In this document: piece after piece, positions 1 to 40,520 of the stretch
How positions within the stretch are numbered: position 1 is the stretch's first letter
Layout: each line of letters begins with the position of its first letter
Virus record (IMG/VR): IMGVR_UViG_3300042898_000091
Span: 1-40,520 of that record
Length of the DNA: 40,520 nt
Strand: one strand, 5' to 3'
Source of the DNA: a virus
The notes under the pieces: model-generated
What the model saw: the letters and a program-made list of their open reading frames with translations, nothing else
What the model was told of the DNA's origin: nothing
The model's database searches: none
Made by a program: the position numbers and the translations under genes

Positions 1-35
1 GGATTGATAATGCGCTAAAGGAGAAGAACACATGA
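1..35 (+). CDS. C-terminal tail of an upstream gene (partial)
   Basis: The frame beginning at base 3 is open from the left edge and ends at a TGA at 33-35, giving the tail IDNALKEKNT. This TGA overlaps the ATG at 32 as ATGA, the same coupling seen at the next gene boundaries, so a real gene probably runs in from the left. The frame starting at base 1 also closes early (TAA at 16-18), so the assignment is weak. No function can be given. Confidence 0.35.
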   Translation, partial: IDNALKEKNT

Positions 36-292
36 AAGACCTTAATCTTAATGTAATAGAGATTGAAAAAGCGATAGAGTGGATACACGCCAACGCGGAG
101 ATGCGTAAGACGATAAACAAAAGATACTCAAGCTACGGCCTTAAACATATAGCTGAGAGGTGGGCTAAAGAATACATTAGTAATGACTCTCTTATTGAGG
201 CCATGTGTCAGTGTGGGTACAACATACAGCGTTGTAGTCCTACATCTCCAAACTATTGGTTCAACATAAAAACTTTAAAGGTGAAAGCATGA
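32..292 (+). CDS. Small hypothetical phage protein (86 aa)
   Basis: I do not recognise this protein. It begins at an ATG preceded by a good ribosome site (AAAGGAG at 17-23). It is soluble-looking, with a basic helical N-terminal half (ERWAKEY, EKAIEWIHANAEMRK) and two cysteines near residues 60 and 70, and has no membrane segment. Its pattern (helix, HIAERWAKEYISN, then a C-terminal YNIQRC stretch) resembles small DNA-associated phage accessory proteins, but that is only an impression. It overlaps the next gene by four bases (ATGA at 289-292), so it is probably translationally coupled to it and belongs to the operon that leads into the DNA polymerase. Confidence 0.7.
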   Translation: MKDLNLNVIEIEKAIEWIHANAEMRKTINKRYSSYGLKHIAERWAKEYISNDSLIEAMCQCGYNIQRCSPTSPNYWFNIKTLKVKA

Positions 293-483
293 ACATACCA
301 GAACCGCTGGGCTACGGCATAGTAAAAGGTCTAGGAGTAGTCTCTATATATTCTGAAGATGTAGGTGGCCTAACATTGGTAGCTAGATGGGTGAGAACAG
401 AGTTGGTAACAGATGAAGCGGAACATTTAACCGGTGGCAATGTACGCGAGATGTTGGACAAGTTAAGTGGGGACGGCGTATGA
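289..483 (+). CDS. Small hypothetical protein (64 aa)
   Basis: I do not recognise this protein. The frame is also open to an earlier ATG at 256, but the ATG at 289 is preferred because it overlaps the preceding stop as ATGA and follows AAAGGTG at 277-283. The product begins MNIPEPLGYG and is mildly acidic, with a central run of beta-prone residues (GLGVVSIYSEDVGGLTLVARWV) and no signal peptide or membrane helix. Its own stop overlaps the following small gene, again as ATGA (480-483). It is probably an early-operon accessory protein of unknown role. Confidence 0.65.
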   Translation: MNIPEPLGYGIVKGLGVVSIYSEDVGGLTLVARWVRTELVTDEAEHLTGGNVREMLDKLSGDGV

Positions 484-593
484 CTACGCCCTTACTGATT
501 GCTTTGTGGGTATCCTCCATCCTCACTTCGATGGGATTGATTCTGTTTGTGCTTGGCGTTGCCGCATACTATATTGGGAGGGAAGACTTTTGA
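480..593 (+). CDS. Single-pass membrane microprotein (37 aa)
   Basis: The frame from ATG 480 to TGA 591-593 encodes 37 residues beginning MTTPLLIALWVSSIL and ending YYIGREDF. About residues 5-31 are hydrophobic and would form one transmembrane helix; the end is short and charged. The start overlaps the upstream stop (ATGA at 480-483) and the stop overlaps the TTG start of DNA polymerase (TTGA at 590-593), so it sits exactly in the operon with no spare bases. That fit at both ends is the main reason to call it real. Its function is unknown; an inner-membrane accessory role is inferred only from the hydrophobic helix. Confidence 0.6.
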   Translation: MTTPLLIALWVSSILTSMGLILFVLGVAAYYIGREDF

Positions 594-2476
594 GCCTTAT
601 TACCTTGGACTTCGAGACTTACTACGGTGATAAGTTTAGCCTCAAGAACCTGACCACTGAGGAATACATACGCGGTGATCAGTTTGAAGTGATCGGTGTC
701 GGCGTAAAGTTCGATGATGATGCAACGGTGTGGCACACCGGTACGCGGGAAGAAGTGCGTAAGGCGCTACAGTCATACAACTGGAAAGAGTCAGCACTGC
801 TATGCCATAACACTTTATTTGATGGAGCTATCCTTCATTGGTGGTTCGGTATCACGCCCGACCTTTACTTGGATACCCTGTGCATGGCTCGGGCGATACA
901 TGGCGTTGACGCTGGCGGTAGTCTCGCTGCTCTCGCTGAGCGGTACAAGATCGGCGCGAAGGGTGACGAGGTAGTCAATGCGTTTAATAAACATCGGTTG
1001 GACTTCGAGCCAGAAGACTTAGCGCGTTATGGTGAGTACTGTAAGAACGACGTGGAGCTTACCCACAAGTTGTTCTATCTACTGGCACCGCTGGTACCTG
1101 CGAACGAGATTAATCTAATCGACATGACGCTGCGTATGTTCACGCACCCGAAGCTGTATGTGGACGATGCGTTGTTGGTTGAGCGGCTAGATGCCATGCG
1201 TCAGCAGAAGCATGACCTGTTAGGCACGTTGAAAGAAAAGCTGGAGTGTGTAGACGAGGAAGCTGTCCGTAAGAAGCTCGCGTCGAACAAACAGTTCGCT
1301 GATGTTCTTTCCAGTTTTGGAATAACGCCGCCCCTGAAGACTAGCGTTACTACGGGTAAAGAAACTCTCGCGTTAGCCAAGAACGATGAAGGATTTATTG
1401 CGCTAACTCAGCATGAAGACCCGTTCATCCAGCAGCTGTGCGCGGTACGTCTTGGTACGAAATCGACCCTTGAGGAGTCCAGAATCTCTAGGTTCATCGA
1501 CATCGGTAAGCGCAACAAGGGGCGGCTACCCATACCGCTGAAGTATTACGGCGCACATACAGGTCGGTGGAGTGGCTCAGACAAGGTGAACTTCCAAAAC
1601 CTGCCGAGCCGTGACGAGGAGAAGAAGGCGCTGAAGAAAGCTGTGGTAGCGCCTGATGGCTATGTAATTATTAACTGTGACTCCTCGCAGATTGAGGCGC
1701 GGGTACTCGCATGGTTGGCAGGACAGGACAACGTGGTGCAGCAGTTCGCTGAAGGTAAGGATGTGTACTCGCTCTTTGCCACAGAGATTTACAACAAGCC
1801 GATCTCCAAGGCTAACCCTGTTGAGCGGTTTGTGGGCAAGACCTGCATCCTTGGGCTTGGGTATGGCACCGGCTGGAAGAAGTTGCAGCACACGTTGAAG
1901 ACAACGAAGCCGGGCGCTGACTTACCCGACGACGAGTGCCAGACTATTGTGAGTACATACCGGCGCGTCAACAGTAAGATTATTAAGTTTTGGAAAGAGT
2001 GCGACGAGGCGTTAGCCAACTTGGTAACGTGGGATGTGAAGGACGCGGAGAAGAAACCTATCGATAGTTATTTTCTTGGGTGCCATGATTCTTTAATAGT
2101 CTCTCGCAATGGTATCGAGTTACCTAATGAGATGAGCATTCGATACCCAGAGTTGAGATTCGATGCTACAGAAGCTAAGTCTGAGTATAAATATAAATCT
2201 AGGAAGGGCGAGATCGGTATCTGGGGCGGCACAGTTGTTGAGAATGTTGTGCAAGCATTGGCTAGGATAGTTGTGGGCGAACAGATGCTGGAGATCAACA
2301 AAAGATACCGCGTGACTCTAACTGTCCACGATGCTGCCGTTGTTGTCGTGCCAGAAGATGAGCTAGAAGAAGCCAAGGCGTTTGTCATTGAGGCGATGTC
2401 GAAACCCCCTACGTGGGCACCGACTTTACCCGTAGCGTGTGAGGCGAAATGCGGTACAAATTACGGTGAATGCTGA
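590..2476 (+). CDS. Family A DNA polymerase with 3'-5' exonuclease domain
   Basis: This 628-residue protein is the phage replicative polymerase. The N-terminal proofreading exonuclease shows D7-x-E9 in LITLDFETYYG, the NTLFDGAIL block (Exo II) and YCKNDVELT (Exo III). The polymerase domain shows TGRWSG and NFQNLPSR, motif A with D364 in NCDSSQIEAR, the motif B-like ERFVGKTCILGLGYG, and motif C with H580-D581 in VHDAAVVVV. The usual glutamate after the catalytic aspartate in motif C is alanine here. There is no 5' nuclease domain, as is usual for phage members. The frame is open further upstream to 467, but TTG 590 is chosen: GGGAGGGAAG lies just upstream, and the protein then begins directly with the exonuclease beta strand. 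The start overlaps the stop of the membrane microprotein as TTGA. Confidence 0.95.
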   Translation: MSLITLDFETYYGDKFSLKNLTTEEYIRGDQFEVIGVGVKFDDDATVWHTGTREEVRKALQSYNWKESALLCHNTLFDGAILHWWFGITPDLYLDTLCMARAIHGVDAGGSLAALAERYKIGAKGDEVVNAFNKHRLDFEPEDLARYGEYCKNDVELTHKLFYLLAPLVPANEINLIDMTLRMFTHPKLYVDDALLVERLDAMRQQKHDLLGTLKEKLECVDEEAVRKKLASNKQFADVLSSFGITPPLKTSVTTGKETLALAKNDEGFIALTQHEDPFIQQLCAVRLGTKSTLEESRISRFIDIGKRNKGRLPIPLKYYGAHTGRWSGSDKVNFQNLPSRDEEKKALKKAVVAPDGYVIINCDSSQIEARVLAWLAGQDNVVQQFAEGKDVYSLFATEIYNKPISKANPVERFVGKTCILGLGYGTGWKKLQHTLKTTKPGADLPDDECQTIVSTYRRVNSKIIKFWKECDEALANLVTWDVKDAEKKPIDSYFLGCHDSLIVSRNGIELPNEMSIRYPELRFDATEAKSEYKYKSRKGEIGIWGGTVVENVVQALARIVVGEQMLEINKRYRVTLTVHDAAVVVVPEDELEEAKAFVIEAMSKPPTWAPTLPVACEAKCGTNYGEC

Positions 2477-2512
2477 TAATATGTATTGACAGTGTTTACT
2501 AAAGGAAGTCGT

Positions 2513-3169
2513 ATGCAACCTATCAAGTGGTCGTTCTCTGGCCTAAAGCAGTACATCAATTGCCCGAAGCAGTACCATGAAATCAAGGTGCTGAACAACT
2601 ACGCTATCCGCGAAACAGAACAGATGCTGTATGGCACAGAGGTTCATAAAGCGTTGGAAGATTATGTCGCAGATGGTGTGGTGCTGCCACTGAACTACCA
2701 GCGGTTTAAGGGATTGGTTGACCCGCTACTGGAGATTGAAGGTACTAAGATAGCTGAGCATAAGATGGCGCTGGACTATAACCGCAAGCCATGCGACTTC
2801 AATGCGCCTGAGTACTGGGTGCGGGGCATCGCCGACTTACTGATTCTGTCTGACGATACAGCATTTATTGTGGACTACAAGACAGGCAGCAATAAGTACC
2901 CAGACGTGAAGCAGTTGAAGCTGATGGCCTTGATGACGTTTGCTCACTTTCCTGAGATTCAACGTATCAAAGCTGGACTGATGTTTGTGATGCACAATAG
3001 TTTCATAGATGAAGAGTACCAACGCAAGGACGCTGAGTCCCTGTGGGGTAATTTTAAAAACGATCTTGAACGATTGAAGTTATCGTACGAGACCGACACA
3101 TGGCACCCCAACGCTACGCCCTTGTGCAGATGGTGTCCGGTTCGCGCCTGTGAATTTAATAAGGAGTAG
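2513..3169 (+). CDS. PD-(D/E)XK nuclease, RecB/Cas4-like
   Basis: A 218-residue single-domain nuclease of the RecB/Cas4 superfamily. Visible landmarks are WSFSGLKQYINCPKQY near the N-terminus, GTEVHKALEDY with H45, the metal-binding D108 in GIADLLIL, the D121-Y-K123 motif in IVDYKTG, and Q134 in KQLKLMAL. C17 together with C205, C208 and C213 has the one-plus-three layout that binds a 4Fe-4S cluster in Cas4 and AddB proteins, so a cluster is likely. The start is set at ATG 2513 because AAAGGAAG lies just before it; a TTG at 2486 in the same frame has no such site. It lies 36 bases after DNA polymerase and probably processes DNA ends during replication or recombination. Confidence 0.9.
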   Translation: MQPIKWSFSGLKQYINCPKQYHEIKVLNNYAIRETEQMLYGTEVHKALEDYVADGVVLPLNYQRFKGLVDPLLEIEGTKIAEHKMALDYNRKPCDFNAPEYWVRGIADLLILSDDTAFIVDYKTGSNKYPDVKQLKLMALMTFAHFPEIQRIKAGLMFVMHNSFIDEEYQRKDAESLWGNFKNDLERLKLSYETDTWHPNATPLCRWCPVRACEFNKE

Positions 3170-3171
3170 TC

Positions 3172-3483
3172 ATGCCATACGTTAACAAGAAGCGCCCTTA
3201 CGAGAAAGAGTACGCCCAGCAACAAGCACGAGGCGAACTGCCTGACCGCATGGAGCGCCAACGAGCCCGTCGAGCTATGGACAAGACAGGGGTAGATAAG
3301 AATAACAACGGCGAGGCCGACAAGCGTGAGGGTAAAGACATTGCCCACCGCAAGGCGTTGTCCAAGGGCGGCAGCAATAAAGACGGCGTGGTAGTGCAGT
3401 CGGCAGCGAAGAATCGCTCGTTCAAGCGTAACTCAGCTGGGGCGTTGGTATCAGAAGTGAGCAAGCGGGAAAGAAAGAAGTAA
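3172..3483 (+). CDS. Small basic HNH-like protein
   Basis: This 103-residue, strongly basic protein has a good ribosome site (AAGGAG at 3161-3166, overlapping the previous stop). Residues 56-69 (DIAHRKALSKGGSN) followed by N81-R82-S83 match the spacing of minimal HNH nuclease-like domains, in which H, GG and N/R-S residues flank the metal site. The zinc-binding cysteines of larger HNH proteins are absent. Similar small proteins are common in phage replication modules, often without a known function. It is the last gene before the promoter at 3492. Whether it cuts DNA or merely binds it cannot be told from the sequence. Confidence 0.65.
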   Translation: MPYVNKKRPYEKEYAQQQARGELPDRMERQRARRAMDKTGVDKNNNGEADKREGKDIAHRKALSKGGSNKDGVVVQSAAKNRSFKRNSAGALVSEVSKRERKK

Positions 3484-3491
3484 AGTTTTAC

Positions 3492-3519
3492 TTGACGTTT
3501 GTATTAAAGGCTATATACT
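3492..3519 (+). promoter_or_regulatory. Sigma70-type promoter for the helicase/primase operon
   Basis: TTGACG at 3492-3497 and TATACT at 3514-3519 are separated by 16 bases and lie immediately after the stop of the HNH-like gene. They match the bacterial sigma70 consensus at five of six positions in each box. This sits in the only sizeable gap in the left part of the window, so it is the likely start of transcription for the helicase and downstream genes by the host RNA polymerase. Confidence 0.65.
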
Positions 3520-3555
3520 TACCGTAAGATGTGAGTGGGCCAAGAGGGTTCCATC

Positions 3556-3627
3556 ATGTTCCCCTCAAACCGCATCAGTCACTTAGCGTTATTTTCAGCT
3601 TCGGCTACCTTCCTAGCGCGGATGTGA
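3556..3627 (+). CDS. Possible leader peptide (23 aa) in the helicase 5' leader
   Basis: An ATG at 3556, preceded by AGAGGG at 3544-3549, opens a 23-codon frame beginning MFPSNRISHL and ending at TGA 3625-3627. It lies between the promoter and the helicase gene and ends eight bases before a GC hairpin. No residue run typical of amino-acid attenuators is seen. It may be a translated leader that affects the hairpin, or just chance. Confidence 0.25.
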   Translation: MFPSNRISHLALFSASATFLARM

Positions 3628-3634
3628 CCGACTT

Positions 3635-3649
3635 GCCCCCGTAAGGGGC
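3635..3649 (+). promoter_or_regulatory. GC hairpin in the helicase leader
   Basis: GCCCC at 3635-3639 and GGGGC at 3645-3649 form a perfect five-pair stem around a five-base loop. It is not followed by a T run, so it is unlikely to terminate transcription. It lies about 15 bases before the helicase ribosome site and could influence its translation or mRNA stability. The rest of 3520-3675 shows nothing else that I can name. Confidence 0.35.
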
Positions 3650-3675
3650 TACAGTTAACTTAGTGAGGATATCCA

Positions 3676-5253
3676 GTGCAAGATACCAAGTTCGATATAG
3701 TAGATGAAACTGCAATGCTGTTTAGAATCCCGTCTGACAAAGTGTCGATGGTGACCGACTACATTGAGAAAAGTGAAGCCGTTAGTAGTCAAGGCGACGA
3801 GACTGAGATGGCTGTGTACTGGGGCATTAAAGAGGCTACGTTCCTCGCCCAGACATTGGGCATCCACAACACCCCCTCCCCCATTACCCGCGACTATAAC
3901 TGGCCGGGGCTATACACACCGTTCTCCCACCAGAAGACCACTGCCGAGTTCCTTTCGATACGCCGCCGTGCGTTCTGCTTCAACGAGGCGGGTACAGGCA
4001 AGACATCCTCCGCTATCTGGGCGGCTGACTACCTGATGAATCAGGGCGAAGTTAAGCGTGTGCTGGTGATCTGTCCACTGACGATCATGTACTCCGCATG
4101 GCAAGCCGATGTGTTCAAGACAGCTATGCACCGATCTGTAGGCGTAGCGTATGGCTCAGCAGATAAACGCAAGAAGATTATTAAAGGCGGCTACGAGTTC
4201 ATCGTCACTAACTATGACGGCGTAGGTATTCTCTTTGAAGAGATTAAGAACGGCGACTTCGATCTGATCATTATCGACGAGGCGAACGCCTACAAGTCTA
4301 CGTCCACAGTGCGTTGGAAGTTGTTGGCAAAACTAATCCAGCCACACACCCGCCTATGGATGATGACGGGTACACCGGCTTCGCAGTCCCCGTTGGATGC
4401 GTTTGGCTTAGCGCGTTTGGTTGCGCCAGAGAAGGTGCCCAAGTACGCGACAGCGTGGCGGGATAAGGTCATGCATCAGCTCACGCGGTTTAAGTGGGTA
4501 CCCAAGCCCACGGCACGGGCGGATGTGTTTCACGCGCTACAGCCAGCGATACGGTTTAACAAGGCTGAGTGCTTGGACTTGCCGGAAGTGTTGTACCAGA
4601 CACGCGAGATACCGCTGACCCCACAGGTCTACAAGTACTACATGCGGATCAGAGAAGAGATGCTGATCGAGGCAGCGGGTGTGCAGATCACGGCAGTCAA
4701 TGCGGCGGCGAAACTCAGCAAGCTGTTGCAAATATCAGGCGGCGCTGTGTACACCGACAGCAAGGACATCGTCGAGTTCGATGTTAGTCCACGCCTAGCC
4801 GCGTTGCGTGAAGTGTTGGAGGAGACCGAGCAGAAGGTCATCGTATTTATTCCGTACACGCACACGATCAAACTGGTATCGGACTTTCTCAACAAGGAGG
4901 GTATCAGCAATGAAATTATTAATGGGGCTGTACCAGCAACGCAGCGAACGGTGATAGTTAACAAGTTTCAAACCACGAAAGAGCCGCGTGTATTAGTTAT
5001 TCAACCACAAGCTGCATCGCATGGCGTAACGCTAACAGCAGCCGATACGATTGTGTTTTGGTCACCCGTAATGAGTGTAGAGACGTACTTGCAATGCGTA
5101 GCTAGGATTGACCGTGTAGGGCAGGTTAACAAGATGACTGTCGTACACCTGCAAGGATCAGAAGTAGAACGGAAGATGTACAAGATGTTGCAGAGCAAGG
5201 TGGATTCACATGAGCTACTTGTGGATTTATATAAAAACGAGTTAGGTGTTTAA
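3676..5253 (+). CDS. SNF2-type superfamily 2 helicase/ATPase
   Basis: A 525-residue two-lobed helicase of the SNF2/DEAD-like superfamily 2. Motif I is GTGKT at 106-110, motif II is DEAN at 201-204 in DLIIIDEAN, motif III is TGTP at 231-234, and motif VI is Q473-x3-R-x2-R-x-G-Q483. The segment KVIVFIPYTHTIKLV begins the second lobe. It starts with GTG at 3676 behind GAGGAT. In phages, single-subunit SNF2-like proteins next to replication genes are thought to translocate on or remodel double-stranded DNA. It heads an operon of its own promoter, and the next gene's ribosome site overlaps its stop codon. Confidence 0.92.
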   Translation: MQDTKFDIVDETAMLFRIPSDKVSMVTDYIEKSEAVSSQGDETEMAVYWGIKEATFLAQTLGIHNTPSPITRDYNWPGLYTPFSHQKTTAEFLSIRRRAFCFNEAGTGKTSSAIWAADYLMNQGEVKRVLVICPLTIMYSAWQADVFKTAMHRSVGVAYGSADKRKKIIKGGYEFIVTNYDGVGILFEEIKNGDFDLIIIDEANAYKSTSTVRWKLLAKLIQPHTRLWMMTGTPASQSPLDAFGLARLVAPEKVPKYATAWRDKVMHQLTRFKWVPKPTARADVFHALQPAIRFNKAECLDLPEVLYQTREIPLTPQVYKYYMRIREEMLIEAAGVQITAVNAAAKLSKLLQISGGAVYTDSKDIVEFDVSPRLAALREVLEETEQKVIVFIPYTHTIKLVSDFLNKEGISNEIINGAVPATQRTVIVNKFQTTKEPRVLVIQPQAASHGVTLTAADTIVFWSPVMSVETYLQCVARIDRVGQVNKMTVVHLQGSEVERKMYKMLQSKVDSHELLVDLYKNELGV

Positions 5254-5262
5254 GGAAAAACT

Positions 5263-5667
5263 ATGACGAACATGGAAGAATTAGTAAAGTCCTACTTGAC
5301 TATACGAAGTGAACGTGAAAGGATTGAGGCGGATTTTAAAGTGCGCGATAGCCAGCTGAAAGAAGACCTGACGTTGCTTGAGCAAGCAATACTATCTGGC
5401 TGCAACGAGATGAAAGCCGACAGTATCCGCACAGAACACGGCACAGTTATTAAGAGTCTTAAAGAAAGATTCACCTGTTCTGACCGCGATAACTTCAACA
5501 AGTTTGTATTAGAGACAGGTGCGGTTGAGTTGTTCGCAGCGCATCTGCACCAAAGTAATTTTAAAGAATTTATGTCCGAGCGGCAGCATGAAGGTTTACC
5601 GCCCGGTGTAAATGTGATGCGAGAGTTTTCCATCACAGTAAGAAAACCCACTACCCGCGTTAGTTAA
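5263..5667 (+). CDS. Conserved phage protein of unknown function (134 aa)
   Basis: The N-terminal 45 residues form a charged helix (EELVKSYLTIRSERERIEAD...) followed by a compact alpha/beta region with RTEHGTVIKS and the C-terminal signature LPPGVNVMREFSITVRKP. I recall this layout, helix then RTExGT then PPGVN near the end, from many phage replication modules, where it commonly follows SNF2-like helicases and precedes a putative single-strand-binding protein. No enzymatic motif is seen. AAGGA at 5252-5256 is its ribosome site and overlaps the stop of the helicase, so the two are probably co-translated. Confidence 0.8.
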   Translation: MTNMEELVKSYLTIRSERERIEADFKVRDSQLKEDLTLLEQAILSGCNEMKADSIRTEHGTVIKSLKERFTCSDRDNFNKFVLETGAVELFAAHLHQSNFKEFMSERQHEGLPPGVNVMREFSITVRKPTTRVS

Positions 5668-5687
5668 ATTTAGTTAAGGACAATATC

Positions 5688-6515
5688 ATGAGTGAATTAG
5701 CAACCATCCTCGCAAACAACCCAACGCTTATCCAAACTGGGCTCGATGAAGACACCCTTGCCGTAGCCGGTGGCGGCGGTAATCAAACCAAGCGTCTCTC
5801 CATCAAGGGCGGCGTGTTCCGCAAGATGGCTGGTGGCAAAGAAGTTGGCTCTATCGAAGACCGTTGGATGAATGTGATCTTCGTCAAGATGGCGCACAGC
5901 GCATCGCGTCAGTGCTACGGCGGCGCGTACGAAGAAGGTAAGTCAGTCTCCCCTATCTGCTGGTCAAACGATTCTATCGCGCCTGATGCAGATGTTGAGT
6001 CTCCAGTAGCGTCAGCGTGTAACGATTGCCCGAACAGCGTTAAAGGTTCAGGCGATAGCGGCTCCGGCACGAAGTGCAAGTTGTCATGGCGTACCGCAGT
6101 TGTATTGCCACAAGACCCGAATGGCGACGTGCTTGAGCTTGTTATCCCCGCAGCATCGTCATTCGGCAAAGAAGAGAACGGACGTTGGCCTTTCAAAGCG
6201 TACATCGGTATGCTCGCTAACAACAACGTCAGCAAGGGTCGCGTGATTACTAAGATGGCGTTCGACACCAAGGTGCAGTTCCCCAAAGTATTGTTTAGCC
6301 CAGCGGGTGCAGTAGAGCCAGCAGACTACGACACTATTACGCGCCAAGGAAAAAGCGCTGCCGCTGAAGCAGCAATCAAGCTGACCGTGTTCAAGGGTAA
6401 GCAAGCTGAAGATGGTGCGGATGTTGAGCCTGTTGTACGTGAAGCCACTAAACGCCCTGCGGCTGAGAAGTCGGCAGATGTCTCAGACGTAGTAAAAAAA
6501 TGGTCTAAGAAGTAA
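5688..6515 (+). CDS. Cysteine-cluster phage protein, candidate ssDNA-binding protein
   Basis: A 275-residue protein with a conserved-looking cysteine set: C76, C91, C111-x2-C114 and C130, likely to bind one zinc ion. Around it are beta-rich blocks (RLSIKGGVFRKMAGG, WMNVIFVKMAH, WRTAVVLPQD, FKAYIGMLANN). The tail is alanine- and charge-rich and low in structure (about residues 225-275). Proteins of this shape occupy the place of the single-strand DNA-binding protein in phage replication operons, and phage T4 gp32 also uses a zinc module, but no sequence feature proves DNA binding here. It follows the previous gene by 20 bases with AAGGA as ribosome site. Confidence 0.6.
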   Translation: MSELATILANNPTLIQTGLDEDTLAVAGGGGNQTKRLSIKGGVFRKMAGGKEVGSIEDRWMNVIFVKMAHSASRQCYGGAYEEGKSVSPICWSNDSIAPDADVESPVASACNDCPNSVKGSGDSGSGTKCKLSWRTAVVLPQDPNGDVLELVIPAASSFGKEENGRWPFKAYIGMLANNNVSKGRVITKMAFDTKVQFPKVLFSPAGAVEPADYDTITRQGKSAAAEAAIKLTVFKGKQAEDGADVEPVVREATKRPAAEKSADVSDVVKKWSKK

Positions 6516-6523
6516 GGGGAACT

Positions 6524-6853
6524 ATGTCGCGGTCTTACAGTAGAGAGTTTAAAGACGGTTTAGCCAGCACCACGAGTGTACGTACGGGTGTGCTGTTGGG
6601 CAGGGAATGCGTGAGAGCTAACTTACCCGCTAAGTTTGTAGCCAAAGCATTAAAGGTTTCACGCATGACTGTTTACTGTTGGTTCCGAGGCGCAGTTATT
6701 AGAGGTAAGAACGAAGAGCTGGCTCTAGCTTTTATGTCGCTGGTACGGGAGGATTTAGCTAACGCTATATTACCTGCTAAATCAGTACGTGAAGCTAGAG
6801 CCTACATTGAAGCTATGATCGGCGAATCACTAGAAGAAAAGGAAAAAATATGA
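6524..6853 (+). CDS. Helix-turn-helix DNA-binding protein
   Basis: This 109-residue protein has a clear helix-turn-helix at about residues 36-60: LPAKFVAKALKVSRMTVYCW followed by a basic FRGAVIRGKN. The arrangement (A-x3-G/A-L-x-V-S-x2-T-V-Y-x-W) is that of resolvase/XRE-like DNA-binding units. The C-terminal third is helical and acidic (AYIEAMIGESLEEKEKI) and may mediate dimerisation. It is likely a small transcription regulator, though an origin-binding or terminase-small-subunit-like role is possible. It is coupled to the next gene by ATGA at 6850-6853, and AAGGGGAA is its ribosome site. Confidence 0.7.
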   Translation: MSRSYSREFKDGLASTTSVRTGVLLGRECVRANLPAKFVAKALKVSRMTVYCWFRGAVIRGKNEELALAFMSLVREDLANAILPAKSVREARAYIEAMIGESLEEKEKI

Positions 6854-6996
6854 AAGCAATTATCGCAATCTGGTTTGCACTAACCGCAACGACAGTCTGG
6901 GCAACTTGCACAACTAACAGCTACATGTACAACGGTAAGTACGTTGTGTGTACAACATGCTGTTACGGCGGCAACTGCCAAACGACCTGTATGTAA
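6850..6996 (+). CDS. Secreted cysteine-rich microprotein (48 aa)
   Basis: The frame from ATG 6850 to TAA 6994-6996 gives 48 residues. The first 18 (MKAIIAIWFALTATTVWA) look like a Sec signal peptide with an Ala-x-Ala-type end, leaving about 30 residues with six cysteines at 20, 34, 37, 38, 43 and 47. CTTCCYGGNCQTTC is the core. The spacing suggests disulfides, and the protein would fold in the periplasm. It is coupled to the HTH gene by an ATGA overlap with AGGAAAAAA just before. I do not know its function; a superinfection-exclusion, envelope or lysis-related role is possible. Confidence 0.6.
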   Translation: MKAIIAIWFALTATTVWATCTTNSYMYNGKYVVCTTCCYGGNCQTTCM

Positions 6997-7111
6997 TAGT
7001 TTATGGGGGAAAGCGGATGCTAATGCCGACTGCTGGCGTGTCGCACGGGACTCTACGAAGAGCGGTGAGCATATAACAGACACTAGTGCAGCGAGTACCC
7101 CACCTTTTTAA
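6997..7111 (+). other. G-run frameshift candidate / structured region before the primase
   Basis: No intact gene is seen here. The ATG at 7003 runs into five Gs (7005-7009) and stops after six codons. Skipping one G gives a 35-codon frame beginning MGKADANADCWRV and ending STPPF at TAA 7109-7111, two bases before a hairpin terminator, and that peptide looks protein-like. In RNA, local stems are also possible, for example ATGCT near 7017 with AGCAT near 7071. It is therefore either a frameshifted or decayed microgene or a small RNA. Confidence 0.35.
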
Positions 7112-7113
7112 CT

Positions 7114-7133
7114 GAGCAGGATTCGTCCTGCTC
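7114..7133 (+). terminator. UUCG-loop hairpin, probable terminator
   Basis: GAGCAGGA (7114-7121) and TCCTGCTC (7126-7133) pair perfectly around a TTCG tetraloop, an unusually stable combination. The following TTATTGTCT is only weakly T-rich, so termination may be partial. It separates the early regulators from the primase-helicase, whose ATG is 18 bases further on, so it could also act as an attenuator. Confidence 0.65.
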
Positions 7134-7150
7134 TTATTGTCTCTGCGGAT

Positions 7151-10018
7151 ATGACAAAACAATTTTACGAGAAAGCATTACCTTCGCAGGGCGTTTATTG
7201 TGTAGCTGGAATAGAGCAAACAACAAAAAAGATAACTCAACGGTTCGCAGAAACGCTAGATCAATTAACAGAAATAATTGAAAGGTTTAAGCAGCAGAAG
7301 CTAAATGTATTTGTAGCACTTGCAACATTTGAAGGATTTAGCCGTAAGGCAGACGACGCGTTGTTCCTACGTTCGTTCTTCATTGACCTCGACGTAGGGC
7401 AAGAGAAGGCAGACCAAGGGCGGGGCTATGCGTCGAAGGACGAGGCGCACAGTGCGCTGTTGGAATTTGTAGCTACAAAAGAATTACCACCCCCTGTTAT
7501 CTTAGATTCAGGTACGGGCATACACGCGTACTGGCTCTTCGATACAGATATTCCATCGGTGGAATGGTTACCCGTTGCGATTAAGTTTAAAGAGTTCTGT
7601 ATTGAGGGGTTGATGATTGACCCTGTAGTGACGGCAGACGTTGCGCGGATCATGCGTAGCCCAGACACGTTTAACTACAAGACCGACCCGCCATCGCCTA
7701 CACAACTTCTTAGCGAGATACATCAGTATTCGTTCAATGAGTTTAAAGACTTCTTGGGCACGGCAGTTATCGAGGACAGTACGAAGGAAGTGTTACTCAA
7801 GGCGCGAGGCGTACTGGATGAAGACACTATCGCGCTTAAAAAGTTGGCTAACGTAGAGTCTAGCTTTGAGAAGATTGCTGAGAGGAGCCTTTTCGAAGAC
7901 GGCTGTGCCCAAATTAAATACGCTATAGAGAACGCTCATGACCTACCGGAACCCGTATGGAAAGCCGCCCTATCCATCGCACAGCACTGCTCAGACCGTG
8001 ATGAAGCTATTCACAAACTTTCAGAAGACTACCACGGCTACTCCCGTGAGCGAACCGAAAAGAAAGCCACCGAGTGCCAAGACAAGCCCTACTCCTGCGT
8101 TGCTTTCAACGACGTTAACCCCGGCGGTTGCACCGGATGCCCACACCGAGGAAAAATTACCAACCCCCTTGCCCTCGGCAAAGTTATTAAAGTCGCGCCC
8201 GTCTCCACGGAGGTCACAGTTTGGGAAGACGCGGATACCGAAACGATTCCAAGCGGTGTAGTACCCGATCATCCGCAAGCATTGTTCCCATACTTCAGAG
8301 GTCAGTATGGTGGAATTTATTATCAACCGACGCCTAAGATAGACAAGAACGGTGTTAAGCATCAGGAGGATGCCGTATTAATCTTCCCGCATGAGTTGTT
8401 CCCGTTGAACCGTATGTTCAGTAAGCAGGACGGCGAAATAATGATGATGCGTTTGATCTTGCCGCATGATCCTCCGCGTGATTTTATGATGACTACAAAA
8501 AGTATTAACTCCCCTGACGAGTTTAAAAAGACAGTGGGCTTCGTTGGTATTAGTGCTTCACCGGATAAACTTACACATATTATGAATTACATTATGAAGT
8601 GGGGGCACTACCTGCAATCACAGGCAAAAGCAGACATCGTGCAGATGCAGATGGGGTGGATAGAGTCGGAAGACGATGCCAAGCGGTTAGGTGACGCGTA
8701 CGTCATAGGCAATAATATCATCCTGCCAAACGGTAATATCGAGCGCACACCGGCATCGACTATGGTGCGTAGTATCGCTAAACACTTTGAACCGAAGGGC
8801 ACGTACGAGAAGTGGCAAGAGTGCGTCAATCAACTCAACCGACCATCGTTAGAGATGCACGCGTTTGGCACGTTGATAGGTCTGGGCTCCCCGCTTATGC
8901 CGTTGACGAGTACACCGGGCGTTGCAGTAAGTTACACAGGGAAATCAGGTAACGCTAAGACAGGCGCGTTGTATGCCAACTTGAGCATATGGTGTAATCC
9001 TGTAGCTATCTCTGTATTTGAATCAACATCTAACGGTTTGAACCAACGCTACGTGACGTTGAAGAACGCTGCGTTTGGTGTTGATGAAGCGCACGGGCGT
9101 TCAGCGGAAGAGTTAGGCAGGACAATCCATGCGATATCACAGGGTAAGGCGAAGATTCGTTTGCAGGGGTCAGTCAACGCTGAACGAGAGCATGAGCTAC
9201 TTGCATCAGGCATCGGTATGCTTACCTGCAACATGCCGCTACTGGAGCTGATCACAAGCAAGAACACGATGGCTACTGGTGAGATGGCACGGCTTATTGA
9301 GTTTCTAATCATGAAGCCACAGGTACTGCTTGATGAACCAGACTTCGGCATCAAGGTGTTTGACCCGTTGAAATACAACTACGGCCATGCGTCGCGCAAA
9401 CTTATTCCGGCTTATTACCAGCTGGGTGAGGCTGACTTAATGGATCGTACGAAGTACTGGATTCGACGGTTTAAGAATGACTTTGGCGATGATGCCATCT
9501 ATCGTTTCTACGATAACTTAATAGGCGTAACTTTCACGGGTGGTATGGTGGCTAATGAATTTGGCATCATCAACTACGACTTGGAGCGTATCTACGATAA
9601 GGTATGCGGGGAGATGATTGAGATTAAAAACAAGGTTGTTACCCTTGGTGAGGCTGATCACTCAGGCGTATTGGGTGACTTCATCAATAAGTTTTACACA
9701 GGGTTCATCGGAATTAACGATGGCAAGGTTACGCTGGAGCCACGTAACAGTCTGGTAGGGCGTATCGATTATGGTACGGGGTTAGTCTATGTCTCCACGA
9801 CCGAGTTTAAGAAGTACTTGCTAGAGAAGAACATCAGCGCACGAGAGTTTGAGCGCAACATGAGGGAGAAGAAAATACTGGTAGAGATAAAGAAGATGCG
9901 CCTCGATGCCGGATGGAAACAGGCGTTAAGTATTCTAGACAAAAATATGAATGTGAGCACCTATGTCTTCGCGACAGAAATCCCTACAGACTTCTTTAAT
10001 AAACTTAGAGAACCATAA
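7151..10018 (+). CDS. Primase-helicase (AEP-like primase plus DUF927-like ATPase)
   Basis: A 955-residue fused replication protein. The N-terminal part looks like an archaeo-eukaryotic-type primase: D79-x-D81 in FFIDLDVG, S120-G-T-G-I-H125 in LDSGTGIHAYW, and RIMRSPDTFNYK near 165-177. A cysteine group (CQDKPYSC, then CTGCPHRG) lies near 310-335 and may bind zinc. The C-terminal half resembles the DUF927 helicase-like ATPase: the P-loop-like GKSGNAKT at 597-604, in which alanine takes the place of the usual glycine before lysine, and the Walker B-like GVDEAH at 643-648. It would make primers and unwind the fork for the polymerase at 590-2476. The ribosome site is weak, which fits a start regulated by the hairpin just upstream. 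Confidence 0.8.
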   Translation: MTKQFYEKALPSQGVYCVAGIEQTTKKITQRFAETLDQLTEIIERFKQQKLNVFVALATFEGFSRKADDALFLRSFFIDLDVGQEKADQGRGYASKDEAHSALLEFVATKELPPPVILDSGTGIHAYWLFDTDIPSVEWLPVAIKFKEFCIEGLMIDPVVTADVARIMRSPDTFNYKTDPPSPTQLLSEIHQYSFNEFKDFLGTAVIEDSTKEVLLKARGVLDEDTIALKKLANVESSFEKIAERSLFEDGCAQIKYAIENAHDLPEPVWKAALSIAQHCSDRDEAIHKLSEDYHGYSRERTEKKATECQDKPYSCVAFNDVNPGGCTGCPHRGKITNPLALGKVIKVAPVSTEVTVWEDADTETIPSGVVPDHPQALFPYFRGQYGGIYYQPTPKIDKNGVKHQEDAVLIFPHELFPLNRMFSKQDGEIMMMRLILPHDPPRDFMMTTKSINSPDEFKKTVGFVGISASPDKLTHIMNYIMKWGHYLQSQAKADIVQMQMGWIESEDDAKRLGDAYVIGNNIILPNGNIERTPASTMVRSIAKHFEPKGTYEKWQECVNQLNRPSLEMHAFGTLIGLGSPLMPLTSTPGVAVSYTGKSGNAKTGALYANLSIWCNPVAISVFESTSNGLNQRYVTLKNAAFGVDEAHGRSAEELGRTIHAISQGKAKIRLQGSVNAEREHELLASGIGMLTCNMPLLELITSKNTMATGEMARLIEFLIMKPQVLLDEPDFGIKVFDPLKYNYGHASRKLIPAYYQLGEADLMDRTKYWIRRFKNDFGDDAIYRFYDNLIGVTFTGGMVANEFGIINYDLERIYDKVCGEMIEIKNKVVTLGEADHSGVLGDFINKFYTGFIGINDGKVTLEPRNSLVGRIDYGTGLVYVSTTEFKKYLLEKNISAREFERNMREKKILVEIKKMRLDAGWKQALSILDKNMNVSTYVFATEIPTDFFNKLREP

Positions 10019-10214
10019 CCTCACGCAGGAGCCGGAGTGGGTGTTTCCTTTTGATTTTATGCAAGTGGGGGATAGTTTCTTTATCCCCACACTCCGCCCT
10101 GCGCAGATGATCTACAACATAGACAACGTGGCTAAGAAGGCCAAGATACGTGTGAAGACTTACACGTATGAAAAGGAAGGCCACTTAGGCGTTAGAGTAT
10201 GGCGGCTTACTTAG
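9963..10214 (+). CDS. Small conserved phage protein (83 aa)
   Basis: A short beta-rich protein that overlaps the last 56 bases of the primase-helicase gene in another frame. The block EWVFPFDFMQVGDSFFIPTL and the tail LGVRVWRLT are a recurrent pattern in small phage proteins that I recall without a function. The overlap is longer than the usual coupling of this genome, but no better start exists downstream before the conserved block. It is the final gene of the rightward operon, and its TAG (10212-10214) overlaps the TAA of the opposing 2020-residue gene. Confidence 0.7.
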   Translation: MSSRQKSLQTSLINLENHNLTQEPEWVFPFDFMQVGDSFFIPTLRPAQMIYNIDNVAKKAKIRVKTYTYEKEGHLGVRVWRLT

Positions 10215-13200
10215 GGCTCCACACCGAACGACTTGTACAAGTCAACCAGTTGCATCTTGATAAGGTCTTGTTGCAGTTTCACGGTGTTGAGCATCTCAGT
10301 TTTGGTTCTAACATCAAGGTTAGGATCACGCCGTATTTCTTTTGCCTCGCTGCGTAGAGCTTTTAGTTCGCCCCCTACGTCAGCGTTGTACATATCAACA
10401 AGCATTTCATCTAGAGGATTAGACTCAAGATACGCGTAGTATTGCTCTGGGTTATCTTTGAGCTCAGACAGATTGTTCTTACGCTGCTCCATGTCCTTTT
10501 CAATTGCTGCCCACTTACGCGAGTCATAGTTAGACTTAGCGCCGATGAACCGCTCAAGTAGTAACGTGTCGGTTTTCAGATTAAAATCTTTTTCCCCAAC
10601 TGCGTCCAGATACAGATTGAAAGAAGTCTGCCCCATCTTAGCTAATGCGTCAGCGTAAGCATTGGCAAAGAAGTACATCGTGTTAGGAGACATCTGCACG
10701 GTGAAGTCCGATATCTCATACAGGTTACGCGCAGCAGACTTCCACACTTCAGGGATGTTATCCCCGCCGGTATATACCCCGCCCACTGGGCCTTGGCGGT
10801 TGTTATAAATCTCCCGTCCAAGGTTGTCATAGTTCATGGTGAACTCAAGTATAGGCCGCACGATGGTTGGCATGATACTGTCGAGCAGGTAGTTGGCTGG
10901 GTTTTCTACGATGTTGCCTTTGGATACAGGGATAGGCAGGAACGAGTCCATCATGATTGGCACTAAGTTAGCCATCACTTCAGGGAAGCTAGTATCCGAC
11001 ATACCGAGCGAGGCTATCTGCGCCCCAATTGCAGGAAACGCGCCATGACCAAAGCCCCAAGGCATATTAATAATATCATTAGGCCCATCACCCACAAAGA
11101 ACCGTGCGTTGCGTGACCACCGCGTCATGTCATCTGTTGCCAAACGATTGCGCTCCATGTCGTCATCCCCTGCCGTAGCGTAGGACATCATGTACATGGC
11201 TGTACCCATACCGATTAACGCCATCGTTGTAGCTTTACCGTTCTTCGCTTGCTTGATAAAACTTTTCTTAAACGCTTCCTCGCCGCCCTTCGCCTTTAAC
11301 TTACTAGGCACTTGTTTCCATGCACGTTCGGCAGCTGCTTCATTACCACCAAACACAGAAGACATCGCAGGCGCTAGAGACTCGATAGCACGGACAGCAC
11401 CCGTTGCCGATGCGCGATAGAACATGAACAACGCGCCAAGCGTCTTACCTTTTAAGCCCGTCTCTTCAAAGTTGGCTAAGCCTTTAGCAAACGCAGCGGC
11501 AGGTTTTCTGGCGTCTAACTTGGCTTGCGCAAGTGGTACACCTTTAGCCACTAACTTGCCTATTTCCTCTGCTTTGGCTATACGGTACGCAGCGGTGCGG
11601 CTTGTAAATTCAAACGCGCCTGTCCATGTGTCAAAGAATTTGTCGATGTTCTTCTTACTGACTAGTCTGGTCGGCTTACCTTCTTGCAGTAAGTCTTTAA
11701 ACTGCCCACCAGCAGTCAAGCTGTTGATGTACGCAACATCGCCGCCCACAGACAAGTACTCAACTAGATCGGCAGTAAACCCAGACTTATCAGCATCAAC
11801 TAATGCTTTCATGCGCGTGTTCTTTTGTAGGTCAGCGCCACCTTGTCTGAATAAGTACGCTACCTTACCCGCTTTAATAAGCCCGTTGGATAACACCAAT
11901 TGCCCTACAGCTTTAATATATCGTGCAGCAACATCTGGACTGTAGTCCATACTAATGTTGTATGAGTTAGTCAACATATCAACAACGAAGTTCATAGGCG
12001 CAAAGCCAACGCTATAACGCGTATGCATCTGGGCAAAGAAGCTGTTGATATTATTTATCTTATCAATGACAGGAGACTCTTGGCGGTACGTTTTACGGAT
12101 CGCGTCGCGCATACGGTCATCCTTCATTTGGATAAGCGCAATGTCGCCGTCCTTCATGTAATAGAAGAACAAGTCTTTTCTGTTCGCGTACTTCATCAAC
12201 TTCTCTTCACCCGCTGCTATGTAACGGTCAGAGAAAGGTACGATGTCAATTACATCCGCCTCAATTAATCCTTGGCCTTCTGGATTTAGTTTGCCCTTAT
12301 TTGCCGAATGGAACAACGCGGGCATTATGTCTTTACGCGCTGCGCGGGCAGCGGAGAGATGCGCGTCTGCAAGCATACGAAGGATAGGATTTTCCGGTAA
12401 ATCTAAACGACCCTCTTGCGTGTACTCAGCGTTCTGGTGTTCTTTACCTAGATGTTCACCAACAAAAAACTTTCTATCGTCTTCAGTTATTGGCTTACCC
12501 TTGTACGGCACATAGTGTTCATAGCCGTAGAACGATACAAGATTAGTTACAGGCTGCGACCAGTAGTTAGCATCTTTATTTAATTCGATGGTTACGTCAG
12601 ATACGGCTTTTAATTTATCGAGTATTTCATCCATCGACGCTTTAGTCTTCGCGTCTTTCTTAAACCCATCCATGTAACGCTTTGTGTCAGCAGGGGTTAA
12701 GCCGCCCACCACGTTGTACATCGTGTTATTAATATCATGCTGTTCAATTAATGGCGTTTCTACAGTGCCGGGGTCTAAGTTAGTTTTAACTTTAACGATT
12801 GCGTCCAACAGTTTGCGGTAAGCTCGCGCCAACTCATCCGGCGTCATGCCCAAGCCTTCAGCTGTCTTAACGAATTCTTTTGATTCTAAATCTTTAAATA
12901 TATTGTCTCGGGCAGTAGCCGGAGAAATCTTTTTACCAAACCATTCGACAGATTCTATATCGTTGCGGAGTGGTACTTTCCTTAAAAATTTAACAGCACG
13001 TACTTCGCCTTCATGCAGCGCAATCCCATACGCAGCTAACTTTTGAAGCGCAGTTTGAAGGTCAATATTTTGTTCTTTTACAAATTTATGTACTAACGCA
13101 TGTACTTCGTCTATTGGGTTTTTTACAAACGAGTTATCAATGTTCGTAAAATTGCCCTTGGCAAGCATAATCTGCGTGTACAGATTATTGAATTTGTTAT

Positions 13201-16200
13201 CGTCACCGACAATAAGCAAACCTTGACGAGTGATAGTACGTTCATGGTCTTTTACGGGATACAGCTCATTCTGTAATTGCCGCGCCGCTTCCTTCATACT
13301 CTTAGCCAAGCCGTTCTTATACCAAGAACGCATCGTACCGATAATGCCTGTAGGCTCTTTAGGTAGCGGTTGCTCAGCAATAAACTGCTCAAGCGTCTTC
13401 TCAGGCAGCTCGGGAGCGGCTATCGTCTCGCCAGCCATGTACGACACACCCTTCGCCTTGCCAACACGCGGAGCTTTCATCAGCTCTTCAATCTGCGTAA
13501 TCGTATCAGCCAGATTGGCACCGTACACACCACCATGCAACGCCTTCTCTTCTTCAAGCGCCATGTTAGGACTAAAGCCGATGAGCTTCAGTACGCGCTT
13601 AGCAAACTCAGAGAACATGTTCGACAGATACTTCTCGGACGACATCGGCTTAGCCCTTGCCATGTCTGTCTGGAAGTCAGGGTTAGAGAACGCTTGAGCA
13701 ATAAACTCTTTGAGCGTACCAATATCGTACTTGTTACCGAACGTAGCTTTGGCGTGTTCGTGCAGTTGCTTCAGTTTATACAGCGCGTTCTTCTGGGCTA
13801 CGTTTAACTTGTCTGGGTTATCTATTACATGGTCAACGGCGAAGTGCGTCATCTCATGCAGCACAGCCACGTCTGCGCGTTGGCCTTTAAGATTATCCAA
13901 GTCAATAGTGATGGATTCATTTGCCCCATCGTACTTAGCGGATTTACCCTCCTCAACCTTGCCAAGACTAATGGTAGGTTGTACATCCAGCGTCTCTAAC
14001 AGCTTCTCAATCTTGCGGGCAAACGCAGCGGTAACAGAACCGTTAACGTACGGATCGCTAATTACGCTCAACACAACATCGATGTTGTTCTTCTCCAACG
14101 CCTTACGCACAGCCTTGTCTAACTTAACGGAAGCAACCTCGTACTTAGGTAGGTTTTCTTTTACTGCGGCCTGCGCGGCTGCTTCTGTCTTTTCTTTCTT
14201 CGCGCTTGCACGGAGGCCGCGATTAATCTCCGCGAGATTACGAGCGCGTTCAGCAGGCGTATTAACAATGTCTTCCAACTCTTGCTGCTTAACTTGTGTG
14301 GCTTCAGCTTTAGCTTTACTAACGCGCTCTTCAACCGGTTTTACAACGCGCTTGGGCAGTGAGGCCATCGTTGTTTTGATAGTCTCAGGCGTAGTAGTCT
14401 GCCCAGTAATTGCAGTGATGTCCGCTGCTATATCTTCAGCTGTCTTACCCTGCTGCGTACCAGCCTCAACCATGTCGTTAATGGCTTGCTGGGTTTCGTC
14501 TACTGCGGGTGCGGGTGCTTCTTGTCTTTCTTCTTTTGTTTCGACGGCTTGAGGGGTTTCAGTGACACTAGGTTCCTCCGTAATAATAGGTTCTGTTAAT
14601 GGAGCTGGCTGTATTGCCTCTCCAATTGCAGGTTGTCCAACAGCCCCTGTAAGATCAGCCACTCCAGCGGTGACAGGTGCTTCAATTCCTGCGGCGGGTA
14701 CTTCCACTCCTCCGACAGGCACACCAACGCTAGGCTGATCAACTGGGGTGATAAGGTCTCTAGGCTCTGTGACATCTGCCACCTCCGTAGTAGCTAGTTT
14801 TGCAATTGCATTCTTTTTAGGGCGTACAAGTATGCCTTGGGACTCCATAACAGCAATGAGTTCCAGAGTTTCTTTACGCTTTAGTCCGGTTACTTTCTGA
14901 AGTTCTGATACACGAGCTTCGCCCGTCTGCTGCACGTGCGCCAACGCCGTCTGGTATAGCTGAGTCGTAGTGATATCTGCCACAGGCTCAGCTACGGGCG
15001 GGGCAGTTTCAGCTATGGGCGGGGTAGTTTCGGCTACGGGCGGGGCAGTTTCAGCTATGGGCGGGGTAACAGACGGGGTAACTTCAGGCGTAGTTACAGG
15101 CGGTATATCCGTGGTTTCTTCTGGCGTCAGTGTTCTGAACGGCATACCCGCCGGAGATGTAACGGGCGGGGTTACTTCAGGCGGGGTAATGGATGGCTCA
15201 ACAGTAAGCGGTGTAGCACCGCCGGGTTGAACTTGCGTAATCTTGGCGGCTTCCTCTTGCGCTTTAGCGAACGCGGCTTGCTCTTGCGCTGCGCTCATAC
15301 CACCAATAACAGCACCGGGACCGGCACCTAATACTGCACCAAGCGCAGCCGCACCGGCCACACCCTTAGTAGGATCAATCGTTGGATTATATTCTTGCGC
15401 AGCTTTGCGCCCTGCGTATTCCGTTACGCCCTCCTCAACACCTTCTTGAGCGGCCTCGGACACACCCGTTATTAATGCCCTAGAGAAGATACTCTCTGGC
15501 ACTTCAACGCCATTGATGATCTTCGTGAACGTCTTCTTACCAGCCAACAGGGGCTCGATACCGTACCGACCAGCAATACCGCCGATCAAGGCAGGGATGA
15601 TAGAGGCTCTACGTGCGGCAGTGGTTGCCGCTTCTTCTTTAATATCAGCAAGTGTGCGACCAGCTGCAATCTGTGATTTAACAAAATCGTTCTGAAGCAG
15701 GATGTTGTCAGGCGTATCCATTACCAGCTTGTACGCACTACCCGCTGCGTCACCGCCAGACATCATCGCGCTAGATATAACACCAGCGGTTAAGCCCACG
15801 CGTGGGAGTGTTTTCTCAGCAACTTTAAAAAGCGATGCCGCCGAAGTTGCGCCTTTGATAGTTAAGCCGGGACCCGCTACAGAGCCAGCAGCTTGCGCCG
15901 CAGCTTGTAATGGATTTTGTAGAGCGTACTTACCGACAGCAAACGCTTCGCCACCCATTGTATTAGCGGCTTCTAACTCTCTGTAGAACTTATCACGCCC
16001 AGCTTTAACGATATCACTCTGCTTGGACTCACCCTCTTTGGCAAACTCATCGACTGCCTTAGAGAACGAATTACCGGGCGCAACAAAGTTGGCAGCTGCC
16101 GCAATGTTGTTAGCCGCAGAGTTAGCAATAGTGATAACGGTATCGTTAAGAACCGAGAATATATTACGACTCTTTGGCTCAGACTTAGGCGCTGGGGTAT

Positions 16201-16273
16201 CGCCCATCTCCGCGAATAAATCACGTGGTCCTGTTCTACGAGTTGGGGCTTCGGCAAACAGATCACGTGGCAT
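10211..16273 (-). CDS. Giant polyvalent virion protein (2020 aa), LPD38-like, with HExxH motif
   Basis: The last and longest late gene. Features in order: a repeated N-terminal PRDLFAE; alanine-rich helical segments to about 340; a proline-rich repeat at about 345-435; a winged-helix-like unit at about 437-490 (GEARVSELQKVTGLKRKETLELI); a Lys/Ala-rich helical region; H806-E-M-T-H810 in AVLHEMTHFAVDH, a zinc-protease-type motif; and a C-terminal region from about 1400 (SFFAQMHTRYSVGFAPMNFV) that resembles the large polyvalent protein domain LPD38. A hydrophobic stretch lies near 1680-1700. In short-tailed phages, very long proteins at the end of the structural operon are usually ejected into the host with the DNA, so this is inferred to be an internal virion or ejection protein. 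The start overlaps the preceding stop by one base. Confidence 0.8.
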   Translation of the reverse strand: MPRDLFAEAPTRRTGPRDLFAEMGDTPAPKSEPKSRNIFSVLNDTVITIANSAANNIAAAANFVAPGNSFSKAVDEFAKEGESKQSDIVKAGRDKFYRELEAANTMGGEAFAVGKYALQNPLQAAAQAAGSVAGPGLTIKGATSAASLFKVAEKTLPRVGLTAGVISSAMMSGGDAAGSAYKLVMDTPDNILLQNDFVKSQIAAGRTLADIKEEAATTAARRASIIPALIGGIAGRYGIEPLLAGKKTFTKIINGVEVPESIFSRALITGVSEAAQEGVEEGVTEYAGRKAAQEYNPTIDPTKGVAGAAALGAVLGAGPGAVIGGMSAAQEQAAFAKAQEEAAKITQVQPGGATPLTVEPSITPPEVTPPVTSPAGMPFRTLTPEETTDIPPVTTPEVTPSVTPPIAETAPPVAETTPPIAETAPPVAEPVADITTTQLYQTALAHVQQTGEARVSELQKVTGLKRKETLELIAVMESQGILVRPKKNAIAKLATTEVADVTEPRDLITPVDQPSVGVPVGGVEVPAAGIEAPVTAGVADLTGAVGQPAIGEAIQPAPLTEPIITEEPSVTETPQAVETKEERQEAPAPAVDETQQAINDMVEAGTQQGKTAEDIAADITAITGQTTTPETIKTTMASLPKRVVKPVEERVSKAKAEATQVKQQELEDIVNTPAERARNLAEINRGLRASAKKEKTEAAAQAAVKENLPKYEVASVKLDKAVRKALEKNNIDVVLSVISDPYVNGSVTAAFARKIEKLLETLDVQPTISLGKVEEGKSAKYDGANESITIDLDNLKGQRADVAVLHEMTHFAVDHVIDNPDKLNVAQKNALYKLKQLHEHAKATFGNKYDIGTLKEFIAQAFSNPDFQTDMARAKPMSSEKYLSNMFSEFAKRVLKLIGFSPNMALEEEKALHGGVYGANLADTITQIEELMKAPRVGKAKGVSYMAGETIAAPELPEKTLEQFIAEQPLPKEPTGIIGTMRSWYKNGLAKSMKEAARQLQNELYPVKDHERTITRQGLLIVGDDNKFNNLYTQIMLAKGNFTNIDNSFVKNPIDEVHALVHKFVKEQNIDLQTALQKLAAYGIALHEGEVRAVKFLRKVPLRNDIESVEWFGKKISPATARDNIFKDLESKEFVKTAEGLGMTPDELARAYRKLLDAIVKVKTNLDPGTVETPLIEQHDINNTMYNVVGGLTPADTKRYMDGFKKDAKTKASMDEILDKLKAVSDVTIELNKDANYWSQPVTNLVSFYGYEHYVPYKGKPITEDDRKFFVGEHLGKEHQNAEYTQEGRLDLPENPILRMLADAHLSAARAARKDIMPALFHSANKGKLNPEGQGLIEADVIDIVPFSDRYIAAGEEKLMKYANRKDLFFYYMKDGDIALIQMKDDRMRDAIRKTYRQESPVIDKINNINSFFAQMHTRYSVGFAPMNFVVDMLTNSYNISMDYSPDVAARYIKAVGQLVLSNGLIKAGKVAYLFRQGGADLQKNTRMKALVDADKSGFTADLVEYLSVGGDVAYINSLTAGGQFKDLLQEGKPTRLVSKKNIDKFFDTWTGAFEFTSRTAAYRIAKAEEIGKLVAKGVPLAQAKLDARKPAAAFAKGLANFEETGLKGKTLGALFMFYRASATGAVRAIESLAPAMSSVFGGNEAAAERAWKQVPSKLKAKGGEEAFKKSFIKQAKNGKATTMALIGMGTAMYMMSYATAGDDDMERNRLATDDMTRWSRNARFFVGDGPNDIINMPWGFGHGAFPAIGAQIASLGMSDTSFPEVMANLVPIMMDSFLPIPVSKGNIVENPANYLLDSIMPTIVRPILEFTMNYDNLGREIYNNRQGPVGGVYTGGDNIPEVWKSAARNLYEISDFTVQMSPNTMYFFANAYADALAKMGQTSFNLYLDAVGEKDFNLKTDTLLLERFIGAKSNYDSRKWAAIEKDMEQRKNNLSELKDNPEQYYAYLESNPLDEMLVDMYNADVGGELKALRSEAKEIRRDPNLDVRTKTEMLNTVKLQQDLIKMQLVDLYKSFGVEP
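14988..15071. repeat. Four tandem 21-bp repeats in the giant gene
   Basis: Four consecutive 21-base units (14988-15008, 15009-15029, 15030-15050, 15051-15071) of the form TCAGCTAYGGGCGGGGYAGTT encode alternating PPIAETA and PPVAETT heptads. More divergent GGCGGGGTAA copies follow to about 15190. The units are in frame, so copy-number change would only alter linker length. Confidence 0.85.
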
Positions 16274-18957
16274 TATTTATTCCTTGCTAAGCGTTCTAAT
16301 TCTGCTTTTACTTGTTCTACAGTCATATTATGTTTTTTAGCTGTATACGCAATGTCTGCCTCGGTAGACGCATCGTCAGCTGCGGGTGCGCCGCGTCTAA
16401 ATTTACTTGGATATTGTGCGGCTATTTGCGCTTCTTTAGCGGCTCTTTCCTTTTCGTACTGCTCACGCATTTCGTCTGATTGCTTCTTTGCTGTGGAGCC
16501 CTTTGGAGCCAACGCGTAACGCTCCATATTTTCAAGGCGTTTTGCCCAACTCTTTTCAAACCGCGCCATTTCTGCGTCCCCGGCCTTGTTTTGCGCCATG
16601 TCTAATTTACCTTCACCGCCAGCACCGCCAGCACCACGCATAGAAGCTGAACGCTCGCGCGACTCATCTGATCTCTTAGAGGCAACAACTTGGCCCACAG
16701 AAGTCATAGCTTTTTCTTGCGAATCTCGTTTCGCTTTATCAATCTCCATATTTGCTGTCATCAACGCTACGTTGGCTGTATTACGCGCTTCCAATGCTTT
16801 ATCGGCCTTACCAGCTTTATCAAGATACTCAGACATATCTAAAGCAGCGAGAGCTTTCTTAATTTCGTTCTGCGCTTTCTCTTGCTTCTCTCCGTCCTCT
16901 ATCATTTCAGGTATAACGTCATTCATTGCTTTAGCAGCGGCAGAGAGAATAGGGCCCGGTGTCATAGCAATCTTAGCAAACAGTTGCGAGTTACGCATGT
17001 ACGCCGCGTATTTACCACGCTTCTCAACATCTTCTGACATACCGCGTTGAGTTGCGCGTTGGCTTTCAAGCATAGCTCCAGTATCAACGCCCATTTGTTT
17101 ACGGAAACCTTCAACCTCGGCGTAATGTTGCGCCGGAGTCATCTTGGCACGGTCTTCTAATTCTGTTAACCCTTTCGTTACCGCATCCGATGGCTTACCT
17201 GCGTTTTCAATGTATTTTCTGTAAAGCGTTTCTTCTGAATCACCACCAAGTCTAGGCGCGCCTGTATCACTGCTTCTTGCGGCAGGCGCAGCGTTTGTAA
17301 TTACCTTCTTATCTTTAGGGACAGGCTTTGCAACATCAACGTATTTACCGTCATTTGGTCTAGCATCGGCCGCAACAGGAGCGGCTGTGGTAACAGCGGG
17401 CGGTTTACCAGAACTTGTTAATTGATCTTGTAGGCTTTTTACCTTTGCCGCTGCGGCTGCTTTTGCGTCACCACGTTCGTATAAACCTTCTTTTTCTGCC
17501 GCTTTTAATTTTGTTTCAAGGTTTTGACGCTCGATATAGGCGCGACGGTTAGCCGCCGCCGATGCTGCTCTTTGGTCAGATGTTTCTATAACCGGATCAA
17601 TACCGAGCTCATCATAAATTTGCTTTTCGTGTAACGTAGCGCCTTTTTCTTTAACAGCCCCTTTACTACCTTCTTCAAACGCAATAACGCCGCCATTCGC
17701 CATGCCACCACGCACATGTTTACGGCGCATGATCTCGCCCTGCATGATGCCTTTAGTATCAGGGTCAGTCTCTCTGTCTTTCATCTTCTGGCTCAACTGC
17801 TGATCAGACAGACGCTTCGACATGCCGGGCAACTCGTACGGATCAACGCCTGACGCAATACCACCAGCAGCCATCTTCTTAATTACGCCGCCTTCGGCTT
17901 TACCCATTAATGTATTTTGTGCTTTGTTGAACTGATCATACGCGCCGTACGAACCAGCAATCTGGTTAAGTGCGCTCGGCTGCGCCGCGTACATACTTGT
18001 AGTAGACGACTGCATAGGCAGGCCACGCAGCATGTTCGACATCAAGCCCAACTGCATCATCGGATACTGTTGCTGTGTCGCATAGTTCTGCATTGCCTGA
18101 TTAATACGAGCTTGCTCCAACTGCTGTTGCTGCCCACCAGCCTGCGCTTGCGCCCCAAGAAGCCCCATCTGCTGACCGTACTGCTGCTGACCTAACCCAG
18201 CTAACTGCCCAGCCATAGCTCCGGCTTGTTGAACACCTAACATCTTACGTTGCTGCTCCGCATTAAACTGCGCTTGGGCTTGCTGATACGCAGCTTGTGA
18301 ACCTTGCGCTTGGATGTCACCTTTTTGTATCGCAAGGTTTCGCGCAGCTTCCGCATCCATAATTGCGTGACGGGAACCCCCAAACGCTCCTGCGCCCACA
18401 GCTTGTGCGCCGCGCTGAGTAGAAGCAATGTCGGCTTGGGTTTGAGCTTCGCGTTTCTGAATGTCTACGACGCTCTGCATGTACGGCGACATGTAACTCG
18501 CCGCAGTGCTTTGACCGCCAAGGCTTGTTGCAGGATCATTAAAAGAAGAAGACCCAGCGCCTAAAGACCGCCCCGCAAGGTCCGCTGTCATTTGACTAGC
18601 AGCTTCAGTCTGCCCCGGCAACCGCATATTAGCCATACCGCTTTGGGCTTGCTGTTGCAACGGCGAGAAGCCCGCTACTGCCGTCTTGGCTTGGTCTTGC
18701 GCAGTGTTAAGAATATTGCCTTGGTCGTCTACTGCTGCGCCATATGCCGCGTAAGGACGGAAGCCAGTTACTTGCCCATCTTTAGTATTAAATAATTGTT
18801 GTTGCGTAGCCCCCAGCATTGTCTCAACATAAGGCTGAGCATACTCAGGGATGTTACTTGTGTAGCTAGTGTTTGTGCTACCGCCACCGCCGCCGCCAAA
18901 GTTGTAAAGACGCACACCGTCTTTGGCGTAGCCGTTGAATTTATTTTTAATCAGCAT
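16273..18957 (-). CDS. Large virion protein (894 aa), probable internal/ejection protein
   Basis: It begins MLIKNKFNGYAKDG, then a glycine run. Residues about 35-190 are mixed, about 190-330 are rich in Gln and Ala and helical (many AQQQ and GQQQYGQQ units), about 345-430 contain MAAGGIASG and MANGGVIAF motifs, and the remaining 450 residues are charged helices with possible coiled coils. No enzyme motif is seen. Position between the 149-residue and 2020-residue genes, and size, parallel the internal core proteins of podoviruses, so an ejection role is inferred. AAGGAG seven bases before ATG 18957 fixes the start; the reading frame overlaps the upstream gene by 11 bases. Confidence 0.75.
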   Translation of the reverse strand: MLIKNKFNGYAKDGVRLYNFGGGGGGSTNTSYTSNIPEYAQPYVETMLGATQQQLFNTKDGQVTGFRPYAAYGAAVDDQGNILNTAQDQAKTAVAGFSPLQQQAQSGMANMRLPGQTEAASQMTADLAGRSLGAGSSSFNDPATSLGGQSTAASYMSPYMQSVVDIQKREAQTQADIASTQRGAQAVGAGAFGGSRHAIMDAEAARNLAIQKGDIQAQGSQAAYQQAQAQFNAEQQRKMLGVQQAGAMAGQLAGLGQQQYGQQMGLLGAQAQAGGQQQQLEQARINQAMQNYATQQQYPMMQLGLMSNMLRGLPMQSSTTSMYAAQPSALNQIAGSYGAYDQFNKAQNTLMGKAEGGVIKKMAAGGIASGVDPYELPGMSKRLSDQQLSQKMKDRETDPDTKGIMQGEIMRRKHVRGGMANGGVIAFEEGSKGAVKEKGATLHEKQIYDELGIDPVIETSDQRAASAAANRRAYIERQNLETKLKAAEKEGLYERGDAKAAAAAKVKSLQDQLTSSGKPPAVTTAAPVAADARPNDGKYVDVAKPVPKDKKVITNAAPAARSSDTGAPRLGGDSEETLYRKYIENAGKPSDAVTKGLTELEDRAKMTPAQHYAEVEGFRKQMGVDTGAMLESQRATQRGMSEDVEKRGKYAAYMRNSQLFAKIAMTPGPILSAAAKAMNDVIPEMIEDGEKQEKAQNEIKKALAALDMSEYLDKAGKADKALEARNTANVALMTANMEIDKAKRDSQEKAMTSVGQVVASKRSDESRERSASMRGAGGAGGEGKLDMAQNKAGDAEMARFEKSWAKRLENMERYALAPKGSTAKKQSDEMREQYEKERAAKEAQIAAQYPSKFRRGAPAADDASTEADIAYTAKKHNMTVEQVKAELERLARNK

Positions 18958-19396
18958 TTAAGTGCTCCTTGCGGTATTCATCAAAGCGTTCGGCGAAGAT
19001 AGTTTTCCAAACGTCAGGCATATATTCAGCGGCTTTTTCAGGGCCAACACATGTGTGTACAACGTAAGCGATAATATTGCCAGCAGCGTAGCGTAGACCG
19101 TGCGCTATTTCTATTCCATGCGCGTCTTTATCGCGCTCCAGCTGATTGGCAGTTCTGTACGCAGACACAACCGTAATCCACATTGGCATAACTTCAGCCT
19201 GAATAGACCGGTAGAATGGGTTAGCTGGGAGATAGACTAAGCAAATTAAGAACGCGTTATTGATAGCCGCTTCGCTAACTTCTACGTCTTTATCTACTAG
19301 ATCATCCCAAAGATGCGCTAAGTCCCCAAACATCCGGAAGACATTTAGCGCGTCTACATTACCGCCAAACCATTCTAATTTACCTTCTCGGTTCAT
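18947..19396 (-). CDS. Conserved phage virion-module protein (149 aa)
   Basis: A compact, mainly helical protein with the conserved-looking blocks NVFRMFGDLAHLWDDLVDKD, YLPANPFYRSIQ and SAYRTANQLERDKDAH. I recall relatives in the late operons of podoviruses next to large internal proteins, always without a known function. There is no signal peptide or membrane helix. It overlaps the 956-residue gene upstream as ATGA (19393-19396), so the two are probably translated in sequence. Confidence 0.75.
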   Translation of the reverse strand: MNREGKLEWFGGNVDALNVFRMFGDLAHLWDDLVDKDVEVSEAAINNAFLICLVYLPANPFYRSIQAEVMPMWITVVSAYRTANQLERDKDAHGIEIAHGLRYAAGNIIAYVVHTCVGPEKAAEYMPDVWKTIFAERFDEYRKEHLNAD

Positions 19397-22263
19397 TTGG
19401 GCATGAGTTTACGTGGGTTAACTTGCTTACCTTGTTTAGGGTTGCCAGTACGCGCTTTACGAATACGGCTCATCATAGCGTAAAGTTGCTTGGCACCGGC
19501 CTCTGTAGAGCCATTACCCAAGTGCGATACTACGTCCGCAGGGATAACAAACTCACCGTCAGCCAACCGCGCAGGTTGCCGCTTACCGATCATCGCAGGG
19601 ATATGATCACTCATACCATCGCCCGGACCTTTGAGTAAGTGCCCACCATCAGAATAACCGCCTAGATTTTGTGTGATACCACCTTGCGCCATGTTAGCCG
19701 GATCGACATTGGTCTTAGCTACAGGAGCCATTGCCATCTTGTTCTTTTTACTTAGCTTAGCTAACCGCATTTGCGCGGCTGAGTACGGATCAAGTAAGCG
19801 CGTATCAACATCGTCGTCTTCAGCCAACTGTCCAGCATGTTGATGATAGGCAGTAATTGCGTCCATGTCGGCTTTAGTAACTTCATCGCCACTGGCTGAT
19901 AACGCTCTGTATAAATTAGTCTCAGACGTTTTACCACCCTTAGCCATACCTGTTTCGCCCTTTTTTGCCATCGCCATGTACTGGTCTGGGGTTGTTGGCT
20001 TGTTGGCTTCAAACACGGCGCTAGACCTAACTACATCATTGTATGTAGGAGTGCCTCCAAGTTGATTTTGGATAGCAGCATAGGATAATTTATCCGGTAT
20101 AGCCATACCCGGCACTGACGTAATTGGATTCTTTGTATAGTCCTCGTACTCTGGTTTATAAATTGTGCGCTCCATCGTGCGGAATGGGACTTCTTCTTTG
20201 TACTCTTTTGACTTCTTCAGGAAATCTTCAAACGCGCCAGCAGAGTAGTTTTGCCCCAAATAACCAGATGCGCCACTAGGATCAACATTACGTTGAAGAA
20301 CCCTTCTATACGCATTCTGAATTTCATCAGGGTCTAGCGTTTGTTTCTTATACTCTTCAGACCCCATTAAATAATCGGAGACTTGTTGCGCAGTATATTT
20401 TGAAGGGTCATATGTTTTGATACCTGATTCATCCGCATTACGTTCTAAATACTTACGGTATAGAGCATTAATGTCAAAAGCAGGTTGCGCCGCTCTCTCC
20501 GCTTCTTCCTGTGTCACGCGTACACCCGTCGCAGTGTTGTATATATTCCCTTGCATATCGTGGGCGTACGTGCCCGAAGTGCCCGCTGTACTAGTTGATA
20601 ACGGATTTACGTTGGGGTCCCGTGGAGTAGTTGTATCAGTGTTTGTAGTATTGGTTACCGGCTTGGTTGTACCACCTAAACCTGCTATTTCATCTTTAGT
20701 GCTTTGAGCGTTGAGGAACGTCTGGAGTTCCGCAGCATCTACTTCATTGCCAAATTGCGCAGTCCACGATGCTAAGCCGCTTGCGTCCGCTGGCCGGTTA
20801 AAATATGTAGTGTAAAGATCAGCAACCGTCATTGGTGCAGTTCCCGTAGTAGTAGCGCCTCCGCCCGTAGTGTTAGTGTTAGTGTTAGTAACTACAGGAT
20901 TGCTAGTCGCCGTATTACTAGCCGCAAGGGCGGCGGGGCTAATACCACCCGCATAAGTGGTTGCCGGTGCAGCGGCAGTAGCCGCCGAAGCCTTGAGCAT
21001 TGCTTCCGCAGCGGTTTTATCGCCCGCTTTTAAAAGTTCTAGGGCTTGAGCCGCAGATGGCTTAGAAGTAGTAGCGGCGGCGGTATTAGTTGTTGCAGCG
21101 GTAGCAGGCTTCCCAGTAACGGTTTCCGTAGTTATAGGTTGCCCAGCTTTAACGGCAGTAAGCCCTGCTTGTACTTCCTTAGTGGTAGGCTCTCTACCTA
21201 GTAATGCCGTTAAAACCCCAATTGGTTCAGCCATAAAATTAGACGCGGTAGGGGTCGTACCACCTGTAGCGTAACTTGCAATGCCACCTTGAGCGTAGCG
21301 AGCTACATTAGGTTGATAGTCCGGTTGTTCCATGTCACTTGCAATACCACCCTCTGCCATATTACGGCCATACGGACCACTAGGCGCGGAAGGCGCAAGG
21401 GTCGGCTGGAAGTTAGGCGATAGTGAATAGCCGGGGTTAAACGCGCGCTTTTTAGGCTGACCCGGAGCAAACGCACGGTCTAGCAGTTGCAGGCCAGAGA
21501 TAGTCGTCATCGGATTATCTTTAGCAAACGACAACGCCTTCTCAAAGCCAGCTTCCAAGCCCGTCTTCATACTACCAGCGCCAGCTTCTGCGGAACCACC
21601 TTGGGGAGTAATTTCAGGTCGGTTATACCCGCCCTGTAACGCGTTTCTTTCCATCTCGTTCATATTCTGCAAACTACCCGCTTCTGGTGAAAACGGTTTT
21701 GCACCCGAGGGGCCTTTAAACTGATCCGGTTTCGGGTAATTAGTAAAGTCTACTTTAGGAGGCGCGTTAGCAGAGGTCGAAAAATTACCGAAAGGATTCG
21801 CCATAGGAGGCATAGTATCGGGCATGGGGTAAGACAAATTACTTGCGGGATTTGCCGATATTAATTGTTGTTTCGCTGCATCCAATCCGGCACTTTCAGC
21901 AACAGGCGCAGCAGCTTGTGTAATTCCGGCACTTTCAGCAACAGGCGCAGCAGCTTGAGCACCTTGCATAATCCCTTCGACAGGAGCCATCGCGCCTTGT
22001 CCGCCCATAATGCCCGGCATACTAGCGGGAGCAGTAAGAGACTGCATAGCAAGAGCTTCAGGGGTCGCCGTTGCGGCTAGTCCCGCGCCTGAACCGGTCA
22101 TAGAACCGGCGGTATTTATAATACCTGGCAGACTAGCAGCAACAGTTGGGGCAGCGGCGGCGGTAGTAGTAGCAGCGGTAGCGGCGGCGGCTGTTTTGGC
22201 AGCGAGCAAGGCAGCGGCGGCGGCTTCAGCTTGGGCGGCGGCGATAATTGCAGCAATAGCCAT
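19393..22263 (-). CDS. Large virion protein (956 aa) with DUF4214-like repeats
   Basis: The N-terminus (about 1-110) is Ala-rich and hydrophobic. A long Pro/Asn/Gln-rich region follows, then three DUF4214-like units near 476-525 (VADLYTTYFNRPADASGLASW), 596-640 (ALYRKYLERNADESGI) and 646-690 (AYRRVLQRNVDPSGASGY). Known DUF4214 domains are found in secreted and surface proteins. The tail (about 878-945) carries the block GPGDGMSDHIPAMI followed by ARLADGEFVIPADVVSHLGN, which recurs in phage virion proteins. It also contains five copies of an aromatic/Met-Ala-x-Gly-Gly motif. It is probably a structural or internal protein. The start overlaps the cupin gene by one base. Confidence 0.75.
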   Translation of the reverse strand: MAIAAIIAAAQAEAAAAALLAAKTAAAATAATTTAAAAPTVAASLPGIINTAGSMTGSGAGLAATATPEALAMQSLTAPASMPGIMGGQGAMAPVEGIMQGAQAAAPVAESAGITQAAAPVAESAGLDAAKQQLISANPASNLSYPMPDTMPPMANPFGNFSTSANAPPKVDFTNYPKPDQFKGPSGAKPFSPEAGSLQNMNEMERNALQGGYNRPEITPQGGSAEAGAGSMKTGLEAGFEKALSFAKDNPMTTISGLQLLDRAFAPGQPKKRAFNPGYSLSPNFQPTLAPSAPSGPYGRNMAEGGIASDMEQPDYQPNVARYAQGGIASYATGGTTPTASNFMAEPIGVLTALLGREPTTKEVQAGLTAVKAGQPITTETVTGKPATAATTNTAAATTSKPSAAQALELLKAGDKTAAEAMLKASAATAAAPATTYAGGISPAALAASNTATSNPVVTNTNTNTTGGGATTTGTAPMTVADLYTTYFNRPADASGLASWTAQFGNEVDAAELQTFLNAQSTKDEIAGLGGTTKPVTNTTNTDTTTPRDPNVNPLSTSTAGTSGTYAHDMQGNIYNTATGVRVTQEEAERAAQPAFDINALYRKYLERNADESGIKTYDPSKYTAQQVSDYLMGSEEYKKQTLDPDEIQNAYRRVLQRNVDPSGASGYLGQNYSAGAFEDFLKKSKEYKEEVPFRTMERTIYKPEYEDYTKNPITSVPGMAIPDKLSYAAIQNQLGGTPTYNDVVRSSAVFEANKPTTPDQYMAMAKKGETGMAKGGKTSETNLYRALSASGDEVTKADMDAITAYHQHAGQLAEDDDVDTRLLDPYSAAQMRLAKLSKKNKMAMAPVAKTNVDPANMAQGGITQNLGGYSDGGHLLKGPGDGMSDHIPAMIGKRQPARLADGEFVIPADVVSHLGNGSTEAGAKQLYAMMSRIRKARTGNPKQGKQVNPRKLMPK
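21886..21957. repeat. 33-bp direct repeat pair
   Basis: An identical 33-base segment beginning TCCGGCACTTTCAGCAAC occurs at 21886-21918 and 21925-21957, period 39 bases. It encodes a duplicated APVAESAG-type unit in the Ala-rich N-terminal region of the 956-residue protein. Confidence 0.9.
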
Positions 22264-22586
22264 CAGATCACCTCATCAAGAATTTTAGGTACTGTCTCAT
22301 CAGTGCCTCGTAGATTATGTAAGCAGCAGAACACGACGTTGTCGGACAGGGCTACAAACGCGTGTTTCCTACCGGCGGGCACCGTAATGACAGCGGGCGC
22401 TACGTAAGAATCAACTAGCACACCGTCCTGCCAAAATGCGACCTTGCCATTAGCAAGTAGAGTAATATGGTCGTGCTCATGCACGTGTTGAACGGCAACT
22501 TGATGTTCTTCTGCCAAAGTATACGCGCGAACCCACATACCATCTACTTCGGCGAACTCAATGTAATTTGGATCAATGTTGCTCAT
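22263..22586 (-). CDS. Cupin-fold protein
   Basis: A 107-residue single cupin barrel. The metal-binding motif is H34-V-H36-E-H38-D-H40 in VQHVHEHDHITLL, followed by GKVAFWQDG and the second cupin motif with H75 in VPAGRKHAFVAL. It probably binds a divalent metal; a sugar-, nucleotide- or small-molecule-processing role is possible, but none of these is shown. It sits between the nozzle region and the 956-residue gene, so it may be a tail component or an accessory enzyme. Its TGA overlaps the next start by one base. Confidence 0.75.
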   Translation of the reverse strand: MSNIDPNYIEFAEVDGMWVRAYTLAEEHQVAVQHVHEHDHITLLANGKVAFWQDGVLVDSYVAPAVITVPAGRKHAFVALSDNVVFCCLHNLRGTDETVPKILDEVI

Positions 22587-22601
22587 ATTAGACCTTTAAC
22601 A

Positions 22602-23042
22602 TTACGGGGTAACAGTACCGACTGCGCCAGCACTGCCTACGCCAATTAAACTTTGCGTTACTGTTGCACCAACTGATCCAACTGATCCTGAACCCGCTAC
22701 GCCACCAGCAGGGGCACCTACTGCTCCAACCGAGCCAACTGCGCCTACCCCAGTAAGAAAAACTACGTTTGATGAGGTTTTAATTCTAAGCATCTCACTC
22801 CCTGCTTGAACCCCATCTTGCGTATCCCGATATACATCCCCTAAACGCAGCCTGTTAAAGTCCGCATCAGTTGGTAGCGTCCGTAAATCTAAGTTTAAAC
22901 TGGCTAAATTTAACTGCTGAACAGCGTTAATCTCATTAAAGAACAATCGAATTACGTTGCTCAAGGCATTCATGTACGCTAAGTCGTACTGCGCCGGAGC
23001 CTGTGGAATATTCGGAGGAGTCCGATTCTGGAGCATTGGCAC
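22602..23042 (-). CDS. Tail-associated protein with Gly-Val repeat tail (146 aa)
   Basis: The N-terminal 85 residues are structured (YMNALSNVIRLFFNEINAVQQ, then LPTDADFNRLRLGDVYRD and MLRIKTS), a pattern I associate with small phage tail proteins next to the nozzle. The last 50 residues are Gly/Val/Ala repeats such as GVGAVGSVGAVG and LIGVGSAGAVGTV, the same repeat as in the 265-residue protein at 33489-34286. No enzymatic motif is seen. It lies three bases from the nozzle gene. Confidence 0.7.
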   Translation of the reverse strand: MPMLQNRTPPNIPQAPAQYDLAYMNALSNVIRLFFNEINAVQQLNLASLNLDLRTLPTDADFNRLRLGDVYRDTQDGVQAGSEMLRIKTSSNVVFLTGVGAVGSVGAVGAPAGGVAGSGSVGSVGATVTQSLIGVGSAGAVGTVTP

Positions 23043-23045
23043 GGA

Positions 23046-25154
23046 TTATCTCCTGCCGTCGGGTTTAATATCTATACGCGGTGCACCTAACTGCCATGTT
23101 GTTCCAATCTGATCTGAAGCAATCTTAAATATCATCTGCCGCCCACGGGCGCGAGTATAAATAATCCCTGTGTATTCTTCAGTAATGTTGTAAGTCGAAC
23201 CTTTAACCACATTAGCCGCTGCGGGGTTTCCCGTTCCAGACCCAGAGTTTTGCATCGGGTATAGCGTCATAGCAACGGTAGGCGAAGTACCGGTTGAAGT
23301 CGAAACAGAGTTTTCAAACGTCAGGTCAGGCAGTATGCGCCACACGTACCCAAAGTTGTGCCCATCACCAATATCAAACTCTGATGATGAGATGTAAGCC
23401 GCAAGAGCGGTTGAAGTACCAAGGTCATTGGCATCTACTCCGTCTTCATGTTGTACAAGTTCGTGGTTGTACGTTGCCGCAACAGGTAATGACAACAAGC
23501 CTGAGTCTAACCAAGCGGTACGCCCTAAGTTACCGTAGTACCAAACATTTTCCACGTAGTTGTACACTACATAGCGGTCACTAACTAAACTATCGCTAGA
23601 ACAATAGAACCACCAGATTTCGTTAAACCCTTCGTTAGTACCCGCATAAACTTGTTCGTTTTGTAATCGGTTAAAATCACTAAATATATACCGGCGTAAG
23701 TCACAGTTAAGCGTTTGTACCCGACCATCGTATTTGTAAAACTTATCAACGCCCATCCAGTACACCGCACCAGAGGCAATTACCGCTGCATTAGGGCCGA
23801 TAATAGATACGTTGTCCGCTAATAACTGCGCCGTCCAAACAAACGGAGGGCCTACATATTGGAGCGAATACAAAGAGGAATCCGTAAATACTATAATTTC
23901 TTGGCGCGATTGTACGGCGGTAATAATTTCAGAACCGTGAGATAACCTTAAACTACCTGCTTGGTTTGTTATTGCGGGAGACCATACGTAAGGATTCTCT
24001 TGGTCTGACCAACGAATTAACATGGGGTCTAACGTGGTAGAACCATAATCATTCGTACCAAAGACCAGTAAAATCCGCGAAGAATCCGACACAATAATGT
24101 AATTTTGGAATATCGGCGTATCGGCATCCCCTGCGTTAACCAAATTGATACCGCGTTGGGAAATAAATTGCAGTCCTGACTGACCGCCAGACGTTGTAAT
24201 GGGGAGCCCCCCAATAGTTGTGGATAAATTAAATGTACCCCCAGTTGAAGATACTACAAAGTACACCTGCCCAACCACTAGCCCGGTAGGCAACGCACCG
24301 GTAGAAGTAAAAGAAATTGTCGTGCCGTTAGGGAATGAAAACCCAGCAGGTAGCGTAATAAGGCCCGGAGTAGCAATGCTAATCGTAACTTGAATTGGTG
24401 AGTACCCTATGTCCGCACTCCAATAATAGATACCCCCGCCACGAGGACCATAGATTAAATCTTCACCAAAGTTTTGCTGGTTCCATAACTGGAGCGCGGT
24501 AGAAGTGCCTTGACTGTTGCCCCATGTGCCCAACCCCCAACCACCGGCACCCCAGCCAACTAGCGGCACTTGAAACGACGGACCAGTATTTACTTCGTAT
24601 TGCGTAACAACCGTACCGCCACCGGGGGAACCAGCAGCGTCTGTAGCGTTAGCAGTTGCGCTAACTGTAATGGTGTAATTGTCGTTGTTAATAAACGTAA
24701 TCTGAAACGTGCCGGTTAAAACACCTGCCGTAATGTTGCCACCAAGCCCAACGATACCCGCGCCGCTATAAGTAACAAAATCTCCGGTTACGCAACCATG
24801 CGCTACCTCGGACACCGCAATAACGCTTGACCCGTTGGTAGCAGTAAATGGGTTGGTTAATGTAACAGTCTTACGAATTGGAGTAACGTCGTAATAAGCG
24901 TTACCTTTTAGAATATAGAATTTTAAATTAGTACCTACCCCAATTAAGTTTTCCGCAGCTAAAGTAATCCAATTCCATAATGAGCGGCACACGCCCAAGA
25001 ACGTATTCGTAGAAAACGAGGTCCAACCGCCAATCTTCTCAGGGTTGCCTTGACGAAAACGAATCTTATCGCACTCGTACCAGCCGCCCTCAGTGGTGTA
25101 CCGCGTGTTCTCGCGGTTAACACCAGCTTTAAATATTATTTTCTGTAATGGCAT
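23046..25154 (-). CDS. Tail nozzle-type protein (702 aa)
   Basis: The N-terminus has the signature seen in phage nozzle or tail tubular B-like proteins: FKAGVNRENTRYTTEGGWY, then CDKIRFRQGNPEKIGGW. The rest is beta-rich, with repeated strands and WFYCSSDSLVSDRYVVYNY near residue 520. An insertion with Thr/Gly-rich strands spans about 95-190. I recall this family in podoviruses downstream of the adaptor, where it forms the nozzle under the portal and adaptor rings. It has no signal peptide and starts at ATG 25154, three bases after the lysozyme stop on the same strand. Confidence 0.75.
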   Translation of the reverse strand: MPLQKIIFKAGVNRENTRYTTEGGWYECDKIRFRQGNPEKIGGWTSFSTNTFLGVCRSLWNWITLAAENLIGVGTNLKFYILKGNAYYDVTPIRKTVTLTNPFTATNGSSVIAVSEVAHGCVTGDFVTYSGAGIVGLGGNITAGVLTGTFQITFINNDNYTITVSATANATDAAGSPGGGTVVTQYEVNTGPSFQVPLVGWGAGGWGLGTWGNSQGTSTALQLWNQQNFGEDLIYGPRGGGIYYWSADIGYSPIQVTISIATPGLITLPAGFSFPNGTTISFTSTGALPTGLVVGQVYFVVSSTGGTFNLSTTIGGLPITTSGGQSGLQFISQRGINLVNAGDADTPIFQNYIIVSDSSRILLVFGTNDYGSTTLDPMLIRWSDQENPYVWSPAITNQAGSLRLSHGSEIITAVQSRQEIIVFTDSSLYSLQYVGPPFVWTAQLLADNVSIIGPNAAVIASGAVYWMGVDKFYKYDGRVQTLNCDLRRYIFSDFNRLQNEQVYAGTNEGFNEIWWFYCSSDSLVSDRYVVYNYVENVWYYGNLGRTAWLDSGLLSLPVAATYNHELVQHEDGVDANDLGTSTALAAYISSSEFDIGDGHNFGYVWRILPDLTFENSVSTSTGTSPTVAMTLYPMQNSGSGTGNPAAANVVKGSTYNITEEYTGIIYTRARGRQMIFKIASDQIGTTWQLGAPRIDIKPDGRR

Positions 25155-25157
25155 TAT

Positions 25158-25652
25158 TTACCCACTCAGGTACATTGCACGTTCATCTTTACGGCGAGTT
25201 TCCAAACCCTTCTGGACTACGCCGCTTGCCATTCTGTATAGCAGAAAAGCATCACTAGCGCCATCAAAATCGCCACGGTTGTGCTTAGTACGAATCGACG
25301 AACTTTGTAATCGGCCTAGCCCAGCATTGAACGCAAAACTGACGAATGCGTTGTACCTGCCTTGAGTAAGCCCACTAGGGCACAGACGTAGAACACCTCT
25401 CTCGAAACGAGCAAGGTCTGTTTTAAGAATCTCATCCACTTCGGCATTCGTTAGCCCTCTGTCCCACTCTGCTGGACATTTTAATAAGCCCGCAGCTTTA
25501 GCTTCCTTGCGCTGAACAAGCGTCATGTTCAGATGTTCTTTCGGCGCTATCAGATGCCCAACCCCTGTCGTCCACAACAGTACGCTATCTAAGTAAGGCT
25601 TCTTCCTTACCCCTTCGTGGTACTTGAGTTCATGCAGGGCGGTGAAGTTCAT
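25158..25652 (-). CDS. Endolysin, T4-type lysozyme (GH24)
   Basis: A 164-residue muramidase that cuts the glycan of peptidoglycan for lysis. The catalytic triad is visible with the exact T4 lysozyme spacing: E13 in YHEG, D22 in YLDS and T28 in WTTGVGHL. Later blocks fit GH24 phage endolysins (GLTQGRYNAFVSFAFNAG, GLETRRKDERAMYLSG). No signal-arrest-release segment is seen at the N-terminus, so it should need the holin encoded just before it (25649-26134). The two genes overlap by four bases (25649-25652). Confidence 0.93.
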   Translation of the reverse strand: MNFTALHELKYHEGVRKKPYLDSVLLWTTGVGHLIAPKEHLNMTLVQRKEAKAAGLLKCPAEWDRGLTNAEVDEILKTDLARFERGVLRLCPSGLTQGRYNAFVSFAFNAGLGRLQSSSIRTKHNRGDFDGASDAFLLYRMASGVVQKGLETRRKDERAMYLSG

Positions 25653-26134
25653 TTTTTGCTAAAGGCTTGTGTCCCGAACCAAAACGAAATTACAGATGCC
25701 CAAATAATCTGCGTATCGTCATCCCAAACCGCTTCGATCATGACGTTGAACGGTACATTGGTAGTCCACGCATACCAGACGCCAGCAATATCGATAACTA
25801 CAAGTAGAAAGAAAAGGCCGTACGTAATAGTAGGTCGCACCATAGCGCGGAGGTTAATTACCCACTGAGACGCACCCTTGCCGATCTCAATATCATGAGC
25901 ATAGAGGGCTTGTCGCTCAGTTGTCTGCGCTTGAATACTGATCTGCTCGGTGCGAATTTCCTCGATATGCTCTTGGGACTGAAAGCCAGCCTTCTGCATC
26001 TCAAGTTGAGATTGCACCTGTATCTGCGCCAAGGCCAGTTCGTGCTTCTTGTCTTGCTTGTCTTGGAAGAAATCCAGTAGCTTTGGCAAGCCACCAGACA
26101 AAAAGGAAATTAGCGTTGTAAATAGCGTCATCAT
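25649..26134 (-). CDS. Holin, 3-TM gene-transfer-agent type
   Basis: A 161-residue membrane protein. A hydrophobic N-terminal segment (about 2-22) is followed by a long coiled coil (DKKHELALAQIQVQSQLEMQ... to about 85), then two membrane helices (about 100-118, LFFLLVVIDIAGVWYAW, and about 140-155). The end FWFGTQAFSKK matches the C-terminus of the gene-transfer-agent holin-like 3-TM family. It would form holes that release the adjacent lysozyme. It overlaps the lysozyme gene by four bases and the upstream gene by one. Confidence 0.8.
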   Translation of the reverse strand: MMTLFTTLISFLSGGLPKLLDFFQDKQDKKHELALAQIQVQSQLEMQKAGFQSQEHIEEIRTEQISIQAQTTERQALYAHDIEIGKGASQWVINLRAMVRPTITYGLFFLLVVIDIAGVWYAWTTNVPFNVMIEAVWDDDTQIIWASVISFWFGTQAFSKK

Positions 26135-26667
26135 TATTCATCACCCCCATGCTTAAACATCCACCACACTGCATACATAATAAAGCTGCTAATTGACACG
26201 CCAACAACGACCGCTAACCATTCCTGAATGTTCTGAATCCGCTGCTCTTTTTTGCGTTTGATGGCGTACTCACGTTGCCTAATTTCGTAGGCTTCGTCTT
26301 CTAGCGCCTTGCGCCGCGCTTGGATAATAGCGTCCCGCCGTTGGCACATCTCTTCGTACAAACCCGATTCATTGCCAGAGCCGTAGATCAAAGCCTCACG
26401 TAGCTCCACTTCCATCTTGAACATCTGGCGCGATGCAAACATCGCATCAAGCGCCTCGGCAGTAGCGTCCTTCTGTACCGGCTTGCCTAGCTTCTGGTCA
26501 TGTTCCTGCTGTATTACTGCCGCTTGAATCTCACCCTGTGCCGTAAAAAAGGCACTAATATCGTGATAACACTCCTGCACTTCCTTACCAAGCGCAATGG
26601 CTTCCTTCACCCCAGCAACAGCCGCTTTGGCTACTGCAAATGCCGCACCGATTGTGATTGGGTCCAT
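26134..26667 (-). CDS. Coiled-coil protein with C-terminal membrane helix, lysis region (177 aa)
   Basis: The N-terminal 50 residues are alanine-rich and partly hydrophobic (ITIGAAFAVAKAAVAGVKEA). A long charged coiled coil (about 80-145) follows, and one strong transmembrane helix at about 149-172 (WLAVVVGVSISSFIMYAVWWMF) ends in KHGGDE. There is no lipobox or signal peptide. Next to the holin and lysozyme, it could be a spanin-like or holin-modulating protein, but no recognised lysis motif supports that. It overlaps the holin gene by one base. Confidence 0.65.
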   Translation of the reverse strand: MDPITIGAAFAVAKAAVAGVKEAIALGKEVQECYHDISAFFTAQGEIQAAVIQQEHDQKLGKPVQKDATAEALDAMFASRQMFKMEVELREALIYGSGNESGLYEEMCQRRDAIIQARRKALEDEAYEIRQREYAIKRKKEQRIQNIQEWLAVVVGVSISSFIMYAVWWMFKHGGDE

Positions 26668-26673
26668 ACATTG

Positions 26674-27108
26674 TTATTCCTTAGATATTTTCTTAATCTG
26701 TGTAGCTATTTCATCTGCGTGGTGGCTAGGAAAGCAGGAATCAAATTTACCAGTAATCCGCACATCGTAATGCTTTGGCGGGACAAATAGCTTGTTCGTA
26801 TCCTCAAACCTACCCTCTTTAATCCGGTCTACCCAGATCGTAAAGTCAGCACCAAAGGCAGTCCTTGTCTCCGGCGTAGGGCATACAAAGTCCGCAAGAA
26901 CTACCGACCCCCACCGACTTGCTATGTCGCACAGTACACCCATGCGCCTAGCCTGTTCAATCCTATCCTCAATACTAAAACCCAAATCCTTGTTGATCTC
27001 TTTACGAACCTTGTCAGCATTAAAGTGAACGCATTGTAGTTCCCGCGCAAGAGCCTCTGCCAACGTAGTTTTGCCCGATCCCGGCAAGCCACAGATTAAA
27101 ACCTTCAT
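26674..27108 (-). CDS. cysC-like: Adenylylsulfate (APS) kinase-like P-loop kinase
   Basis: A 144-residue P-loop kinase that aligns along its length with APS kinases (CysC): GLPGSGKTTLAEALA for the P-loop at residues 7-15, FNADKVRKEINKDLGFSIED for the DGDNVR-x-x-LGFS block, RIEQARRMG for the RxENIRR block, VLADFVCPT in place of AFISP, and EGRFEDTNKLFVPPKHYD in place of the C-terminal lid. The serine that is phosphorylated in bacterial enzymes is cysteine here (FVCP), and the protein is shorter than E. coli CysC at both ends. It would convert APS and ATP to PAPS. It overlaps the sulfotransferase gene by four bases. A different small-molecule or nucleotide kinase is possible. Confidence 0.75.
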   Translation of the reverse strand: MKVLICGLPGSGKTTLAEALARELQCVHFNADKVRKEINKDLGFSIEDRIEQARRMGVLCDIASRWGSVVLADFVCPTPETRTAFGADFTIWVDRIKEGRFEDTNKLFVPPKHYDVRITGKFDSCFPSHHADEIATQIKKISKE

Positions 27109-27920
27109 TGCTTAAACTTAATCGTCATCAACTTTGTAGGTTCGCTCTTTCTCCAGAACTCTTTACCGGCATACTTGTCCCAGACTGACTTAGGTAGGAT
27201 TGACGGTCTTTGCTGCCAAGTAACTTCCTTCCTGACCGTATGCAAACTCTTCATGTTCAAGGCTTTGTCATACACCTCGTTCTCATACTCTACATTCATA
27301 AAGTTATGGTCAAAGTACGGCTTACCCATGAACTCATAAATCTCGCGCATTACGCTTTCAGGTTTCTTGCACAGCGACTCATATTCTACTAACAAAATCA
27401 TGTCAGGATTTAACAACAGCCCCTCTTCCAAGAAGTAGTAAGGCTTAACGACCTGACCCTCTTTCTTCACATCCATCATCGCATCACAGCGTGTCGTAAC
27501 CGTCTGGCTTGCCTCGTCATCAGTCAGCGTCGCGTTCCACAACGTATTCTTTGCAGATATGCGCTCAAAGCTGTCTAGTATCCAAGGTATGTCTCGCACG
27601 CAGCAGATAATCTTCGTCTCTGGGTACAGCGCCTTAATCAACGAGGTCTTAGCTGTCCAGCCCCTGCTTGTGTCAAATACCGTGTTTGGCTCTACTGCAT
27701 CGTAGTAAGCGTTAAACATTGACCGCAGAATACTTTTGCGCCTGTCTTCACCAATCAGGTGGTTACTCTCGCTACCCGTAATGACGTTAATTGCAGAAGT
27801 AACTAATCCCTGCACAGGGGAGGAAATGTCTGCGTAAAAGTCAGGGTTCTGCTTGAGAATAGCCGACAGAAGGGTAGAACCCGACCTCGGTAGCCCAGAA
27901 ATAAAGTAGAACTCTTTCAC
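27105..27920 (-). CDS. Sulfotransferase (PAPS-dependent)
   Basis: A 271-residue cytoplasmic-type sulfotransferase. The 5'-phosphosulfate loop is at residues 8-17 (SGLPRSGSTL), and the 3'-phosphate site is R109 with S117 in CVRDIPWILDSFERI. Later blocks are LLVEYESLCKKPESVMREIYEF and a C-terminal LHTVRKEV. It would transfer sulfate from PAPS to a hydroxyl or amino group of an unknown acceptor; sugar, lipid or tyrosine acceptors cannot be told apart. The start is GTG at 27920, overlapping the preceding stop. The gene after it encodes an APS kinase-like protein, which would make its donor. Confidence 0.85.
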   Translation of the reverse strand: MKEFYFISGLPRSGSTLLSAILKQNPDFYADISSPVQGLVTSAINVITGSESNHLIGEDRRKSILRSMFNAYYDAVEPNTVFDTSRGWTAKTSLIKALYPETKIICCVRDIPWILDSFERISAKNTLWNATLTDDEASQTVTTRCDAMMDVKKEGQVVKPYYFLEEGLLLNPDMILLVEYESLCKKPESVMREIYEFMGKPYFDHNFMNVEYENEVYDKALNMKSLHTVRKEVTWQQRPSILPKSVWDKYAGKEFWRKSEPTKLMTIKFKQ

Positions 27921-28345
27921 GCTTGTGGAACCCAGCTAAGTGTTGCCTCATCCCACTGGTAACGCACATTGCCACCGTTCATAATCGCGTCAACAGGACG
28001 GGCTACAGGGGCGCTCCAAGTCATCGTGTCTAAGTATCCTATCCATGACGGGAAAGGCTTAGTGGCCTCATGCTCTACAACCCTGCGCTCGTTCCATACG
28101 GCCTCTGTTAGGACTTCCAACACACCGGCAATAGTCGTGTCAGCGTCGTCATCACAGGTGCCGTAATATTTAGGCGCACGTAGGTATGTACCGTCAGAGG
28201 TTAGTTCTACAGGCCATGTTGATTGGTCCTGCCATGCATAAACCCAGCCCTTCACATTAGGCATAGATGGCCCTGTACGCTGCGGCTCTACCGTGCAAGG
28301 TATCTTGGTAACAGCATCTACTTCGGTTACGCAAATATGTTTCAT
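27917..28345 (-). CDS. Conserved phage tail-region protein (142 aa)
   Basis: A beta-rich protein of a type common near phage fibre genes, with repeated Trp-centred strands (GWVYAWQDQSTWPVEL, PFPSWIGYLDTMTWSAP, YQWDEATLSWVPQA). The end resembles carbohydrate-binding or fibre-tip protein strands, but no known family is certain. It starts at 28345 after the Lcl-type fibre gene and overlaps the sulfotransferase start by four bases, so it may be tail-located or linked to the sulfation pair. Confidence 0.65.
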   Translation of the reverse strand: MKHICVTEVDAVTKIPCTVEPQRTGPSMPNVKGWVYAWQDQSTWPVELTSDGTYLRAPKYYGTCDDDADTTIAGVLEVLTEAVWNERRVVEHEATKPFPSWIGYLDTMTWSAPVARPVDAIMNGGNVRYQWDEATLSWVPQA

Positions 28346-28354
28346 ATTGTTTCC

Positions 28355-29263
28355 TTACACTGCAACACGGCGGATAGCGCGAACACGGTAGGTATAGGTC
28401 TTAGTGAGGCCGTTCTGATTGCCGGTACCTAGGAACTGCGCCCATCCGGCCCTATAAGAAAACTCAGTACTAGACCAATAATATTGCCCTGTAAAGGCTT
28501 GAGCGCCACCATCTTGAAAATCCGCCGCAGATGTTTGTGGTGGTGTTCCAGCCGTGTAAGTAGTGGGTCTTGCAGGGACTGCATTTGCATTTATGCCAAA
28601 TATTGTATTGTTACTTGCTGTCGTGGGTTTTAAGTTGTAATAACACACCTCCAACTCATTTCTTGCTGGCATATACCAATCTGTAAATCCACCAATAGTA
28701 CGTCCTTCACAAAACTGTGCCGCTGGATGGCTTGCGTTGTTCATTACAGCACTATTAGATGGGCCATCAATAACTGATGTTGTTCCAGCAGTTGTAGTTA
28801 GAGTAGTTTTCCACTCCACGCTTGTAGTTTGAGCAGAAGCTAGTGGGCCAACTACAAGGTTGTAGTCAGCAATACTGTTTCCAGCAGTTGAAATTTGACC
28901 CGCAAAAAACCCACCACCAAAGGATTGACCAATAACTGGAAGCGTAGTGATTGAATTACTTGCTGCACTAGCTGCACTTGTACCAATTGCATTGGTTGCA
29001 GTAACAGTAAATGTATAAGATGTATTACCAGTTAATCCGCTTACGGTAATTGTTCCTGACCCTGCTTGACTCAATGTGCCTGTAATTCCACTTGGGCTTG
29101 ATGTTGCTGTGTATGAAGTAATAACAGAACCACCGTTACTTGCTGGCGCTGTGTAAACAACTGTAGCCGTTGTTGCACCTGTAGCTGTAGCAGTGCCAAT
29201 AGTAGGCGCTCCGGGAACAGTAGCAAAGCTACCCCCCACCACATTAAGCATAATCCCGCTCAT
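28355..29263 (-). CDS. Fibre protein: fibronectin III plus Lcl/DUF1566 lectin-like domain
   Basis: The first 15 residues resemble a small N-terminal attachment piece. A fibronectin type III domain covers about 17-110 (VPGAPTIGTATATG, then SGLTGNTSYTFTVTATNAIG). A DUF1566/Lcl-type domain covers about 130-302: GGFTDWYMPARNELEVCYYN, YYWSSTEFSYRAGWA and the final TYTYRVRAIRRV. That fold is lectin-like and sits at receptor-binding tips in several phages, so this is the best candidate for host recognition in the window. It overlaps the preceding gene by four bases. Confidence 0.8.
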   Translation of the reverse strand: MSGIMLNVVGGSFATVPGAPTIGTATATGATTATVVYTAPASNGGSVITSYTATSSPSGITGTLSQAGSGTITVSGLTGNTSYTFTVTATNAIGTSAASAASNSITTLPVIGQSFGGGFFAGQISTAGNSIADYNLVVGPLASAQTTSVEWKTTLTTTAGTTSVIDGPSNSAVMNNASHPAAQFCEGRTIGGFTDWYMPARNELEVCYYNLKPTTASNNTIFGINANAVPARPTTYTAGTPPQTSAADFQDGGAQAFTGQYYWSSTEFSYRAGWAQFLGTGNQNGLTKTYTYRVRAIRRVAV

Positions 29264-29778
29264 GCTAAATTACCCGTGACCACGGCGACTGTGGCAGTGA
29301 TAAACAGAATAGTAGCTACACCCCGTGTAGTTACACTAAAAGAGGAAATATCAGCATCTGTGCCGCCCTTGTAAACCGTTGTTACAGCAGAACAAGTGCA
29401 AGAAATAGAGCCTGATGTATTGTTAAAGATGCTGATTGCATCGCCTGTTGTAAACACAGAAGCAGGTACAACAATTGTGCCGGAAGTACCAAGCTCAACA
29501 AACTTGCCTACATCGCCAGCAACAAGGGTGTAGCTTGATGTCTTAATGCCTGATAGTGGAATGTTGCGATAACCAACCGCATTAGTACCGTCTGCTGTGC
29601 AAGTAGTAAGGTTTCCTGAAGTCGGCGTACCTAATACCGGCGTGACTAATGTCGGCACCCCGGCGGAACTTATCGTAATACCTGTGTTACCCGCACCTTG
29701 CAGCGCCAAAGAACCAGACGCATCGCCTGTAATAATCGCCCCGCCTGTTGAAGTATCCGCATTAATCGTTGTGGTCAT
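29260..29778 (-). CDS. Fibre/virion protein (172 aa)
   Basis: A small-residue-rich, beta-prone fibre protein: an N-terminal INADTSTGGAIITGDASGSL and GTPTSGNLTTC, then a more compact C-terminal domain (SGIKTSSYTLVAGDVGKFVEL, then RGVATILFITATVAVVTGNLA). I recall similar proteins in phage fibre clusters, with a shaft-like repeat region and a small beta domain. The stop overlaps the next gene by four bases. It is coupled to the small EN-G-x-V protein at 29782-30024 and may be a partner of the fibre cassette. Confidence 0.65.
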   Translation of the reverse strand: MTTTINADTSTGGAIITGDASGSLALQGAGNTGITISSAGVPTLVTPVLGTPTSGNLTTCTADGTNAVGYRNIPLSGIKTSSYTLVAGDVGKFVELGTSGTIVVPASVFTTGDAISIFNNTSGSISCTCSAVTTVYKGGTDADISSFSVTTRGVATILFITATVAVVTGNLA

Positions 29779-29781
29779 GTC

Positions 29782-30024
29782 TTACTCCAGTGCTTGTATT
29801 TGTGCAGACAACGCAGCTAGTTGCGCCATCAGTTGTTCTTTGGTTGGGGCGGGTACTGCTATTGCTGCGGGTACGGGACGATTGTCAATAAACTGACCGT
29901 TAACGTAGTCCCAATCAATGCCGCCGCTTGTTAGCTCAACCCAGCCTTGAGTAGTTGCGTAGTCTGCCTCGGCAACTACCGTATTGATTACTTTACCGTT
30001 TTCGATAATTGCGTAATTTGGCAT
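29782..30024 (-). CDS. Small fibre-accessory protein (80 aa), copy 2
   Basis: It begins MPNYAIIENGKVINTVVAE, continues with a Trp-containing beta stretch (GGIDWDYVNGQFIDNRPVP), and ends with a short coiled coil (APTKEQLMAQLAALSAQIQALE). It is clearly homologous to the 84-residue protein at 30775-31029. Small proteins of this shape next to glycine-rich fibres are likely fibre-tip subunits or assembly chaperones. It follows a glycine-rich fibre gene by nine bases. Confidence 0.75.
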   Translation of the reverse strand: MPNYAIIENGKVINTVVAEADYATTQGWVELTSGGIDWDYVNGQFIDNRPVPAAIAVPAPTKEQLMAQLAALSAQIQALE

Positions 30025-30033
30025 AGTTGTTCC

Positions 30034-30771
30034 TTAGTATTCAAAAATAACAACACCTGCCGCGCCAGCACCACCGGCATAAGTGCCTGTACCACCAGCA
30101 CCACCTGTTCCCACAGTGACAGTTAAAGTATTTCCCGGCGTAAGTCCGGTAAAGTATTTAATTGACGCGCCACCACCACTGCCACCAACACCTGTCGTGC
30201 CACCAGCAACAGAGCCACCGCCGCCGCCACCATAAAGATTTCCATTATTACCTGGATCACCAGCCTGACTATATTTTCCGCTTCCGCCAAATATTGATCC
30301 TCCACCAACGCCGCCTTTATTAGTTGCATTGAATTGCCCAGAACTTCCTGTGATGTTTAGCTGACCGCCGCTACCTACACCTCCATCAGTTGGTTGTGAT
30401 CCAGAACTTGCTGTTCCCCCTCCACCTGTAGCAGATATGGTTGTTATCGTTTGAGTCCCTGAAGCAACACTACTTGTACCCCCTGTAGCCCCGTCAGTTG
30501 ACCCGTTAGCATTGCCGCCACCGCCACCACCACCAACAACAGTAATTTTAAGTGTGGTAATACCGGCGGGAATAGTGAATGTACCTGACGAAGTTGAAAC
30601 AGACATTGTGGTGAAGCCACCGCCCGGAGTAACCCATGTGGGCGCAGATGCACCATTACTTTGCAGAACCTGACCGCTAGTCCCCGCAGCAGTAAACGCA
30701 AGCTCAGTCCCATCTCCGTAGCCTACGCCGCCTAGTGTGGGGGTGTTGTTTCCGTCAATTATGATTGCCAT
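30034..30771 (-). CDS. Glycine-rich tail fibre (245 aa)
   Basis: The first 55 residues are a small conserved attachment/collar region (NTPTLGGVGYGDGTELAF, GQVLQSNGASAPTWV). About 75-235 are glycine-rich with GGGGG runs, ending in GGAGAAGVVIFEY, the beta end of the phage glycine-rich domain family. The lattice of polyglycine helices in such fibres binds host surface receptors in known phages. It is followed by its own 80-residue accessory gene, so the pair is a unit, and it is the shorter of two such fibres. Confidence 0.8.
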   Translation of the reverse strand: MAIIIDGNNTPTLGGVGYGDGTELAFTAAGTSGQVLQSNGASAPTWVTPGGGFTTMSVSTSSGTFTIPAGITTLKITVVGGGGGGGNANGSTDGATGGTSSVASGTQTITTISATGGGGTASSGSQPTDGGVGSGGQLNITGSSGQFNATNKGGVGGGSIFGGSGKYSQAGDPGNNGNLYGGGGGGSVAGGTTGVGGSGGGASIKYFTGLTPGNTLTVTVGTGGAGGTGTYAGGAGAAGVVIFEY

Positions 30772-30774
30772 CGT

Positions 30775-31029
30775 TTACTCCAGTGCTTGGATTTTAGCCG
30801 TCAGAGCCTGTAGCTCTGCAAGCAGTTGTTCTTTGGAAGGCGCAGTAATTACTGGCGCTATAACTGGATCAGGCTCAGTAAAGTTTGTGCCGTCGTATTT
30901 CCAGCTAATGCCTACAGCCTTATTGTTGATATAAGTAGGGAACTCAACAAGCCCATGCTCCGCAGCAAAAGCCGCATCAGCAACCACTGTGTTGGTAATT
31001 ACACCGTTTTCTATTTTTGCGTAGCCCAT
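30775..31029 (-). CDS. Small fibre-accessory protein (84 aa), copy 1
   Basis: It begins MGYAKIENGVITNTVVAD, has a beta middle (VGISWKYDGTNFTEPDPV) and ends in a coiled coil (APSKEQLLAELQALTAKIQALE). It is homologous to the protein at 29782-30024 over the whole length. It lies nine bases after the 364-residue glycine-rich fibre, so fibre and accessory gene appear to have been duplicated together. Confidence 0.75.
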   Translation of the reverse strand: MGYAKIENGVITNTVVADAAFAAEHGLVEFPTYINNKAVGISWKYDGTNFTEPDPVIAPVITAPSKEQLLAELQALTAKIQALE

Positions 31030-31038
31030 ATTATCCCC

Positions 31039-32133
31039 TTACCAGCTATAAATTCGTGCATATCCTATACCGCCAGCACCACCCGCACCTGAATTGACGC
31101 CATTTATTGCGCCACTACCTCCACCCCCACCTCCGCCACCAGCACCACCAGCACCGCCTGTACCGCCAATTAGTGATACATCAGCACTACCGCCACCGCC
31201 GCCAGAACCAGAACCTCTACTTGCAGATTGCGTTCCGGCTGTTCCGGGTCTACCTGCTGCCCCGCCACCACCAATAACATAACTATTAATAGCCCCGCCA
31301 CTAGAACCTGCTACCGCTGTATTTGAACTTTGAATGCCGCCGCCGCCGCCCCCTCCTGCGCCCCCAAAAATTGAAGACCCCGCATTTGCTGGCAGGAAAA
31401 AATAACCATAAGCACCACTACCACCACCCCATTCAGCATTACCAGATGTTGATGCGCCTCCGCCACCGCCACCACCAGTATTATTGGTTTGACCAGCACC
31501 TACTCCACCAAAATAGGTATCAGATGGGAAACCGCCAGCATTTGTACTGGCACCCCCAGTGGCTCCCGCGCCACCACTACCGCCACCGCCACCGCCGGGG
31601 ATGGCGCTTCCAGAGGATGCCCCACCAGTACCGCCACCGCCACCGTAACTTGTTAAATATGCGCCAAAAGTTGTACTACCACCAACCGTTCCAACACTAC
31701 CATCTGTATCATTTGCCGTTATTGCTGCGCCGCCAGTGCCACCAGCACCCAAAGTTACCGTTACAGTAGATGTAAGATCACTGGCTTTAAACATATATTT
31801 AACATGAGAGCCACCACCACCGCCACCGCCACCGCTGCGATTACTACTTGTTGCGCCCCTTCTGCCTGATGCGCCACCACCGCCAGCGGCCCATAACTCC
31901 ACCATTACAAAAGTACATCCAGAAGGTTTAGTGTATGTGCCAGATGATGTGAATTCTTGTAGGTTTGCCCCGGGCACACCAGTCACAGTACCCGTAAACG
32001 TGACACTTTGATCTGCACCAATCGTCATCGCCGTAGTAGCACTAGCGCCCGTCTTAAATACCAACGCACCCGTAGTATCGCCAGTGCTAACTAGCGCGGT
32101 TCCTGTTGCTGTACCTGCTGAAATTGAACTCAT
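31039..32133 (-). CDS. Glycine-rich tail fibre (364 aa)
   Basis: An N-terminal attachment-like region (about 1-75, ending GANLQEFTSSGTYTKPSGC) leads into about 280 residues dominated by glycine runs with Ala, Ser and Asn, ending in GGIGYARIYSW, the terminal strand of the glycine-rich fibre family. The polyglycine region would form a helical sandwich carrying the host-binding face. This is the longer of the two glycine-rich fibres and is followed by its own accessory gene. The opposite strand holds long open frames that are composition artefacts. Confidence 0.8.
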   Translation of the reverse strand: MSSISAGTATGTALVSTGDTTGALVFKTGASATTAMTIGADQSVTFTGTVTGVPGANLQEFTSSGTYTKPSGCTFVMVELWAAGGGGASGRRGATSSNRSGGGGGGGGSHVKYMFKASDLTSTVTVTLGAGGTGGAAITANDTDGSVGTVGGSTTFGAYLTSYGGGGGTGGASSGSAIPGGGGGGSGGAGATGGASTNAGGFPSDTYFGGVGAGQTNNTGGGGGGGASTSGNAEWGGGSGAYGYFFLPANAGSSIFGGAGGGGGGGIQSSNTAVAGSSGGAINSYVIGGGGAAGRPGTAGTQSASRGSGSGGGGGSADVSLIGGTGGAGGAGGGGGGGGSGAINGVNSGAGGAGGIGYARIYSW

Positions 32134-32144
32134 CTCTTATCCTC

Positions 32145-33005
32145 TTATAAAACAACCCAGCGTTGGCCGGAAGAAACAGTAACAGCGTAACCGCTTGAAA
32201 TAGTCATTGGACCAACACTCATGCCATTTGTACCAGAAGCAATTGTATAACTAGCCGATATTACATCCTCATTAATAAGGATGCCACCCCCTGCACCTGA
32301 ACTACCGCCGGTAGCGGCGATGGTCTGGTTAGGCCATGTTCCAGTTATAGTGACATTTGAACCCGCTACTAGTGCTGGAGTAGCAGTAGCAGTACCCCCA
32401 TTTGCTATGGGAAGAAACCCCGTTACATTCGTAGCTAAATTTACAAAAGTTGTAGATGTTGTACCAGTACCACCATTGGCAATGGGGAGCGTCCCTGTTA
32501 CATTAGTCGTTAAGTTAGTAAACGTAGTGGACGTAGTACCAGTACCACCATTGGCAATGGGAAGCGTCCCTGTTACGTCAGAAGAATTAAGGTTGATCGG
32601 ACCGCCCGTAATTTTGACAAAATCAGAGCCATTCCAAGCAATCAACGCCTTATAACCCGAAGTAATAGTAATACCGACCGTAGGGCCAGCGCCACGAACT
32701 ACAATGGTGCCAGTACCGGCATTAATAACGATATACGCTTTACTCTGCGCTGGAGCCGTAATGTTTCGAGTGGTAGCGCCGTTACTGGCAGTCCACAAAA
32801 TTACTGCGTTACGTGCTTGATTGTCTGCACCATTTGTTGTCGTTAACGTGACATCTGCGTTTGCTGAAAGTGTGACCGTACCTGCTACAGCATCATCAAG
32901 CAAGTCAGTAATTGCGGTATTAACCGTTGTACCCCACGTACCGGACAAATCGCCGGTTGTTGGCAGTGCTAGGCCAAGTAGGGGAGTAAAATTTGTAACT
33001 GCCAT
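32145..33005 (-). CDS. Tail fibre protein with three 25-aa repeats (286 aa)
   Basis: The start MAVTNFTPLLGLALPTTGDL with GTWGTTVNTAITDLLD is the typical beginning of phage tail fibre or collar proteins. Three tandem units of 25 residues with TGTLPIANGGTGTT follow at about residues 145-218, matching the fibre repeat module that forms beta-rich trimers. The C-terminus (NGMSVGPMTISSG, then SGQRWVVL) is shared with the 154-residue protein encoded next. It is the first of three fibre-like genes after the tandem-repeat protein. Confidence 0.8.
   Translation of the reverse strand: MAVTNFTPLLGLALPTTGDLSGTWGTTVNTAITDLLDDAVAGTVTLSANADVTLTTTNGADNQARNAVILWTASNGATTRNITAPAQSKAYIVINAGTGTIVVRGAGPTVGITITSGYKALIAWNGSDFVKITGGPINLNSSDVTGTLPIANGGTGTTSTTFTNLTTNVTGTLPIANGGTGTTSTTFVNLATNVTGFLPIANGGTATATPALVAGSNVTITGTWPNQTIAATGGSSGAGGGILINEDVISASYTIASGTNGMSVGPMTISSGYAVTVSSGQRWVVL
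32352..32573. repeat. Tandem 75-bp repeats in fibre gene
   Basis: Three adjacent 75-base units (32499-32573, 32424-32498, about 32352-32423) encode the TGxLPIANGG repeat. The first two are very similar at DNA level, including CCATTGGCAATGGG; the third has diverged. Confidence 0.8.
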
Positions 33006-33014
33006 GTTATTTCC

Positions 33015-33479
33015 TTAGAGAACAACCCAGCGTTGACCACTACCAACCGTAAACGATGAGCCGGAACTTATAGTTACTGGGCCTACCGACATACCGCTTT
33101 TACCCGTTGTCATAGTATATGCGCCTGTTAACGTCGTGTAGTTTTCTACTACTACACCATCTCCATTAGCAAACGCTGCTAATTCTGCGGGATAAGCTAC
33201 AAATACATCTTTAGTACCCGCCGTAAAATCAACCAAACTCCCGCTGTTACTAGAAGATAATACGGTCGTGCGAGATAGGACGGTACCAGAAGAAGTATAT
33301 GTACCGACCCCAACTTCCCACTCAGTGCCTGTTTGCGCAACAATAGTGTAGTACGTACTGTTGCTATTTCCAATAGCAGCAAAAGATTGAAACCCTGTAG
33401 CCGCCCCGGCAAGCGTGACCGTACCCGTACCTGTTGTGGTGGTAGTTTCTTTAACCCGGTCTTTTACGACGAATGCCAT
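33015..33479 (-). CDS. Virion/fibre-associated protein (154 aa)
   Basis: A beta-rich protein beginning AFVVKDRVKETTTTTGTGTV, with blocks YTIVAQTGTEWEVGVGTYTS, LSRTTVLSSSNSGSLVDFTAG and DVFVAYPAEL that I recall from phage fibre and structural clusters. The C-terminal tail GMSVGPVTISSGSSFTVGSG ends in QRWVVL, the same ending as the fibre at 32145-33005, so the shared tail may be an assembly or trimerisation element. No enzyme motif is seen. It precedes the fibre gene by nine bases. Confidence 0.7.
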   Translation of the reverse strand: MAFVVKDRVKETTTTTGTGTVTLAGAATGFQSFAAIGNSNSTYYTIVAQTGTEWEVGVGTYTSSGTVLSRTTVLSSSNSGSLVDFTAGTKDVFVAYPAELAAFANGDGVVVENYTTLTGAYTMTTGKSGMSVGPVTISSGSSFTVGSGQRWVVL

Positions 33480-33488
33480 ATTATGTCC

Positions 33489-34286
33489 TTACACCGTCAT
33501 TTCAACATTTTGCCAATTAGGAGTTTCGCTGTCATCTATAAGCGACCAATAGAATGTATTTACTGTTCCGACTTGACCTCTAGCTTGTACGCCTGTTATG
33601 GCTACCGTACGGCTAACCCCCACTGATCCTACAGCACCTGTAGCTTGTACACCGTTTTCAGTTGGGTTGTTAGTTTCCGTAACATTACCTACTGCACCCG
33701 CAGCCTCAACTCCAGTTAAAGCAATAGTCTGGCTAAGTCCTACTATACCCACAGAACCAGTAGCGCCTACACCGCTAAGAGTCGCCCCATAAGTAATTAC
33801 CGCAGTAAGAGTACCTACATCACCAGAGCCTTGCGCCCCATTTAGCCCAATAGCCTGTTCACTTATTACCGTACCTACATTACCAGTAGCTACAACTCCA
33901 GTTTCTGTTGGAGAATTTGTCTCTGTTACTGTACCAACTTCGCCGTTGGCTTCAACACCTGCCAGCGTTAATGCGCGTTCCCCAACTATAACTGTGCCTA
34001 CCGCGCCTGTTGCTTCAACACCAGACAACGCCGCAAAATAGTTTTGCGAATCTACTACCGTGCCAACTGCGCCAGATGCTTCAACACCTGTCAGTACTAA
34101 TGACCGTTCCCCAATTGCAACCGTACCAACCGCACCCGCTGCTTCAACCCCTGTTAGCGCAACAGAACTAACCTCCGCAACTGTGCCTACCGCGCCAGAT
34201 GCCTGAACGCCGGTAAGAGCAACGACTACCGTCTGCCCCGCAAGTGAGGCAAACGGCGCTTCAGCAAAAGCGGCTATTCCGAACAT
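33489..34286 (-). CDS. Tandem-repeat virion protein with GVxAxGxVGxV units (265 aa)
   Basis: After a 15-residue start (MFGIAAFAEAPFASL) the protein consists of about 11 tandem imperfect units of 18-24 residues, each ending in LTGVEAAGAVGTV-like sequence (variants GVQASGAVGTV, GVVATGNVGTV, GVEANGEVGTV). A short C-terminal domain follows (FYWSLIDDSETPNWQNVEMTV). The repeat is likely a beta-rich stalk. Relatives with variable repeat number occur in marine and freshwater phage structural clusters, as I recall. A similar repeat is in the 146-residue protein at 22602-23042. Confidence 0.75.
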   Translation of the reverse strand: MFGIAAFAEAPFASLAGQTVVVALTGVQASGAVGTVAEVSSVALTGVEAAGAVGTVAIGERSLVLTGVEASGAVGTVVDSQNYFAALSGVEATGAVGTVIVGERALTLAGVEANGEVGTVTETNSPTETGVVATGNVGTVISEQAIGLNGAQGSGDVGTLTAVITYGATLSGVGATGSVGIVGLSQTIALTGVEAAGAVGNVTETNNPTENGVQATGAVGSVGVSRTVAITGVQARGQVGTVNTFYWSLIDDSETPNWQNVEMTV

Positions 34287-34293
34287 GGCTACC

Positions 34294-34313
34294 CTAGCGA
34301 GTTACCCCGCTAG
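34294..34313 (-). promoter_or_regulatory. Small hairpin in a 32-base gap
   Basis: CTAGCG (34294-34299) and CGCTAG (34308-34313) form a perfect six-pair stem in the largest gap of the late operon, between the 169- and 265-residue genes. No T run follows on the transcribed strand, so it is more likely an RNA-stability or processing element than a terminator. Confidence 0.35.
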
Positions 34314-34318
34314 TCCTA

Positions 34319-34828
34319 TTAGGTTGTAGCCAGACGGATGAGCGCAGTTGTTGTAGCGTTAGCTGGCATCGTCAACGTAAACGTACCCGCAGTAATAGTC
34401 TGCGAACCGAACGTATGGATACTCACAGCAGGGTATGCGCCGCCAGTACCTTGCGTAAAGTTATAGACCATCACAGCATCAAACGCAGTAGCCAAAGTTA
34501 CTGTTGTGTACGTAATGCTTGCCGAGGGAGTCCAGAAAGCCACGCCCGCAGTCACAGAGCTATTTGTTGCTGTTGGCGGAGTTGCGTTAGTAATAGCCAC
34601 ACCACCTGCGGTATAGCCTGTACCAGACACTTCGCCCGCCATGGTAGTTGCGCCCACCGTGCCAGTGTAATCAGAAGAAGAGGCATTAAACGTACCGCTT
34701 GCTAATAGTAGTGCGCCGTAATAAACATCTGCGGCAGTAGAACCGCGAACTACGCCTACGCCAAAATTGTGCGTACCCGTCATGAGCTTACCCATGAACG
34801 AAGTTGACATTGCTTGTGTATTTGCCAT
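34319..34828 (-). CDS. Virion structural protein (169 aa)
   Basis: A beta-rich protein beginning ANTQAMSTSFMGKLMTGTHN, then the block GEVSGTGYTAGGVAITNATP, and ending ITAGTFTLTMPANATTTALI. The middle and end share layout and motif (GEVxGxGYTAGG) with the 137-residue protein at 35023-35436, so both likely belong to one structural family with a tail- or head-linked role. Nothing suggests an enzyme. It follows the small 62-residue gene by nine bases. Confidence 0.7.
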   Translation of the reverse strand: MANTQAMSTSFMGKLMTGTHNFGVGVVRGSTAADVYYGALLLASGTFNASSSDYTGTVGATTMAGEVSGTGYTAGGVAITNATPPTATNSSVTAGVAFWTPSASITYTTVTLATAFDAVMVYNFTQGTGGAYPAVSIHTFGSQTITAGTFTLTMPANATTTALIRLATT

Positions 34829-34837
34829 GATATTTCC

Positions 34838-35026
34838 TTATGCGAAAGAGGCTGCTTCAGCGGCAAACGTCACCGCTTTTTTTAATTGAACATGGGCAGA
34901 ACGATGTACCAGTTCGCCATCTAACCAATACTCTACCCACGTAGTGTATTCATTATCGTTATCGACATTACCCTCGCGCTTCTCCAGCAAGGATTCGTCC
35001 ATTTCACCTTTAGTCGTCGTAATCAA
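34838..35026 (-). CDS. Small conserved phage protein (62 aa)
   Basis: An acidic protein with MDESLLEKREGNVDNDNEYT at its start and WVEYWLDGELVHRSAHVQLKK in the middle, ending in an alanine-rich EAASFA. I recall this combination in small late phage proteins of unknown role. It sits between two related structural genes and overlaps the upstream one by four bases (35023-35026). Confidence 0.65.
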   Translation of the reverse strand: MITTTKGEMDESLLEKREGNVDNDNEYTTWVEYWLDGELVHRSAHVQLKKAVTFAAEAASFA

Positions 35027-35436
35027 TTTGAACTCCTGATAATGGCAGATGTGGCTGTGTTGGTAGGTGGCGTAACTATAAAATCAGCAGATGTTTTGTC
35101 AGACCCAAAATCTAGTACCGCAATCGACTTATTGCCTTTTGACGCATTGTAAATTAACGCACCCCGCGCCGTAACAGAAGCATTGAAATCAACGGCATTG
35201 AAGCTAACATACGCAGTATACCCAGATGAGTTAATTGTTACACCAGTTAACAAGACCCCACCGGCAGTATAGCCCCCACCAGTAACCTCACCACTTGTTG
35301 TGTAAATCAAAGTATCTTGGTTAAGATCTGCGGTTGCAACATACAGCGCCATATAAAGATTGTCAGTAAGAAGGTTATGCGTTGCTTCGTACAGTTGCTT
35401 CTTAAAGCTAGTAGTTTGAGTTTGATTAATTGCCAT
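35023..35436 (-). CDS. Virion structural protein (137 aa), related to the 169-aa protein
   Basis: It begins AINQTQTTSFKKQLYEATHN with LYMALYVATADLNQDTLIYT, followed by SGEVTGGGYTAGGVLLTG and FNAVDFNASV, and ends DFIVTPPTNTATSAIIRSSN. The pattern is shared with 34319-34828 and is common in phage structural clusters. It has no signal peptide or catalytic motif. It follows the SU10-like adaptor gene by one base, so a role in the head-tail connector or tail is plausible. Confidence 0.7.
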   Translation of the reverse strand: MAINQTQTTSFKKQLYEATHNLLTDNLYMALYVATADLNQDTLIYTTSGEVTGGGYTAGGVLLTGVTINSSGYTAYVSFNAVDFNASVTARGALIYNASKGNKSIAVLDFGSDKTSADFIVTPPTNTATSAIIRSSN

Positions 35437-35437
35437 A

Positions 35438-36145
35438 TCAAGTCACCGCCTGTCTGTACTGACCTGAACGATAAGCGTCTTGACGCTCCATACCATCCCC
35501 CAGACGTTTAGCCAGTGCCAAAGCCTCTTTGTACTTACCGTCATACAACGCAAGTAAGTCAGTCTCGCCCTTCATGAACGTATAGGCTTCAACCAACGAT
35601 CCGTATAACAGTACAGAATCAAAGTTGTCACCCAACCATGACGTGTTAGCAGTTGTGATTGACTCAGGGTAGTAATAGAAATGTAGCTCTGCTGTGTATG
35701 CGCTATTTGGCGTTGGGCCAAGAATAAACGTCAACTCATTAGTAATCGCATTCCCCACAATAGCTGGACCAAATAACGCATAGTACGCAGGTAACCCTGT
35801 ATCAGCGGGAGTAGGGTAAGACTCACGGATAAAGTTAACGTCCTTGTTCAACAAGAAAGTGTATGTTTCCGTAGCCAATCCGTAATTCTCAATAATTGCC
35901 AGCGAGTACACAGCCAGAAAATCATCAGGCGCTTTTAGATACTTATTACCCGACTGTAAATTACCCGTCATGTTCTTACGAATGGACGGAAACTGAACCG
36001 AGTTGTAAATGCGTTGCTCCGCCTGCTGAATAAACCGATTGATTTGTTCAGTAGTTGTTTCGGTACCGCCGCCAGCCAGCGCTATATCCGGGAACTCGTT
36101 CTCGGTGTATGACTGAATTGACGCAACAAGTTCAGTGTAATTCAT
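35438..36145 (-). CDS. Head-tail adaptor protein, SU10-like
   Basis: A 235-residue protein that matches the phage SU10-type adaptor: NYTELVASIQSYTENEFPDI, then EQINRFIQQAEQRIYNSVQFPS, then LKAPDDFLAVYSLAIIENYG, and a C-terminal helical bundle with LYGSLVEAYTFMKGETDL. In such phages a ring of this protein sits under the portal and links head and tail. It lies within the small-gene head-tail cluster. An alternative would be a nearby connector protein of the same fold. It starts at ATG 36145, three bases after the previous stop on this strand. Confidence 0.85.
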   Translation of the reverse strand: MNYTELVASIQSYTENEFPDIALAGGGTETTTEQINRFIQQAEQRIYNSVQFPSIRKNMTGNLQSGNKYLKAPDDFLAVYSLAIIENYGLATETYTFLLNKDVNFIRESYPTPADTGLPAYYALFGPAIVGNAITNELTFILGPTPNSAYTAELHFYYYPESITTANTSWLGDNFDSVLLYGSLVEAYTFMKGETDLLALYDGKYKEALALAKRLGDGMERQDAYRSGQYRQAVT

Positions 36146-36147
36146 GG

Positions 36148-36417
36148 TTATGCCATTGGTCCACGAGCAATCGTGCCTTTAGTAGCACAGCCATTACCAC
36201 GGGTTTTGATGCCAGTTGTCTTGACATCATCACGCCCCGGATCGCCCGCGCTTACACGCTGAACACTTGCACGAGGACCAAGCTGACGCGCATTTAACAT
36301 GTTTGGGTCAGTAGGTTTCTTCATCTTCATAGGACCTCCGGTCATTGAATGGGGCTTAGCATACACAGCGGCTTGGCCTACTTCTTTGCCTTTGAGCTTT
36401 TGTGAAAATTTAGCCAT
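36148..36417 (-). CDS. Small basic phage protein (89 aa)
   Basis: It begins AKFSQKLKGKEVGQAAVYAK, with a Met/Gly/Pro-rich middle, and ends KTRGNGCATKGTIARGPMA. The ending (GxGCATKGTxARG) is a recurrent tail of small phage late proteins. The frame continues to an earlier ATG at 36465, but ATG 36417 is preferred because AAAGGTGG lies just before it and the earlier start would overlap the previous gene by 47 bases. Its function is unknown. Confidence 0.7.
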   Translation of the reverse strand: MAKFSQKLKGKEVGQAAVYAKPHSMTGGPMKMKKPTDPNMLNARQLGPRASVQRVSAGDPGRDDVKTTGIKTRGNGCATKGTIARGPMA

Positions 36418-36418
36418 A

Positions 36419-36622
36419 TTAGCCACCTTTTTTGTACGTAAAGGAAGACTTCTTCTGGTTAGCAACTTTAGCTAGACCACGACCTAGCTGTTTCATTTGA
36501 AGATTAGTCTTGCCACCTTTAGCCATCTTAGTCATAGGTTGACCGGGATGCAGCTTCTTCTCGTGCTTATGCACGGCACCGGCCATCATCTTCTTGTCTT
36601 GTTTCAAATCTGCTTTGTCCAT
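36419..36622 (-). CDS. Small very basic phage protein (67 aa)
   Basis: Begins MDKADLKQDKKMMAGAVHKH and has lysines throughout, with a M33-A-K-G-G37 motif and a YKKGG ending. I recall the MDKADLKQDKKM start from many phage late operons. It is likely a nucleic-acid- or capsid-binding peptide, but this is not shown. It lies one base from the previous gene. Confidence 0.7.
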   Translation of the reverse strand: MDKADLKQDKKMMAGAVHKHEKKLHPGQPMTKMAKGGKTNLQMKQLGRGLAKVANQKKSSFTYKKGG

Positions 36623-36633
36623 TTTAAGCTCCT

Positions 36634-37041
36634 CTAGGATACCGTTACTGTACCAACACTTGTTGTTGCTACTAAATAATTTGGCGTTAGGGCGGCGTCA
36701 AAACTACTTGCTCCACCAACGGGTGCCCAACCCCACTGAAATATCCGACTACCACCACTAGGATCACCAAAATCAGTATTCGTTGTAAGCTGCAAACCCG
36801 TGTAGCCCGCTTGCCGGTAGCTATTATCCCGTCTTGGCTCACGTACTGCTTGTGGATCATCTACCGGATACATACCTAACTGCAACTGCGGCTGGTCTGG
36901 TTCCCAGCAGGTTGAGCATACAAGAATACTAACCTGCTTAGTCTTAATCGTCAGCTTCTTTAGTTGTTTCAACTTATAGCGAAACCCACACCGATCACAC
37001 TCAGCGATTGCATTCTTGCCTGACGAGAACCTATTACCCAT
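36634..37041 (-). CDS. Zinc-ribbon phage structural-module protein (135 aa)
   Basis: C15-x2-C18 in ECDRCGFRYKLKQLKKL and C42-x2-C45 in VCSTCWEPDQ form a four-cysteine zinc ribbon. The next block LQLGMYPVDDPQAVREPRRD is recurrent in phage late clusters, and the last 40 residues are an unstructured Gly/Thr-rich beta tail. It follows the 247-residue adaptor candidate by two bases. A structural role around the head-tail junction is suggested by the position. Confidence 0.75.
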   Translation of the reverse strand: MGNRFSSGKNAIAECDRCGFRYKLKQLKKLTIKTKQVSILVCSTCWEPDQPQLQLGMYPVDDPQAVREPRRDNSYRQAGYTGLQLTTNTDFGDPSGGSRIFQWGWAPVGGASSFDAALTPNYLVATTSVGTVTVS

Positions 37042-37043
37042 GA

Positions 37044-37787
37044 TTACGTAATAAACATCTGACGCGGCACTAGACGATCCGCAGCCTTCTCGCGGTCTTC
37101 ACCCGCAGCTAACTCCCAAGCCTCGTCGTACTGAGCTTTAAGCCCTTGGATGCGAACAGGATCAGCGTTGGGTAGCTTCAGCGCCAACATATAAGAAAGC
37201 CCCGTTACCAAGCAATTCTGGAAGCGAAACGGAATATCAATCACATTAATACCATTACCGGCGTCGTTAATACGCTTCATGCGCCAGTAGTAAAACACGT
37301 AGTACGGCTGCAACGCAGTACCTTGATCTGGTGCAGGCCATACATTAATCTGTGGATGCTTAGCTATTGCGGCTTCAGAGCCCACCTTCTGCCCACTCTG
37401 GCGGTTAACCCACACCTGAATAGGACGGCCTTGCGCTAACTTGTTCGGGATCGTTGAGTAGGTAGATACACTGATTCGAGTGATGTTGAGGTCAGTTTGG
37501 TTAGGACCTTGTCCGGAATCAGTACGAATAACGTGCTCCACCAAATCCACGGTATCGTCAGGTAGATCATAGGTCGTTACTCCTTGCACCATGTTGACAG
37601 AGCCCTGCTCAATCGTCCACAGGTTGATACCACGGTTAGCCCACTCGCCCAGCAAGAAGTTCAAGCTACGACGCGCCGTACGGAAGTCGTAACCCGTACG
37701 CAATTCCTGTCCGCAACGCTCAAACGCCTCTTCGAATATATCGTTGAGGGTCGGGTTAAACGCAGTCGTAGCTGTTGAATATGCCAT
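37044..37787 (-). CDS. Head-tail connector/adaptor-like protein (247 aa)
   Basis: A mostly helical protein beginning MAYSTATTAFNPTLNDIFEE, with AFERCGQELRTGYDFRTARRS and LNFLLGEWANRGINLWTIEQ, then a middle beta section and a C-terminal helical part. The combination of an AFERCG helix and LLxEWANxGxNLW is typical, as I recall, for podovirus adaptor (tail tube A or gp4-like) proteins. With the SU10-like adaptor at 35438-36145 it could form a double adaptor ring. It overlaps the previous stop by one base. Confidence 0.75.
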   Translation of the reverse strand: MAYSTATTAFNPTLNDIFEEAFERCGQELRTGYDFRTARRSLNFLLGEWANRGINLWTIEQGSVNMVQGVTTYDLPDDTVDLVEHVIRTDSGQGPNQTDLNITRISVSTYSTIPNKLAQGRPIQVWVNRQSGQKVGSEAAIAKHPQINVWPAPDQGTALQPYYVFYYWRMKRINDAGNGINVIDIPFRFQNCLVTGLSYMLALKLPNADPVRIQGLKAQYDEAWELAAGEDREKAADRLVPRQMFIT

Positions 37788-38020
37788 TATCTAAACCCTG
37801 CTGTTTTCTTTGCTATGCCCTTGGGCTGCTTAACAAACTGCTTTCCTGCTGCTTTCCCTGCCCGCTTTGCCTTCGTTGTGGCGGCATACTCTGACGGGGT
37901 GAGTGACTTGATAGCCGCTTCTGGCAGGTATCGTTCGCCTGTCTTTGACGACGGCTTACCGCTCTTTGTCCGCCATTTTTGATCGCCCCATGACTTCAGG
38001 CTTTGCTGTGGCGCTTTCAA
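37787..38020 (-). CDS. Small basic phage protein (77 aa)
   Basis: It begins MKAPQQSLKSWGDQKWRTKS, has the block TGERYLPEAAIKSLTPSEYA and a lysine-rich end (GIAKKTAGFR). I recall this small protein from many phage late operons, without a function. It overlaps the previous gene by four bases. Confidence 0.75.
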   Translation of the reverse strand: MKAPQQSLKSWGDQKWRTKSGKPSSKTGERYLPEAAIKSLTPSEYAATTKAKRAGKAAGKQFVKQPKGIAKKTAGFR

Positions 38021-38133
38021 TCTTTTGCTTCTTCTTTTTCAAGTAACTCAGCGTCTATCTGCTCATCCGTCATGGTATCGCAAGTACATTGGCCCGCTTC
38101 ATAACGCATACAATCTTTTTCATGTTCAATCAC
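38017..38133 (-). CDS. Very small acidic cysteine protein (38 aa)
   Basis: A GTG at 38133 with AGGAGG a few bases before opens a 38-residue acidic protein: IEHEKDCMRYEAGQC, then C18 (positions 8, 16 and 18 are cysteines), ending ELLEKEEAKD. An earlier start at 38214 would overlap the previous gene by almost 90 bases and has no such ribosome site. The three cysteines may bind metal. Function unknown. Confidence 0.6.
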   Translation of the reverse strand: MIEHEKDCMRYEAGQCTCDTMTDEQIDAELLEKEEAKD

Positions 38134-38401
38134 GGTAACCTCCTCCTGCTGCCTTATACTTCTTAGCAACGAGTTGTGCTTTACGGGCTGACCACTGACC
38201 CGCGCCTGTGCCATGCGTTGCTGCGGACTTCACCTGCGACACAATCTTCTTACGAAGACTAGGCTTAGTGTAGTTACCAGCGGCATTAACCTTCCCACCC
38301 TCCGCATACTGCGTAAAGTCAGTATCGTCCCGACGGGCTTTCTTCTTCCCGCCGGGCATCTTGGAAGGGTTAATGTCACCCATACCGCGTGAGGGTCTCA
38401 T
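38126..38401 (-). CDS. Small basic phage protein (91 aa)
   Basis: It begins MRPSRGMGDINPSKMPGGKK, has the YAEGGKVNAAGNYTKPSLRK block and ends PGQWSARK-like (GAGQWSARKAQLVAKKYKAA). The second half is typical of small late phage proteins, again of unknown function. The Y32-A-E-G-G36 motif is shared with other proteins of this operon. It overlaps the 38-residue gene by eight bases. Confidence 0.75.
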   Translation of the reverse strand: MRPSRGMGDINPSKMPGGKKKARRDDTDFTQYAEGGKVNAAGNYTKPSLRKKIVSQVKSAATHGTGAGQWSARKAQLVAKKYKAAGGGYRD

Positions 38402-38402
38402 C

Positions 38403-38744
38403 TCAGCACGTTTTTCCGCCGGACTTCATGGTAATCATCTTGCCTTTGGTTTTGCCTTTAACAGCAACGCCATCTTTACTAGGAGCAGCAGTCTTAACTT
38501 TGCCCATGCTAGTTGCGCCGCCCAGTGCCATCTTCTTTGCGGGGGCTTTTTTCTTCATCATTGCCATAAAACCGGGGTTCATTTTGGAAGCCATAGTATC
38601 TCCTGATTTAGTAAATTTTTTGCCTTTATCGGCAGACATAAACTCTTGTCCCACACTTTGCGGGATTTTAGTACGCTTTGCAACAGCTGGGTTTGTAGCT
38701 ACAGCCGCCATCAGACGGTGCTGTTTAGCGGATACGCTAGGCAT
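38403..38744 (-). CDS. Small basic phage protein (113 aa)
   Basis: The first half (MPSVSAKQHRLMAAVATNPA, then KIPQSVGQEFMSADKG) is a pattern I recall from phage late operons. The second half, from MASKMNPGFMAMMKKK on, is a separate-looking lysine- and glycine-rich tail ending KMITMKSGGKTC. The protein may have arisen from two small genes. It carries a M72-A-L-G-G76 motif. Role unknown; a packaged basic peptide is one option. Confidence 0.7.
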   Translation of the reverse strand: MPSVSAKQHRLMAAVATNPAVAKRTKIPQSVGQEFMSADKGKKFTKSGDTMASKMNPGFMAMMKKKAPAKKMALGGATSMGKVKTAAPSKDGVAVKGKTKGKMITMKSGGKTC

Positions 38745-38746
38745 AA

Positions 38747-39685
38747 TTAAGCCCTCGTCTTACCGCGAACAGCACAGCCGTCAGCGCGGCGGGAAGCGGA
38801 GCCACCCTTTTTAAATCCGATGCGGCCCATGTTATCTCTTACTTCTTTTTCACCAGCCTTTTGCTCTTCAGCTTGCTTGCGATCTATTTTTGCCTGTGCG
38901 GCTTGGCGCTTCATTGATTCCTGCGTTGCTTTAGGAATTGGTGGCTCTGGGGTTTTCTTAGCGGCTACCTCGCCACCTGTGGCAAACCGTCTAATCTTAC
39001 CGCCACGTTTAAATTCGATGTTGCTTTCATCGCCTTTTCTTTCGCGCTTCATCGTTGCTTTAGGGTCAAGGTCTACACCCAATTGCATGTCCCTTGAGAA
39101 ACGCCCACCACCGCCACCGCCAGTTTTAGACATACCTCTTTTAGCTTTAGTATCTATACTTTCTTTAGCGGTTTTTTCCGCTTTAGCAGTTGCGGTTTTA
39201 TTAGCCGCAGCTTCCGCTTCATCCAAACGGGGTTCTTTTCTCTCAGTCGCTTTAGACGCGCCTGCTCTATCCATCAACTTTTTACCGCCAAATGCAGCTG
39301 CCGCAGCAGTAGCAAGGGCGGCAGGGATTCCAAAAGCTAGTGCACTTCCCGCGTCTTTTTCTTCTTTTTTAGGCTTGGTCGTAGACGCAGCTTTATCTAA
39401 ACCTTTTAGAGGGCGTTTAAATTCTTCGTTGACATCCCCTCGATTGTCTTCTGTAGCGGCGGCTTTAGGCGCATTTTTGCGCTTTAAACCTTTTTCAGCG
39501 TTTAAGAAATCGGTCAAGTTAGTGAACCCAGACTTTTCAAGTTCTTTCTTGGATATGATGCGTTCCCGTGGGAGTGGTTTAGTCGGTTCAACAGGGTCCT
39601 TACCGGGCACAGCGGTGTATCTTTTCTCGCCTCTTTCATTGACGCTGGAGCCGTCTTCGCCATTAAATCGTCTAGTTTTACGCAT
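38747..39685 (-). CDS. Charged, low-complexity virion-module protein (312 aa)
   Basis: The protein is dominated by Lys, Glu, Ala and Arg and looks largely unstructured, with one hydrophobic segment at about 112-135 (ALAFGIPAALATAAAAAFGG). It ends in phage-typical motifs: RRFATGGEVAA, then FKKGGSASRRADGCAVRGKT. Such proteins may be scaffold-like, DNA-packing or internal head proteins; none of these is proven. It overlaps the preceding coiled-coil gene by eight bases. The opposing strand holds a long ORF that is an artefact of composition. Confidence 0.65.
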   Translation of the reverse strand: MRKTRRFNGEDGSSVNERGEKRYTAVPGKDPVEPTKPLPRERIISKKELEKSGFTNLTDFLNAEKGLKRKNAPKAAATEDNRGDVNEEFKRPLKGLDKAASTTKPKKEEKDAGSALAFGIPAALATAAAAAFGGKKLMDRAGASKATERKEPRLDEAEAAANKTATAKAEKTAKESIDTKAKRGMSKTGGGGGGRFSRDMQLGVDLDPKATMKRERKGDESNIEFKRGGKIRRFATGGEVAAKKTPEPPIPKATQESMKRQAAQAKIDRKQAEEQKAGEKEVRDNMGRIGFKKGGSASRRADGCAVRGKTRA

Positions 39686-39959
39686 GATTAGTTCCTTGTT
39701 GTCCAGTGTGGGTTCGTTCTACTAAACGATCCAGTTTTTCTTCTAGCCGGTCAAAACGACGGCCAACTTCTGTTTGAAGTTCCCGCATATCATTACGCGA
39801 CACGTATTCTTTGGCTACTTCAGTTTTGTAATCCGCCAAGTTCTCTTTGGTAGACTTCGCTGAATCAAGCGCATCTTTCAAAAACCAGCCGACAATCGCC
39901 CCTGCCAAGTACAGCACACCTAACAACAATTCAGGTACGGTCATATCTAGCATTTCCAT
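39678..39959 (-). CDS. Membrane-anchored coiled-coil protein (about 90 aa)
   Basis: A hydrophobic segment near residues 7-27 (VPELLLGVLYLAGAIVGWFL) is followed by a coiled coil (about 35-80, EVGRRFDRLEEKLDRLVE), a layout like the XhlA/haemolysin type or small holin-associated proteins. Three near-terminal Mets (39959, 39953, 39944) make the start uncertain, and the one at 39953 has the best-placed GAG. It is far from the lysozyme, so a lysis role is only a possibility. Confidence 0.6.
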   Translation of the reverse strand: MEMLDMTVPELLLGVLYLAGAIVGWFLKDALDSAKSTKENLADYKTEVAKEYVSRNDMRELQTEVGRRFDRLEEKLDRLVERTHTGQQGTNHA

Positions 39960-40201
39960 CTCTTCAGTGACGCCGCTTTGCGTGTCGGTTGACCCTTCTC
40001 GTCCTTCATCGGACCGGGCATTCCGCTCATACGAGCACAGAACGACTTCTTACGTGGACCACCCTCGGGCTGCGGAGCCTTTAGGTTCGATCCAGTTGCG
40101 GCATTATATTTTTGGCGACCCTTGGCTGTAAGCCCAGCACCCTTTGATACGGGTAACTTTTCACCACGACCAACGGCAAGTGATGGGGTTTTCTTAGCCA
40201 T
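39947..40201 (-). CDS. Conserved phage protein, DUF6321-like (84 aa)
   Basis: It has the recurrent motif series SLAVGRGEKLPVSKGAGLTA, then KGRQKYNAATGSNLKAPQPE, FCARMSGMPGPMKDEKG and a C-terminal LKRWKC. From memory this is a small conserved domain (DUF6321) of phage late operons; the number was not checked. It is very basic and lies one base from the partial upstream gene. Role unknown. Confidence 0.8.
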   Translation of the reverse strand: MAKKTPSLAVGRGEKLPVSKGAGLTAKGRQKYNAATGSNLKAPQPEGGPRKKSFCARMSGMPGPMKDEKGQPTRKAASLKRWKC

Positions 40202-40520
40202 TACCCAACCTGTATAACTGAAAGAATTACGCCAGCGGCTGCTGGATGAATTGGTGTTGTAAGACTAGCAGGTAATGTTATAACTTTGGAATTCCCAGCA
40301 ACATTGTGCCAATTAAATTCGAAGTAACCGCCAGCAGCAAATTGATATGTATACTGCACCGCCAAGATTGTTAGACCGTTAATCCCGCCTTTTTTCTCAG
40401 GGACATTAACAACACTTGCAGAAGCAGTTGGGGCAGTCCCATTAATTACAGGCCATAAGGTGAAACTATCGTAGTTGGCTGTAGTGTTGGTCAACTGCAA
40501 GCTAATAATAATGCTGTAAA
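40201..40520 (-). CDS. Hypothetical virion-module protein, 5' end outside the window
   Basis: At least 105 residues of beta-rich sequence (SFTLWPVINGTAPTAS, GGINGLTILAVQYTYQF, YFEFNWHNVAGNSK). The frame is open to the right edge, so a TTG at 40500 is not a credible start and the gene continues outside. I do not recognise it; small beta-sandwich head-decoration or tail proteins look like this. It reads into the DUF6321-like gene by one base. Confidence 0.6.
   Translation of the reverse strand, partial: YSIIISLQLTNTTANYDSFTLWPVINGTAPTASASVVNVPEKKGGINGLTILAVQYTYQFAAGGYFEFNWHNVAGNSKVITLPASLTTPIHPAAAGVILSVIQVG

Follow-up and report, generated by a model that had tools for sequence, protein, structure and literature searches.

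The window analysed here is the whole of a virus record of 40,520 bases. As shown by its ORF list, the minus strand of the window carries, at positions 29782-32133, two tandem cassettes, each consisting of a glycine-rich fibre gene and a small accessory gene, with fibre 1 and accessory 1 followed by fibre 2 and accessory 2. The place, order and sizes of the four ORFs (364, 84, 245 and 80 aa) are those given in an earlier sequence-only reading of this DNA. The features of the region are as follows (L007, L012 and L013 are relatives of the window).

31039..32133, minus strand: slot-1 fibre gene, 364 aa; codons 1-24 encode a constant N-terminus, followed by the exchanged tip (predicted to be TNF-like and glycine-rich), which ends GYARIYSW
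30841..32061, minus strand: slot-1 exchange unit, which covers the tip of the fibre and the head of its accessory and is replaced by other sequence in L007, L012 and L013 (borders placed in 12-nt bins)
30775..31029, minus strand: accessory 1, 84 aa; head (approximately residues 1-55) and C-terminal coil; proposed miniature fibre chaperone
30778..30840, minus strand: coil 1, class E9/T14/K16; constant sequence that flanks the slot-1 exchange unit on its 3′ side
30034..30771, minus strand: slot-2 fibre gene, 245 aa; N-terminus MAIIIDGNNTPT; tip ends AGVVIFEY
29782..30024, minus strand: accessory 2, 80 aa; head and C-terminal coil
29785..29847, minus strand: coil 2, class Q9/S14/Q16
29260..29778, minus strand: slot-3 gene, 172 aa; N-terminus TTTINADTSTGG; match to phrog_27346 (E 4.8e-4)

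Each accessory gene is located directly downstream of its fibre gene, with a gap of 9 nt in both cassettes, and the 3′ ends of the two accessory genes form a 69-nt direct repeat (D7) with 74% identity. The slot-3 gene starts 3 nt past accessory 2 and has no coil accessory behind it in the window. Contig IMGVR_UViG_3300044638_000177 (L003), 100% identical to the window over 10,029 nt, was counted as the same virus and not as an independent relative.

Upstream of the cassettes, two further minus-strand ORFs (32145-33005 and 33015-33479) have a common C-terminus, SVGPxTISSG...SGQRWVVL (repeat D8). In L005 the N-terminus of the first of these, MAVTNFxPLLG, carries a glycine-rich tip instead. These ORFs may represent further slots without chaperones. 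Behind the slot-3 gene, a 302-aa ORF (28355-29263, minus strand) contains an fn3 domain (E 3.7e-8) and an Lcl_C domain (E 4.4e-9).

Alignment of the two accessory proteins revealed identity at 40 of 83 positions (48%; E 7e-22), which confirmed the homology that had been claimed for them. The start, a Trp residue and the C-terminal helix are common to both, and the Trp is invariant across an alignment of 53 accessories that includes both window proteins. The fibres, with a glycine content of 34% (fibre 1) and 31% (fibre 2), were found by BLASTP to have only a 19-residue piece in common (best E 0.022). Fibre 1 scored 40.9 bits against Pfam Gly_rich_2 (PF21722), above the cut-off of 24.3 bits; fibre 2 scored 13.8 bits, below it, and matched phrog_863, annotated as tail (E 3.5e-10). 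Both cassettes are probably of the host-recognition type, with fibres that grip the host. Since the tips differ in sequence type, it is plausible that the two fibres would serve two types of receptor.

The predicted structure of fibre 1 (mean pLDDT 75.9) matches solved structures over residues 55-364 and contains the TNF-like plus glycine-rich fold of the kind found in Pam3 gp24 and Bxb1 gp33. The closest solved relative of its tip is gp33 of mycobacteriophage Bxb1, from the tail wing brush (PDB 9D93; chain 9d93_Qa, Z 24.6 over 213 residues), a protein which, unlike fibre 1, belongs to another phage and, judged by the name of the PDB entry alone, to another position in the tail. Chain 7ypx_A followed (Z 16.2 over 187 residues), and then the glycine-rich domains of ALK/LTK, with Z 8.6 and less. 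A phmmer comparison of fibre 1 with Bxb1 gp33 gave E 6.3e-6.

The model of accessory 1, built with the 53 aligned accessories as input, has a mean pLDDT of 93.2. It comprises a head built from two strands, one short helix and additional pieces of strand, followed by a linker and a helix (residues 66-83) in which L, L, L, I and L recur at heptad spacing. With E values up to 10 allowed, a Foldseek search of the PDB with this model returned two chains, led by 7ypx_a (E 0.12, probability 0.97). In a VIA comparison with four chains aligned, the head matched 7ypx_a with Z 5.7, rmsd 2.0 and 32% identity over 50 residues, a match that is weak taken alone, as a VIA Z below 8 may reflect only a common arrangement. 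The lengths of the 7YPX chains (250 and 162) fit gp24 and gp25, to which they presumably correspond (the assignment of chains to proteins is our own). According to the available text of PMC9608196, 7YPX is the complex of the Pam3 fibre gp24 with its chaperone gp25. A PDB sequence search with accessory 1 gave no match at E up to 10, nor did a PDB profile search with the accessory 1 profile at E up to 1.

Neither window accessory reaches a Pfam or NCBIfam cut-off. Membership in Phage_tail_APC (PF16778) was considered and rejected, since this family had no match in the window accessories; it is also absent from the families listed for the 53 accessories. A tblastn search of phage records with accessory 1 (E up to 0.01) detected only Synechococcus phage S-CBS4 (two records of one phage; 45.6% identity over 55 residues), in which the related head lies in gp049 (L253, 3986-4426), annotated as a tail fiber protein; three further weak matches appeared at E up to 10. 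Accessories without the coil were also compared. Among nine selected ones, the heads of six (L005, L132, L164, L174, L284 and L286) align with that of a coil accessory at a score of at least 100, and those of L267, L278 and L279 do not reach this score. In L286 such a head (score 136) is joined to a Phage_tail_APC domain at residues 62-119 (E 5.9e-24); PF16778 is above the cut-off in the L286 and L278 accessories, below it in L005, and without a match in L132 and L164.

These results suggest that the accessories are probably miniature fibre chaperones, in which a head serves the fibre tip and a coiled coil of about 20 residues forms the C-terminus. The main argument is that the models of two different window proteins match the two partners of one complex, 7YPX; in addition, such heads are also found joined to other tails at the C-terminus, including Phage_tail_APC in L286. 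Alternatively, the accessories could be lasting parts of the virion, such as tip adhesins or removable caps, and not chaperones that leave. A role of this sort would likewise couple head to tip, and the available text of PMC10579305 records both that caps have been proposed for the chaperones of Alteromonas phages A5 and V22 and that the Tfa of Mu stays on its fibre. However, mass spectrometry of Pam3 virions did not detect gp25, the only match with a solved structure (PMC9608196, available text), and in some relatives the heads are replaced by accessories with a Phage_tail_APC tail. A lasting part is thus a minority possibility, though one to be taken seriously.

The distribution of such cassettes was examined by searches of IMG/VR with accessory 1 (19 loci), accessory 2 (25 loci) and two coil DNA patterns (108 and 112 stretches). 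The accessory and coil-pattern searches, with the genome_contigs match and duplicates included, gave 252 ORFs with the coil, which is located no more than 2 residues from the C-terminus in 244 of them. One ORF, with the coil 39 residues from its end, was dropped. The distinct cassettes number 155, of which 147 have an upstream ORF; redundancy was removed only where the last 60 residues were exactly identical, and near-duplicates remain. The search pattern fixed or limited coil positions 2-6 and 8-10, and a regular expression did so for other positions, so that conservation there is partly built in; the comparison of coils at the DNA level and the Mantel results given below do not depend on this conservation. 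A coil-independent search of IMG/VR with a slot-2 fibre pattern retrieved 76 stretches, in which a coil accessory lies behind 28 of 56 complete slot-2-type fibres; behind the others there is a gene with a different tail, an incomplete gene or none at all.

Co-variation of the parts was assessed by partial Mantel analysis of similarity matrices for the 103 of 155 cassettes with a usable upstream fibre and downstream gene (299 permutations). Since the cassettes are related, the permutation p values are too small, and with this reservation the fibre tip co-varied with the accessory head (r 0.555, p 0.003) and the coil with the N-terminus of the next gene (0.155, p 0.003), while values for the head and coil of one gene (0.026, p 0.18, not significant) and for tip and coil (-0.037, p 0.90) were close to zero. 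The Mantel value for the fibre N-terminus and the N-terminus of the next gene was 0.325, and an earlier run on 62 cassettes gave an unchanged picture. Similar tips occurred in 228 of 431 pairs with similar heads, compared to 35 of 3421 with dissimilar heads. When only pairs with unlike fibre N-termini were counted, the corresponding figures were 168/344 and 30/2968. Among 141 cassettes, with head classes set by our own regular expressions, fibres with at least 20% glycine accompany 43 of 47 YAxIENG heads and none of 34 H-type heads. The head thus co-varies with the tip of the neighbouring fibre gene, independently of the coil in its own gene.

The borders of the exchange unit were mapped by comparison of the window with three relatives. 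Over the first 72 nt of the slot-1 fibre gene, the window is identical at 63 (L012), 68 (L007) and 69 (L013) positions, and over the next 12 nt at only 3-4. At the other end, the last 60 nt of the accessory 1 gene are identical at 54 (L012), 60 (L007) and 60 (L013) positions; in the 12-nt bins that precede them, identity falls to 7/12 and then to 2-5/12. The replaced stretch thus extends from behind fibre codon 24 to within about 12 nt of the coil. Indeed, the blastn alignment of the window with L012 (95.8% identity) stops at 32069 and resumes at 30836, coil 1 beginning at 30840. L004 has the slot-1 unit and coil in common with the window and differs in the next gene, which indicates that a border can also fall behind the coil.

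Movement between slots was revealed by relative L007, which is colinear with the window and 95.9% identical to it over 2697 nt upstream of the cassettes (window 32461-35157). The slot-1 unit of the window (30767-31968) matches slot 2 of L007 (82.2% over 1216 nt), and the fibre 1 protein is 80% identical to the slot-2 fibre of that phage. Close relatives of the window carry other tips and heads in slot 1. Taken together, the replaced units in relatives and the presence of the window slot-1 unit in slot 2 of L007 demonstrate that tip-plus-head units are exchanged between phages and between slots. The cassettes are therefore not fixed and always co-inherited, and exchange by recombination, raised in the sequence-only reading as possible switching, is supported by these relatives.

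The same comparison bears on the origin of the two cassettes, which had been described as a duplicated host-recognition unit. The description holds in so far as both cassettes are of the host-recognition type and have homologous accessories; a local duplication is not upheld. Ordinary tandem duplication of a single cassette, in the absence of exchange among phages, would account for the 48% identity of the accessories and for the same gene order in both cassettes. However, the fibres do not align beyond the 19-residue piece, fibre 1 has its close relative in slot 2 of L007, and the slot-1 content varies among relatives with sharp borders, which makes this origin highly improbable; a recent tandem duplication was rejected because of the first two of these observations. 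A programmed switch (inversion or a diversity-generating element) alternating tips within one phage would fit the two slots and the strong diversity of tips, and is given equally little credence. Only two pairs of inverted repeats of at least 18 nt were detected in 27900-33500 (19 and 26 nt, 81-84% identity), neither of which frames the cassettes as a switch would, and no recombinase, invertase or reverse transcriptase was found among the window proteins scanned (part of the ORFs). Programmed inversion was set aside as very unlikely, as no inverted repeats of at least 18 nt, at the search settings used, frame the cassettes.

The coil was then compared at the DNA level. Accessories with unrelated heads often have identical coil DNA. 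Altogether, 375 pairs of cassettes have an identical coil peptide, and in 245 of these the heads are unrelated; the mean codon identity of these 245 coils is 0.73, compared to 0.39 expected from head codon use, and reaches at least 0.90 in 52. Such identity under unrelated heads is as expected if crossovers fall in or beside the coil. The same figures could mean that the coil is kept for its DNA, as a recombination joint or other nucleotide signal, with the peptide incidental. This is improbable, since the codon identity is explained by common descent through crossover, the open frame and heptad pattern are kept, and the coil ends almost all of the ORFs that contain it (244/252, as given above). 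Moreover, other peptide tails occupy the same place in relatives, and the two coils of L242 show 0 amino-acid differences and 10/20 synonymous ones.

The coils fall largely into two types, 149 of the 155 having either E9 and K16 or Q9 and Q16. In 19 of 25 adjacent pairs, one coil is E9/T14/K16 and the other Q9/S14/Q16, in either order (9.7 expected on re-pairing), and in L171, with three tandem coil cassettes, the classes alternate. The exceptions are L015, L035, L073, L092, L132 and L242. Adjacent coils (25 pairs) differ at 5.2 of 20 amino acids, compared to 4.45 for all pairs (p 0.012 on re-pairing), and show no clear excess difference at the nucleotide level (p 0.17); since a slot retains its coil class throughout a lineage, the pairs cannot count as independent, few independent lineages are represented, and these p values overstate the case. 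That neighbouring coils are usually of different class is suggestive only. An amino-acid difference without a clear nucleotide difference points to selection acting on the protein and not to avoidance of repeated DNA. The coil might then act as an address tag, keeping side-by-side chaperones from one message from mixing, so that a unit dropped into a slot would receive the tag of that slot. This proposal is tentative and rather doubtful. There is no obvious charge clash between the two classes, the L242 coil peptides are identical, the neighbouring coils of L035 differ at three positions within one class, and the lineages are few. In addition, the effect shrank with more data, the first figure, from 18 pairs, having been 5.6 (p 2e-4).

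The interpretation favoured here, and considered likely, is that each cassette encodes a tail-fibre protein, probably trimeric, and its own intermolecular chaperone, and that tip and head are exchanged as one unit while the fibre N-terminus and the coil stay with the slot. The chaperone head would bind the TNF-like/glycine-rich tip of the fibre during folding, and the short C-terminal coiled coil would gather the chaperone subunits, a function served in Pam3 gp25 by a larger helical domain. The tip would have to fit the head, and the two would for this reason be inherited and exchanged together across the gene junction; if they form one functional pair, selection most likely keeps the recombinants that move both. 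The fibre N-terminus, the putative position of attachment, and the coil would serve as homologous flanks where crossovers fall, since both are common to many cassettes and homologous recombination can end there. The outcome would be a row of slots refilled from a shared pool of tip-plus-head units.

In kind, such a system is ordinary, being built of a fibre with a chaperone and of mosaic tips. For T-even gp37/gp38, variable fibre C-termini or adhesins are exchanged by recombination near conserved sequence. The same has been described for marine metaviromic islands, for which the available text of PMC3909814 contains no coil-tailed chaperone cassettes. Like the window, Pam3 (PDB 7YPX; PMC9608196, available text) has a fibre with a TNF-like, glycine-rich tip and, behind it, a chaperone of two parts, a variable head and a conserved helical tail. 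However, Pam3 has one fibre and the window tandem slots, and the helical domain of gp25 (about 99 residues, four helices) contrasts with the single helix of about 18 residues in the window accessory; exchange borders, mapped here for the window, are not described in that text. Tfa and other tail assembly chaperones (TfaMu; PF16778) are likewise encoded by a small gene behind the fibre gene, and relatives of the window carry the same type of head on a PF16778 tail, in place of which the window accessories have the coil. In the modules of Alteromonas phages A5, V22 and P24, a fibre and its cognate chaperone are also exchanged together between phages, but there the whole module is common to distant phages, whereas in the window it is the tip and head across the gene junction, with several slots per phage (PMC10579305, available text).

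Three features are unusual, namely a chaperone tail of reduced size, slots arranged in tandem and a unit of exchange that runs across gene borders; no description of coil-tailed chaperones in tandem slots was found in the titles and abstracts returned by searches of open-access papers. The natural exchange unit in these phages is not the gene, but the fibre tip together with the head of the putative chaperone, cut from two adjacent genes between two constant pieces. Such a unit would explain how a tip can change without loss of its folding helper. The pairing gives a rule by which the chaperone needed by a given tip may be predicted from sequence alone, and it allows a test of whether a phage with more than one type of fibre has to keep its chaperones separate.

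The remainder of the window encodes, on the plus strand, DNA polymerase, helicase and primase-like genes and, on the minus strand, virion proteins, an ejection-protein match and an endolysin. A 702-aa virion protein is less than 40% identical to the best-listed phage proteins, its nearest annotated relatives, indicating that the phage is far from the isolates in that collection; a nucleotide search of phage records with window 25000-40520 gave no match. The host was not found, the sole genome_contigs match being a contig of 12 kb from an Actinomycetota MAG. Immediately downstream of the fibre region (26674-27920, minus strand), an adenylylsulfate-kinase-like gene (PF01583, E 2.9e-16) adjoins a sulfotransferase gene (PF13469, E 1e-19), possibly a phage-borne pair for making and using PAPS. 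A 2020-aa ORF on the minus strand (10211-16273) contains an LPD38 domain (PF18857, E 3.7e-13) near its C-terminus.
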